Virus record (IMG/VR): IMGVR_UViG_3300009285_001776 | Coordinates: 1-44,807 of that record | From: a virus | DNA length: 44,807 nt | Direction: 5' to 3' (one strand) | Shown: one piece after another, positions 1 through 44,807 of the stretch | Layout: each line of letters starts with the position of its first letter | How positions within the stretch are numbered: position 1 is the first letter of the stretch | Made by a program: the position numbers and the translations under genes | The notes under the pieces: model-generated | Told to the model about the DNA's origin: nothing | Databases searched by the model: none | Seen by the model: only the letters and a program-made list of their open reading frames with translations

Positions 1-105
1 GGGGCCTACGAGTGGGTAAAAGAGTCGGAGTATGGCCGCGTGGAGAATACCGTTGGATTCCACGAGGGCTATCCCGATTCGTACACCGTGGTTGAGGTAC
101 TCTGA
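1..105 (+). CDS. C1 cassette protein, C-terminal fragment
   Basis: An open frame enters from the left edge in frame 1 and ends at TGA 103-105, giving 34 residues ending in VVEVL. It lies directly before the right half of an attC site, so it is the end of a cassette ORF cut off by the window. No R'' box is found between its start and the stop. The left half of its attC therefore lies outside the window, as expected if the ORF runs through attC as in C4, C5 and C8. No function recognised. Confidence 0.5.
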   Translation, partial: GAYEWVKESEYGRVENTVGFHEGYPDSYTVVEVL

Positions 106-111
106 TCTCGG

Positions 112-140
112 CCCGGCAGCTTAGCTCCGGTCCGTTATAC
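112..140 (+). other. attC site of C1, right half only
   Basis: The L' box CAGCTTAGCTCC and the core GTTATAC (134-140) are present. The matching R'' and L'' boxes are not inside the window. The core differs from the GTTGGGC of later sites but is matched exactly by GTATAAC at the end of the next cassette (365-371), which defines C2. Confidence 0.75.
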
Positions 141-160
141 GGTCGGCCTACAGGGAGGCA

Positions 161-370
161 ATGATGATCGAGTATGTGCTTCGGGGTCGGGCAAAGTCTC
201 TGTCCGAGGTTCCCAAGGGGGCCTGCATTGAGACGATCAATGATGTTGAAGTTGTCGCCATGTGCGAGGGGTGCGGCAAGCCCATCTTGGATGGGCAGAA
301 GCGATACGGATGGGCCGACGGGGTTTGGACGTGCGCCAAGTGCGGTGGCCCAGTTGAGGCCGCCGTATAA
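161..370 (+). CDS. C2 cassette: small zinc-ribbon protein
   Basis: A 69-residue protein beginning at one of two tandem ATGs (161 or 164) after GGGAGGCA. It carries two Cys pairs, CEGCG near residue 35 and CAKCG near residue 60, spaced like a small zinc ribbon. The stop TAA lies inside the R'' box GTATAAC, the normal arrangement for an integron cassette ORF. Function unknown; a metal-binding or nucleic-acid-binding role is inference from the Cys spacing only. Confidence 0.72.
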   Translation: MMIEYVLRGRAKSLSEVPKGACIETINDVEVVAMCEGCGKPILDGQKRYGWADGVWTCAKCGGPVEAAV

Positions 371-453
371 CAACTCGCTGGAATTGACGCCGCGGGCGAG
401 CGGGTTGAAGGACGAGTAGATCGGCGGCGCAATTCAGCTCGCATCCGTTAGAC
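365..453 (+). other. attC site of C2 (89 bp)
   Basis: R'' is GTATAAC (365-371) and L'' is AACTCGCTGGAATTGACG. The right side has AATTCAGCTCGC and core GTTAGAC (447-453). L'' and L' differ from the other sites yet still pair with each other. The length equals that of the C3 and C6 sites. Confidence 0.85.
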
Positions 454-476
454 GACGCCATGCAAAGGAGACGAGA

Positions 477-740
477 ATGAGTCCAGTAGCCGAAGTGTTG
501 GCCGAGCGTGCCCGCCAGGATGAGAAATGGGGTGAGCAGAATCACGATGACGCGTGGTGGCTCGCCATCTTGGTCGAGGAGGTGGGCGAGACGGCCCAGG
601 CAATCTTGCAGGCCGTTGAAGAGGGAGGCGACCCCGCACGCGTTCGGAAGGAAGTGGTTCAGTCTTGCGCCGTTAGCTTGGCTTGGCTGCAATGCATGGA
701 CAGGCGCGCCGTCATCACGTCAGAACGCGGCGTCGTCTAA
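477..740 (+). CDS. C3 cassette: MazG-like nucleotide pyrophosphohydrolase
   Basis: An 87-residue protein of the all-alpha NTP pyrophosphohydrolase (MazG-like) type, a family that hydrolyses NTPs to NMP and pyrophosphate. Visible marks are ERARQDEKWGEQNHD (residues 10-24), the metal-binding EEVGE (34-38) and a second helix with RKEVVQ (57-62). The usual final Asp of the ExxE...ExxD pattern appears to be Gln. The RBS is GGAGACGAGA before ATG 477. The stop TAA lies in R'' GTCTAAC. Possible roles are nucleotide-pool cleansing or lowering alarmone levels during infection; the substrate cannot be told from sequence. Confidence 0.85.
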   Translation: MSPVAEVLAERARQDEKWGEQNHDDAWWLAILVEEVGETAQAILQAVEEGGDPARVRKEVVQSCAVSLAWLQCMDRRAVITSERGVV

Positions 741-823
741 CAACTCGCTGAAGCCGACTCTTGTTGGCGACAGCGACACGAATGATGGGGATCGGCGAGC
801 GGCTTAGCTCGCATCCGTTGGGC
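735..823 (+). other. attC site of C3 (89 bp)
   Basis: R'' GTCTAAC (735-741) is the exact reverse complement of the core GTTAGAC that opens this cassette at 447. Complementarity extends outward (GACGACGCC with GGCGTCGTC). L'' is AACTCGCTGAAGCCGAC, L' is GCGGCTTAGCTCGC, and the core is GTTGGGC at 817-823. Confidence 0.9.
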
Positions 824-893
824 GGTCGCCCGTAGCTGGAGGATGAAATGCCCGAATGGGAAGAGGAGTTTGATAAGTGGTATCCAACAGAGC
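817..893 (+). repeat. 77-bp exact repeat, left copy (attC core plus start of C4)
   Basis: Identical over 77 bases to 44731-44807, the last bases of the window. The repeat begins at the G of the core GTTGGGC and runs through the C4 RBS and first 15 codons plus one base of codon 16. Base 816 is C and base 44730 is A, so identity starts exactly at the recombination core. See the findings for what this implies about genome ends and cassette order. Confidence 0.95.
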
Positions 894-1174
894 AGATCAA
901 CCGGGCAAGGTGGGTCTGCAAAGAGTCGTTCATGGCTGGATGGCACGCCTGTGAAGACGCCGCCCAACAACTCGCTGAAACTGACGCTGGCGGCACAGAC
1001 AAGGACGAGTTGATCGCCCTCAAGGTATTGGCAATGCTCGTGACGCGTCGCCTAGTATCTGCCGAGGCGGTCAACCGCGCCTTGGAAGTGCGCGGTTCCC
1101 GGTACTGTATCTTTGACCACGCCGGCATCTGGGACGTGGGGACATTGCCCGCCTCGTCCGCCGGCGCAGCTTAG
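848..1174 (+). CDS. C4 cassette protein: shared N-domain, attC-encoded linker, variable C-domain
   Basis: A 108-residue protein with RBS GGAGGATGAA. Residues 1-37 form a compact Trp-rich segment (FDKWY, SFMAGWHAC) shared in outline with C5 and C8. Residues 38-46 (AAQQLAETD) are encoded by the R''/L'' half of attC. Residues about 50-105 are a separate region rich in Leu/Val/Ala. The stop TAG lies in the L' box (CAGCTTAGC), so the protein ends in AA. The F-x-W...AGW motif resembles short segments common in phage-encoded hypothetical proteins. Function unknown. Confidence 0.65.
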   Translation: MPEWEEEFDKWYPTEQINRARWVCKESFMAGWHACEDAAQQLAETDAGGTDKDELIALKVLAMLVTRRLVSAEAVNRALEVRGSRYCIFDHAGIWDVGTLPASSAGAA

Positions 1175-1190
1175 CTCGCATCCGTTGGGC
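962..1190 (+). other. long attC-like site of C4 (229 bp) with coding centre
   Basis: R'' GCCCAAC (962-968) and L'' AACTCGCTGAAACTGACGC pair with L' GCGCAGCTTAGCTCGC and core GTTGGGC (1184-1190). Pairing continues inward (GCTGGCGG with CCGCCGGC). The central part, about 170 bases, is open reading frame. Typical attC sites are about 57-141 bp, so this is unusually long. Confidence 0.7.
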
Positions 1191-1214
1191 GGTCGCCACT
1201 AACTGGAGGTTGAA

Positions 1215-1598
1215 ATGCCTGATGTCTGGAAGGACTGCAAAAAGTGGATTGCTTCGCAAGGCGCCAGTCTCGCATACATGAGTCTCGTCGGAGGGTTTTA
1301 CGCCGGTTGGCTTGCCAGGGATGGCGCCGTCGAACAACTCGCTGAAGCCGACCCGACCGGGCGGCAAGAGGAATCCGGGCTTGAGGAGGCCGCTCGATTG
1401 GCGGGGAGTCTTTACCGCGTCGTGAAGTCGATGGACAACGATGGCGTCGGCCACATAAGCCTTGCCTTCACAGAGAAGGATGGCACGCGTGGCGCCGTTA
1501 TAGTCCTGGCCCCCGACGCCGGAAACGAGGAAATCCTCGCCGCCGTGGGTGCGATCTGTGACAAGCAGGCCGAAGCCGCCGCCGGTCGTGCGGCTTAG
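1215..1598 (+). CDS. C5 cassette protein: shared N-domain with a longer unknown C-domain
   Basis: A 127-residue protein after RBS GGAGGTTGAA. Residues 1-37 match the C4/C8 layout (DCKKWIA, GGFYAGWLAR). The linker AVEQLAEAD at 38-46 is attC-encoded. Residues 50-125 contain an alternating hydrophobic stretch (GHISLAFTEKDG, GAVIVLAPDAG) that looks like a small alpha/beta domain, then an Ala-rich tail ending GRAA at the L' stop. No family recognised. Confidence 0.62.
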   Translation: MPDVWKDCKKWIASQGASLAYMSLVGGFYAGWLARDGAVEQLAEADPTGRQEESGLEEAARLAGSLYRVVKSMDNDGVGHISLAFTEKDGTRGAVIVLAPDAGNEEILAAVGAICDKQAEAAAGRAA

Positions 1599-1614
1599 CT
1601 CGCATCCGTTGGGC
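1329..1614 (+). other. long attC-like site of C5 (286 bp), degenerate R'' box
   Basis: L'' AACTCGCTGAAGCCGACCC (from 1334) and L' GTGCGGCTTAGCTCGC with core GTTGGGC (1608-1614) are clear. The R'' box reads GTCGAAC instead of GCCCAAC. The middle is coding. The mismatched R'' suggests weak or lost recombination activity. Confidence 0.6.
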
Positions 1615-1634
1615 AGCGCCAGAAGGAGATGAAG

Positions 1635-1904
1635 ATGTCGTTCTCAGACAAGGCTTGCAGATGGATCACCGACCGAGTTCAAGAGGGTCGCGGCGCAGTC
1701 GTATTCTCTCTTGAGGAGAGCGCCGGTCTCATTGGCGTTTGGATTGGTGAGGAGGAATCCGCACCCGCGCTTGGGTGCGGGGAAGATGCGGTGTCTGCGA
1801 TTATGGACGCCATGCGCCGCGGCGCGTCGCTGCCTAACAACTCGCTGAAGCCGACTCGGCCCAAGCGGGGTAACATGCCGAAGAAGGTTAGCCGAGCAGC
1901 TTAG
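1635..1904 (+). CDS. C6 cassette protein, reads through attC
   Basis: An 89-residue product counted from ATG 1635, chosen because it sits six bases after GGAG; ATG 1629 overlaps that RBS. Residues 1-63 are the cassette protein proper (TDRVQEGRGAVVFSLEE, GLIGVWIGEEESAPALG), perhaps a small beta-rich fold. From LPNNSLKPTRP on, the sequence is translated attC. The stop is the TAG in L'. A function is not recognised, and the attC-encoded tail may carry none. Confidence 0.65.
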   Translation: MSFSDKACRWITDRVQEGRGAVVFSLEESAGLIGVWIGEEESAPALGCGEDAVSAIMDAMRRGASLPNNSLKPTRPKRGNMPKKVSRAA

Positions 1905-1920
1905 CTCGCATCCGTTGGGC
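1832..1920 (+). other. attC site of C6 (89 bp)
   Basis: R'' GCCTAAC pairs (with one G-U) to the GTTGGGC at 1608. Pairing extends specifically for this cassette, since CGCTGCC matches the GGGCAGCG after that core. L'' is AACTCGCTGAAGCCGACTCGGC, and L' is GCCGAGCAGCTTAGCTCGC. The new core is GTTGGGC at 1914-1920. It is one of the best-formed attC sites here. Confidence 0.9.
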
Positions 1921-1944
1921 GGTCGCCTGAAGTTGGAGGATGAA

Positions 1945-2157
1945 ATGCCCGTATCGTATCTGTCTTTGGAGAAGATGGCCGCATGGGTGGCCTTGGACCC
2001 TGAGCGTAATCGTGCCAGCAAGGAGTGGTGGGATTGGGCGAGGTCCGCCTACAGTCTCGCCACCCAACATGCGCATGAAGCTGACGCCGCCGCGGTGGAC
2101 CCAAGCCGCAAGCGCGACTGTTCTTGTGGGGACACGCCTTGCACGTGTCCGTTCTAA
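1945..2157 (+). CDS. C7 cassette protein with Cys-rich tail
   Basis: A 70-residue protein after RBS GGAGGATGAA, starting MPVSYLSLEKM. It has a helical Trp-rich centre (ASKEWWDWARSAY), then ATQHAHEADA, encoded by the attC left boxes, and a short tail with four Cys (CSCGDTPCTCPF). The stop TAA falls within the long attC loop. Another frame is open through the same site and gives NMRMKLTPP-type attC translation, but it lacks an RBS. Function unknown. Confidence 0.6.
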   Translation: MPVSYLSLEKMAAWVALDPERNRASKEWWDWARSAYSLATQHAHEADAAAVDPSRKRDCSCGDTPCTCPF

Positions 2158-2187
2158 GCGGCGCAGCTTATGCGCGGTCCGTTGGGC
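2062..2187 (+). other. diverged attC site of C7 (126 bp)
   Basis: R'' is ACCCAAC (2062-2068), L'' ATGCGCATGAAGCTGACGCC, L' GGCGCAGCTTATGCGCGG and core GTTGGGC (2181-2187). Both inner boxes differ from those of the neighbouring sites yet remain complementary (GCGCAT with ATGCGC). It is therefore a genuine alternative lineage of attC rather than decay. Confidence 0.8.
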
Positions 2188-2210
2188 GGTCGCCCGAAGG
2201 AGATGAGGAA

Positions 2211-2447
2211 ATGCCCGAATGGAACGATCCGTTCATCGAGGTTTGGCCCTACGACGAATCTCCGCAAAGGGTCCTCGCCCTGATGTGGTATTCAATGGGA
2301 TGGCGCGCCTCACGTCACGCCGCCCAACAACTCACTGAAGCTGACGGGGCAAGGCCGCCGCACTCAAACATGCAGTGCGCCTGTGGGCATCCGTTCGGAA
2401 TTAACACCGCGGGTAACTGCATGAAATGCGGCCGCCCCGCGGCTTAG
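2211..2447 (+). CDS. C8 cassette protein: shared N-domain plus small zinc ribbon
   Basis: A 78-residue protein. Its start MPEW and the segment MWYSMGWRASR match the C4/C5 N-terminal layout. The linker AAQQLTEAD (37-45) is attC-encoded. The C-terminal part has CACGHPFGINTAGNCMKCG, a C-x-C...C-x2-C zinc-ribbon pattern. It ends in RPAA at the L' stop. The RBS is GGAGATGAGGAA. It looks like the N-domain of C4/C5 joined through the attC left half to a different small domain. Confidence 0.65.
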   Translation: MPEWNDPFIEVWPYDESPQRVLALMWYSMGWRASRHAAQQLTEADGARPPHSNMQCACGHPFGINTAGNCMKCGRPAA

Positions 2448-2463
2448 CTCGCATCCGTTGGGC
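2322..2463 (+). other. attC site of C8 (142 bp) with coding centre; last attC of the array
   Basis: R'' GCCCAAC (2322-2328), L'' AACTCACTGAAGCTGACGG, L' GCGGCTTAGCTCGC and core GTTGGGC (2457-2463). The central region encodes the zinc-ribbon part of C8. No further attC is found to the right. Confidence 0.78.
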
Positions 2464-2511
2464 GGTCGCCTTGACTTGACGTAGAATCCAGAGGCATGAG
2501 AGGAGACGGAG

Positions 2512-2823
2512 ATGGAGAATGGGCAAGTGCATCAATTGTACTTCGTGACGGCATCCGAGGCAATGACAAATCTCGCCGGCGCCATCCTGGAGATGGGCGT
2601 TACAGCTTCTGCCTACTCTCGGGCCATCAAGGAGTTTACTGATGCCGCCGGGCTCACACTTGAACAAGCAAACGCCGACCTACGCGCTTTCATTCGGACT
2701 CTTCCTTGGAGAGAGCGGATGAAACTCTGGCCTCACCGCCGATTCCCACGCGTCTTCCCGATGCCTTTGCTCGTTCTTAGCCACGCCGATCAATGGCTGA
2801 CAGATAGGATGAATGGCGCCTAG
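2512..2823 (+). CDS. hypothetical protein after the last attC; backbone gene or cassette without attC
   Basis: A 103-residue protein with RBS GAGGAGACGGAG. The first half is helical (TASEAMTNLAGAILEMG, TLEQANADLRAFI); the second half is basic (WRERMKLWPHRRFPR). No family recognised. It follows a core with the same TTGGGCGGTCGCC lead as four cassettes but has no attC of its own. It is either a cassette whose attC was lost or the sequence that originally followed the insertion site. Its stop codon overlaps the stop of the minus-strand gene at 2820, so the two transcripts converge with no spacer. Confidence 0.6.
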   Translation: MENGQVHQLYFVTASEAMTNLAGAILEMGVTASAYSRAIKEFTDAAGLTLEQANADLRAFIRTLPWRERMKLWPHRRFPRVFPMPLLVLSHADQWLTDRMNGA

Positions 2824-3044
2824 CGCCTCTTGCTCGCCAGCCAAGTACCCAGCGCCGCGCCCAGAGCGAACGGCACGACGTTCCAGTAGCTGACGACCAG
2901 CTCGGACAGCACCAGGCCCCACAGCATCCAGCCGGCGAATGCCCATCCGGCAGACTCGTACCGCCTTCCCCCCGAGATGGCTCGCGTCTGCGCCGTCACG
3001 ATGGCCTCGCTAACGAGGCCCGCCAGGAACAGGAGCACGATCAC
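2820..3044 (-). CDS. small two-helix membrane protein
   Basis: 74 residues from a GTG start that overlaps the TGA of the upstream gene (GTGA coupling). Two hydrophobic segments are visible: residues 1-17 (VIVLLFLAGLVSEAIV) and about 33-68 (WAFAGWMLWGLVLSELVV and VPFALGAALGTWLA), with a basic end SKRR. It is the last gene of the leftward late operon. A lysis accessory role is possible from position and topology but not shown by any motif. Confidence 0.6.
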   Translation of the reverse strand: MIVLLFLAGLVSEAIVTAQTRAISGGRRYESAGWAFAGWMLWGLVLSELVVSYWNVVPFALGAALGTWLASKRR

Positions 3045-3490
3045 AGGAACTCCCCGACCGGGACGCCGCGGGACCGGAGCTCCTCGAGAATCACATCGAA
3101 GTAGACCTTCGGGGACCGATCCCTCCAGAGCCCAAGCCAAACGCGCATGTACCTATCGTCATGGCCGTTGCGCCAGGGGCCCTCGGCGTGTGGCAATTCG
3201 TGGACGGTGAAGCCGAACGCGGCACAGCCCATCGGGTAGGTGATGACGTACTCCGCCTTGCCGGGCTTCTTGCGGATCCCCTCTTTCGAGACGCCGCCGG
3301 TCTCGGTCCACGTCTTGGCCTTCTCGACATGGAAGAGCAGAGGGGCATTGGGGATCAGGCCGCGCCAGTAGTCAGACGCCTGGATCGCGCGGATGGCGGC
3401 CGATGCCTCGGAGAGATCCATGAAGGGCATGTACTGCCAGAGGCGGAGCTTCTGTTCGACGGCGTAGAGCTGGCGCGTCCAATTCCTCAC
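3041..3490 (-). CDS. putative zinc metallohydrolase with HELPH motif
   Basis: 149 residues, GTG start coupled to the upstream TGA. A HELPH motif (the HExxH zinc-protease pattern) lies around residue 96. It is followed by HDDRYMRVWLGLW, where a further His could be the third ligand, as in small WLM/TIGR04338-like metallohydrolases. The N-terminal part is helical (YAVEQKLRLWQYM, EASAAIRAIQASDYW). Target unknown. Confidence 0.55.
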   Translation of the reverse strand: MRNWTRQLYAVEQKLRLWQYMPFMDLSEASAAIRAIQASDYWRGLIPNAPLLFHVEKAKTWTETGGVSKEGIRKKPGKAEYVITYPMGCAAFGFTVHELPHAEGPWRNGHDDRYMRVWLGLWRDRSPKVYFDVILEELRSRGVPVGEFL

Positions 3491-3810
3491 TTCGCTAGCC
3501 CCGTGATGAGCTCGGGCACGGAATAGAACACCGGGATCCCAAGACTCTCGGCCAGCTCAACCTCGCGATCAGCGCCAGGGGATTCGCCGATCATCCTCAG
3601 CAGGGCATCGCATGCCCTGAGCCACTCCATGTCATAGGCCAGCCACGTCTCGTATTTCTTCGGGGAGGCGAAGTCCCAGAAGCCGGTGAGATGCGGGACG
3701 AACGGAGCAAAGCCGGCCGCCAGCAGCCAGTCCGCCTCGAAGATCGCCTTGCGGATGTTCAAGATTGTGTCGCCTCCAGAGTATGGCCCAGCGACATAGA
3801 CCCTCTTCAT
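3487..3810 (-). CDS. nucleoside deoxyribosyltransferase-like protein (DUF4406 type)
   Basis: 107 residues starting MKRVYVAGPYSGGD, the nucleotide-binding opening typical of DUF4406 and nucleoside 2-deoxyribosyltransferase-fold proteins. ADREVELAESLGIPVFY near the end also fits the family, which commonly has an Asp/Glu near this position. Such proteins occur widely in phages and may act in nucleotide salvage or modification; the substrate is unknown. Start ATG 3810 follows GAGGTGATGCC. Confidence 0.75.
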   Translation of the reverse strand: MKRVYVAGPYSGGDTILNIRKAIFEADWLLAAGFAPFVPHLTGFWDFASPKKYETWLAYDMEWLRACDALLRMIGESPGADREVELAESLGIPVFYSVPELITGLAK

Positions 3811-3814
3811 GGCA

Positions 3815-4051
3815 TCACCTCTTCACCGAGTAGGCAAAGCCGAACTTGCCCCCGAGCGATGCGTGCCTGCGCACCATCCTCCCCGCCTTCACTTCTTCCC
3901 TCAACGCCCGCTCCGCAACCGATCTGCTAAGGCCCCGGAGTTGGGCGAAGCCGTCCACGGTGATCTCGTCCGGGCGGATGGGATCGCGGAGTTCGATGGC
4001 ATTCAGGAAGGCCTCAAGTTCGGCGCCTATGGCATCTACGTCAGGAGACAT
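3815..4051 (-). CDS. small winged-helix-like protein
   Basis: 78 residues from ATG 4051, preceded by GGAGGTGGTCG, with a short overlap into the upstream metallophosphoesterase gene. ITVDGFAQLRGLSRSVAERALREEV (residues 30-54) looks like a helix-turn-helix, followed by a wing-like segment (GRMVRRHASLGGKFGFAY). DNA binding is inferred from that pattern alone. Longer frames upstream start inside the previous gene and lack an RBS. Confidence 0.6.
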   Translation of the reverse strand: MSPDVDAIGAELEAFLNAIELRDPIRPDEITVDGFAQLRGLSRSVAERALREEVKAGRMVRRHASLGGKFGFAYSVKR

Positions 4052-4997
4052 CGACCACCTCCTTCGTCGTGAAGTCAAACGTTCGGATGAACTCGTGGGG
4101 GGTTACCCTCCCGTCAACCACCTCGAAGGCCAGCATTCCTATCGTCGCCTTGGGCGGGGACTTGGCAACCTTCCTAGCGTAGTCGTCGATGAAGCAGTAG
4201 GATGGGCAGATGGCCGCGTGTGTTCGCCACGTCTTGCCCCTGGCCCGCCTCGTCACAACCTCGGAGACGTACTGGTGATAGTGGCCGCGGAGCAGAACAT
4301 CCGGCGGATCATGCCCCTCGACCAACTCGTCGTCCATGATGGACTGCGTGTAGAGTCGGAGAATGTTCCCTCGCAGCCAATAGCGCGAGCCCGGAGGACT
4401 TCCGTGATGTGCGAGGTCAAAGTTGACTCCCCCGATAGTGGCCTTCCAGTGATACGGCACATCCACCTTGATCCCGGCCGTGCGCACGCGCGCGGCGACA
4501 ATCAGGGCGGCCGAGCCCTCTTCGAGTTCGTGGTATCCGGTACCTTTGGCAAACACCATCCGCTGAAGGTTGGGGACGGCCATCCAGGGGGCGAGGTTGG
4601 CAAAGGCGATCTCAAACTGGTCTGCCGCTCGCGTCGACACAAGCTCCCGCGCCTTTCCGTTCCCGCCCTGCGCCATGTCACCGTGATGGAGCAGGATGAT
4701 CGGATCCCCGGCGGCCAGTTCAACTACGCGGTCCTTGTCCCCAACGTACAGGGGCCATAGGGCTTGCTGGCTTGGTCCGGGCATCGGACGCCAGGGCACA
4801 AGGTTGCCGTTCTCGTCCTCGTCGTACAGGACCGTCTCTGGGTTGAGTAGACCGAGCTTGTGATTGGCGTGAGTGTCTCCGATGTCTGCGACGATCACGC
4901 GCCGCGCAGTTGTCTCCGGATGCAGTCCGGCCAGCATCTCGCCTACTGTGGGCATTCGACCTCCGAAGGGGGAAACGGGGGCCATGACCAACTTCAT
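4041..4997 (-). CDS. calcineurin-like metallophosphoesterase
   Basis: 318 residues with the ordered metal motifs of the calcineurin-like phosphoesterase fold: DIGDTH (38-43), HHGD (104-107), GTGYHE (152-157, in place of GNH), LAHHG (195-199) and GHYH (238-241). Enzymes of this fold cleave phosphomonoesters or diesters with two metal ions; similar genes are frequent in siphovirus late regions. The start could be ATG 4997, which lies inside a strong palindrome, or ATG 4955. The palindrome would then cover the first start codon. Confidence 0.85.
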   Translation of the reverse strand: MKLVMAPVSPFGGRMPTVGEMLAGLHPETTARRVIVADIGDTHANHKLGLLNPETVLYDEDENGNLVPWRPMPGPSQQALWPLYVGDKDRVVELAAGDPIILLHHGDMAQGGNGKARELVSTRAADQFEIAFANLAPWMAVPNLQRMVFAKGTGYHELEEGSAALIVAARVRTAGIKVDVPYHWKATIGGVNFDLAHHGSPPGSRYWLRGNILRLYTQSIMDDELVEGHDPPDVLLRGHYHQYVSEVVTRRARGKTWRTHAAICPSYCFIDDYARKVAKSPPKATIGMLAFEVVDGRVTPHEFIRTFDFTTKEVVDVS

Positions 4998-5031
4998 TGG
5001 TCATGCAACCAACCTTGTTGGTCATGGCCCC
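4978..5031 (-). promoter_or_regulatory. nested palindrome at the metallophosphoesterase start
   Basis: Outer arms GGGGCCATGACCAA (4978-4991) and TTGGTCATGGCCCC (5018-5031) are perfectly complementary over 14 bases. Inside, two short inverted repeats ACCAA-N5-TTGGT sit at 4987-5001 and 5008-5022, centres 21 bp apart. The RNA can fold either as one long stem or as two small hairpins. It lies between two minus-strand genes and covers the ATG at 4997. No U-run follows, so it is not a standard terminator. A translational switch or dual operator is inference. Confidence 0.7.
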
Positions 5032-5061
5032 GAAGCCGTCCACCGAAGCGGACGGGGGAGA

Positions 5062-5244
5062 CTAGAGGACCGGCTGCTTCGTCAGCAAGCGAAGGACGAT
5101 AACCAGCAATCCGGTCACCCCGCCAACAATCTCGACCAGATCCGCTGAGGGCGAGAACTGGACGAAGCCCAACACGCCGGCCAGGGAGATCAGGACGTAC
5201 AGCGCACCAAACCAGATCGTCTTGCTCTTGTACCACGCCTTCAT
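5062..5244 (-). CDS. small membrane protein, holin-like
   Basis: 60 residues. The N-terminus KAWYKSKTIWF is followed by two hydrophobic helices (ALYVLISLAGVLGFV and VGGVTGLLVIVLRLL) and ends in LTKQPVL. The K-S-K-T-x-W opening and the RLLTKQP ending recur in small phage membrane proteins found next to lysis genes. A holin role is plausible, not proven. The RBS is AGGAGACGAAG. Confidence 0.65.
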   Translation of the reverse strand: MKAWYKSKTIWFGALYVLISLAGVLGFVQFSPSADLVEIVGGVTGLLVIVLRLLTKQPVL

Positions 5245-5284
5245 CTTCGTCTCCTTACTTCTTTCGCCGCCGGGGTGCGGCCAC

Positions 5285-5590
5285 CTACTTGGATGGGTCC
5301 ATCAGCCGGGCCACGAGAATGGCGATGCCAGAGAACGCGGCCGCCAGACTGCCCGTGATATACCCCACCTTCTTGTCCGAGGCCCGGAGGTCGTCCAGGC
5401 CCGTGTGAATACAGTCTATCTCCTTGTCCTGTTTGTCGATACGCCCTCCGATGCGCTTCTCTAATCCGTCGAAGCCGGCAGTCATGGCCTTCAGGAGATC
5501 GCCCTTCATGGTTTCGCGCGCGGCGTTCTGCTCAATGAGCGCCTCGTAGAACTTGTCGAGCGATACCTTGGTGCCGTTCTTTGTCGCCAT
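5285..5590 (-). CDS. coiled-coil membrane-anchored protein
   Basis: 101 residues. Residues 8-72 are a charged heptad-like region (GFDGLEKRIGGRIDKQDKEID, TGLDDLRASDKK), and one C-terminal helix follows (GSLAAAFSGIAILVARLM). This layout resembles XhlA/hemolysin-type and other small phage lysis-region proteins. The start ATG 5590 nearly abuts the previous stop. Role inferred from layout and position only. Confidence 0.6.
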   Translation of the reverse strand: MATKNGTKVSLDKFYEALIEQNAARETMKGDLLKAMTAGFDGLEKRIGGRIDKQDKEIDCIHTGLDDLRASDKKVGYITGSLAAAFSGIAILVARLMDPSK

Positions 5591-5593
5591 GAC

Positions 5594-6496
5594 TCATGCC
5601 TCGATGGGGACGCCAGCGGCGTCCAGGATGTTCTGCTGTTTGAGCCCGCGCTCGACCAGCTCCCAGCGCTTCGACTCGGGAAGATGCATGAATGACACGG
5701 GTCCTACGGGCTCTCCCGGTAGAGACTTGACGTATGCGTACAAAGCCGGGATGTCAACCAAGCGCTGGTCCAGAGACCACCAGTTGAGGCCGACCAGACG
5801 ATCCCCGAGCCGTGTCTTCAGGAACTCAACCGACGCCGCAACGGATTCGGCACTTGGGATCCACGGGGTTGTCTGTCCCTCATAGGTCGATCCGATGAAC
5901 GATGGCATCCAAGGAAGCCAGGGAATGCCGGTCCTCCCGGCCTTCTGCAGCTCGGCCTCGTTGCTGTCCACGTCGAGGCGCATCTGATTGACCCAGTTCG
6001 TAGGCGAGATCCACCCGATCGGGTAGAGCTGCGTCGCAACGAAGTCGATGATGTGTTGCCCTTCGGCCTTCGCCGTCCACCATGTCTGCCAGCGCATCTC
6101 AGGATGGAGACTTGGCCGGCGGAACGAACCCAGCCCAACCGGGACAGGAAGGCGCCCCAGCTTCAACAGGAAGCGCGGCAGATTGGCGATCCACGTCTTG
6201 ATCTCGGCGTCCAGGACAACACGAACGGGGAGGTAGCGGGTGACGGCCTCTCGGATGGCGTCTGCTTCCTTCTCGGGCTCCTGCAGCGCGACAACGGGCC
6301 AGATGGAGATGTCGATCCCGGCGTCCTGGGCAAGCCGCGCGAGCTCGTCGTGCCACGCCGGGGCGTAGAGGGTGTAGCGGGAGGGCGTGCGGATGCACAA
6401 CTCGTCAGCGCCGAGGTCGAGGGCCTTTTCGACCACTTGCTTCTGCGTCATCTTGCCGTGATCCCACGGCCAGCATACGGAACACAGTTTGCGCAT
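5594..6496 (-). CDS. TIM-barrel hydrolase-like protein, possible glycoside hydrolase or endolysin
   Basis: 300 residues counted from ATG 6496 (MRKLCSVCWPWDHG). The pattern of hydrophobic strands with acidic ends (DAGIDISIWPVVAL, RVVLDAEIKTW, LVGLNWWSLDQR) suggests a (beta/alpha)8 glycoside-hydrolase-like barrel; the Asp/Glu in LDAEIK are candidate catalytic residues. The position among small membrane genes fits a cell-wall or surface-glycan degrading enzyme. I cannot assign a GH family, and sequence before 6496 overlaps the previous gene and is not convincing. Confidence 0.55.
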   Translation of the reverse strand: MRKLCSVCWPWDHGKMTQKQVVEKALDLGADELCIRTPSRYTLYAPAWHDELARLAQDAGIDISIWPVVALQEPEKEADAIREAVTRYLPVRVVLDAEIKTWIANLPRFLLKLGRLPVPVGLGSFRRPSLHPEMRWQTWWTAKAEGQHIIDFVATQLYPIGWISPTNWVNQMRLDVDSNEAELQKAGRTGIPWLPWMPSFIGSTYEGQTTPWIPSAESVAASVEFLKTRLGDRLVGLNWWSLDQRLVDIPALYAYVKSLPGEPVGPVSFMHLPESKRWELVERGLKQQNILDAAGVPIEA

Positions 6497-6554
6497 CAGG
6501 CTATGGCCTCCCAGATGTCGATGCAGCGGAGGTTGTCGGTTGCAGACCACATGG

Positions 6555-7289
6555 TTAGAACTCGTATACCAGAGAGGCGAATGCGACTTTGCCGCCGCTA
6601 TTCGTCCATCCGGCTTGCGCAGATTTGTATACGGATGCAATCGATCCGCTTGCAAGAAGCTCGACCGAACCCAGAGCTGCATAGGCCCCGGCATCATAAG
6701 TTGTCCCGAGTGGCACATACCAATGTCTTCCGGCAGTGGATCCGGCGCGAAGAGGAGTCGTGATGGTGAGGTTCGTTGCGTTGGATGTTCCGCCGACATA
6801 GAACGTCAGCGTGCATCGCTCTCCCTCGACATGGAAGGAGATCTGGCACGAGGACAGGGCACCAGTGAAGCCAACAACCGACGCGGCGTAGGCGAAGTGA
6901 TCCGGGTATCCGCAGGGCGACAATTCATAGGAGTAGTAGTTGTCCGTTATGACCGCGCTTGCCGCCGAGTAATCCGCTCCACCCGTGAAAGCAAACTGCG
7001 ATCCAGAAGAACAGGCCGTCGCCGCGTACTTGAATGTCCCCCCATCTTTCCACCGAATGCGCGTGCCCTTCTGATAGAGAGTCGAGGCGGAGAATCCGGA
7101 GATACCGAAGATGCTGGCCGAAACATAGGCCCATGTATTGCCATCTTGTCTCCAGCCGGAATTGAGCGCCGCCGGTGTTGCCAAATCGTGTTCGGACTTC
7201 AGGTACGCCTCGTTGTCCATCCCCTGGTTGTAGTCAGAGGAGGGAACGATTGCGGAGGCGGCCAAGTGAGCGCGCGCTACATAGGTCAT
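6555..7289 (-). CDS. putative tail-tip or fibre protein
   Basis: 244 residues, rich in Ser/Thr/Ala/Gly with many aromatic residues (GGTFKYAATACSSGS, NYYSYELSPCGYPDHF, HWYVPLGTTYDAGAY). It looks beta-rich, like phage receptor-binding or tail-tip components. It sits just downstream of the hub-type gene. No specific domain recognised. Confidence 0.5.
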   Translation of the reverse strand: MTYVARAHLAASAIVPSSDYNQGMDNEAYLKSEHDLATPAALNSGWRQDGNTWAYVSASIFGISGFSASTLYQKGTRIRWKDGGTFKYAATACSSGSQFAFTGGADYSAASAVITDNYYSYELSPCGYPDHFAYAASVVGFTGALSSCQISFHVEGERCTLTFYVGGTSNATNLTITTPLRAGSTAGRHWYVPLGTTYDAGAYAALGSVELLASGSIASVYKSAQAGWTNSGGKVAFASLVYEF

Positions 7290-7298
7290 ATCAACACC

Positions 7299-8816
7299 TC
7301 ATGGGGCGATGATGTCCACATCGAGAAGCGAATGGTCCAGCCGGAAGTAGTCGGTTGTGTCCGCCTTCACAACCCCCCAGGTCACCCACAGCTCCTTGTC
7401 TGAGACAGCCTCGTACTCGACACTGTTGATGTCGAACTGCCCATCCGTCGCGGTGGCTTCCTCGAAGATGTAGACGCGCGATCCGGGCTCGCATGTCATG
7501 GCGGCGAGGGCGGAGGCGTCTGATCGGTTGGCGAGGAACCGAACGGATTTGATGAGTTTTCGGGGCGCGTCCCACACGGAGCGCAGGTATTGGGCCAGCG
7601 GTTCCCCGCGCACCTGGTTCGTGTGGAAGTCCAAATCTAGATCAAGCACGCGCTCCCCATAGGACGACGCTGACGCCTCATTGCGACTTTCGTATTCAAC
7701 GGGGTCGAATGAGTAGATTGCCTTGCCCCGAAGGGCGAAGTCGTTTAGGTAGCCGATAGTCCCTGAGATGTTGGACGCAGAGACGGCAGCAGAGTTCGCC
7801 CCAATGGACGCCGAGAAACAGGCCGAGCTATTGAGATCCCCGATTCCTGTTCCGCATGTTGACCCGAGGTTGAACTCCTCACCAGCGACAAATGGGTAGA
7901 CAATGCCGGAGGCAGAGATGAAGCGTGCCGACACGGGGTCGCGGTAGTGGGCCGTGAATGTCTGTGCCCCGCTGGCCCCGATCTGAATAGGCTGCTGGAG
8001 AGAGAACACGACGACGCAAGCCGAGCTGTCCAATTCCTTCGGGTAGGTACGAGAACGGACGATGTTCCAGATGTTCGTGCGGTCGTACTCGATCTCCAGT
8101 TCCGTCATGGTCGAGGTCAGGCTGGCGGCCGTGGTCATGCCCCCAACGCGGGCATAGCGCCCGGCGAACTCGAATGTCTCGCCTCCAACCGTGTCTCCCC
8201 TGATGAACCCTTGCCCGAGTTCATTGCGCAGCGTTTTCGCAATGCCAGCCGAAATGGTGGTCTTGGCATCGTTGTCGCTGTCGAATACCCGGTCGAACAA
8301 CTCCGCCGAGGTTCCGATGCAGGTTGATCTCGGCTGGATGATCGCCTGTCCGATAAGCATCGCCACGGTACAGCCCGACGTGACGTTCTCCTGAATGGTC
8401 AGCCTCTGGATCTTCTGCGTGCCGGCGAAGTCCATCCAATCGACACAGGCCACGTCTGCGCGCCTCTCTCGGTACTTGCCGGCGGCCGGCGTGATCGAGG
8501 AGATGTACCCAACCATCTTGTAGAACGTCGATCCCGAGTAGGCAAAGGAGAGCCGCGTCTTCTTCCCGATGTTCCATCCCGAACGGGCATCAGCATGCCC
8601 GGGCGTGTAGTAGCCCAGCTTTGCCCCGCTGTTCGCCTCCGAGTTGTTCATGGCGAAGGACAGGTTGCCAGTTGAGGCCATGAGGTCGAGAGGCCCCACG
8701 CCTTGAATCCCATAGGCGGCCTGAATGGGCTCGGCGCGCAGAACGTCCGACGAGATGTCGGTCCAGGTCGAGCCCGAGAAGATGCACTCCATCTTCGGAG
8801 TGATCGTCACGCTCAT
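7299..8816 (-). CDS. tail hub / distal tail protein candidate
   Basis: 505 residues beginning MSVTITPKMECIFSG. It comes immediately after the tape measure gene (ATGA overlap), the usual place of distal tail and hub proteins in siphoviruses. LDLDLDFHTNQVRGEPLAQYL and the C-terminal DINSVEYEAVSDKELWVTW resemble hub-like beta domains. The assignment rests mainly on order, size and composition. Confidence 0.6.
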   Translation of the reverse strand: MSVTITPKMECIFSGSTWTDISSDVLRAEPIQAAYGIQGVGPLDLMASTGNLSFAMNNSEANSGAKLGYYTPGHADARSGWNIGKKTRLSFAYSGSTFYKMVGYISSITPAAGKYRERRADVACVDWMDFAGTQKIQRLTIQENVTSGCTVAMLIGQAIIQPRSTCIGTSAELFDRVFDSDNDAKTTISAGIAKTLRNELGQGFIRGDTVGGETFEFAGRYARVGGMTTAASLTSTMTELEIEYDRTNIWNIVRSRTYPKELDSSACVVVFSLQQPIQIGASGAQTFTAHYRDPVSARFISASGIVYPFVAGEEFNLGSTCGTGIGDLNSSACFSASIGANSAAVSASNISGTIGYLNDFALRGKAIYSFDPVEYESRNEASASSYGERVLDLDLDFHTNQVRGEPLAQYLRSVWDAPRKLIKSVRFLANRSDASALAAMTCEPGSRVYIFEEATATDGQFDINSVEYEAVSDKELWVTWGVVKADTTDYFRLDHSLLDVDIIAP

Positions 8817-10549
8817 AGCGTCGCCACCGCGTCCCTCATTCCCCGAATCACCGTCTCGTTGTTCTGCTTGAGCTGGCGCCGGATAGCCCTCAGCTCATTC
8901 GTCTGTGCCGTGTTACTCGCAACTTGAATCTGCGTCTGCTGGGCTGCCTGTTGAGTAACGGCCTGCGCAATGGCTTGCGGCATTGACGTTGCCACAAGGG
9001 TGGCCGCGGCCTCTGCGGCGGCCCCGGCGGCGGTGATGGCGGCGGCAGCAATGAGAGATGTGTTTGAGTTGCTTCCCTGATCGAACACGGAGTCCTCGAA
9101 GCCAGGCAAATCCCGGATGTCCTTCGAAACAATCCCCGGCGACTTCGGTGCCAACTTCGGCGCGGTACCAATGATCGTCCCCCCGCTCTCCACCTCCCCG
9201 CCCAAGCGCATCCTACGAGTCGCAATCATCCCACTCCGTTTCATCTGCTCCCACTGACCATGCGGGATGACGCGGCCGTTGATGATGCCCTCGGTGCCTT
9301 CCTCTCCGACCTCGGCGATCTGACGCAGGGGGCCGCCTTGGGCCTGCTGCGCGGCTCGACCCGATCCACCGCCTCCGCCCGGAGTGCTTACCGCTTTCCT
9401 CCAGTCCCACGTCTGGCGCGTGATCTCGTCCGTGATCGTCGTGATTGTGATTTCGATGTGCTTGCTCTGAAGCGCGGCGATGGCCGCCGCGATGTCGTCC
9501 ACGCCAGCCTTGTATTCTAGGTTCTTCAGGTACCCCTCAACGGTGGACATCGTCTGCTCTCGAAAGGCCGCCGCTGCCGTCTGTAGCGCCGCCGGAAGAG
9601 CAAGCAGGTCGCCCTTCAACTGACGAATGGAATCTCCGAAGAGCTGGCCTGTTCCCCGCGCCGCCATTGCCGCGGCTGCCGCCTCGCGCTCAAGTTCTGC
9701 CGCTACAGCACTGACCGCTGCGGTTGTCGGATGGATTCCCTGTTCGCGGAGTTTCGCGTAGGCCTCAACGCGGTAATCGGTCGCCACCGTGGCCTTGTCC
9801 ATCGCCTCGGCCTCTTCAACGATGAACTTGATGACCCCGCCCCCGAGGCTGATCTTCACGCCCTCCAGGCGGTCCTTGAGCTTGTCGAGGATCAGGTAGA
9901 ACTCCTTGGCGTTGGCCGCGGCTTCCTCGTCAATCACGAGGCCGAACCTCTCCGCCTCGTCCGCCATTCTCCCGATGCTCTCACTTCCAGCATCCAACAT
10001 GCGGGCCATCTCCAGCCCGGCCCGCGAGCCGAAGCGGTCCATCGCAAACTGCGCCTTCTGGACCGGATCGACAATGGCGTTGTACTCATCCGCCAACCGC
10101 ATGATGTTCTCGGTGTTCGGCTGAATGCCATTCCGCGTTAGCATTCGGAATCCGAGCTCTAGTGATTGGGTGGAGATGCGCAGGTCGTCGGCGATCTGGT
10201 AGAACTTGGACGCCTCTTTGGCCGAGATGCTGAGTTTCGTTGAGAGGTCGCCAACGGCGAGGGCATACTTCATGCTCTCGCGGGTGGTGTCGATGATGGT
10301 CTTCCCGACCAGCGCAATCCCGCCGGCCACGCCGATTGATCCAATGCTGAGGCCGGTCATCCGCGTGATGACCTCCCCAACCGTCCCGCCGAGCCGCTTC
10401 AGTTCTCCGGCACCCGTCAGGCTCTTGGCCTTCAGAGCATCAGTAGCCGCCCCGGCGTTCTTCAGAGACGTGCCGAGCGTGTTCATGGCGCCTACGGCGC
10501 CCGACACATCCCCCTGAACCCTGATGAGTGCTTCACCCGTTATCGGCAT
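8813..10549 (-). CDS. tape measure protein
   Basis: 578 residues from ATG 10549, which follows GGGGAGTGGCG; upstream in-frame codons overlap the previous gene. Long helical Ala-rich stretches and an N-terminal LKNAGAATDALKAK type start are typical. A hydrophobic segment follows (IGSIGVAGGIALVGKTI, about 68-84), and the C-terminal part holds QAVTQQAAQQTQIQVASNT. Position after the two chaperone-type genes also fits. At roughly 1.5 angstrom per residue a tail near 90 nm would be expected, an estimate from the general rule for such proteins. Confidence 0.85.
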   Translation of the reverse strand: MPITGEALIRVQGDVSGAVGAMNTLGTSLKNAGAATDALKAKSLTGAGELKRLGGTVGEVITRMTGLSIGSIGVAGGIALVGKTIIDTTRESMKYALAVGDLSTKLSISAKEASKFYQIADDLRISTQSLELGFRMLTRNGIQPNTENIMRLADEYNAIVDPVQKAQFAMDRFGSRAGLEMARMLDAGSESIGRMADEAERFGLVIDEEAAANAKEFYLILDKLKDRLEGVKISLGGGVIKFIVEEAEAMDKATVATDYRVEAYAKLREQGIHPTTAAVSAVAAELEREAAAAAMAARGTGQLFGDSIRQLKGDLLALPAALQTAAAAFREQTMSTVEGYLKNLEYKAGVDDIAAAIAALQSKHIEITITTITDEITRQTWDWRKAVSTPGGGGGSGRAAQQAQGGPLRQIAEVGEEGTEGIINGRVIPHGQWEQMKRSGMIATRRMRLGGEVESGGTIIGTAPKLAPKSPGIVSKDIRDLPGFEDSVFDQGSNSNTSLIAAAAITAAGAAAEAAATLVATSMPQAIAQAVTQQAAQQTQIQVASNTAQTNELRAIRRQLKQNNETVIRGMRDAVATL

Positions 10550-10865
10550 CGCCACTCCCCATGACCAGCCTGTACATCGCCCAATCAGAGCCAGAAGGCA
10601 GATCGAGACGATGAGCCTTCGTAGCTTCAAGGACACGCTGATACCCGTCGATAGCATTCATCACGGCCACAGCTCTCACCGTCCTGCAGTAGTCCTGCTG
10701 GTCCAGTTCGTCCCACGTCCATCCGAATCTCTCGGCCGCGCGACCCTCGAACAGTTCGGGCGGAGGCGGCCCGCCGCCCTCTACGTGGGCCCGTATCAGC
10801 CCGAGGGTTTCCTGGGGAGCGCCGACCTCTCGCTCCGCGCCTTCAGCCAGGCGGAGAGCAGCCAT
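10533..10865 (-). CDS. second tail assembly chaperone-type frame (GT-like)
   Basis: 110 residues from ATG 10865, overlapping the preceding gene by 70 bases in the -1 frame. In many siphoviruses the second chaperone is made as a -1 frameshift fusion of the first; here a run CCCC (minus strand, 10817-10814) within CTC CCC AGG offers a P-site slip. FGWTWDELDQQDYCRTVRAV resembles T-part segments with conserved Trp and Asp. It may therefore be translated as a fusion rather than from its own ATG, which has a poor RBS. Confidence 0.6.
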   Translation of the reverse strand: MAALRLAEGAEREVGAPQETLGLIRAHVEGGGPPPPELFEGRAAERFGWTWDELDQQDYCRTVRAVAVMNAIDGYQRVLEATKAHRLDLPSGSDWAMYRLVMGSGDADNG

Positions 10866-11098
10866 GCAATCAGGTCGTCTTCTACCCGATCGATAGCCGA
10901 GGTCTTCGGCTCGACAGACGCGCCGTCCACATCCGTAAGGTTCCACGCCGTCACATAGCCCAGGACCACCGCCAGCCAATCGAGGTCCGACACCGACTCA
11001 TTGACGGCGCGCCTGTCGCCGAACGTCCACTTGTCCCCTCGGAACTCCGCCCAGAGACTGCCGTGATCCGGCAGGTCGCAGGTAATTCGAATGGACAT
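10796..11098 (-). CDS. tail assembly chaperone (G-like)
   Basis: 100 residues. Between the major tail protein candidate and the tape measure, this position belongs to the G/GT chaperones, which coat the tape measure during tail assembly. The sequence (WAEFRGDKWTFGDRR, DRVEDDLIAWLLSAWL) fits the small acidic helical type. The final 23 codons overlap the next frame. Confidence 0.6.
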   Translation of the reverse strand: MSIRITCDLPDHGSLWAEFRGDKWTFGDRRAVNESVSDLDWLAVVLGYVTAWNLTDVDGASVEPKTSAIDRVEDDLIAWLLSAWLKARSERSALPRKPSG

Positions 11099-11107
11099 GG
11101 TCTCCTC

Positions 11108-11542
11108 TTAGACGCAGCAGGCCGCCACAACCGACCCGGAGGCAATCGCGGCGGTGAAGTTGACCGTCGCCACGCCACCTACAGGAGTGCGGTGGGCGAA
11201 GGTCTGGATCCGCATAGAAGCGGTGTAGATCGGACAACCCGTCACCGACCCGGCCGGGCAATACTGAACCCGCGTGACCAAGGACCCTGAGTAGGCGTCG
11301 TCCAACAGCCCGACGATCCCGGTCAGGTTGGACGTGGTGTTCCAGATGCCCGAGTATTCCAGCGTTGCGTCCCTGATTCCAGAGACCTCCCGCTGTACCG
11401 TGCTGTCGCCCATCGTGGTGGTCTCGGGATCGCTCCGGCTGCGGGTGAACGAAATCTCCGTTATCTGGGACGAGATTTCAGTACACGCCCCCGCCTGCGT
11501 GTCGATCCAGAGTTGGGCCTTCGATCCGTGAACGTATGCCAT
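11108..11542 (-). CDS. major tail protein candidate
   Basis: 144 residues, beta-rich and Ser/Thr-rich (TEISFTRSRSDPETTTMGD, RDATLEYSGIWNTTSN, VATVNFTAAIASGS). The DATLEYSG and pairs of strands are typical of tube proteins. It lies upstream of the chaperone pair. No signal peptide. Start ATG 11542 follows GGAGAGTGAGTA. Confidence 0.65.
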   Translation of the reverse strand: MAYVHGSKAQLWIDTQAGACTEISSQITEISFTRSRSDPETTTMGDSTVQREVSGIRDATLEYSGIWNTTSNLTGIVGLLDDAYSGSLVTRVQYCPAGSVTGCPIYTASMRIQTFAHRTPVGGVATVNFTAAIASGSVVAACCV

Positions 11543-11718
11543 TACTCACTCTCCTTCTTCGCGGGCAGTTCCTCTTTGACCGCCACAACGAAACGTGTGT
11601 GCGACGTCTCCATCCTCTGCCCGTCTGTGTCACAGTAGGCATAGGTCTTCCCGGCCTTGGTCTCCAAGGCGAGGCTCGTGTTCCCACACAGCGGGCAGTG
11701 CGCTGTCAATCTCTTCAT
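11542..11718 (-). CDS. small zinc-ribbon protein
   Basis: 58 residues from ATG 11718, five bases after AAGGAGGTGCAG. CPLCGNTS (residues 8-15) and a later single Cys in YAYCDTDGQ suggest a partial zinc ribbon. It sits between tail genes as a small accessory. Function unknown. Confidence 0.55.
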   Translation of the reverse strand: MKRLTAHCPLCGNTSLALETKAGKTYAYCDTDGQRMETSHTRFVVAVKEELPAKKESE

Positions 11719-11728
11719 CTGCACCTCC

Positions 11729-12175
11729 TTAGACCAGGAACTCCTCGGCCCGGACGGCGAACTGGATGTAGCCCCAGTCCGTGTTTCCGTCCGTGACGAA
11801 TGAGTCCATGCTCGGTCTGCTGATCATCGTGATCCCCGCCACTTGCGCGGCCCCGTTCAGCGTGTCATCTCTATGCACGCTGGCCAGGATGTCGTCGCAA
11901 GCCGTCCAGAGAGAACCCAGAAGGCAGGTCGGGCTGCCGGGGTCCTTCACGAACACCATCCCAGCAATCTCCCATGTGATCCGGTTCCCTCTGACGCTGT
12001 CCCCGCCCATCAGAGTCAAGGGCTCGATCTGTGTGCCTCCTCCCGGTTGGAGGACAACGCAGCTCGCGCTCAGGTTCATGATCCCGAAGTCGCACGTCGA
12101 AATCTCGGCCGCGTTCCAGTGCCCCGCGTCCTTGATCGTCTGAACCAATCCGTTCCGAATCAGTACCAGGCTCAT
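11729..12175 (-). CDS. tail-completion-type hypothetical protein
   Basis: 148 residues starting MSLVLIRNGLVQTIKD. The opening helix and alternating strands with WGYIQFAVRAEEFLV at the end resemble tail terminator proteins, and the location before the major tail protein supports this. No signature motif. Start coupled (ATGA-like overlap) with the previous gene. Confidence 0.45.
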   Translation of the reverse strand: MSLVLIRNGLVQTIKDAGHWNAAEISTCDFGIMNLSASCVVLQPGGGTQIEPLTLMGGDSVRGNRITWEIAGMVFVKDPGSPTCLLGSLWTACDDILASVHRDDTLNGAAQVAGITMISRPSMDSFVTDGNTDWGYIQFAVRAEEFLV

Positions 12176-12486
12176 GTGAACCCCTGATCCCAGACCTCAA
12201 GTTTGTTCTCGCACCATCTAGCTTGCCCCCCAACGATGGCGCCGACAAGGACTCGGAACTCCTTGCCTGGACAGAGGGAGTGAACGGCGCCGACTTCCAC
12301 GAGGCTTGCGGAGGTCATGCAGGCCGCGTATGTCAGGTGACTACCTGATACGTTCAGGCCGGCGCAAACCACAACGGCAGACGGGGAGGCAATGCACGCC
12401 CCCGGAAATTGGATGTGGTAGATGCGGCTCTCTCGGGATCCCTGAACCGCGGGGTATTCGTTGACCTTGAACTGCTTAGTCGGCAT
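12172..12486 (-). CDS. hypothetical structural protein
   Basis: 104 residues from ATG 12486; the preceding TTG would add two residues. It starts MPTKQFKVNEYPAVQG and has many Cys (five) in a beta-rich sequence (ASPSAVVVCAGLNVSGSH, VGAVHSLCPGKEFRVLVGA). Located between the repeat protein and the tail terminator candidate. No family recognised. Confidence 0.5.
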   Translation of the reverse strand: MPTKQFKVNEYPAVQGSRESRIYHIQFPGACIASPSAVVVCAGLNVSGSHLTYAACMTSASLVEVGAVHSLCPGKEFRVLVGAIVGGQARWCENKLEVWDQGFT

Positions 12487-13495
12487 CGGCAAACTCCGGG
12501 ACTACCCAAAGCGTTATGGCCTCGGCCACTATCCAGACATTGGCATCCTCTGCTACCGTCCATTGGCTCTTGTCGAGAGAGAACTCCCAGGTATCCGTCT
12601 CCTCCCGTGCCGTCCAATTCGCCACATCCATTGGCACCGTCCACATCAAGACAACCGGGAGAGGCTGGTAGTCCCTGACCTCCCCCTGGCTTGCCATCGT
12701 TACGTCGTCGGCATGAACATCCAACACGGCAGTCGCGCGCGCCATGCCGGAGATGACCGTGGTCACATTCTCCAGGAGGGCAGAGAGAACCCCGAACGCC
12801 TCCGAAGATGCAAGGTGGCCCGTCGCCTGCAGTTCCGTGTCAGCAAGCGCCTTACTCAGAACGGCCTTGATCTGCGCTGCTCCAACGCCGGACGTGACGG
12901 CATCCTGAAGAGCGATTGACAACTGCCCCTTGAGGGCTGCAAACCCCGTCGAAGCCAGAACGGCGTCCGCGAGTTGCGCGGCCGCAGTGGCGGCAGCAGA
13001 AACCTTCCCCGTCGATGCCAGCGTAGCGGATGCAAGGCTAACTGCCGCTTGCCCCTTGACTGACGCCTTCCCGGCCAAGGATGCCAAGACGTTCTCGAGC
13101 GTCGCCTGCCCAACCCCAGAGACCTTGACCGCCCCGAGTGCCGAGAGAACCGCATCGGCTAGGGTGGCCGAGAGAACTCCCGTGATCCCCTGTGAGGCCA
13201 CCGTTCCGGTTGCGACCAGAGATGTGGCATCCAGCGCGACGCTCAGGGTGCCAACGATCGGCAGGATGCCTGCCGCCGCTAGTGAGGCATCGCCCAACTG
13301 GACGCCAGCAGTTCCCCCGACGAGGACCGATCCCGCGGCCGCAAGGCTGGCGTCCGCGATCTGGATACTGGCGGTACCGACGATCCCGCTCGCCTGCGCG
13401 TCAAGCAGATCCTCCCAGAACCAAGCCGAAGCCGTCAGTTCGGGATCGAACCAGGACTTCGGGAGCAGGTCGGGGTGAAAGGTTCCGAGCGTCAT
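12476..13495 (-). CDS. repeat-containing structural protein (about eleven 21-residue repeats)
   Basis: 339 residues. Residues about 36-270 are tandem units of roughly 21 residues of the form V-x-G-x-A-x-V-x-L-x-D-A-x-L-A-x-x-G, for example GTAGVQLGDASLAAAG and GTLSVALDATSLVATG. Later units are more diverged. The C-terminal 70 residues are Trp-rich (VVLMWTVPMDVANWTARE, KSQWTVAEDANVWIVAE) and non-repetitive. Such hydrophobic beta repeats occur in phage tail or head-fibre proteins. The start overlaps the previous stop (ATGA). Confidence 0.65.
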   Translation of the reverse strand: MTLGTFHPDLLPKSWFDPELTASAWFWEDLLDAQASGIVGTASIQIADASLAAAGSVLVGGTAGVQLGDASLAAAGILPIVGTLSVALDATSLVATGTVASQGITGVLSATLADAVLSALGAVKVSGVGQATLENVLASLAGKASVKGQAAVSLASATLASTGKVSAAATAAAQLADAVLASTGFAALKGQLSIALQDAVTSGVGAAQIKAVLSKALADTELQATGHLASSEAFGVLSALLENVTTVISGMARATAVLDVHADDVTMASQGEVRDYQPLPVVLMWTVPMDVANWTAREETDTWEFSLDKSQWTVAEDANVWIVAEAITLWVVPEFADAD

Positions 13496-14454
13496 GCGTT
13501 GTCCAAGAAGAACGCCGGCATACCACCGGTCCAGGCGGCCTGCGCCACCAAGGCGGCGGCCGGATTCGGGAGAGCTCCAGTAGTCACAGCGAACTGGAAG
13601 CGGTAGCCGTAGAAGTATCCAAGGCTCATCTGGAGGTTGCCGGGAAGAGATTCAGGAGCGGTGGCGATCTGTCCGGTTGTGGCGGCGACGGTTGTGCCAA
13701 GCGCGCTGATTCCGGCCGTTGTGCCCGTGGCATTCACGGGGACGGCGAGGAAGTAGTTCACACCCGCCGATAGGGCTAGACCAATGCTGGACCCGGCGAC
13801 GCCCCATGCGTTGGCGACAGTCGAGAACGCCAGTTCCGCCGTCAGCCTTGCAAGGTCGGAGTAGCGGTAGATGGCGCAGCGGTAGACATTCGTCGTCGCA
13901 CCAACGCCATAGAACCGGATCGTGTTGACGGTGATGTCCGCGTCGGGCCGGAAGGATGAGCACCGGGCCACCGAAGTTGTGATGTTTGTCGGGGTAGGTG
14001 CGATGTTGCTTGCCCTCTGGATGTGCCGCATGGCGTGAACAGGGTCGCCGCCGTTGAATGCAGCGATGAGCTTCCCGTCCCACGGATGCGTCTCAATGAG
14101 ACCGGAGGACAGCGGGATGAACCCTTGCCCCTCGTCGTACAGGATCGACGCGCCCGGACCCAAGAGCCGCTTGTCCAACTCGCTAACCGTGGTCCCGTCC
14201 GTGTGCTGGATCGTCACAGTCACACTGGAGGTCGCATGCTTGTTCCGCACGGAGAGCGTCTTGAGGTTGCGCTGAACGCTCGCACCGGGAGAGGGCACAA
14301 CGTCCGTAGTCGCGGCCGTCGAGATGGCCGTATTCAGTCTCCCCGGAGTGACCGCCGTCCCGTTGTAGTCCATCCAGGACGCGTGGACAGACACCGTGAC
14401 GGCCTGCCCGGTGATGACCTGAATCTTGTCCGCGGTACTGGTTAGCAGGATCAT
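13492..14454 (-). CDS. hypothetical virion protein, beta-rich
   Basis: 320 residues from ATG 14454, two bases before the previous stop codon. The first 100 residues (VTVSVHASWMDYNG, RNLKTLSVRNKHATSSVTV) look like an immunoglobulin-like or head-fibre domain that recurs in phage structural genes. The rest is Ser/Thr/Ala rich with aromatic patches (GYFYGYRFQFAVTTG). Role inferred from composition and neighbours. Confidence 0.5.
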   Translation of the reverse strand: MILLTSTADKIQVITGQAVTVSVHASWMDYNGTAVTPGRLNTAISTAATTDVVPSPGASVQRNLKTLSVRNKHATSSVTVTIQHTDGTTVSELDKRLLGPGASILYDEGQGFIPLSSGLIETHPWDGKLIAAFNGGDPVHAMRHIQRASNIAPTPTNITTSVARCSSFRPDADITVNTIRFYGVGATTNVYRCAIYRYSDLARLTAELAFSTVANAWGVAGSSIGLALSAGVNYFLAVPVNATGTTAGISALGTTVAATTGQIATAPESLPGNLQMSLGYFYGYRFQFAVTTGALPNPAAALVAQAAWTGGMPAFFLDNA

Positions 14455-14455
14455 G

Positions 14456-14863
14456 TCAGGCGTTTCCGGCCGTAAGCGTGAAGCCCGTAATGCTGATCGC
14501 CTGCGCAAGCTCTACCACGGGATTGTCGAGCGTCATGTCTCCACCGCCGCCCGTGATCGTGACCGTCCCCTGGATATGCTGCGTCGTCCCGTTGGAGGCA
14601 TAGACGCGGAAGTGCCCAACCGTACCGGCCGCATCCGCGCTGGCGTCCTGCCACGTTCCCGCCAATGCCTTGGCCCCCGCATTGGCCGCCGCCATCCAGT
14701 CGGACGGCAGGGTCAGCGTCGCAATGACCGTCCCCGTATCCGCATCAGCGATATTCGCCGGAGGAGTTCCGGTCCTCATCTTCAGGACCGCGCTCACCCC
14801 GATCGCCGTTTCGATTGCATCCAACTCCGCGTTCCGCACCGTGACCGAGAACTTGACTGCCAT
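14456..14863 (-). CDS. hypothetical virion protein
   Basis: 135 residues. It opens VKFSVTVRNAELDAIETAIG, a start shared by many small phage structural proteins (N-x-x-L-D-A-I-x-x-x-I-G), then MRTGTPPANIADADTG and a beta-rich part (VGHFRVYASNGTTQH). Found near head-tail genes in other phages from memory; exact role not known. Confidence 0.55.
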   Translation of the reverse strand: MAVKFSVTVRNAELDAIETAIGVSAVLKMRTGTPPANIADADTGTVIATLTLPSDWMAAANAGAKALAGTWQDASADAAGTVGHFRVYASNGTTQHIQGTVTITGGGGDMTLDNPVVELAQAISITGFTLTAGNA

Positions 14864-14872
14864 GCTTGCCTC

Positions 14873-15406
14873 CTACGCCTCGAAGTCTGCTCTTGCGATT
14901 TCCGCCTGCGCCGCCGCATCACCAATCAACCCGTATGCGACCAAGCTCATGCCGAGTCTCTTGGCGGTGTGGTCCAGCGCCGTCCTGAAGTCACCCCTCA
15001 TCATCACCTTCTCAATCCACGGGTGCGGCTTGATCCCGTGCTCCCTGATGCTCAACCATACCGGGCCTGCCGGTAGTCCTCTGAACTCCGCCCACCGCTT
15101 GATGGGCTCGAACGGAAGTCTCGGAATTGGCCCCGTACCCGTACTGAGAATCCGGCCGGCGTCGTACCCGCCCTTGTACTTCTTCGTCGGGCCAACCTCA
15201 AGTTCTGTATCCGTCGCGTCGTCCTGAACACTCTCCTCCAACTGACCTGTGTATCTGTGCTCCCTCAAGGACTGGCGCATGATGAACTTGATGCGCCCAC
15301 CAAGGATCTTCAGGTTGCCACGAACGAAACGGCCTTTGATCCCCGAGACTTCGGAAATCCGCTGCGCCATCTCGTTCAGGCCGGTGGTCGTTACTGTGAT
15401 GGGCAT
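14873..15406 (-). CDS. HK97 gp10-like head-tail protein candidate
   Basis: 177 residues from ATG 15406; upstream codons overlap the previous gene. It begins MPITVTTTGLNEMAQRISEV and has the central GRIKFIMRQSLREH and VQDDATDTELEVGPTKKYKGG typical of gp10-like neck or tail-completion proteins (basic helix, then the TGxLxxSV-like TGQLEESV). The order after the connector and before the tail tube fits. Confidence 0.6.
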   Translation of the reverse strand: MPITVTTTGLNEMAQRISEVSGIKGRFVRGNLKILGGRIKFIMRQSLREHRYTGQLEESVQDDATDTELEVGPTKKYKGGYDAGRILSTGTGPIPRLPFEPIKRWAEFRGLPAGPVWLSIREHGIKPHPWIEKVMMRGDFRTALDHTAKRLGMSLVAYGLIGDAAAQAEIARADFEA

Positions 15407-16587
15407 AGGCCCCTCACCCACGCAACCGCGCGGTCGGTCCCATCCGGATAGGCGTTCATCCGCTTGGCCCAATCAGGCAGAGGCTTGGCCCGATCGATGA
15501 CCCCGACCAGGTCGGCGCCCCACGTCCCTTCTGGCCCGTCATCGGGGAACCTCGCGCCGGGTGTCCACAACTCCACAACGGGCTTCCCAAGGATGGCGGC
15601 CTCCAGGCCGTAGTTGCTCGCAGAAGGCACCACAACGACGTCTGAGGCCATCAGCGACCAGAACAGGCCATCTCCCCTATGGACACACCCTTTGACGCCC
15701 TGGGCCTTCATTTGGTCGGCGTAGTGCTGTTGCCTCTCTGGGGGCTCTCCGTAGTGGACGTGAACCACCAGCCACGAGTCGGTCGTCTTGCATGCAGACA
15801 CCACCGCATCCCAGCACCGCTCCAACTCCTTCGGCCCATCTCCCCAGACGGCGGTCATCTGGTGCCAGCTCGTGCCGTATCCAATGACCCGCTTCCCCTC
15901 TGGCACATGGAATGCCCTCTTGGCCGCCGCCGTGTCAGGGAGCGTCTCCAGGTCGTACAGGTAGTCGTACTGCGGCGTCCCCAAGACGGTGATCCGATCC
16001 GGGTCCATCCCACACACAAGGTACCAGTCCAGCATGTACTCGCCCGAGACGCCGAGGTAGTCGGATGAAATCTCACAGTGGATGTCGTTCCCCGGAGCGA
16101 TGTAGTGATTGGCGTGAGGGATATGAAGAACGGGAATGCCGATCGATCGGCCGAACTCTGCAAGCAATCTGCCCTCGGGAGTGACGTCCTCATGGACCAG
16201 AACCCCCGCAATCCTCCGCTCCTTGGCGAATGCCTCCAGAGCATGAAGTCTCGCCAGGGCCGTGACCATGTGGTCGTAGAACAGAGGCGGCAACCAGCCC
16301 AGCAGACCCTCGCCGTTCAACTCTGGGACTGCAGCGTCAAAGGAAACGGTCCCGTTCTTGGCGGCGTTCACAATCTCGGCAGTCGAAGTCATAGCAGCCG
16401 CCTTGCTCTCAGCCACCATATCGCCAACCAGGAGCCGCTCAAGGGCGACGACCTTGAGCCCCATCGACTCGGCCAACTGCGCCGCCTGCGTCTGGAGGAA
16501 TGCGAGATCGTAGGTCTCCGACAGAGGAGCCCAGAGCTGCTTCAGCGTGTGACCTCCAACAGTCAGGAGGACGGGCTTCTCACTCAC
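15391..16587 (-). CDS. GT-B fold glycosyltransferase-like protein
   Basis: 398 residues from GTG 16587, placed after GGAGGCATCGA; the ATG at 16602 contains that RBS. The C-terminal half has the nucleotide-sugar-binding type layout (RVIGYGTSWHQMT, then DVVVVPSASNYGLEAAILGKPVVELW), close in style to UDP-GlcNAc 2-epimerase and CDP-glycerol transferase-like GT-B proteins. The middle has RRIAGVLVHEDVTPEGR. It lies between structural genes, so a glycan on the virion or on the host surface could be its target. Substrate unknown. Confidence 0.75.
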   Translation of the reverse strand: MSEKPVLLTVGGHTLKQLWAPLSETYDLAFLQTQAAQLAESMGLKVVALERLLVGDMVAESKAAAMTSTAEIVNAAKNGTVSFDAAVPELNGEGLLGWLPPLFYDHMVTALARLHALEAFAKERRIAGVLVHEDVTPEGRLLAEFGRSIGIPVLHIPHANHYIAPGNDIHCEISSDYLGVSGEYMLDWYLVCGMDPDRITVLGTPQYDYLYDLETLPDTAAAKRAFHVPEGKRVIGYGTSWHQMTAVWGDGPKELERCWDAVVSACKTTDSWLVVHVHYGEPPERQQHYADQMKAQGVKGCVHRGDGLFWSLMASDVVVVPSASNYGLEAAILGKPVVELWTPGARFPDDGPEGTWGADLVGVIDRAKPLPDWAKRMNAYPDGTDRAVAWVRGLCPSQ

Positions 16588-16768
16588 TCGATGCCTCCGC
16601 ATAGGCGCGGTTGACCGCGTCGAGCATGATGTACTCCAACACCCGGACCATGTTCACCCCGTTCCGTTCCAGGCGTCCAAGGGCCCATTCCCGTGCGATC
16701 CTCGCCGCCTTCTCTGCCCAGGGTGCTTTCCCCGTTTCGAGCGGGTCTGTCCTTTGCGTCGCTTCCAC
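16580..16768 (-). CDS. small helical protein between the glycosyltransferases
   Basis: 62 residues from GTG 16768 with GGAGGCAGCG upstream. Helical and charged (GKAPWAEKAARIAREWALG, VRVLEYIMLDAVNRAYAEA). It overlaps the start of the next glycosyltransferase gene, so it is likely co-translated. Function unknown. Confidence 0.45.
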   Translation of the reverse strand: MEATQRTDPLETGKAPWAEKAARIAREWALGRLERNGVNMVRVLEYIMLDAVNRAYAEASSE

Positions 16769-16792
16769 CGCTGCCTCCGTTCAGCCTTCTCG

Positions 16793-18061
16793 TCATTCGA
16801 CATAGATCGTTTCGGGCAGTCGTGCGTTCTGCCTCCGCGACTGCTGCTCCGCCTGAATGCGGCTGTAGAGGTCGATCAGCCTGTCCGCATTGGCCTCAAT
16901 CGTCAGGTGTGATAGCGCCCACTTGCGACGCTCCTTCGCCTCCGTCTTGAAATGTGCAAGGCTGTCCACGCGCGAGATCAGCGCCTGATACCACGCCTCT
17001 TCGGTGTTCTCCACCAGCTTCCCGAACCGTCCCAATTCAGCGTAGGGCGCCCCGTCGGTAGCCACGAACGGGATCCCGGCACACAGGTACTCGACCAGCT
17101 TCAGCCACGACCTGCGCTCGTCGTAGGACTTGCCGGGGTTGTCGCCGCCATTGAACGTCTCGGTTGGCCTCATGTCCAGCGGGGCAATCCCGATGTCGAA
17201 GGTTGAAACAACAAGGGGCCAGTGCTCCGCAGACACCCCACCATGTCGCATGAACTGATCCTCCGGGATGTCCTTGAGCAGCCAGTCCAACCGCGATTCG
17301 CTCCCGCAGAACTTGAAGAACGCCTGCGGCCGATCCTTGAGAACTCTCTTCAGGGCCGGCAGGACGCCGGAGTACAGGAACCCATCGACGTGGCTGATGC
17401 TCCCGCCCCACCCGATGCAGACCCTGCCTCGCGTGTCCTTCCGCTCTCTGATCCTCAGCGCCGGCTTCTCCCCGTCCTTATGCTCGTAGTCGATCACCAT
17501 ATCCGGCGCGCCCGGCGGCTTCGGCTCGACGTCCTTGTACAGCCCCTCTCCTGGATAGTTCGGCCAGTAGTAGCCGGGGATGATGTGCGCCCAATCCTTC
17601 AGGATTTCATGCGAGGGAGAAATCAGCGCGTCGGCATGCTTCAGACCCTCAATCATCCTGTCCACAGGAGGCGGGTCGAGCCCGGCGATGTTCATGATCC
17701 AGAACGGATGCGCCGGGTTGCTCGGGGGGATGCCGGGGTAATGGTCATCCATGTCCACCACAACCGTCTTCCCAACGGCACGCCAGTATTCCATCGCATC
17801 GTTGACCGAACCATCGATCACATCGCGCTGGAACAGGATGATGTCGCCCTCGCCGATCTTCCGCTGGACCAATGGATGATGAAGAGCAAGGGATGTTCTC
17901 AGGCTGTAGAGATTGGCCGTGTGGGGGAACCCTTTGGGGTTGGCCTCATGTCGCGAGTTGATGGCGTTCGCCAGAAGATGGCAGCGCCATTCTGAGCAGT
18001 TCCACTCTTCGGCACGATCCGCATAGAGGAAGACTGCGTGGAGACCTCCGGACGCATTCAT
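16793..18061 (-). CDS. glycosyltransferase (GT4-like)
   Basis: 422 residues. The N-terminal half includes LFQRDVIDG and VVVDMDDHYP. The second half has VCIGWGGSISHVDG, then VVSTFDIGIAPLDMRP, and SWLKLVEYLCAGIPFVATD, the usual donor-binding K-x-x-E-x-x-x-x-G-x-P pattern of GT4-type enzymes. It lies between the head-completion genes and the second GT gene. Enzymes of this type transfer sugars from activated donors to a growing glycan. The donor might be supplied by the sugar operon at 26.8-35.9 kb (inference). Confidence 0.8.
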   Translation of the reverse strand: MNASGGLHAVFLYADRAEEWNCSEWRCHLLANAINSRHEANPKGFPHTANLYSLRTSLALHHPLVQRKIGEGDIILFQRDVIDGSVNDAMEYWRAVGKTVVVDMDDHYPGIPPSNPAHPFWIMNIAGLDPPPVDRMIEGLKHADALISPSHEILKDWAHIIPGYYWPNYPGEGLYKDVEPKPPGAPDMVIDYEHKDGEKPALRIRERKDTRGRVCIGWGGSISHVDGFLYSGVLPALKRVLKDRPQAFFKFCGSESRLDWLLKDIPEDQFMRHGGVSAEHWPLVVSTFDIGIAPLDMRPTETFNGGDNPGKSYDERRSWLKLVEYLCAGIPFVATDGAPYAELGRFGKLVENTEEAWYQALISRVDSLAHFKTEAKERRKWALSHLTIEANADRLIDLYSRIQAEQQSRRQNARLPETIYVE

Positions 18062-18072
18062 CGGATCTCATC

Positions 18073-18573
18073 CTAGCTCGCGCTGGTGGCGAAATCGCCG
18101 TCGAACACGTTGCGGAAGAACCGCGGCTCGACACGATCTGAGTCAGACTCGACCGTTTCCTTGTCGTCCACGCTGATCCCGCCGGCGTAGAGCTTGCTGG
18201 TGTGCTCCACCCCGGATCGGCTCAGGTCCATCTCGGCCAGAGACTTCAGGCCATCATCAAACGCCTTTTTGAATCCATCCGCCCTCGACCTCTCGCCGGC
18301 CGCCGTGCGTGGGCTGCCCCTTGCCAGCTCCGCCCGGTACGCGGCGTAGCTGGACTCCAGGTCGCCCAAGTAGGAGTAGATGCCTGCCGTGGCCGGGACT
18401 GCCCCATAGCCGAGTGACTGCAGGCGGGTTTCAATCAGTGCGCAGCCCGAGGACATGAACCCCACGAGCTGCGCACTGGCAGGCCGGATGGCCGAATCGA
18501 GGCCGTCGAAGTTCGACGCGCCATTCAGCAGGTTCGGGATGAGCGCCGCAACCTGGCTACAGGTTGAGTACAT
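18073..18573 (-). CDS. putative head-tail connector protein
   Basis: 166 residues, start MYSTCSQVAALIPNLLNG. Mostly helical (ALIETRLQSLGYGAVP, GDLESSYAAYRAELARG), followed by a charged helix. This composition and the location just after the small capsid-region genes resemble gp6/connector proteins that occupy the neck of siphoviruses. Not a definite match. Confidence 0.5.
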   Translation of the reverse strand: MYSTCSQVAALIPNLLNGASNFDGLDSAIRPASAQLVGFMSSGCALIETRLQSLGYGAVPATAGIYSYLGDLESSYAAYRAELARGSPRTAAGERSRADGFKKAFDDGLKSLAEMDLSRSGVEHTSKLYAGGISVDDKETVESDSDRVEPRFFRNVFDGDFATSAS

Positions 18574-18576
18574 GCG

Positions 18577-18933
18577 TCACCCCTGAGTGTGCACGATGAA
18601 CACGCGCGCCGCGGCCTGATCGTCTCCGGCAACAGCGGATCCACTGCGGATACGCATGCCGTAGAACCGACCAAGCCTGCCAAACGCGCTGGCTCCGTAT
18701 GCGCGCGAAGCAGACATCTTCAGGGTGAAGATCACGTTGTCGTCATTGTAGAGTGGGAAGAATGTTCCACCCGCGCACGCCGATACATCGAAGCAGATGC
18801 TCGCCGCCGTCCAAGCCACCGGCGCCATCAGCCCAACCATCGTTCGGCCCGCCAGCACCATAGAGCTGGACAGGGACGATGCGTTCGGGATCGTCAGCGC
18901 CGTTGCGTCCCAGTCACTAATCCGGGTCGTCAT
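18577..18933 (-). CDS. hypothetical virion protein
   Basis: 118 residues from ATG 18933. Beta-rich with hydrophobic strands (SSSMVLAGRTMVGLMAPVA, NVIFTLKMSASRAYG, ARVFIVHTQG). Same length as the neighbouring protein (118 aa); both share small strands and Cys, and they may be related minor capsid components. No family recognised. Confidence 0.45.
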   Translation of the reverse strand: MTTRISDWDATALTIPNASSLSSSMVLAGRTMVGLMAPVAWTAASICFDVSACAGGTFFPLYNDDNVIFTLKMSASRAYGASAFGRLGRFYGMRIRSGSAVAGDDQAAARVFIVHTQG

Positions 18934-18943
18934 GGCGGCCCCC

Positions 18944-19300
18944 TTAGGTGCGCACGCCGATATAGTTGAACGTGGCCGTGCCCGCTGCCGCCGCTCCACC
19001 ACCGCAGGCGGCGGTGTAGCCGAACACCAGCGACGCCTTGCCAGTTCCGGCACATGCCGAGATCAGGGCGATACACGGAGACATGTTCTCCGCGGTGATC
19101 AGCAGCGCGTGGCTGGCGGTCATGTTGGCGATCGTGGCCTCAACAGTTTCCGAGGATCCAGGGTCGCCGCCATCGAAGGCGGGGGTTGTCACCGTAGCCG
19201 AGCCGGCCAGGATGGACTTGATGAACGTATCCGTCGAGGCGGAACCGACCTTGATTCCACCCGTCAGGAGAGACAGGAGTCGTTGCTTTCCACCAGGCAT
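18944..19300 (-). CDS. hypothetical virion protein
   Basis: 118 residues starting MPGGKQRLLSLLTGGIK. The rest is beta-rich (ATVTTPAFDGGDPGSSETV, ASLVFGYTAACGGGAAA). It is the first gene after the major capsid gene, separated from it by a strong hairpin. Function unknown; a capsid accessory is the likely guess by position. Confidence 0.45.
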   Translation of the reverse strand: MPGGKQRLLSLLTGGIKVGSASTDTFIKSILAGSATVTTPAFDGGDPGSSETVEATIANMTASHALLITAENMSPCIALISACAGTGKASLVFGYTAACGGGAAAAGTATFNYIGVRT

Positions 19301-19351
19301 GATGCCCTCCAGTTCGAGTCCCCCCCGACGACCGCGCGCCCGCGGGGGGAA

Positions 19352-19395
19352 GTGGGGGCGGGATGCACCGCGCGGTGCTTAGGCTCCCGCCCCAC
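19352..19395 (-). promoter_or_regulatory. nested hairpin after the major capsid gene
   Basis: GGGGCGGGA (19355-19363) pairs with TCCCGCCCC (19385-19393), and inside it GCACC-GCGC-GGTGC (19365-19378) forms a second perfect stem. It lies 12 bases beyond the capsid stop codon on the minus strand. No U-run follows it, so it is more likely an mRNA-stabilising or partial attenuator element than a full terminator. This would favour high capsid expression relative to downstream genes (inference). Confidence 0.6.
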
Positions 19396-19406
19396 GGCAG
19401 TCAGGG

Positions 19407-20339
19407 TTAGCCAGACGCTACGGCCTGCTTCACCAGGTAGCCGGCATCGGGCGAGGTGACCACGGCGTCCCATGACATGCGTGCTTCCACGACGTCCTGA
19501 TGCTCCTGCTCTTCCCGGTAGCGCGAGACCTCGCGGTTCTTGTACTGGAAGACGTAACCGGCCGAGGGCGCATCCAGAGCCGCCGTCGGGGTCACCCACC
19601 CCAGCCACAAGTGATTGCCCGCGATCAGGCTGACGCTGGAGGTTGCACCCTCCTGCGCCGAGTCATAGATCGCTCCGGCAACCAGGAACTTCTGCACGCC
19701 GATCAGATTGGCGACCGTCGCCTGATCCGCTCGGGCCGGCCGATCCGGGCCCGCCCCGTACTTCACGCGGTCCACGATGTCCGGGTGATTGCGGATGTAG
19801 CGCCAGAGGCCGCGACCACAGACGGCGATGTTCGGGTCGCGTCCGATGGTCTTGGCGACCGTGTACATCCCGGTCTCGATGTCGGTCAGGATGTCCGAGG
19901 AGTCCGAGGACCACAGGGTTCCGGGGGTAGCTGAGCTCGACCAGCCCGCGCCGAACACCAAGCCGAGCACGTCGCTCTCCACCGACATCAGGATCTTGTC
20001 GGTGACGAACTCCGTCGCCGAGATCATCGGGCGCAGGGGCTCATCAGCCATGTCCTGCACCTCATCCGGCACACCCTTCGCGATTGCCTTTTCAAGGCAG
20101 ACGTAGGGCGAGGTGCTGACGGTGTAGTCCGCGCGGACGGCACGAGTGCCGGGGGCACGGGCGGCGGCCTCGTTGCGCAGCCAATCTGCGGCAGCGAAGA
20201 CCCAATACTTGTTCGTCGCCTTGGCAACGCCGACCATCGGGAAGATCTGGTCCGCGATGTACGAGCCGTTGCGGTAGGCGATGCTGACGTTGCTCAGGCC
20301 AACGTCGATGTGTGACTGTCGGTCAGTAGGTGAAGACAT
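19407..20339 (-). CDS. major capsid protein
   Basis: 310 residues. The opening HIDVGLSNVSIAYRNGSYIADQIFPMV is of a type recurrent in a major capsid family (L-x-N-V-S-I-A-Y, then ADQIFP). AGWSSSATPGTLWSS and TIGRDPNIAVCGRGLWRYI are other marks. It follows the decoration-type and protease/scaffold genes, in standard head gene order. No long scaffolding delta domain is seen at its N-terminus. Confidence 0.85.
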   Translation of the reverse strand: MSSPTDRQSHIDVGLSNVSIAYRNGSYIADQIFPMVGVAKATNKYWVFAAADWLRNEAAARAPGTRAVRADYTVSTSPYVCLEKAIAKGVPDEVQDMADEPLRPMISATEFVTDKILMSVESDVLGLVFGAGWSSSATPGTLWSSDSSDILTDIETGMYTVAKTIGRDPNIAVCGRGLWRYIRNHPDIVDRVKYGAGPDRPARADQATVANLIGVQKFLVAGAIYDSAQEGATSSVSLIAGNHLWLGWVTPTAALDAPSAGYVFQYKNREVSRYREEQEHQDVVEARMSWDAVVTSPDAGYLVKQAVASG

Positions 20340-20348
20340 CGCCGCCTC

Positions 20349-20774
20349 CTAGCTCGTTCCGAGCTGCAGGCCGCAGCTCGAGATGCCGTAGATGAACACT
20401 TCGCCGATGCAGGATGCGTCCGTGGTCGTCTTGGACACATCGAAGTAGCGGGCAAAGGCGAAATTGGTGACAGTGTCCTCAAGGGCCTCAAGGAAACCGT
20501 CTGACGCGGCCTTGAGGAACCGGCCGTTCTTCAGGTCGCAGGTAGTCACGCGACACTTGGCCTTGGTCGGTCCGAGGATCACGACCTCCGCCGCCTGTCC
20601 CGCGCTCGGGTCGTTCACCAGGATGCCGAGCGGAGTGGGATTGCAGGCGCTTGCCGTCGCCTTCACATTCCCGGCAGTCGAGGCTGGGGAAACCAGCATC
20701 CACTGCTTGGCCGTCAGATCGGCATCGGCGGTGAACGGCATGGGCTTGATTCCAATATCAGCGTAGCGAGCCAT
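20349..20774 (-). CDS. head decoration / DUF2190-like protein candidate
   Basis: 141 residues: MARYADIGIKPMPFTADADLTAKQWMLV, then NPTPLGILVNDPSAGQAAEVVILG. The G-I-L-x-N-x-P-x-x-G-x-x-A pattern is the typical core of small capsid decoration proteins. It lies just before the capsid gene. Such proteins stabilise the shell by binding at capsomer junctions. Confidence 0.75.
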   Translation of the reverse strand: MARYADIGIKPMPFTADADLTAKQWMLVSPASTAGNVKATASACNPTPLGILVNDPSAGQAAEVVILGPTKAKCRVTTCDLKNGRFLKAASDGFLEALEDTVTNFAFARYFDVSKTTTDASCIGEVFIYGISSCGLQLGTS

Positions 20775-20786
20775 TCATCACCTCCG

Positions 20787-21953
20787 TCACGCCAACTCGG
20801 GGTGCTGCTTGCTGGCAAGGGCCAGGGCATCCGAGTAGGTCATCTTGTCGTTCTTCACGAGGTCCTGCGCGATGTTGTGCAGGGTCTTCCCCTCGGTCGT
20901 ACCATCCTTGCCCTTCTCAGTAAGGATGGTCTTGGCCGCAGCGTCGGCGGCGGTCAGGATGTTCTTGACCCACGTCGCCACTTCCGGCTTGTCGGTCTCG
21001 AGCTCGGCCATCGCATTGGCGTACTCGTCAGGCTTCAACGACAGCGCCTTGAATGCCTCGCCTTCGGTCTTGAGCGCGGCCTTGCGGACGGCCAGCTTGT
21101 CAGTCTTGATGTCGGCCTCGAGCTTGTCGGCCCGCGCCTTCTCCGCGGTCAAGAGGTCGGTCTGTTCCTTGATCTTGGCGTCGAACTCTTCCTGCTTCAT
21201 TTCCACCTCCAGCTCTTCGGCCGGTTTCTTCTCGGGTTCAACAATGGGTTCGTCCGTAGCCACCTCCTTCAGTCCAAGCAGTTGGCGCAAATTGGCACGC
21301 AACGACTCGAGGAACGTCTTATCCATATCCTGCTCCTTCGCAGAGAACAGCGCCACATGCTGATGCCCGAAGAACGGGGTAGGCGTGAGCGCCAAGCCGA
21401 CAAGCACGTTGTCGTGTTCGTTCCCGGTTTCCGGGTCCTGGTAGCGGGCACCATCGTTGAGCGTCCATACCACCTCGGCGCTCACGCCGTCATACCCGTC
21501 CTCGCTGACGGCCTTCTCGCCCTTCGGCAGTAGGTCGTAGTCTGTTGCGTACAGACCCGGACCCTTCAGACCATCGGCGATGTACGCCACGTCCTTGATG
21601 TTCCCGACCTTGCCCTTGTCGTCCTTGTGGTCCAGGTTGATCCCCACGCGGAACCGAGGCAGGCCGGACTTGAAGTTGCGCACCATCTCTTGGAGACGGC
21701 CCTCTGTAACGTCGAGCACGCGTCCGCCGCGGAACCATCGGCCTTGAGGCAGGAGACGAATGGGACCAGTCAGGCTCTGCGCGCCGAAGTCGTCGAATGC
21801 AACCTTCTCCGAGTGCATCGTCGGCTCGTTCGCGTGGAGCGCGGCCATCTGCTTCTTGGCCTTCTCCTCTGAATCGTGAGAGCCGACAACCTTGCCGTCG
21901 TCGTCCTTCACCACCTCGTACTTGTCGCCGCTATGCTTGATGTGCCAGGGCAT
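20787..21953 (-). CDS. prohead protease / scaffold (Mu I-like)
   Basis: 388 residues from ATG 21953 with GGAGACGCG upstream. The N-terminal part is a short domain (MPWHIKHSGDKYEVVKDDDG), then a protease-like part (FRVGINLDHKDDKGKVG, DGYDGVSAEVVW, VLVGLALTPTPFFG) resembling Mu I-like proteases, with the catalytic Ser probably in VSAE. A long charged coiled region follows (KIKEQTDLLTAEKARADKLEADI), which fits a fused scaffold. Cleaves and shapes the prohead during assembly. Confidence 0.75.
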   Translation of the reverse strand: MPWHIKHSGDKYEVVKDDDGKVVGSHDSEEKAKKQMAALHANEPTMHSEKVAFDDFGAQSLTGPIRLLPQGRWFRGGRVLDVTEGRLQEMVRNFKSGLPRFRVGINLDHKDDKGKVGNIKDVAYIADGLKGPGLYATDYDLLPKGEKAVSEDGYDGVSAEVVWTLNDGARYQDPETGNEHDNVLVGLALTPTPFFGHQHVALFSAKEQDMDKTFLESLRANLRQLLGLKEVATDEPIVEPEKKPAEELEVEMKQEEFDAKIKEQTDLLTAEKARADKLEADIKTDKLAVRKAALKTEGEAFKALSLKPDEYANAMAELETDKPEVATWVKNILTAADAAAKTILTEKGKDGTTEGKTLHNIAQDLVKNDKMTYSDALALASKQHPELA

Positions 21954-21974
21954 CGCGTCTCCGGGAAATGAGAA

Positions 21975-22029
21975 CCGCCGACGGAATCCCGCCGGCGGCA
22001 TACGAGTGTCAGTGGGGACCGATGTCCCC
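21975..22029 (-). promoter_or_regulatory. two stem-loops between portal and protease genes
   Basis: CCGCCG (21975-21980) pairs with CGGCGG (21993-21998). GGGGAC-CGAT-GTCCCC (22014-22029) is a second six-base-pair stem. On the minus strand the first is followed by TTCTCATTTCC, moderately T-rich. They lie in the gap between the portal stop and the ATG 21953. A weak terminator or processing site is possible. Confidence 0.45.
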
Positions 22030-22065
22030 CGCCTGTCTAACCTTACCACACTCCACAATAGGGCG

Positions 22066-24288
22066 CTACGGTCTGCCCCACTCCCCCGACGCATCCTGAA
22101 CCTCCAGGCTGCACCGGCAGTTGCCGTTGCACTGAACCTCCCCAGGAAGGCGGTTGTTCGTCACGCGCATCAGATCGTCCATGCTCTCATACTCCCCGGC
22201 GAACTCGGGGCAGTCGTCGCAGTGCTGCGCCTGCTCATCCAAGACCCAGGCCACGGCGCCTCCACCCTCCAGTTCCGTCTGCTTCGCCGCCTCACCCGCC
22301 CCGATCTGGATGGCGGTCCATGCCGCACCCGCGTACTGCTCTGCGCGCGACCCCAGTGCAGCCATGTAGCCAATCAGCCCCAATGCCCCAGCCGCCATTA
22401 CGTCCTCGTCGCGCAGGGCACTCTCCAGCCTGCTTTTGGCGGCCGGGATGAACGACGTCGCCAGATAGTCATCGTTCAGCTGCACCCTCCGGGCGATCTC
22501 GGCCAGGTACTCGGGAGATGGCGGTCTGTCACCTAGCCCGAGGTTGGCGCCCCTCACGATAGCCATCCGGCCGGCTGCAGCCAGGGCAGAGGCGAGCACG
22601 GCCAGCTCGTCAGCTATGATCTCGGCCTGCTCCTCTTCGTCGGCCTCGGCCAACTCCTCCGCCAGGTCCTTCAGCCAATCGTTGTAGATCAGCGTGATTT
22701 GGACCTGGTACTTGTTGGTCTCTTTCTCCCATGTGCGGCGCGAGCGCGGTCCACGAAATCGGGACGCCGCGAAGGTTTCGTCTTCGGGCGTCTTACCTCC
22801 TTCCGCCACATCCAGCTTCGCATCCGGGTCATCGCCTTGCGGCTTGCCGAACACGATGGGTTGAGGAGCCGGCCTGGCCGTTGCAGGGTCTGCTTCGGGC
22901 AACTTCAGCATCTCACGCAGCACCCGTTCAACGCCGTCGTCGGGGGTAATGGTTCTAGACCCAACCGCGTCAGCGATGGCCGTGATGATCTTCGACACGT
23001 CCTGCTGCTCGACCGGGGCGAACTGGATCTCGGGGTACTGGGTGATCCCCGTGAAAGCCCCGGCGTTCAGCTTGAACAGCCTGTCCACCGCGAACCGATT
23101 GAACGTCTCGGCGATGTTGTCCAGCCACCCACCGACCGCTTGCGAGAAGAAGTCCGTAGTCACCGTCGCCAGAGCTTGAGTCCCTCTCTCCGTCAGGCCG
23201 AAGAAGATGAACTGCGCCAGCAGCACCTGGGCCATCTGCTGGTTGTAGCGGTTGATGACCTGGTCGAAGTCCACCATGCCTCTGCCGGTAGGTGTAACCA
23301 GCTCGAACAGCGCCCCCATCCCGTCCGCCGTCATCTTGGGGTAGGGAATGACGATGCCCATCTGGTCGTCGGTTCGGATGTTCCTGACGATCTCCTGTGC
23401 CTTCGTGAAGTCGCTGTTGGCGCCCTCCAGCTTCGTGCCCTTCCCGAGGTACATGGTGGGAATGCCGCCGCCCGTTCTCTCGGCGACGATGCCCTCCAAC
23501 TCGGCAAAGTTCTTGCTGAAGTACCAGGGCTGATACGCGCCTCTCAAGGCGGATCGGCCTTGTGGATTGTTCTTCATCCCGTTCGTCCGGTAGAGGATCA
23601 TCTTCTCGATCGGGATGAACACCGACTGCCCGCCATTGGGAGGCGTCTGGTTCAAGCCCTGAATGCCCCCCGAGTCATCGAACATCCACTCCCTGCCCGA
23701 GGTCAAGGTGTCAGGAGAGCGGTAGCCGAACTTGCGCCACCCAATGCGTCCATCATCATGCTTGCTGGACGGCTCCCTCTCTGGTCCAAGCCGACGCTTG
23801 TACACGATCTCGAACGGGGCGAAGCCGTACCATGCCATCGAGATGGCCTGCCCTGTGTGTTCTGACCACGAGTGGCTCATGTCATGGATGCATGTGTCGA
23901 GGAAGTCGGCGGCTTCGATGTCCGCAGCTTCCTCAGACGCGGGCTCGACGTGGACAGTTGCAGACCTCACCAGCATCTCGACCGCGAACGTGGCGGCAGA
24001 CACGACCGGATGGTCGAGCATCTTCCGCACCGTCTTGACCAGACGAGGGAGGCTGTTCCAGTCCTGAACATAGTCCTCGGAGATGGCGCCGGCGAAGCGG
24101 TTTAGCCCAGTCACCCCCATCTCGCCGTAGGTCTTGCCCTTCGTGACCGCAAGCGTTTCGGTCTTGAGTGCCCGGCTCACCGTGGCCGTTGACACATGCA
24201 GGGCCTTAGCGATCTCGGCCCTCCCCTTCCCCTCGGCCGCCAGCGCATGCACCTTGTCGTAGTTCGTGGTCCGCTTACGTCCTGCCAT
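22066..24288 (-). CDS. portal protein with N-terminal HTH and C-terminal minor-head-like region
   Basis: 740 residues in three parts. Residues 8-40 (AAEGKGRAEIAKALHVST) form a helix-turn-helix. Residues about 70-470 look like a Mu gp29/DUF935-type portal (HPVVSAATFAVEMLVRSA, ISMAWYGFAPFEIVYKRR, VINRYNQQMAQVLLAQFI). Residues about 560-740 are helical and end with CDDCPEF and CNGNCRCS, the Cys pattern seen near the end of some minor-head (Mu F/SPP1 gp7-like) proteins. Portals form the dodecameric DNA channel. The fusion of all three is unusual. Confidence 0.8.
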   Translation of the reverse strand: MAGRKRTTNYDKVHALAAEGKGRAEIAKALHVSTATVSRALKTETLAVTKGKTYGEMGVTGLNRFAGAISEDYVQDWNSLPRLVKTVRKMLDHPVVSAATFAVEMLVRSATVHVEPASEEAADIEAADFLDTCIHDMSHSWSEHTGQAISMAWYGFAPFEIVYKRRLGPEREPSSKHDDGRIGWRKFGYRSPDTLTSGREWMFDDSGGIQGLNQTPPNGGQSVFIPIEKMILYRTNGMKNNPQGRSALRGAYQPWYFSKNFAELEGIVAERTGGGIPTMYLGKGTKLEGANSDFTKAQEIVRNIRTDDQMGIVIPYPKMTADGMGALFELVTPTGRGMVDFDQVINRYNQQMAQVLLAQFIFFGLTERGTQALATVTTDFFSQAVGGWLDNIAETFNRFAVDRLFKLNAGAFTGITQYPEIQFAPVEQQDVSKIITAIADAVGSRTITPDDGVERVLREMLKLPEADPATARPAPQPIVFGKPQGDDPDAKLDVAEGGKTPEDETFAASRFRGPRSRRTWEKETNKYQVQITLIYNDWLKDLAEELAEADEEEQAEIIADELAVLASALAAAGRMAIVRGANLGLGDRPPSPEYLAEIARRVQLNDDYLATSFIPAAKSRLESALRDEDVMAAGALGLIGYMAALGSRAEQYAGAAWTAIQIGAGEAAKQTELEGGGAVAWVLDEQAQHCDDCPEFAGEYESMDDLMRVTNNRLPGEVQCNGNCRCSLEVQDASGEWGRP

Positions 24289-24568
24289 TCGCCACCTCCT
24301 TCAGAAGTGCTACCTGGTCGTCGATCATGTCGCCGGCCATGTTGCCTAGATCCCCGATGGTGTTCGTCAATTCAGCCAGAGTGAGAAGGCTCAACTGGCC
24401 CGCCGCTGCTTGCTTGGCCGCCTCATGCACAACGGCCTTAGCCTTGTCCGCCAGAATGAGTGCTGCAGACGAGCGCGTCCGCAATGTGTTGACTGCCAGT
24501 TCAATGTTCGGAGCCCGCCTCCGCCCCAGCGTGAACCCAATCAGCAGCCCAACAATCAGCCAGCCCAT
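24275..24568 (-). CDS. small membrane-anchored helical protein
   Basis: 97 residues, ATG overlapping the terminase stop (TGATG). The N-terminal helix MGWLIVGLLIGFTLG could anchor it in the membrane; the rest is helical (KAKAVVHEAAKQAAAGQ, GDMIDDQVALLKEVANG). Between terminase and portal; no family recognised. Confidence 0.55.
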   Translation of the reverse strand: MGWLIVGLLIGFTLGRRRAPNIELAVNTLRTRSSAALILADKAKAVVHEAAKQAAAGQLSLLTLAELTNTIGDLGNMAGDMIDDQVALLKEVANGRT

Positions 24569-26091
24569 CAGCCCCTCCTGAAGCGGCTCTGCCCAGACGG
24601 ACCCCAGCCGCGATCTCCCCCCTTGGACTCGTCGCTCATGGTCGGCTCTCTCCACCTGCTCTGTTGCGTCAGGTTGGCAATTGGGACGTTGGCCCCTCCG
24701 CCAATCAGCGCCATGACCAGCGCGTCGCCACAATTCGTTGACCTTCCGATGCGTTCTCGAATGTCGTCCTTGCTCTCGATCTGGATGCCCTGGGGGGTGA
24801 TCTTCCAGCGCGGAGCAACGAGGTCGCCTTTCAGTTCCTGGTCGGGAGGCAGGCACAGGTTCAATCCGAACGCCGGGTCCAGCGCCTCCCGCATGCTCCA
24901 CCACAACTCCGCTCTCATGTTCTTGAACCGCAGGTTGCCGCCTCGACCGGACCATCCACCGCTGGACTCTGCGAAGTTGACCGCCTTCGCGTCTACACCA
25001 AGCCCTTTGAGGTGGTCGTACACGCTACCCCCTACGCCGATCACGTCAACATGGATGGGGACCTGATAGCCGATCTCCCGTGTCAGGTGCGCCACCACAG
25101 ACGGACCATCGGGCGTGTCCTTCCCCTTGACCTTGACGGGAAGGCCGAACCATCTACCGACGCGCGTGATGGCTACCGTCTTGTCGTCCCCGCCTCTTGC
25201 CACGTCCACGCCGACGCATGTTGCCGTGCTTCCCTCCGGCGCATCCGGCGTCCACCGCGCCATCGCCGCCTCGATCCATGCAGCGGGGATGACCTGCCAC
25301 GGGTCAGTGCCGAGGCCAATGGAGAAGTCGCCGTACAGGAGTTGGCTTCGCAATGGCTCGGGCAGCATCTGAAGCTGCTCGATGTAGCCCGTCTCGGCGT
25401 ACACAGGATTGTCCATCACAGACGCGGGGATGAAGGTTCTCGACTTCGGGGTGATGACCTCGTCCTTGTACTGGAACACGCCTGGGCCAACTTCCTTCTC
25501 CTCCCCGTCGATCATGGCGTACCACCTGAGCTCGCCGGGCTTCGCAGGATTGGGGTGCTGACTGTCCAGCCATGCCGCCCAACGTCTAACCACCCACTCC
25601 CCCTCAGGAGTAGACGGGGGGTTGCCAGTTGCCACCGTCCTCACCCTCTGCCCCGGTGTTGGCGTTCTCAGCCATGCGTTCAAGAACACGTACTGACTCT
25701 CGAGGAAGTCGGGCAGTTCATCGAACGCCTTCAGGTCGTGAGCCCGCCCCTTGTAGTTCTGCTTGTCGGTCTCGCGATGGACGGCTCCGAACTCCAGCAT
25801 CCTATCCCCTGGCAGGTCGCGCCAGATGTGCATGGTCTCGTTGAACCGCCCCCTCTGTCCGATCATCTCCACCGACGAGGAGATGAGCTCCCTGAGTTGC
25901 GGAAACTCGCGACGGTAGATGATGCTGCGCCGGTGCGCGGTGAGGGCAAGCCCGAGCAGAAGCCACGACTTGCCGCCTCCGGCTTGTCCGCCGAAGAACA
26001 GCTCGTCTGCCTCGGAGTGGTATGCAGCCTCTTGCGGCCGGCCGACGAATGGCGTCCAGAGTGGCGTGGCGTCAGTCTGCGCCCGCGCCAT
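24568..26091 (-). CDS. terL: terminase large subunit
   Basis: 507 residues from ATG 26091; an upstream TTG at 26166 would add 25 residues but has no good RBS. ATPase part: Walker A GGQAGGGKS (34-42), Walker B AFDEL (122-126) and ATGNPPST (155-161). Nuclease part: GVDVARGGDDKT (294-305), with the acidic residues that bind metal in the RNase H-like fold, and CGDALVMAL near the end. It drives DNA packaging through the portal. Confidence 0.93.
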   Translation of the reverse strand: MARAQTDATPLWTPFVGRPQEAAYHSEADELFFGGQAGGGKSWLLLGLALTAHRRSIIYRREFPQLRELISSSVEMIGQRGRFNETMHIWRDLPGDRMLEFGAVHRETDKQNYKGRAHDLKAFDELPDFLESQYVFLNAWLRTPTPGQRVRTVATGNPPSTPEGEWVVRRWAAWLDSQHPNPAKPGELRWYAMIDGEEKEVGPGVFQYKDEVITPKSRTFIPASVMDNPVYAETGYIEQLQMLPEPLRSQLLYGDFSIGLGTDPWQVIPAAWIEAAMARWTPDAPEGSTATCVGVDVARGGDDKTVAITRVGRWFGLPVKVKGKDTPDGPSVVAHLTREIGYQVPIHVDVIGVGGSVYDHLKGLGVDAKAVNFAESSGGWSGRGGNLRFKNMRAELWWSMREALDPAFGLNLCLPPDQELKGDLVAPRWKITPQGIQIESKDDIRERIGRSTNCGDALVMALIGGGANVPIANLTQQSRWREPTMSDESKGGDRGWGPSGQSRFRRG

Positions 26092-26545
26092 CCTCTTCAG
26101 CTTCTCCGTCTTGGCTGACAGGTACTCCTGCTCCGGCAAAAAGCTCGACAGCGAGGTCTCTTCCAAGCTCCGCCTCCAGAATCTCGTAGGTCAGCGCGCC
26201 GTCCTTCACGAGGGCAATCAGATCGTCCCGCCACGACTTGATGACCGTTGGCAGCTTGCCCTCCGTCCGGTCCATCACCTCTTTCAGGATCGGCCCGGTC
26301 GGCTCGGACATGAGCACCATCCACAACCTGAGTGCAACCATGCCCTCGATCGGGATTTCGTTGCCACCCGCAGCAAGCTCCTTCGACCACAGCTTGCATA
26401 GCTTCGACGCCTCGACCGGCGTCATGGCGCCCCACTTCCGCAGCCAGCCCGTGACGCGGTTCGGCCCCTTGCCCTTTGTGTTGCGACGCGGGTCATAGCC
26501 TCTCTCGAAGAACTTCAGGTTCTCTGCCTTGCCAGGACCGCCCAT
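26072..26545 (-). CDS. putative terminase small subunit (DUF5681-like)
   Basis: 157 residues from ATG 26545; a longer TTG form is less likely. GPNRVTGWLRKWGAMTPVEAS, then LRLWMVLMSEPTGPILKEVMDRTEGKLP (about residues 75-102) is the style of DUF5681/terS-like proteins that end in D-R-T-E-G-K-P. It immediately precedes terL in transcription. Small terminases recognise the packaging site on phage DNA. Confidence 0.65.
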   Translation of the reverse strand: MGGPGKAENLKFFERGYDPRRNTKGKGPNRVTGWLRKWGAMTPVEASKLCKLWSKELAAGGNEIPIEGMVALRLWMVLMSEPTGPILKEVMDRTEGKLPTVIKSWRDDLIALVKDGALTYEILEAELGRDLAVELFAGAGVPVSQDGEAEEDGAGAD

Positions 26546-26561
26546 GTTCACCCCAAACAAA

Positions 26562-26586
26562 ACGCCGACCCATGACAGGCCGGCGT
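26562..26586 (-). terminator. rho-independent-type terminator before the terminase genes
   Basis: ACGCCG (26562-26567) pairs with CGGCGT (26581-26586). On the minus strand the stem is followed by TTTTGTTTGGGG. It lies between the small ORF at 26636 and the packaging genes, and would separate the sugar operon from the late operon. A second stem GGGGC-CGCA-GCCCC lies next to it at 26597-26610. TATACT on the minus strand at 26627-26622 could be a -10 box, but no good -35 is seen. Confidence 0.55.
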
Positions 26587-26635
26587 GTCTATTAGAGGGG
26601 CCGCAGCCCCCCGGCAGACTCAGTATAGCATACGA

Positions 26636-26845
26636 TTACGCAATGCCATGTACCTCCGCGAACGGCCCCCATTCTTGCGCCGCTCGATTGGCTTCGGCAG
26701 GCGTGCGTTCATATCCCTGGATGAACGACCGTTCTGTGTCGCCCACGCACGTTATCTCAATCCAGTCGAAGCGAACCCAGTCAAGGCGCGTGATTTTCGA
26801 CAATGTCACGACCGATAGACGAACATCACACTGGACGGCTGGCAT
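26636..26845 (-). CDS. small hypothetical protein
   Basis: 69 residues from ATG 26845 with GGAGACATTCT before it; overlaps the end of the cytidylyltransferase gene. VRFDWIEITCVGDTERSFIQGYERT looks like an exposed beta-hairpin, and RTPAEANRAAQEWG a helix. It is the last gene of the sugar operon. No function recognised. Confidence 0.6.
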   Translation of the reverse strand: MPAVQCDVRLSVVTLSKITRLDWVRFDWIEITCVGDTERSFIQGYERTPAEANRAAQEWGPFAEVHGIA

Positions 26846-27806
26846 AGAATGTCTCCTTGTGCCCGCATTTCGGGCAGCGGAGCTTGAGGTTCCCCGCCTT
26901 GACCTGTACGCTCATCAGCGGCGTGCCACACTTGGAACACTTCACTGCCCGGTGGGTGGCCTCGATCTGCCCCGTCAGGCTGGCGAGGTCGGAGTACACA
27001 ACAGGCCTTCCCGAGTAGTCTCGCTCCCACTGCTCGATCTCGGCGCGGGTGTAGCTGGTGTACGTCCCGGTCTTCTCCCGAATGGAGCCATTGATGGCGG
27101 CCACGTCCTGGTGCTTGTCCAGGTAGTTGACCACCCATTGCAGCGTCGGCTCGTGCGGCTTGTCCCATGCCTCCCAGATACGCCTCACCAGCTCGAGGTC
27201 GTCGGGCGTGTCCACCTCCAAGCGGTATGGCCGGTACGACCAGTGAGGAAGGTCAACCAGGCCGTAGGTAAATCTGTCCAGATGCCTTCGGATCCACATG
27301 CCCGGGTGCTGTCTCTCCTCCCCGCCCGATAGGCTGCTCGTCCACCGCCACGTCCGGTACGACCAGGGAGACAGGCCGGCGCCATACACTGGATCGGCCC
27401 CGAACTGGAGGGGCAGCATGAAGTCCCAGCCGTTGGTCTCCATCGCACCCGCAGCAAGGTCGATGTGATGCCAGTCCACGAACGGCTGATCTCCCAGGGC
27501 TCTCAGGATCGGAAGGTCGCCGTACCGGCCGGTCATCTTCTGGACGGCGCGGTCCAACTCTCCCGTCGTGTCGTCCTCCTGTTGCCCCCTGCAGGACCAG
27601 ATGCCATGCTCAACACATGCCCGGTCGATGTCGTCGTTCGCCTTCCCCCAAGGGCTGGTCACTAGCACGTCCTTGACGCACTTCGCCTGCCTCAGCCTCC
27701 TGACGATATGGACAAACATCGGCACGCCGCCGATCGGCATAAGGACCTTGCCGGGCAGCCTCTCGGAGGTGGCCCGGATGGAGAGGATGCAGAGGACTTC
27801 AGGCAC
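26826..27806 (-). CDS. cytidylyltransferase (SpsF / CMP-sugar synthetase type) with zinc ribbon
   Basis: 326 residues from GTG 27806. The N-terminal half has the nucleotide-binding RATSERLPGKVLMPIGG (residues about 9-27), then RALGDQPFVDW, where the Asp pairs with the metal in this family. EVDTPDDLELVRRIW is the typical closing motif of SpsF/KdsB/NeuA-like enzymes. The last 40 residues form a zinc ribbon (CSKCGTPL and CPKCGH), an addition not found in standard family members. It would activate a sugar acid as a CMP sugar. Confidence 0.8.
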   Translation of the reverse strand: MPEVLCILSIRATSERLPGKVLMPIGGVPMFVHIVRRLRQAKCVKDVLVTSPWGKANDDIDRACVEHGIWSCRGQQEDDTTGELDRAVQKMTGRYGDLPILRALGDQPFVDWHHIDLAAGAMETNGWDFMLPLQFGADPVYGAGLSPWSYRTWRWTSSLSGGEERQHPGMWIRRHLDRFTYGLVDLPHWSYRPYRLEVDTPDDLELVRRIWEAWDKPHEPTLQWVVNYLDKHQDVAAINGSIREKTGTYTSYTRAEIEQWERDYSGRPVVYSDLASLTGQIEATHRAVKCSKCGTPLMSVQVKAGNLKLRCPKCGHKETFYASRPV

Positions 27807-28687
27807 TATGCTCTCCTCGCGAACAGTATCAGGTCCCGGCCCCCGTTCCCCGCATACCACCTCATGCGCCTAAACAGGTCGTCATCCGTCAGCCCGGATT
27901 CGGTGAACCGGATCAGCTCATGCAGCTTGCCCCCCAACTCTGGATGCTTCATGTAGTCCACGGTCGGCAGGAAGCGATGCATCGGCGCGGCGCCCAAGAC
28001 AACCTCGGGCATAGCAAAGCCGCTCCGCAGCAATAGCCTACCAATGCTCGGCCCGTCCCAGTAGTTGCAGTGCGTGGGGTGGATGAACGGGAACTTACCA
28101 TTCAGCGGCTCGTTCGGGACGATGAGGAGCAGCACTCCATTCGGTTTCAGCATGTCATGGACGCGCCTCAACAGAGACGCCGGCTCAGGCACATGCTCCA
28201 AGAGCCACAGCATGCTTACAGCGTTGGCCTCGTCATTTCCGGTGTCGAAGTCCTCAATCGTCCTATGAGACACGATCAGCGTCCCGGCCGTCTTGTCTCG
28301 CCTCCAGGAGAACGCGTGCTGACTAGCCTCCCGACTTGGTTCTACCGCCCATGTCTGCCAACCAGCGTCCGCCATTACGGCAGCAAACAACCCGTGTCCG
28401 GATCCGAGGTCGTAGATGATGCGGGCCCGTCCTTGCGGAGGAACGAGGGAGTTGAGTACACGGCCGTACAGTCCGTATGTCCTCCGCCTCCAGCCCTCCT
28501 CCCCGCAGATCAGTTCGTAGGCACCGGCCTTCTCGTCCTGCCAGAACTTCCTCCGGTAGTAGTCGGCCAGGTCGGTTGTCTCTGGAAGGGGATCGAGATG
28601 CACGAAGTCGCACGTCTCACAGAACCGCGCCATGACGCCGTTGCCCTCGTACACCTTCCCCGAGTGGTTATGCGGTGACATTGCCAT
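27806..28687 (-). CDS. SAM-dependent methyltransferase with N-terminal Cys pair
   Basis: 293 residues. RFCETCDFVHLDPLPETTDL (residues 21-40) is a small metal-binding style start seen in sugar C-methyltransferases. The SAM-binding loop IIYDLGSGHGLFAAVMA follows at about 90-106, then VSMLWLLEHVPEPASLLRR and LLIVPNEP (post-motif). It belongs to the Methyltransf_23 group. The operon context suggests a sugar or nucleotide-sugar substrate. Confidence 0.8.
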   Translation of the reverse strand: MAMSPHNHSGKVYEGNGVMARFCETCDFVHLDPLPETTDLADYYRRKFWQDEKAGAYELICGEEGWRRRTYGLYGRVLNSLVPPQGRARIIYDLGSGHGLFAAVMADAGWQTWAVEPSREASQHAFSWRRDKTAGTLIVSHRTIEDFDTGNDEANAVSMLWLLEHVPEPASLLRRVHDMLKPNGVLLLIVPNEPLNGKFPFIHPTHCNYWDGPSIGRLLLRSGFAMPEVVLGAAPMHRFLPTVDYMKHPELGGKLHELIRFTESGLTDDDLFRRMRWYAGNGGRDLILFARRA

Positions 28688-29396
28688 ACACTAGCAACCT
28701 TTGCCTAGATTCGCCATTGTCGTCAGGATAGAAGTCCTCTGAGACACATCCCCACCTGGAGGAGACGAAACTAGTCAGGTCGTCCATGTCTACCGCGGCG
28801 TGTACCCCTGGATGTTCTGCTCCGGTTTCCCGGATGAGGTTGACGAAGCACACGTCCGCCAGCTTTCCCAGCCTCTCAAGTGTCTGCTTCTGGACATCTG
28901 GACTCAGGTGCTCGATCACATCGAAGCAGACGGCGAAGTTCTGGTGCGGGATCTCCGTTCCGGGCTCGTCGATGATGTAGATGGGAAGATCGAGTTTCAG
29001 AGCTCTCAGCCTGTACGAGAGCCACTGCATCGACGCCCCATAGATGTCGGCGAAGGAGACGCGGTAGCCGAGGAAGTGCATTGCTAGGCCAAACTGCCCC
29101 CCTCCGGCCCCGTAGTCGAGGATCTTCACCCCGTACATATCAGGGGTTGCGCCGAGAATCTTGGCGATGTAGGGGCGATGAATGCCCGCCGTGCTCAGGG
29201 CGATGTTCTGGTAGGCGAAGATCAGCGTCCGCCTGGTCCACTCCTCGTCCGTCCCCTTGAACTGCGCCCGATCCTCTACGGCCTTCGTGTCATCGGCGGC
29301 GCACCAGGCTAGGTTGAAGTTGGGACCGGTGTAGTCGGCCAGTTCGTAGTAGGCCGGGTGCATCCACCCGCCGCGCTCTTTGGGGATCTGGATCAC
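28668..29396 (-). CDS. SAM-dependent methyltransferase
   Basis: 242 residues from GTG 29396, coupled to the preceding TGA. The SAM-binding motif KILDYGAGGGQFGLAMHFL lies near residue 85, and FAVCFDVIEHLSP near 140 supplies motif III. CVSEDFYPDDNGESRQRLLV closes the fold. It differs from the neighbouring methyltransferase in having no Cys pair, so the two act at different positions or substrates. Longer upstream reading frame lies inside the ATP-grasp gene. Confidence 0.8.
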   Translation of the reverse strand: MIQIPKERGGWMHPAYYELADYTGPNFNLAWCAADDTKAVEDRAQFKGTDEEWTRRTLIFAYQNIALSTAGIHRPYIAKILGATPDMYGVKILDYGAGGGQFGLAMHFLGYRVSFADIYGASMQWLSYRLRALKLDLPIYIIDEPGTEIPHQNFAVCFDVIEHLSPDVQKQTLERLGKLADVCFVNLIRETGAEHPGVHAAVDMDDLTSFVSSRWGCVSEDFYPDDNGESRQRLLVYGNVTA

Positions 29397-30475
29397 TTGA
29401 GCCTCTCTGCGGCATCCTGCCGCGCCTGCTCTCTCGACTTCCCAAGCCCCAAGACGAAGTCGCCCCTCTCGGGATGCGAATGCGGCTTGACGGGGAATTG
29501 GAACCTCTGACAGACGTACTGCCTCAAGTATGGCCTGATCTCCTCCGAGCGGATAGTCTCTCCCAGGGCCTGTCTGATTGCCAAGCCGACGAAGTCCACG
29601 TTCAGGCACATCGGCGTCATCAGGGAGCAGAAGCCCCCTCCAGACAGCCGCGCGGCGACCTCGATCACGACCGGCTTAGCTCCGTCCCAGACGAGGTCCC
29701 CCTTCAGCGTCCCCGTTGTCAAGCCGATGGCCTTGGCGCACTCCCCGATGGTGCGCTCGACCTTCCACCGCATCCCCCCGTCATCAGGGTCGCCCTGCTC
29801 ATTGGCCGGCATGTCCGACCCGTCCTCAATCACGCACGGGGCGAACTCCTCCAGCCTGGAGTAGTTCCGTTCCGCAATGGCGGTGAACAGAACCCTTCCG
29901 TCCTGGATGATGGATTCAGTCGAGAGCTGGATGCCCTCCACCCACTCCTGCCAGATGACCCTTCCGGTCGGGCTGATCCTTGCCGCCTGATTGCTGACCA
30001 GTGTTGCCTGATAGGCAGGCACGCGGAATACGCCCCTTGCCCCCCTTGAATCGGCCGGCTTGACCACGAGCATCCGGTCTCCAAGAGACTCAGGCGGAGT
30101 GTTGATCCATGACTTTGGGGTCGCCACCCCGGCGTCTGCCAACACACACGCCTGCTTGATCTTGTCCCGAGACAACTCCGCCGTTGTCTTGCTCGGCGCC
30201 GGAAGGCAGAATCTATCTGCCACCGCTCTTGCTACATGCGGGGCGTCCACGCCAGCGCACAATACGGCGTCCGCCCAAAGGCCGCCGAGTGCATTTAGCG
30301 CGTCCGTCTCGTCATAGCAGGAGGCTAACACGAACTCGTCAGCCAGATACCTGGCTGGGCAATCCGCGGCGTAGTCCAAGACAATGGCCCGGCAGCCCAT
30401 CGCAACCCCACGGGCGATGATGGGGACCGCGTCTGAACCTCCGCCGAGGAAGAGAACTGTTGGTCGTCCGATCAT
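29393..30475 (-). CDS. ATP-grasp enzyme (carboxylate-amine ligase like)
   Basis: 360 residues, ATGA-coupled start. The N-terminal Rossmann part (VLFLGGGSDAVPIIARGVAM, RAIVLDY) leads to the ATP-binding RMLVVKPADSRGARGV (about 133-148) and WQEWVEGIQLSTESI. KGDLVWDGAKPVVIEVAARLSGG carries the usual E...N/R metal and phosphate residues. Such enzymes join a carboxylate to an amine, thiol or other nucleophile using ATP. An amide-forming step in a modified sugar is likely from context. Confidence 0.8.
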   Translation of the reverse strand: MIGRPTVLFLGGGSDAVPIIARGVAMGCRAIVLDYAADCPARYLADEFVLASCYDETDALNALGGLWADAVLCAGVDAPHVARAVADRFCLPAPSKTTAELSRDKIKQACVLADAGVATPKSWINTPPESLGDRMLVVKPADSRGARGVFRVPAYQATLVSNQAARISPTGRVIWQEWVEGIQLSTESIIQDGRVLFTAIAERNYSRLEEFAPCVIEDGSDMPANEQGDPDDGGMRWKVERTIGECAKAIGLTTGTLKGDLVWDGAKPVVIEVAARLSGGGFCSLMTPMCLNVDFVGLAIRQALGETIRSEEIRPYLRQYVCQRFQFPVKPHSHPERGDFVLGLGKSREQARQDAAERLK

Positions 30476-31014
30476 GGTCCCTCCGTCATTCTCTCGCGGC
30501 CCGATTCAAGGATGGGCCAGCAGCCCACGTCAGACACCGCATAGCGTCTCACCTCCGGCCCCAATCTCTCGACGCGCACCCAGCCCATGTCCAGCGTTCT
30601 CTCCGGCCGGGACGCGGGCCGCCCATGATGCCACTCCGTAGCCACATGTCGAATGCCATTCAGCGTCTCGAACTGATGCACGATCCCAGCGACCCCGTTG
30701 TCCAGAATGATGACTTTCACCGGAAGGCCGTAGGCCCGACAGGTCGAGAGGTGCATCCGCTCCATGTCCCAGCACCCGTCCCCTGTCACGCACAGGACAA
30801 GCCTCTCGGGTTGCGCTATCTGCGCACCGATGGCATACGGCAACGCGCTCCCCATCGTCCCGTGCCCGCAACTCGTCAGGAGAACCCGCTTCGGATAGTC
30901 CCAGGTGAAGTGGCGGCACATCACGGACTGATGCGTCCCCACCCCAACGGCAACCGTTACCTCCAGCCCTTTGGTCGCCTCATCCAGCGCCTCAATCACC
31001 TCGCGCATGAACAT
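30472..31014 (-). CDS. ThDP enzyme, PP (diphosphate-binding) part of a three-gene split
   Basis: 180 residues. The cofactor motif GDGCWDMERMHLS starts at 78 and reaches LDNG at 104-107, fitting the GDG...N pattern of thiamine diphosphate enzymes. SCGHGTMGSALPYAIGAQ (49-66) is the standard opening of the PP domain in acetolactate-synthase-like enzymes. It overlaps the middle gene by 23 bases. It should assemble with the products at 30992-31375 and 31372-31860. Confidence 0.82.
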   Translation of the reverse strand: MFMREVIEALDEATKGLEVTVAVGVGTHQSVMCRHFTWDYPKRVLLTSCGHGTMGSALPYAIGAQIAQPERLVLCVTGDGCWDMERMHLSTCRAYGLPVKVIILDNGVAGIVHQFETLNGIRHVATEWHHGRPASRPERTLDMGWVRVERLGPEVRRYAVSDVGCWPILESGRERMTEGP

Positions 31015-31375
31015 GCAGCCACTCCTTCACCGTCATGCAGAAAGACTCATCCACATGAACCCTCGCCGCATCAATCTCTCTCTGATCCGTGTTGACCATG
31101 ATGACGTGCTTCGCCTCCCACCTCCCTAACGCTGTCCCCGTCTGCCGCATGTCCAAACGCGTACCAAGGCAGATGATCGTCTCGGCCTGAGACACAAGCC
31201 GATTGGCGTACTCGTGCCCGGTATGCCCCAACATGCCGCCGTAGAGGACATGGTCCGTTGGCATGATGCCGATGGCGGCCATCGAACATACGACGTAGGT
31301 CGTACTCCATTCGGCGTACTCTCGGAGTTCCTTCCAGGATGACAGCGCCCCCCGGCCGGCGATGATGAGGTTCAC
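30992..31375 (-). CDS. ThDP enzyme, central domain part of a three-gene split
   Basis: 127 residues from GTG 31375, sharing GTGA with the PYR gene. LIIAGRGALSSWKELREYAEW and AETIICLGTRLDMRQTG, then VIMVNTDQREI are the typical strands of the middle (TPP_enzyme_M) domain in acetolactate-synthase-like enzymes. In those enzymes this domain sits in one chain between PYR and PP. A FAD-binding role cannot be judged from sequence. Confidence 0.8.
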   Translation of the reverse strand: MNLIIAGRGALSSWKELREYAEWSTTYVVCSMAAIGIMPTDHVLYGGMLGHTGHEYANRLVSQAETIICLGTRLDMRQTGTALGRWEAKHVIMVNTDQREIDAARVHVDESFCMTVKEWLHVHARGD

Positions 31376-31860
31376 AGCAGCAGGTCCGCCGGGATCGAGA
31401 CGACAACCGGCCCGCCGCGGCAGAACTCCAACGCCCCCGCAACCGTTTCGGCCGGGAGCGTATGCGGCTCCACGGACAAGAGGCTGATGGATTGTGTCAA
31501 CTTCACCGTTGGCGTCCATTGGAAACCATCCTGCCGTGTGTGTCGGCCCATCTGATCGGTCGCCACCTGGCCACACAGGAAGAGAATGCTGTCCCCATCG
31601 TAGTAGGCATCGGCCAGCGGCGTCAGGACATTGCTCACGCCCGGTCCCGAAGTCACGGCCACAACCGGAACCTTCCCCGTTACCCTCCAGTAGCCCTGCG
31701 CCGCATGCCCGGCCCCGGCCTCGCTCACGGCGACGACGATCCGAATGCCGGCATCGTCCATCGCCTCCAAGAGGCGCGAGATTGTCCCGCCTGGGAAGAC
31801 GAAGGCAATGTCTATTCCGTGCTCCCTCAAGATTCGGGCAATCCACTGGGCGCCGGTCAT
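31372..31860 (-). CDS. ThDP enzyme, PYR (pyrimidine-binding) part of a three-gene split
   Basis: 162 residues. DIAFVFPGGTISRLLEAM, then VSEAGAGHAAQGYWRVTGK (residues 45-63) contains the expected catalytic Glu (E47) that activates ThDP. VVAVTSGPGVSNVLTPLADA is standard for acetolactate-synthase-like PYR domains. It has an ATGA-coupled start. The three-part enzyme could form a branched sugar or a ketoacid by C-C bond chemistry, as YerE does in yersiniose formation; that is inference. Confidence 0.82.
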   Translation of the reverse strand: MTGAQWIARILREHGIDIAFVFPGGTISRLLEAMDDAGIRIVVAVSEAGAGHAAQGYWRVTGKVPVVAVTSGPGVSNVLTPLADAYYDGDSILFLCGQVATDQMGRHTRQDGFQWTPTVKLTQSISLLSVEPHTLPAETVAGALEFCRGGPVVVSIPADLLL

Positions 31861-32432
31861 TCCTCCAGCCTCGCCGCGGCAATGATCTGCTCCGCCGCCT
31901 CCGCAACAGATATGATCGGCCTCCCGTGCATCGAGTCGTCGGGGAGCAACCGGATCATGTTCGTGTCCACCAGGTCAAAGCGCATCACCGTGATCCGCCA
32001 AGGAGTGTGTTCCTCAAGCGCCTTCGCCGCCTTCTCCAGCGCCGCTTTCGACATGCCGTAATCCAGGGCAACCGCGCCGGTGTTCACCGCGCCAACCGTC
32101 GAGATGAACACCACCTTGCCCCACCATCCGAGCAGCTTGTCCCCGTACTTCGCCAGCATCGCCACGGGAGCGGCCGCGTGGACGACGTAGGAGCGCACGA
32201 GATCATCCAAGGTCTTGATCTGCCACGGCGCCGGGCGGAGTTCTCCGGCAGAGAACACGAGCAGGTCATACTGGTCGGTCAATGGCAGGGCGCGCTCCCA
32301 CTCTTCTGGCTTCAATAGGTCGAGCGTTGCCCGTCCCGTCGCCCGAACATCCCAACCTCCCGCGCGCAGACGTTCGGCAAGGGCCTTGCCAATCCCCCGC
32401 GTCCCCCCGATGATGAGCGCGTTCTTAGACAC
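31857..32432 (-). CDS. short-chain dehydrogenase/reductase (SDR)
   Basis: 191 residues from GTG 32432. NAD(P)-binding GGTRGIGKAL (residues 9-18), FSAGELRP in place of NAG, Ser in FISTVGAV and the catalytic pair YGMSK are all present. Compact for the family (usually about 250). It would reduce or oxidise a keto sugar intermediate. Coupled to the PYR gene by ATGA. Confidence 0.85.
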   Translation of the reverse strand: MSKNALIIGGTRGIGKALAERLRAGGWDVRATGRATLDLLKPEEWERALPLTDQYDLLVFSAGELRPAPWQIKTLDDLVRSYVVHAAAPVAMLAKYGDKLLGWWGKVVFISTVGAVNTGAVALDYGMSKAALEKAAKALEEHTPWRITVMRFDLVDTNMIRLLPDDSMHGRPIISVAEAAEQIIAAARLEE

Positions 32433-33315
32433 GCAGTATCCTCTCTGCCACTCGGGCCAGTCCTTTCCCGTCGATCAGCTTCTGCCCGGCCTCAGACATC
32501 CGATCGAGCAGCGCGGACTCACTCAGCACGTCCTTCGCAACCGCCACCAGACTCTCCGGAGAGCAATCCGCCAGGATGCCGCAGCTCACCAGGACGCCCA
32601 GCCTTTCCAGCCTCCGCACCGTATCTGCATGATCTGTGGACCGACTGACGACCACCGGAACGCACCCCATTGCGATGCTCTCGTAGGTGGACATCCCCAT
32701 GCTTCCGATATGGATCCTCGAATGCGCCTGTAGCCCACAAAGCATCTCCCCTGATTCTGGAATGAGGGCGTCGGGGAATGCCTGCCTCGCCGCCTGTTCG
32801 TACTCCTCCGGTATCCCCGCCCCGAAAGAGATCAAGGCATCAAGCGTCTTCGTTCCTCCGCGTCTTTCATAGGCCGGCCCCAGCATGAGGTACTTCGGCC
32901 CCGAGACACAACCTCGTATCTCCCATCCCGTTTGGTAGATCAACAATTGGGCAGCTTTGGCAATCTTCCTCGTGATCGCCCAACCGGCCCCAACTATGAG
33001 GACGTTCTTCGGGGCACACAACCAGTCATCCTTAGGGAACATCACATCCAGAACGAACATGTCCGCATCGAAGCCGTTGACAGCCGCCGCATGGACGGGA
33101 TTGGCCTGCCTCAGATGGTCCATCTCCACGGGGAACCGCTCGCAGATCATCCAATCCGGGATGAGGTGTTCCTTATCCAGGGGGAACGCGAACAGCACAT
33201 CCGCCCGATCCCGAAGAGCATTGGCGAGGTGGGAGGACCGGATGATGTGCCCCATCCCCTCATTCCCCCCTCCAGAGACATAGATCAGAATGCGTCTGCG
33301 ACGTCCATGACCCAT
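32425..33315 (-). CDS. PseG-like UDP-sugar hydrolase / glycosyltransferase
   Basis: 296 residues from ATG 33315, with GGAG eight bases upstream, overlapping the oxidoreductase gene by 31 bases. VSGGGNEGMGHIIRSSHLAN (residues 13-32) is the PseG start (G-x-G-H-x-x-R), and HSRIHIGSMGMSTYESIAMG is the GT-B C-terminal donor site. PseG removes UDP from 2,4-diacetamido-trideoxy hexoses in pseudaminic acid synthesis, and relatives act on other nonulosonic pathways. It suits the NeuB-like gene in this operon. Confidence 0.8.
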   Translation of the reverse strand: MGHGRRRRILIYVSGGGNEGMGHIIRSSHLANALRDRADVLFAFPLDKEHLIPDWMICERFPVEMDHLRQANPVHAAAVNGFDADMFVLDVMFPKDDWLCAPKNVLIVGAGWAITRKIAKAAQLLIYQTGWEIRGCVSGPKYLMLGPAYERRGGTKTLDALISFGAGIPEEYEQAARQAFPDALIPESGEMLCGLQAHSRIHIGSMGMSTYESIAMGCVPVVVSRSTDHADTVRRLERLGVLVSCGILADCSPESLVAVAKDVLSESALLDRMSEAGQKLIDGKGLARVAERILRV

Positions 33316-34070
33316 TGAGCCTGCTCCGCTGTGCATAGTTCCCCCGGATTGCCAGTCTCCGCGTACTCCACAAACGCCTTCATCATGTCCAGGTGCATGT
33401 CGCATGGGGTATCCAGGACCCCGATCCGAACATCGCCATGCTCAAGTCGGCAGGACATGATCCTTCTGTTCTCAGCTCCGATCCATCCCCAGAGAAGCCG
33501 AGTCGCACTGACGCCCCGCGGGTGATTCATGCCGAGGTACATCATGTCCTCGCTCTCCCCGTGGCTCCAAACCTCGGGCGGGCCTCCGAGGATGTAGCAT
33601 GCGAGGTCAATCGAGTGGACGCCGGAGGTCAGGAGAATGCCGCCGCCCTGCTTCTTGTCAAACAGGTGCGGCCCTCCGGGAAAGCGCTTCGCATTCTCGA
33701 AGGACTCGATCTCGAAGGCGTCGGCCTCATGTCCCTTGAAGTCCGCCACCATCGGGTGGAACCGCCAGTTGAACGCAACGGCCAATCTCGGGCAGGCGTC
33801 TCTAACGGCCCTCCATCCTGCTCCGGTCAGGGCGGGGGGCTTCTCGACCAGGATGGCGCGAACGCGAGGTCCCAACTCTGCAATCTGCTCCTCATGGAAC
33901 CGCGACGGAGAGGCGATCACAACTGCATCGGTCGGCCGTGGATCCCAGAAGAACACCCCGGCAGGATCGATCACAAGCGGCTCGATGCCCAACGTTCTCA
34001 GATTGGCGACATGGGTCTTCCCGATCGACCCCAGGCCGCCTAGCACAACCCATCGCGTCGGAGAGACCAC
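33285..34070 (-). CDS. Gfo/Idh/MocA-family oxidoreductase
   Basis: 261 residues from GTG 34070. N-terminal NAD(P) site VVLGGLGSIGKTHVANLRTLG, the hallmark EKPP (residues about 76-79) with the catalytic Lys, and GGGILLTSGVHSIDLACYI with the usual H...D pair. Length is somewhat below the usual 300-350. Typically oxidises or reduces a sugar C-3 or C-4 carbon in sugar-nucleotide pathways. Confidence 0.85.
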   Translation of the reverse strand: MVSPTRWVVLGGLGSIGKTHVANLRTLGIEPLVIDPAGVFFWDPRPTDAVVIASPSRFHEEQIAELGPRVRAILVEKPPALTGAGWRAVRDACPRLAVAFNWRFHPMVADFKGHEADAFEIESFENAKRFPGGPHLFDKKQGGGILLTSGVHSIDLACYILGGPPEVWSHGESEDMMYLGMNHPRGVSATRLLWGWIGAENRRIMSCRLEHGDVRIGVLDTPCDMHLDMMKAFVEYAETGNPGELCTAEQAQWVMDVADAF

Positions 34071-35209
34071 ATGACCTCCTGCGCTGCCGCAACTGAGGCG
34101 TCCAGATGCTCCTGCCGGTGAGCTGTGCTCATATAGTTCGGCCTGTCCATGATGACCCCTTGAAGGATCATCCGCTTGCTGAACTCCGCCTTGACCTTCT
34201 CGTCCGGGAACACGATGGCCGACCGGGGGGCATGACCGACGAGCGGAACGCCGAGGGCGTTCATTCTCAGCTTGAGCTGCTCCCCCATATCCCAGAGGTG
34301 GGGGTAGACGCTCTCTTTGTTCTTCTCCAGATGCGTCAGCGTCGCGATGATCTCCGCACAGTTGAACGGGTCACCGTTAAACGTGTTGGAATAGAACACC
34401 CGCTCCGCCGCCCAGTTCATGTACTCCGCCGGCCCTACGAGAGCAGAGATTCCCCGACCATTCGACATCGCCTTGCCGTAACACACGAGGTCGGGACAGC
34501 ATCCGTAGTGTTCTGCCGCTCCGCCCAGCGCCAGCCTGAATCCGGTCACGATGTCGTCCAGGATGAAGACCGAATCTGTCCGCGCGGTGATGTTCCGAAT
34601 CGCCCGCAAGAACTCCGCCGCCTTCTCGTCCGTAGATGGAACCTCCACGATGACGCCGGCTATTCCTCTAGGGTCCTGGAACGCGGCCCTCAAACCGGCC
34701 TCATCTCCGAAGGTGACATGCGTCGTGAGGTCGGTCAGACTCGGGGGGATGCCTGCGTTCTGTGGAGGCATTGAGAAGATTACCGACGACCCGTGGTAGC
34801 CGATGCTGATGATGATCGGCTTCCCCGTCACCGCCCGGGCGACGCGGACGGCCATGTCGCAGGCATCCGACCCATTTCCAAGCCATCGGACCAAGAGATC
34901 ATCCGTCGAGAGGAACGGTGCGACGGTCTGCAGCAGGATGACCGCCGCCTCAACCTCCTGCTCCGACACCACCGATCCGGGACCAAGCATCTTCGTTGCC
35001 AATCCAGACGGTCGGTTCATATACCCGAACACCGGCCCCCCTTGGTCGAACGTCCAGGTGATGAGATGTTTCAGTCCTTCGGGCGTCTTCCATGTCTCCT
35101 GGCAGCCCTGTCTCTCAACGCAAACGGCCCACTCGTAGGGAATGGGCCGTCGGGCTCTGCTCTGGGTTGAGGCTCCCGCAACGAGAACGTCACGCGGCTT
35201 TGATGGCAT
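34040..35209 (-). CDS. class III PLP aminotransferase (HemL-like)
   Basis: 389 residues. N-terminal AGASTQSRARR, GSDACDMAVRVARAVTGK (about residues 110-127), then VFILDDIVTGFRLALGG (Asp for the pyridine ring) and DLVCYGKAMSNGRGIS with the cofactor lysine. This order is that of glutamate-1-semialdehyde aminomutase type proteins often found in glycan clusters. It would aminate a keto sugar. It overlaps the 3' end of the synthase gene. Confidence 0.85.
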   Translation of the reverse strand: MPSKPRDVLVAGASTQSRARRPIPYEWAVCVERQGCQETWKTPEGLKHLITWTFDQGGPVFGYMNRPSGLATKMLGPGSVVSEQEVEAAVILLQTVAPFLSTDDLLVRWLGNGSDACDMAVRVARAVTGKPIIISIGYHGSSVIFSMPPQNAGIPPSLTDLTTHVTFGDEAGLRAAFQDPRGIAGVIVEVPSTDEKAAEFLRAIRNITARTDSVFILDDIVTGFRLALGGAAEHYGCCPDLVCYGKAMSNGRGISALVGPAEYMNWAAERVFYSNTFNGDPFNCAEIIATLTHLEKNKESVYPHLWDMGEQLKLRMNALGVPLVGHAPRSAIVFPDEKVKAEFSKRMILQGVIMDRPNYMSTAHRQEHLDASVAAAQEVMWSLRRDGLC

Positions 35210-35873
35210 TGACCATCTCCTTCATTCCGTCGAAGGACAACGACCAGGCGGCTTCCGGGTCGGAGTCGGCGAAGCGAATATGCTTCTCGATGATTGTAGC
35301 ACCTAACTCGACGGCGCGCAACACATCCTCCCAATGAGGCGTGTGGGAGGACCAGCCCCAGGGCTCGCCGAACCACTCGGCTGCTTGCCCAATCCCGCCC
35401 CATTCCAGAGTTGGATAGGAGGCTATACAGGCCAGTCCGGTTTCTCCGCACAGAGTGCTTCGATCCGGAAGCGACCTCCAGACAAGCCAGGGGAACGACG
35501 TGTAGACCGGCAGTCCAGTGTCCAGGGCGAGATGAACCAGCGGCATGTTGTAGGCTTCCCGGCTGGCGATCTTCAGGAAGTCGCACCCGGCCTCGAAACA
35601 GGCGTCTACCGCATGCTCATCGAACACACTGGCGCCAGCCTTCAGATTCGAGGCCTGCGCTCTACCCACGAACTGCTTGAGTGCATCCCTCGGAAACTCG
35701 TATGGCCGCTTCGATTCGCGCTCCGCCTTTGGGAAATGGCTCCGAGTGAATACCTGGACCTTGACGGAATCCGCACCGCTCAGGGAGACCAATTCAATCA
35801 GCCGATTCAATCGGGTTTCACCGAAGGGGAAGAGATTGCTGCACAAATCGGCGATCACAAAGACCTTAGCCAT
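35190..35873 (-). CDS. NeuB-like nonulosonic acid synthase, catalytic barrel only
   Basis: 227 residues. LNRLIELVSLSGADSVKVQVFTR is the typical opening (A-D-x-V-K-x-Q), then CDFLKIASREAYN, and IIEKHIRFADSDP corresponds to the standard metal-site H in E-K-H. Full NeuB/LegI/PseI proteins are about 340 residues and end in an antifreeze-like SAF domain, which is missing here. They condense phosphoenolpyruvate with a six-carbon amino sugar into a nine-carbon acid. First gene of the sugar block. Confidence 0.85.
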   Translation of the reverse strand: MAKVFVIADLCSNLFPFGETRLNRLIELVSLSGADSVKVQVFTRSHFPKAERESKRPYEFPRDALKQFVGRAQASNLKAGASVFDEHAVDACFEAGCDFLKIASREAYNMPLVHLALDTGLPVYTSFPWLVWRSLPDRSTLCGETGLACIASYPTLEWGGIGQAAEWFGEPWGWSSHTPHWEDVLRAVELGATIIEKHIRFADSDPEAAWSLSFDGMKEMVNAIKAA

Positions 35874-36079
35874 TACTCCGCTCCGATCCAGATGTGCGAT
35901 GGCAGGACCAGTGGATCCTCAACGCAGATCAGACCTGTCCCGCCAGTCGTGGGTTCCCCTTTCGGCAACAGGCACCGCGTTGGTCTCCGCTGGTACTTGC
36001 TCTCGTAGAACCTCGCCGCCCGGGCCACTCGGTCGGCAACCGGGGCAGTCGAGTCGTCGAACCATAGGAGATAGTCCAT
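35873..36079 (-). CDS. small hypothetical protein (DYLLWFDD type)
   Basis: 68 residues from ATG 36079, preceded by a strong RBS (GGAGGAATGCA). It begins MDYLLWFDDSTAPVADRV, then RFYESKYQRRPTRCLLPKGEP. Similar short proteins (Y-x-x-W-x-D-D..., R-x-P-x-x-C-L) are common in metagenomic phages and usually precede small regulatory genes. Function unknown. Confidence 0.6.
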   Translation of the reverse strand: MDYLLWFDDSTAPVADRVARAARFYESKYQRRPTRCLLPKGEPTTGGTGLICVEDPLVLPSHIWIGAE

Positions 36080-36167
36080 TGCATTCCTCCAGAATGAGGC
36101 AGTCGCAGTGCTCACAGGCACCGCCCAGGAAATGGCAGGCCGAAGGGTGTCCGCACAAACAGATCAC
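35919..36167 (-). CDS. Cys-rich small protein overlapping the next gene
   Basis: 82 residues from GTG 36167, coupled to the upstream TGA. It starts VICLCGHPSACHFLGG, then CEHCDCLILEECNG, a pattern of short phage zinc proteins (C-x-C-G-H...C-x-x-C). From about residue 30 it overlaps the 36079 gene in another frame, so the real protein may be short or the frame may have been extended by a mutation. Confidence 0.4.
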   Translation of the reverse strand: MICLCGHPSACHFLGGACEHCDCLILEECNGLSPMVRRLDCPGCRPSGPGGEVLREQVPAETNAVPVAERGTHDWRDRSDLR

Positions 36168-36706
36168 CGCTCGATCTCCTTGCGGAGCCAGCGGGGGAGC
36201 GCATCCCACCACTCGTGCGGCTCGTGGAAGTCTCGACACCTTTGAATGCCATTCCCGGACAAGACGTACTCAACATGCCGCGCCCACGCAATGAGTCCCC
36301 ACACGATCTTGCGCGCCTCGGCCAACTTCTCCCTCGTCTCTTGGTACTGGCAGGCAGCGTTGTGCCAACTATCCACGGCTACGGCCAAATCCCTTTCGGA
36401 GGCGGACAGGCAATCAACCGCCGTCCGATACAGCAATTCGGTTGGAGAATCGAATTCCTCTTGAACGGCGGACGGCTTCTCCGAGAGCCAGGCATGGTAT
36501 CCCGCCAGGGCCTCGGCACATCCAACGGCCGTCCGGTATTCCTCTGCCGTCCCCAGCGCATCGCCGCATACTTGGGAAACGGCGGCCAACTGGCGGCGGG
36601 CTTCGGAGAGGTCGGACTCAAGCGCCATGATCTTGAGCCACGCGGCGTCTCTTTCGTCTACAACCCTATGGGCAATCTCCATCGCCTCAGCAAATGGGCT
36701 AGCCAT
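36164..36706 (-). CDS. coiled-coil hypothetical protein
   Basis: 180 residues from ATG 36706, overlapping the previous stop. Long charged helices (WLKIMALESDLSEARRQLAAV and YQETREKLAEARKIVWGLI) suggest a coiled coil. A Trp-rich end (PHEWWDALPRWLRKEIER) follows. It lies between small early genes. No family recognised. Confidence 0.55.
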   Translation of the reverse strand: MASPFAEAMEIAHRVVDERDAAWLKIMALESDLSEARRQLAAVSQVCGDALGTAEEYRTAVGCAEALAGYHAWLSEKPSAVQEEFDSPTELLYRTAVDCLSASERDLAVAVDSWHNAACQYQETREKLAEARKIVWGLIAWARHVEYVLSGNGIQRCRDFHEPHEWWDALPRWLRKEIER

Positions 36707-37022
36707 CTTCCGACTCCTTCCCCTCAACTAGACCCTGCCGGGGACTTCCGGCGGAGTCTGCATTCTGCGTATCGCTGGGCGACGGCAGGAACAACAGCAT
36801 CAGCGCCTCTTCCATCGTTGCGCCGTTTATGAAGTTATCCATCTCTTGGCCCATCTCCCATAAGACTTCGGCCATGTCCTCGTCGCCCCATTCCCGCGTC
36901 CAAATATCCATCTTGCACAACGGGCATATCGCTCCGCCCGACCCGCCTCGGTTCCACAGGTGGCCCGAGGCGACTATGCACGGCGTCTTTACCTCGGAAA
37001 CAGTTTCGAATTCCTCGCACAT
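36699..37022 (-). CDS. hypothetical protein with Cys pair
   Basis: 107 residues. One C-x-x-C (CPLCKMD, about 34) and a His/Cys-rich start (CIVASGHLW) could bind metal. A Met-rich acidic helix follows (DEDMAEVLWEMGQEMDNFI). Phage-type accessory gene; function unknown. Confidence 0.5.
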   Translation of the reverse strand: MCEEFETVSEVKTPCIVASGHLWNRGGSGGAICPLCKMDIWTREWGDEDMAEVLWEMGQEMDNFINGATMEEALMLLFLPSPSDTQNADSAGSPRQGLVEGKESEDG

Positions 37023-37056
37023 AGTCGCCCAGACTCCCTTCAGTCAACGCGTCGCT

Positions 37057-37488
37057 TCAAGTCCGCGGAGCGTCGGACTCTTTCCATCCCTCTTGGAACT
37101 CCCTCGACGCTGGATCACCAGCGGGGCAATCGCCCTCCTGTTGCGCATCGCGCACAACGCTCTCCAATTGTGCAACAGCAGCCTTATCCGCGAGGACGCT
37201 CTCTGCATCAAGCCACGCCGGGGACCAATCAGACTTTGGATATGACCTCTGAAGCACGGGCGTAGCATCGCGCATGAGATTGCGCAGCGCCCTTTCCAGC
37301 ACCTCGATGCGGGCCTGCTTCAAGTGCAGAGCGTGCGCCATCGCCTGCATCTGCCTCTCTACTTTCTCCCATGCGCCGGCGGCGGCATCGAACTCGTCGG
37401 CCGCGCGCTCGTCGCCCACGTTGTCCCGCTCACGGTAGTAAGCAGCCGCCTTCCGCAACTCGTTAGGGTTCATCTCGGGCGTCAGCAT
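37057..37488 (-). CDS. helical hypothetical protein
   Basis: 143 residues. Strongly helical (YYRERDNVGDERAADEFDAA, GAWEKVERQMQAMAHALHL) with heptads suggesting oligomerisation. Start ATG 37488 overlaps the HNH gene stop. Composition is typical of phage early accessory genes. Not recognised. Confidence 0.55.
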   Translation of the reverse strand: MLTPEMNPNELRKAAAYYRERDNVGDERAADEFDAAAGAWEKVERQMQAMAHALHLKQARIEVLERALRNLMRDATPVLQRSYPKSDWSPAWLDAESVLADKAAVAQLESVVRDAQQEGDCPAGDPASREFQEGWKESDAPRT

Positions 37489-37781
37489 TCAAGCCTCCTC
37501 GCGCGTCTCTCCAGCGCCTCATACTTCCGCTTGCCGAGCTTCTTCTTGACCCAGGCATGAAAGTCCAGGGGGTTCCTGTGTGCCCAGGAATGGCAGCCGT
37601 AACAAAGAGCGATTCCGTTGGCCGGGTCGCATCGGGTCTTCTTGATGGCTCGACTGAAGATGTGCGCCGCATGGAGGCCTCGGCTATCCCTCAGATGCCA
37701 CGCGCCGCATCTCTCACAGTTGAACCCGGCCCTCTCCCGGATCATCAGCGACCAAGCGGCATCGGCGGCCGTGCGCTTCAC
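37482..37781 (-). CDS. HNH endonuclease
   Basis: 99 residues from GTG 37781, coupled to the preceding stop. CERCGAWHLRDSRGLHAAHIF holds one zinc pair and the catalytic His region; DPANGIALCYGCHSWAHRNP supplies the N and final H with the second Cys pair, giving an intact HNH motif. Small stand-alone HNH nucleases are common in phages, near packaging or replication genes, and may help DNA maturation or homing. Confidence 0.85.
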   Translation of the reverse strand: MKRTAADAAWSLMIRERAGFNCERCGAWHLRDSRGLHAAHIFSRAIKKTRCDPANGIALCYGCHSWAHRNPLDFHAWVKKKLGKRKYEALERRARRLEC

Positions 37782-37972
37782 AACTCCCCCTCGGCCAGCT
37801 TGCGGACGCCCAGACACAGGTCGACCTGGCGCCTCTCGTTTGCCCACCTCTCCAGCCAGCTCAGGAACGTGTCCCGCTGCCGCGTCGCCTTCCGACGCCG
37901 AGGCCCTTGCCAGCCCTCGCGCTCGGCAACCGTTGTCCGGAGGTACGCGCGCACGATGGTCTCGGGGTTCAC
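37778..37972 (-). CDS. small basic hypothetical protein
   Basis: 64 residues from GTG 37972 (GTGA overlap). RTTVAEREGWQGPRRRKATR, then FLSWLERWANERRQVD. High Arg/Lys/Trp content suggests nucleic acid or protein binding. It lies between the LuxR-type HTH gene and the HNH gene, all translationally coupled. No family recognised. Confidence 0.5.
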   Translation of the reverse strand: MNPETIVRAYLRTTVAEREGWQGPRRRKATRQRDTFLSWLERWANERRQVDLCLGVRKLAEGEL

Positions 37973-38199
37973 GGTGTCTCCTGATCTGCCAGCCATAGAG
38001 CACAGACGATCCCGGCGATGTCCCGCGCGCCCGTCTTCTCTCGGATGTGCGCCAGCTGAGTCTTGATCGTCTCCTTGGTGTTCCAGCAAGCCGCGGCGAT
38101 CTCCGCAGTCCTCTTACCCTCAAGCAGAAGGGTGACAATTGCCATCTCCTTCGACGTGAGGCCGAAGCGCTCGAAGATGGCCTCGGACACCTGGATCAC
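37969..38199 (-). CDS. LuxR-type helix-turn-helix protein
   Basis: 76 residues from GTG 38199. LTSKEMAIVTLLLEGKRTAE and IAAACWNTKETIKTQLAHI make up a nearly complete GerE/LuxR HTH (the usual T-x-x-E-x-x-V-x-x-x-x-x-G, then T-V-K-x-H). No receiver or ligand domain. Probably a transcription regulator of phage genes, expressed with replication genes. Confidence 0.8.
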   Translation of the reverse strand: MIQVSEAIFERFGLTSKEMAIVTLLLEGKRTAEIAAACWNTKETIKTQLAHIREKTGARDIAGIVCALWLADQETP

Positions 38200-38954
38200 G
38201 CCGCCTCCTTGCTTGCCACGATGAACCTCACCCGGACCGGCCGCCCGAGCACCTCACGAGCTGCCGCCTCGATCTCCTCCCGGTGCTTGCTCTGCAGCCT
38301 CTCCACGCCGAACGAGCTCGCCGCCCCGATCGTCAGCACGTCGCCGGCGAGGGACACCAGCTCCGTCGGCTGGACCCAGGTATCGAACTCGGCCCGGTCC
38401 ATGCCGCGGCGGAGGAGCGTGAGGATCTGGACCCAGGGGGTTTGGTCGTGGGAGGGCGGCGAGAAGCCGCCTTTCTCTCCTGACTCTTGGTTTAATGAGT
38501 CTTGGATAGATAAGTCTTGGATTCTGTCCGCACGTGCGGACAACTGCAGTCCGACTGCCGGACTACTGGAGTCCACCTGCCGGACTACTGGCGAGGCGCC
38601 AACATCTGCCAGTTGTCCGGATGGCGGACTAATGGAGTCATCCCCCCCTACATCTGGGGGTCTGACCAGTCGGTAGACCGTGCTATCGCCGAAGCGCTTC
38701 GTCCTCACGAGAAGGCCCGCATCCTCAAGTGCCCGGAGGGCGGCCGCAATCCTCTCCCGCCTCAGTCCGGTCTTGCTCTCCATGTCCTTGTAGCCTGGCC
38801 AAGCCACATGTCGGTCTTTGTTGGTCCGGTATCGCAGGTAGGAGAACACGGCGAAGGCATCCACGCCGATCTGGGCCATATGCTCAATGACCAGCTCGGG
38901 CACAGGAGTCAGGAATCCCCACTCGTCTACGAGCCTCTCGAATTCGCTCGTCAT
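38196..38954 (-). CDS. replication protein: winged helix plus DnaA-N-like domain
   Basis: 252 residues from ATG 38954 (ATGA with the previous gene). Residues 15-97 resemble a replication-initiator winged helix (YLRYRTNKDRHVAWPGYKDM, RERIAAALRALEDAGLLVR). A low-complexity linker follows (Ser/Asp/Gln rich, 100-170). Residues 172-248 match the DnaA N-terminal fold (WVQILTLLRRGMDRAEFDTW, VLTIGAASSFGVERL). It likely recruits host helicase or DnaB loader to phage origin DNA. No AAA+ domain is present. Confidence 0.75.
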   Translation of the reverse strand: MTSEFERLVDEWGFLTPVPELVIEHMAQIGVDAFAVFSYLRYRTNKDRHVAWPGYKDMESKTGLRRERIAAALRALEDAGLLVRTKRFGDSTVYRLVRPPDVGGDDSISPPSGQLADVGASPVVRQVDSSSPAVGLQLSARADRIQDLSIQDSLNQESGEKGGFSPPSHDQTPWVQILTLLRRGMDRAEFDTWVQPTELVSLAGDVLTIGAASSFGVERLQSKHREEIEAAAREVLGRPVRVRFIVASKEAA

Positions 38955-39466
38955 GGAATGTCCCGGGCGCGTGTCGTGCGGATGAAGAACTGGACGTCTT
39001 CCTCGTCCAGCGAGAACCATTCGCCGGCGAGCCTCTTTCCCGAGAAGTGCTCGTGGAAAGCTGCCTCCAACTCAATTGCATCGTCCGACTGATGTGCGGC
39101 GACCAGGCTCAACGGATAAGGCAGCTTCGGGGAGATCTGAGACCAAACGCGGTGGGCAAGATTGGCGGCGCGGCCGATCTTGTATGCGCCTCCGTGTTCC
39201 CGGACCAGGTACGCATAGCCCTCCCGCGACCTCTCCGGCCTCTGCCGTCTTTCTGGATACTCCCTGATCTCGTCAGGCCGCGCCTCATCCCAAAGAACGG
39301 TGTCGGAGGCGTGGCACAGGATTGCCGCGGCAACCCCATTCATCTGGCCCCATGTCAACCATTCGCCATAGAATTGCTGCAGAGGCCCATCGGGGTAGAG
39401 ACGCCGCGCGCACAAGCCCCCATCCGGCATGATTTTGAATTGAATCGACAATCGGTCGGGTATCAT
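38951..39466 (-). CDS. GIY-YIG-like (T5orf172/MUG113) domain protein
   Basis: 171 residues. The C-terminal part reads GYAYLVREHGGAYKIGRAAN (residues 83-102), then HQSDDAIELEAAFHEHFSGKR and GEWFSLDEEDVQFF, the standard T5orf172/MUG113 arrangement of the GIY-YIG superfamily with Y, K-I-G and E. The N-terminal 80 residues are unlike that domain. Family members include nucleases and proteins of unknown activity; DNA processing is likely. Confidence 0.8.
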   Translation of the reverse strand: MIPDRLSIQFKIMPDGGLCARRLYPDGPLQQFYGEWLTWGQMNGVAAAILCHASDTVLWDEARPDEIREYPERRQRPERSREGYAYLVREHGGAYKIGRAANLAHRVWSQISPKLPYPLSLVAAHQSDDAIELEAAFHEHFSGKRLAGEWFSLDEEDVQFFIRTTRARDIP

Positions 39467-39678
39467 CCGCCCTCTCTCTTCGCCAGCATCACCACCACCG
39501 GCTGCCGCTTGGTCTCATCGAGCACGGCCCGGACCGCCGTTGGATCCCACACGAGTGCTTCGAAGACCGTCAGCGTGGCCCCGAGTCCGTGATGGCGCTG
39601 CCGGATGACACGCACCGTCGCCAGGGAAGCGATCGGCACGAAGGCCGGCAGCGGATCTCCCGAGCGGCCGAGTTTCAT
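39463..39678 (-). CDS. small hypothetical protein
   Basis: 71 residues from ATG 39678 (ATGA). MKLGRSGDPLPAFVPIASLA, then VRVIRQRHHGLGATLTVFE. Contains a run of basic residues and beta-like hydrophobic strands (KRQPVVVMLAK). No family recognised; part of the coupled early gene set. Confidence 0.5.
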   Translation of the reverse strand: MKLGRSGDPLPAFVPIASLATVRVIRQRHHGLGATLTVFEALVWDPTAVRAVLDETKRQPVVVMLAKREGG

Positions 39679-39914
39679 GGGCAGACTACGACCCAATGGT
39701 GCCCTGCCCAGCCGGCAATGAAGCCGACCGTCATGACCAGGCCGAGCAGGAGGCAGCCCAGCCAGGCGCCGTTCGCGAAGCGGGGCTCGTTGAGGGGGAG
39801 AGGCGCCAGGAGATCGTCGACGCTCACCCAGGCGTCCCCGTTGAGGACCTTGACGGCGGCGGTGCCGTCATACCGAAAGACGTGATCGCCGAGGACGAGC
39901 TGTTCCTCTGTCAT
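39675..39914 (-). CDS. small membrane protein
   Basis: 79 residues from ATG 39914 (overlaps previous stop). A soluble beta-like N-terminal half (LGDHVFRYDGTAAVKVLNGD) and a C-terminal hydrophobic helix (GAWLGCLLLGLVMTVGFIAGW without the final W counts as one helix of about 20). A membrane-anchored early protein; a role in host interaction is possible. Confidence 0.5.
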   Translation of the reverse strand: MTEEQLVLGDHVFRYDGTAAVKVLNGDAWVSVDDLLAPLPLNEPRFANGAWLGCLLLGLVMTVGFIAGWAGHHWVVVCP

Positions 39915-40261
39915 AGGTCCATTCGTTTCTGGCGCAGGGGAAGCGCCTTGAGAAACTCGAGGCCACGCCTCCGCTGCTCCCGAACGCCCTGGAGGATCGA
40001 GAGGCCACGCCGGCGCTGAGAGGCGAGGAAAGCTGCGAGCTCCGCCTCGTCTGTGGCGAGCCTGTATGGATCCGGGAGGATCAGCGCGCCCCAGGCCGTC
40101 GTCCGCCTGGCCTCTTCGATGTCCTTCCGCGCCACCCGGTCCGCCGACTCGGGGTCGATTTCGTAGGCATCCGCATACGCCTGTGCGAGGACCTCCCGGG
40201 CAATCGGTCCCCGGTGGAGCAGGGAGCACAGCAGCTCGAGGTCAGTTGTGCCTGGCTTCAT
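39911..40261 (-). CDS. winged-helix protein, copy B
   Basis: 116 residues. LLHRGPIAREVLAQAYADAY is a helix-turn-helix style start, then ARRTTAWGALILPDPYRLAT and FLASQRRRGLSILQGVREQ. It is a close paralogue of the gene at 41244-41555, sharing WGALILPDPYRLA, RRRGLSIL and RRRGLE. The R-G-L-S-I-L segment and the G-x-L-x-x-D-x-Y-R-L-A part are usual in phage winged-helix regulators. Stem-loop copy B precedes its start. Confidence 0.7.
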   Translation of the reverse strand: MKPGTTDLELLCSLLHRGPIAREVLAQAYADAYEIDPESADRVARKDIEEARRTTAWGALILPDPYRLATDEAELAAFLASQRRRGLSILQGVREQRRRGLEFLKALPLRQKRMDL

Positions 40262-40979
40262 GGATACCCTTCGCCGGGCGCGGATCGACTCTCAGCGATA
40301 CCGCGCCCGGCCCAAGGAGGAGGGAGAGCCACGTCCTGCTCTCCCGGGGCCTGCGGATACGGACGGCGAGGGGGACGCCGGCCGAGGCGTGAGGTGTCTT
40401 CCAACTCGCAAACCTGACCGCATGTTCCAGGCTCGCCGTATGCTTCTTCCCGTCCACCGTTCGGCCCGTTGCGTCCATCTTGTCCGTTGACATTGAGCGC
40501 CCGCCGCTCGGGGTGTTCGGCGTCGGCCAAGCCGCGAGCGCGACCGTCTTCCTCCCGCTGTCCGTATTCCCCGCCTCGTTGTAGCCCTTCTGCGCCGGAG
40601 TTCCTGCCATCGGCGTCGGCCAGGAGGCCAGTTGAGAGGCCATCCCCAGCGTTAGCCCGAAGCTGTTGTGACCCGGCCCGTACTTCCCCGAGGCCTTGAT
40701 TTCCTCCCGCCTCTCCTGCCACCGACTGTCCGTGTCGTTCTGCGGCCCCGCGTTCGGCGTGGGCCACGAAGTAAAGCCGCTGTCGGATGTGCGGCGCCCC
40801 GAAGCCCGCAGCGCATAGATCGAGCACCCCAACGGCGTAACCCTCACCTTCCAGGTCAGCCGATACAATGTCGAGCCAAGCAAGTCCGTCACGACTCGCA
40901 ACCTGTTCGCCAAAGATGACTGGAGGGCGTCGCTCTCGGATGAGCCGGAACCACTCCGGCCAAAGATGCCGAGGGTCAT
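40242..40979 (-). CDS. overlapping frame inside the C5 methyltransferase gene (WPTP family)
   Basis: Same strand as the methyltransferase but shifted by one base. It encodes 245 residues from ATG 40979 (or longer from TTG 41072). It contains LQSSLANRLRVV, GSTLYRLTWKVRVTPLG, RRTSDSGFTSWPTPNAG and several WPTP repeats. From memory this protein pattern recurs in phage and metagenome contigs, always over a C5 methyltransferase. LADAD-type codons in one frame give WPTPT in the other. Whether it is translated is not settled. It shares the truncated 3' end. Confidence 0.45.
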   Translation of the reverse strand: MTLGIFGRSGSGSSESDALQSSLANRLRVVTDLLGSTLYRLTWKVRVTPLGCSIYALRASGRRTSDSGFTSWPTPNAGPQNDTDSRWQERREEIKASGKYGPGHNSFGLTLGMASQLASWPTPMAGTPAQKGYNEAGNTDSGRKTVALAAWPTPNTPSGGRSMSTDKMDATGRTVDGKKHTASLEHAVRFASWKTPHASAGVPLAVRIRRPRESRTWLSLLLGPGAVSLRVDPRPAKGIHEARHN

Positions 40980-41247
40980 CTGTCCCGCCTCGCTTACCAG
41001 CCGCGGAGAATGGCTGGCAGGGACACGATCCGGTCCAGACTGGCCCTTCCCATCCAGCGAGTTTGAGGGCAAGGGGCCAGCCTCCGATGCCGGCGAAGAA
41101 GTGGCTCATCTCGTGGCAGTCTTCGGGCTTGAGGTCAACGATGCTCCTCTCGTCTACGGTTCCCTCGGGCAGGTACCCAGTAGCAATCAGATTGCGAAGC
41201 CATGCGGCAGGGTAGGCGTCGAACTCGTTGTAGAGAGAGTCCGTCAC
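40258..41247 (-). CDS. C5 cytosine DNA methyltransferase, 3'-truncated
   Basis: 329 residues from GTG 41247 (GTGA with copy A). Motif I FAGIGGWPLAL (51-61), catalytic PCQPFSAAGKR (76-86), FGEQVAS (112-118; Gln in place of the usual Asn of ENV) and IRQRLYFVA (154-162) are present. The long middle consists of LADA-type segments. The C-terminal motifs IX/X (R-x-L-T-x-x-E, G-N-A) are absent; the last about 15 residues are encoded by a repeat that is intergenic elsewhere. Its activity is doubtful. It might protect phage DNA against restriction. Confidence 0.8.
   Translation of the reverse strand: MTDSLYNEFDAYPAAWLRNLIATGYLPEGTVDERSIVDLKPEDCHEMSHFFAGIGGWPLALKLAGWEGPVWTGSCPCQPFSAAGKRGGTDDPRHLWPEWFRLIRERRPPVIFGEQVASRDGLAWLDIVSADLEGEGYAVGVLDLCAAGFGAPHIRQRLYFVAHAERGAAERHGQSVAGEAGGNQGLGEVRAGSQQLRANAGDGLSTGLLADADGRNSGAEGLQRGGEYGQREEDGRARGLADAEHPERRALNVNGQDGRNGPNGGREEAYGEPGTCGQVCELEDTSRLGRRPPRRPYPQAPGEQDVALPPPWAGRGIAESRSAPGEGYP
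40273..40311. repeat. conserved stem-loop, copy B
   Basis: GCCGGGCGCGG (40273-40283) and CCGCGCCCGGC (40301-40311) pair perfectly over 11 bases; the 17-base loop contains CGACTCTC. It is followed on the plus strand by CAAGGAGGAGG. The same arrangement occurs at 41832-41871 with different but still complementary arms. Here it overlaps the end of the methyltransferase gene and lies just upstream of winged-helix copy B. Confidence 0.8.
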
Positions 41248-41555
41248 AATAAGGTCCCCTGCCGAAGTGGCAAGGCGCGCAGATACTCCAAGCCCCTCCG
41301 CCTCTGCTGCCTCACGCGGTGGAGGATCGACAACCCCCTCCGTCTCTCCGAAGCAAGGAACTCGGCCAGCTCTACGTCGGTCCTCGCAAGTCGGTAGGGA
41401 TCAGGAAGGATGAGCGCGCCCCAATCGGTAGACCTCCGTGCCTCTTCGATGAGTAGCCGCGCCTCCCGGTCTCCCCCGAACGCGCCCGCAAGAGCCGCGC
41501 GGTCCTGGGGGCCGGAGAGGAGGAGGGAGTGGAGGCGGTCGAGGTCGTCAGTCAC
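41244..41555 (-). CDS. winged-helix protein, copy A
   Basis: 103 residues from GTG 41555, sharing GTGA with the upstream gene. RLHSLLLSGPQDRAALAGAF (helix-turn-helix style), then EARRSTDWGALILPDPYRLA and FLASERRRGLSILHRVRQQ. Paralogue of copy B (39911-40261). Probably a DNA-binding regulator of early genes. The pair flanks the methyltransferase gene, which suggests a duplication. Confidence 0.7.
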   Translation of the reverse strand: MTDDLDRLHSLLLSGPQDRAALAGAFGGDREARLLIEEARRSTDWGALILPDPYRLARTDVELAEFLASERRRGLSILHRVRQQRRRGLEYLRALPLRQGTLL

Positions 41556-41773
41556 GGCCTTGGCTTCTCTGCGATTGTGACCCGCACTGCTCTCGGGACC
41601 ATCCAGCCGTGCGGCTCGGCCCGAAGGTCCGGGCGCTGTCGAATGTAGCCGAACTCCTCGTCGATAAGGCGGCGGCACTCCCGGCGCGTTCGGAAGAGGG
41701 GCGTCCACATCAAATACTCAGTCCGCCCGTCGAGCCGGTTCTTGCTTCTCCACAAGCAGCCCCACGCCTTCAT
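41552..41773 (-). CDS. small hypothetical protein
   Basis: 73 residues. MKAWGCLWRSKNRLDGRTEY, then RECRRLIDEEFGYIRQRPDL. Arg-rich with several Trp. Start ATG 41773 follows AAAGGAGTCTGGGC. It precedes and overlaps winged-helix copy A. It is preceded by stem-loop copy A, as copy B is by its own stem-loop. Function unknown. Confidence 0.55.
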   Translation of the reverse strand: MKAWGCLWRSKNRLDGRTEYLMWTPLFRTRRECRRLIDEEFGYIRQRPDLRAEPHGWMVPRAVRVTIAEKPRP

Positions 41774-41831
41774 GCCCAGACTCCTTTGTTGCTCGGACTC
41801 ATGTCCCCGGAGGGTTTTGATGATTCTCCTT

Positions 41832-41871
41832 GGCCGGGCTGCAGCGACTCTCGGCCACTAGCAGCCCGGCC
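41832..41871. repeat. conserved stem-loop, copy A
   Basis: GGCCGGGCTGC (41832-41842) and GCAGCCCGGCC (41861-41871) pair over 11 bases around an 18-base loop with CGACTCTC. It is followed by TCAAGGAGGAGG. Compared with copy B, the inner arm bases change from CGCGG/CCGCG to TGC/GCA but still pair, so structure rather than sequence is conserved. It lies in the 200-base gap between 41773 and 41974, where no minus-strand gene is seen. Confidence 0.8.
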
Positions 41872-41973
41872 TCAAGGAGGAGGAGAGATGTCTCGCGACA
41901 CCCCCGAGGACCTTGGACCTACGGGTGAGGGGGTCACCCGACCACGGGCAATCTGTCCAAGGCCTCCGGCGGA

Positions 41974-42174
41974 TCACGAGGTCTTGATCTCCAGGTCGTT
42001 CTCCACGGCGTAACGCCCGATCGCCCAGAGCAGTTCGGCCGCGCTGAGCTTGCCGAAGTTGGCCTTCTCTCCCCGGCGGCGCAAGGATCGGTCCTGCATC
42101 TCAAGCCGAAGGGTCTCGCACTGGGCGATGAACAGATCGGTTTCGTCTGCGGGGCCTTCCCGTTTGGTGTCCAT
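41974..42174 (-). CDS. small acidic hypothetical protein
   Basis: 66 residues: MDTKREGPADETDLFIAQCE, then SLRRRGEKANFGKLSAAELLWAIG. Helical, with a mixed charge pattern. It is the first gene of the leftward cluster and lies next to the divergent promoter region with a perfect palindrome. Function unknown. Confidence 0.55.
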   Translation of the reverse strand: MDTKREGPADETDLFIAQCETLRLEMQDRSLRRRGEKANFGKLSAAELLWAIGRYAVENDLEIKTS

Positions 42175-42207
42175 GCCGCAAGGATACTACGGGAATGGCC
42201 CGGGCGG

Positions 42208-42229
42208 GCATAGTACAAAGGTACTATGC
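42208..42229. promoter_or_regulatory. perfect palindrome in the divergent promoter region
   Basis: GCATAGTAC (42208-42216), loop AAAG, GTACTATGC (42221-42229): nine-base arms with complete symmetry. It lies between the leftward early genes (start 42174) and the rightward operon (start 42280). GATAAT at 42250-42255 could be a -10 box for the rightward operon, but no standard -35 is seen. A repressor or activator operator controlling both directions is likely. Confidence 0.7.
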
Positions 42230-42279
42230 GGTCCCGGACGGTTCTGGGCGATAATTGGAGCACAAGGAGGAACGACCAA

Positions 42280-42570
42280 ATGGAGACACGACACAAGCTA
42301 CTCGCCGCCGCTGTTCTGGCCCTCGCCCTGTCGGTACTCATTCTGGTGCTGTCCGCCAAGTTGGACAACCTCAAGTCGGGCGGCCCATACGAGAACATGT
42401 CGAAGAGCGAATACTACCAGGGCATTCCCAGTCCAATGCCGACTCCCTGGTGGAAGGCGCTGCCGAGTGATCCGTGGACGCTGGACAAGTCGAGGCCGGA
42501 AGGTCACAAGCAGCCCTCGCGGCCTCGTGGGCGGCTGACCCCGCACTACTCCGGCCAGAATGGACTTTGA
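42280..42570 (+). CDS. small membrane-anchored protein
   Basis: 96 residues from ATG 42280, eight bases after AAGGAGG. The N-terminal helix LLAAAVLALALSVLILVLSA (residues 7-26) is a membrane anchor or uncleaved signal. The rest is Pro-rich and polar (GIPSPMPTPWWKALPSDPW). First gene of the rightward operon. Function unknown. Confidence 0.6.
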   Translation: METRHKLLAAAVLALALSVLILVLSAKLDNLKSGGPYENMSKSEYYQGIPSPMPTPWWKALPSDPWTLDKSRPEGHKQPSRPRGRLTPHYSGQNGL

Positions 42571-42952
42571 CATGGAACTTGACATGAACGGACCGGTTTG
42601 GGGCGCCATCTCCTGGCGAAAGGCGACCCGGTACGACTCGGCGGAGGACCAGGTAGCTGGCTTCAAGGTGATGCCGACATTCTCCCGGCCGCAGTTCCGC
42701 CAGGACGTTCAGCGGTACATCGACCTTCAGAGCAACCCGAACGACTGGATCGAGCCCTACCGTTTCGAGATCGTCCCGTTCGATAAGCAGTCCGAGGCCG
42801 TCGAGGCGAAGCACGCAGATCTGACCCACCTGGAGGAAATGCGCAAGCCGCATCCGGGACAGGCGGAGATCGACGCCGAAGCCGCCGCGGTTCTGACCGG
42901 ACGACCGCTGCCCGGGCCGGTGCGCGTTGGAACATGGGGAGGAGACAAATGA
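42560..42952 (+). CDS. hypothetical protein of the recombination operon
   Basis: 130 residues, overlapping the first gene by a few codons; ATG 42572 is another possible start. PVWGAISWRKATRYDSAEDQ, then FRQDVQRYIDLQSNPNDWIE, and a helical acidic end. It precedes the RecT-like gene with an ATGA overlap, so the two are probably translated together. No family recognised. Confidence 0.55.
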   Translation: MDFDMELDMNGPVWGAISWRKATRYDSAEDQVAGFKVMPTFSRPQFRQDVQRYIDLQSNPNDWIEPYRFEIVPFDKQSEAVEAKHADLTHLEEMRKPHPGQAEIDAEAAAVLTGRPLPGPVRVGTWGGDK

Positions 42953-43992
42953 CCGACAAGGCTTTGACCATCACAGAGAAAGAGAACCGCATCGCCCCCT
43001 GGGGAAACCGAGAGGAGTTGCGAGAGATCGCCCGGCGCGTGCAGCTCATGTCGCCGGGCGGTAAGAAGCTGGACGAGCATCAGGCACTTGCTCTTGCACA
43101 GGGCGCAGTAGCTCACGGCCTCGATCCGTTCAACGGGGAAATCTGGTTCATCCCCGGCGCCGGCCTCATGGCCGGGATCAAGGGGCTACGCAAGGCGGCC
43201 CGCCTCCAGCTCGAAGGAAACTACTGGACGGAGTTCGAGGAACTGAGGGACCCTGACCAGCGCGCGTTGCTTGCCATTCCCGATGGCGCGCTCGCCTTCC
43301 GCTGCATCATCCGGGACAGCGAAACGCTCCGCGCCTACACCGAGGCATGGGCGGCAATGAGCGATAAGCACATCCCGGCCGACATGATCCCGAAGATCCT
43401 CGGGGTTCGGCCCTACGTCGAAGGGGTTGGCTACTTCAAGCGGGGCGAGAGCTCGAAGATGGAGCCGGTCCAGGTTGCGATGAAGCGAGCCGAGGCCGAC
43501 GCGCTCAAGCGGCGCTTTGACCTACCCTTTGCGGTTCCGTCCGAGCCAGGCGACACAGCAGTCGAGGGCGATTGGATCGAGGCAATCGCGGAGCCGGCAA
43601 CGAGTTCGCCGGCCGCACCGACTGCGCCTTCAACGGATCGGCCCTACCCGCCCGAAGTCTTGCGGACCAAGATCCTCGACCGCACGATGGCGAACGAGGG
43701 CAAGGCGTGTTCTGCCGAACAGCGCGGCCTTGCGATGGGCATGCTCAACGAATGCTTCGCCGGCCAGAAGGACTCCGAGAAGCTGCGCCATTCGGTGCTC
43801 AAGTTCCTCTGCGAAGTCACGAGCGGGAATGACCCCCAGCCGGCGCAGGTGCTTGCCCTCCTGGATTGGCTCAAGCCGACGAAGGACTCCGGGGGGGCGT
43901 ACAAGCCCGATGCAGACGCGGCCCGAGAGGCGCAGGGGATCATCCGCGCCGCGCTAGCCGAGGCCGGGCAGAAGACGTTGTTTGGCGAGTGA
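42949..43992 (+). CDS. RecT/Bet-like single-strand annealing protein candidate
   Basis: 347 residues from ATG 42949, after GGGAGGAGACAA. ALALAQGAVAHGLDPFNGEI, then WFIPGAGLMAGIKGLRKAAR resembles the core of RecT/Redbeta-like proteins (G-L-D-P-F...I-x-G-x-x-x-x-A-x-R). The C-terminal part is a linker and a helical domain (ALAMGMLNECF style in AEQRGLAMGMLNECFAG). Phage annealing proteins pair single-stranded DNA in recombination-dependent replication. Identification is by motif, not full alignment. Confidence 0.6.
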   Translation: MTDKALTITEKENRIAPWGNREELREIARRVQLMSPGGKKLDEHQALALAQGAVAHGLDPFNGEIWFIPGAGLMAGIKGLRKAARLQLEGNYWTEFEELRDPDQRALLAIPDGALAFRCIIRDSETLRAYTEAWAAMSDKHIPADMIPKILGVRPYVEGVGYFKRGESSKMEPVQVAMKRAEADALKRRFDLPFAVPSEPGDTAVEGDWIEAIAEPATSSPAAPTAPSTDRPYPPEVLRTKILDRTMANEGKACSAEQRGLAMGMLNECFAGQKDSEKLRHSVLKFLCEVTSGNDPQPAQVLALLDWLKPTKDSGGAYKPDADAAREAQGIIRAALAEAGQKTLFGE

Positions 43993-44035
43993 CCGTGGAG
44001 GCCCAGACGCCTCCGGCAGACGAGAAGGAGTGAAC

Positions 44036-44413
44036 ATGGACCACCCAATTTTCGACGTGATCGAGCTACTCAAGAAGGCGCGCCAGGCAGAGGCGGAGTA
44101 CGCCCTTGCGCTTGCCGACGCGCGGGCGTTCACCGAACACGTCCGATCAATCTGCCTTGCCGAGGCCTACCAGCATGGGCAGATCGACGGCAAGAACGAG
44201 CAGGCGCGGAAGATTCAGGAAGTTCAGTTTCTCGTCGGCCAAGAGGAGCTACACAAGGCCGAGTCCAAGCAGCGCGAGCTCTCGACCAAGCACGTCGCAG
44301 CCGAGATCGAAATGCAGCACCAAGGCGACCGGCTCCGGGCGATGCTGGCGCCCATGCAGACATCCGGCGAGCAGAGCATGCTGGTGGCACTTCGTCGCGC
44401 CGTTGCCGAGTGA
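44036..44413 (+). CDS. coiled-coil hypothetical protein
   Basis: 125 residues from ATG 44036, following GAAGGAGTGAAC. Highly charged heptad pattern (LKKARQAEAEYALALADARA, then QEELHKAESKQRELSTKHVA). No enzymatic motif. It closes the rightward operon, so it may assist the annealing protein. Function unknown. Confidence 0.55.
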   Translation: MDHPIFDVIELLKKARQAEAEYALALADARAFTEHVRSICLAEAYQHGQIDGKNEQARKIQEVQFLVGQEELHKAESKQRELSTKHVAAEIEMQHQGDRLRAMLAPMQTSGEQSMLVALRRAVAE

Positions 44414-44730
44414 CCGATCCGCTGCCCCGTCCGTGACCACCGGCATAACTGCGCGAGGTCCAAACTGAACGAATGGGGACCTTGGCGGCGGGGCGGCGGA
44501 TACAGGAAGGCGAAATGACGGTTATGGCAGGTTCTCGAAGCACCACAGAAGGCACGCAGGGGCGCCTGGGAGGCCTTGAGACGGGCGCGGGACGGGAAAC
44601 CGTGTCCTTTCCGGCTCAAGTAATTGGTGGCCATTTCGGGGGGTAATTAATGTGCCACCCCCTCCGCAGGGCCGTGGACAGGAATTGAACGCGAGCCGCG
44701 CAGATTTACACGGAGGCCGTCGAATCACTA
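44414..44730 (+). other. 317-base gene-poor stretch ending in an attI-like junction
   Basis: Between the last operon gene and the 77-base repeat. It holds one weak small ORF (44473-44646) and a stem GGGGGT/ACCCCC (44639-44644 with 44657-44662) around TAATTAAT-like bases. At the end, CACTA comes directly before GTTGGGC. No attC L' box (CTTAGCTCG) precedes this core, so the junction is not an attC. It would fit an attI or secondary target site for cassette insertion. Confidence 0.55.
44473..44646 (+). CDS. small ORF of uncertain status
   Basis: 57 residues from ATG 44473, or 43 from ATG 44515, which follows AGGAAGGCGAA. Gly/Thr/Arg rich (TVMAGSRSTTEGTQGRLGG), with no recognisable motif. Included because of the RBS; it may be chance. 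Confidence 0.2.
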   Translation: MGTLAAGRRIQEGEMTVMAGSRSTTEGTQGRLGGLETGAGRETVSFPAQVIGGHFGG

Positions 44731-44807
44731 GTTGGGCGGTCGCCCGTAGCTGGAGGATGAAATGCCCGAATGGGAAGAGGAGTTTGATAAGTGGTATCCA
44801 ACAGAGC
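44731..44807 (+). repeat. 77-bp exact repeat, right copy (cassette core and start of C4)
   Basis: Identical to 817-893. It begins at the G of GTTGGGC and includes the C4 RBS and first codons; the window ends inside it. It joins the right end of the phage genome directly to cassette C4, giving a circle of 43,914 bases if bases 1-816 are an alternative path. Confidence 0.95.

Follow-up and report, generated by a model that had tools for sequence, protein, structure and literature searches.

The first 2463 nucleotides of the window, by which we mean the whole 44,807-nt stretch of viral DNA analysed here (IMG/VR record IMGVR_UViG_3300009285_001776), form a genuine integron-type gene cassette array, and the array belongs to a tailed phage. 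Seven complete cassettes and one truncated at the left end lie in a single orientation (Table 1); the preliminary description had counted eight ORF modules with attC-like sites, and the array itself proved real while the number of complete cassettes is seven. Although devoid of an integrase of their own, phages of this kind appear to exchange small genes with the integron system of bacteria. The reading that we favour, with a probability of roughly 0.8, is that the phage lineage maintains a fixed attI-like site at which cassettes are exchanged by an integron integrase that the host supplies in trans.

Table 1 Features of the cassette array, the attI-like island and the phage genes discussed in the text.
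Feature	Position	Strand	Description
Truncated left cassette C0	1..133	+	End of ORF, L' arm GCAGCTTAGCTCCGGTCC
Cassette 1	134..446	+	ORF 161-370, stop TAA in R''; attC 365-453
Cassette 2	447..816	+	ORF 477-740, phage family phrog_2831, stop TAA in R''; attC 735-823
Cassette 3	817..1183	+	ORF 848-1174 through attC 962-1190, stop TAG in L'
Cassette 4	1184..1607	+	ORF 1215-1598 through attC 1329-1614 (R'' GTCGAAC degenerate), stop TAG in L'
Cassette 5	1608..1913	+	ORF 1635-1904 (or from 1629), different phase at R'', stop TAG in L'; attC 1832-1920
Cassette 6	1914..2180	+	ORF 1945-2157, Cys-rich end; attC 2062-2187, own covarying L arms
Cassette 7	2181..2456	+	ORF 2211-2447 through attC 2322-2463, stop TAG in L', Cys-rich end
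Terminal gene	2457..2823	+	Last core site and ORF 2512-2823; no attC behind the ORF
Conserved phage gene beyond the array	4041..4997	-	71% identical in L023
Phage head genes	19407..26166	-	Major head protein 19407-20339, portal 22066-24288, terminase large subunit 24568-26166
Gene upstream of the island	42934..43992	+	Weakly RecT-like (phrog_2780, E 0.06); C-terminal part 90% identical in L023 and L044
attI-like island	44654..44737	+	About 85 bp, immediately upstream of the array; core G at 44731 (GAATCACTA followed by GTTGGGC)
Start of cassette 3 fused directly to the island	44731..44807	+	Exact copy of 817-893

The window contains eight core sites of the form G↓TTRRRY (the arrow follows the recombining G, found at 134, 447, 817, 1184, 1608, 1914, 2181 and 2457) and seven R'' boxes (starting at 365, 735, 962, 1329, 1832, 2062 and 2322). 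In each complete cassette the R'' box at the 3' end pairs with the R' box at the 5' end, the complementarity that defines an integron gene cassette; the exception among the seven is cassette 4, in which the degenerate R'' (GTCGAAC) makes the pairing imperfect. The pairs GTTATAC/GTATAAC and GTTAGAC/GTCTAAC are perfect over 7 of 7 nt, GTTAGACGACG/CGTCGTCTAAC is perfect over 11 nt, GTTGGGCAGCG/CGCTGCCTAAC contains a single G-T wobble, and GTTGGGCGG../..CCGCCCAAC is the pair of most of the remaining cassettes. The co-variation of R'' with R', claimed in the preliminary description, was borne out: when the R' boxes were redistributed randomly among the seven cassettes, the observed level of own-cassette pairing was reached in only 86 of 20000 permutations. 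A structural attC scanner, which scores R''/R' together with L''/L' pairing and was used with a cut-off of ≥38, found six sites on the + strand of the window, every one between 365 and 2463, against one site on the + strand of 20 trimer-shuffled windows and one in 12 other phage loci (379 kb, both strands counted). An independent covariance model built from seven bacterial attC sites ranked three of the array sites at the top of its list for the window, with weak scores (15.3, 13.0 and 12.5 bits; E 0.09-0.66), and was uninformative for the long sites of loci L078, L080 and L081. On folding of the bottom strand, which had been put forward earlier as a check, the site of cassette 6 gave an R stem, a spacer and an L stem with two extrahelical bases (z -3.4), and that of cassette 7 folded similarly (z -2.3). 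These canonical features were clear in cassettes 6 and 7 and less so in cassettes 1, 2 and 5 when integrated, a state in which R' is that of the following cassette. The L arms of cassette 6 (GCGCATGAAGCTG / CAGCTTATGCGC) are unlike those of all other cassettes and covary with each other. With six scanner sites, one further degenerate site and no tyrosine recombinase, the array corresponds to a CALIN (at least two attC sites with no intI nearby) and, as no intI gene was found in the window, not to a complete integron. The long attC sites (175-286 nt) exceed the usual attC sizes; this, the weak scores of the covariance model, the degenerate R'' of cassette 4 and the lack of a clear L box in the island described below weigh against the favoured reading.

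The window cassettes are small genes, most of them with a recognisable ribosome-binding site. Their proteins gave no Pfam match above the cut-off and no PADLOC match, the sole match of the array to INPHARED phage DNA was a chance one of 30 nt, and a six-sequence AlphaFold model was all-helical at middling confidence (mean pLDDT 68.9). Cassettes 3, 4, 6 and 7, together with cassettes A and B of a related phage described below, have a related N-terminal half joined to unrelated C-terminal halves. That family resemblance would suit duplicated small phage genes whose shared 5' and 3' sequences mimic attC, with no integron involved, but we regard this as very improbable: cassettes 1, 2 and 5 stand outside the family, as judged by eye, and nevertheless end in the same type of attC, and neither the R'/R'' coherence and the covarying L arms nor the occurrence of similar attC sites in bacterial metagenome-assembled genomes (MAGs) would be expected of plain duplications. 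The bacterial sites (L072, Planctomycetota; L066, Acidobacteriota; and Bacteroidota) have nearly the same L''/L' arms (AACAAGTCGCTGAAGCCGAC .. CGGCTTAGCTCCCATCCGTT) and are likewise long (163-195 nt). Sites of similar sequence were found in MAG contigs labelled Planctomycetota, Acidobacteriota, Bacteroidota and Desulfobacterales, with no clear host match. Searches with the attC pattern and with the portal protein in 294 genomes of the phylum of L072 returned nothing useful, and the nearest portal and head proteins of isolates, at 30-37% identity, indicated no single host.

The remainder of the window had been taken for a phage genome, and this stands: terminase, portal and major head protein genes (phrog_979, phrog_113, phrog_1005) occur on the one contig along with a tape measure gene, which identifies a tailed phage. 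Between the terminase and the replication genes lies a cluster resembling sugar biosynthesis (26826-35873, - strand) with cytidylyltransferase, methyltransferase, ATP-grasp, TPP enzyme, SDR, Gfo/Idh-type oxidoreductase, aminotransferase and NeuB/PseI-like genes; ATP-grasp and cytidylyltransferase genes are also present in a related phage contig, L004. The acetolactate-synthase-like TPP enzyme of this cluster (30475-31906, - strand) is spread over three ORFs (30475-31014, 30995-31906 and 31372-31860), and the gene therefore looks frame-broken or wrongly sequenced. A replication-initiator-like protein with an HTH domain and a C-terminal DnaA_N-like domain is encoded at 38199-39020 (- strand).

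To find relatives, the R''-L'' arm pattern was searched in IMG/VR, where it occurred in 55 stretches, two of which, L023 and L044 (the same as L080), carry homologues of window genes around an array. In both phages a short array occupies the same place, with homologous phage genes on both sides. Searches with gene 7302-8813, gene 4044-4997, the island and the C-terminus of 42934-43992 recovered only these same two as array-bearing relatives, and three more distant relatives gave no attC matches. A further contig, L011, has distant homologues of the tail genes and breaks off within an array whose attC sites are of the same type and which holds a related cassette. In L023 and L044 an HNH-endonuclease-like ORF and a small HTH-like ORF (by eye) lie between the homologue of 42934-43992 and the island, whereas the window has neither; in L095 a pentapeptide-repeat-like gene with many near-identical 15-nt units (7480-8500) lies downstream of the homologue of 42934-43992. 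One viral record (IMGVR 2834908352_000001; loci L049/L051, genome G014) holds a complete integron integrase (TIGR02249, 489.5 bits) and at least 10 attC sites, and may be a misclassified bacterial integron.

Since L023 and L044 share the locus, the island and the flanking genes with the window, the junction between array and phage is real and conserved, and the linkage asserted in the preliminary description holds. A bacterial array joined to a phage contig by faulty assembly might be suspected from the fact that both window ends fall in the array, where assemblers can err; since independent contigs from other samples (L023, L044) carry syntenic arrays, with the array-phage junctions, the island and homologous genes on either side all found again, this is hardly conceivable and was rejected. 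The order is island, cassette A, cassette B, phage in L023 and island, cassette B, phage in L044. The two sequences agree at every position (100% identity) for 3968 nt upstream and 311 nt downstream (86-99% in longer aligned blocks), and locally they differ by exactly one 315-nt cassette, A, which adjoins the island and is absent from L044. Cassettes thus come and go at the island-proximal end, and the whole-cassette difference supports turnover.

The island itself is 83-88% identical in L023 and L044/L080, where it also lies upstream of the arrays (the alignment spans window positions 44654-44749), and in all three records it presents G↓TTGGGC before the first cassette. It has no clear L box, no promoter or terminator was found beside it, and no tRNA or known RNA was found there or elsewhere in the window. 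The array is also present at the right end of the window (44731-44807): the last 77 bases, beginning at the recombining G of a core, are an exact repeat of 817-893, so the contig closes on itself within the array, and the record is probably near-complete. Cassette 3 is accordingly preceded both by cassette 2 and, at 44731, by phage sequence, which means that the sample holds two forms of the array or that the start of the cassette has been duplicated.

A search for tyrosine recombinases (PF00589, E≤10) gave no match in the window or in the L023, L044 and L011 records, and any integrase must therefore act in trans. The expectation that the array lets the phage pick up and reshuffle small genes thus gains from the L023/L044 difference and has to be amended, as the phage has no integrase of its own. 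According to our proposal, the attI-like insertion site would be kept in the interval that separates gene 42934-43992, read rightward, from the distal end of the late genes, read leftward. Cassettes are arranged at it head to tail in the orientation of that upstream gene. The integron integrase of the infected bacterium would most likely bind the folded bottom strand of attC and cut at G↓TT, excising cassettes or inserting them at the phage site, and members of the lineage would consequently differ by whole cassettes at the site-proximal end. The one-cassette difference is consistent with such recombination. The proposal is plausible because IntI1 was found to recombine attC sites taken from other virulent phages about as frequently as a bacterial control (PMC9892861). 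What the sequences show are the attC sites, the R'/R'' coherence, the shared phage locus, the one-cassette difference and the open frames; that an integrase acts in trans, that the cassettes are expressed and that the phage benefits in any way we infer.

The main rival for the recent turnover, unlikely in our estimation but live, is that an integron-derived array now changes only by homologous recombination between repeated GTTGGGCGGTCGCC cores (and attC arms), perhaps aided by a phage annealing protein, the integrase being no longer involved. Both junctions of the L023/L044 difference fall within a 14-bp identical repeat, the neighbouring gene 42934-43992 is weakly RecT-like, and no integrase gene was found in the phages, all of which fits such a process; however, the cores of cassettes 1 and 2 (GTTATAC, GTTAGAC) share only GTT with their neighbours and yet match their own R'', and both recent differences are island-proximal, as integrase-driven insertion predicts. 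We consider it improbable that the array is a relic, in the sense that illegitimate recombination on a single occasion brought in part of a bacterial integron array which has simply been inherited since. The lack of an integrase, degenerate sites such as that of cassette 4 and a last ORF devoid of attC (possibly a cassette that lost it) would agree with this, but the window and L023 hold different cassettes at the same island, and the locally identical L023 and L044 differ by a whole one. Among known systems the array is close to the sedentary chromosomal integrons of bacteria, with which it shares head-to-tail cassettes, G↓TTRRRY cores and change at the attI-proximal end, and from which it differs in lacking intI, in being phage-borne and in attC loops of up to about 240 nt.

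Beyond the preliminary description, several attC sites proved to be protein-coding throughout. The attC is read through in frame in six cassettes of three phages (cassettes 3, 4 and 7 of the window, A and B of L023, and the L011 cassette). In all six, R'' stands at codon phase 0 (GCC CAA CAA.. or GTC GAA CAA..) and the frame is closed by the TAG within the L' box (GCNGCTTAGC); it stays open for 41-89 codons after R'' in the five cassettes measured and is open in L011 too. With shuffled loops and a probability of 1/3 that the frame is kept, these read-through frames have a combined probability of about 1.6e-6. Cassettes 1 and 2 have the same R'' phase, but a TAA within R'' ends the gene, so that one base (CAA or TAA) decides between stop and read-through: with RYY-TAA the protein would end in R'', and with RYY-CAA it would continue through the hairpin to the TAG of the L' box. 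On this reading the longer read-through peptide would be made. It is conceivable, although we hold it with more doubt than belief, that in this phage lineage the cassette gene is expressed with the recombination hairpin as part of it, and that array exchange, carried out by host integrases at an attI which the phage reserves for the purpose, would thereby shuffle protein halves, combining a common N-terminal half and an attC-encoded linker (AAQQ[LV]AEAD) with unrelated C-terminal halves. In L072 the bacterial site whose R'' is GCCCAAC was seen by eye to contain an in-frame stop in the loop and, unlike the phage sites, is not coding throughout. Nivina et al. (2020) reportedly designed synthetic protein-coding attC sites in which the recombination hairpin is also translated; the sites found here differ in being natural, and translation would continue past R'' for 41-89 codons to a stop within the L' box.

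Phages carrying cassette arrays had been called rare or undescribed in the preliminary description. "Undescribed" does not hold, because phage-borne attC clusters were published in 2023, with recombination assays, and the kind is already known: Qi et al. 2023 (PMC9892861) report integron parts in 21 phages, 17 CALINs among them. As here, those CALINs, in virulent and temperate phages, are attC clusters without an integrase in phage genomes, with unidirectional cassettes in some. The sections of that paper that were consulted mention neither a shared attI-like locus, nor locally identical phages differing by one cassette, nor fully coding attC sites. The titles and abstracts retrieved in literature searches likewise contained no attI-like locus shared by a phage lineage, no such one-cassette difference and no natural attC translated from end to end. 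New here are the conserved attI-like locus, the finding that phages identical around the array can differ by a single cassette, and the natural protein-coding attC sites.

If the favoured reading is true, phages would be regular users of the integron gene pool and not accidental carriers, with a fixed docking site at which the gain and loss of cassettes is visible between phages identical around it. This raises the testable question of whether host integron integrases edit phage genomes during infection. If the attC sites are translated, they would be a natural counterpart of an engineered idea and also a means of varying protein tails through recombination.
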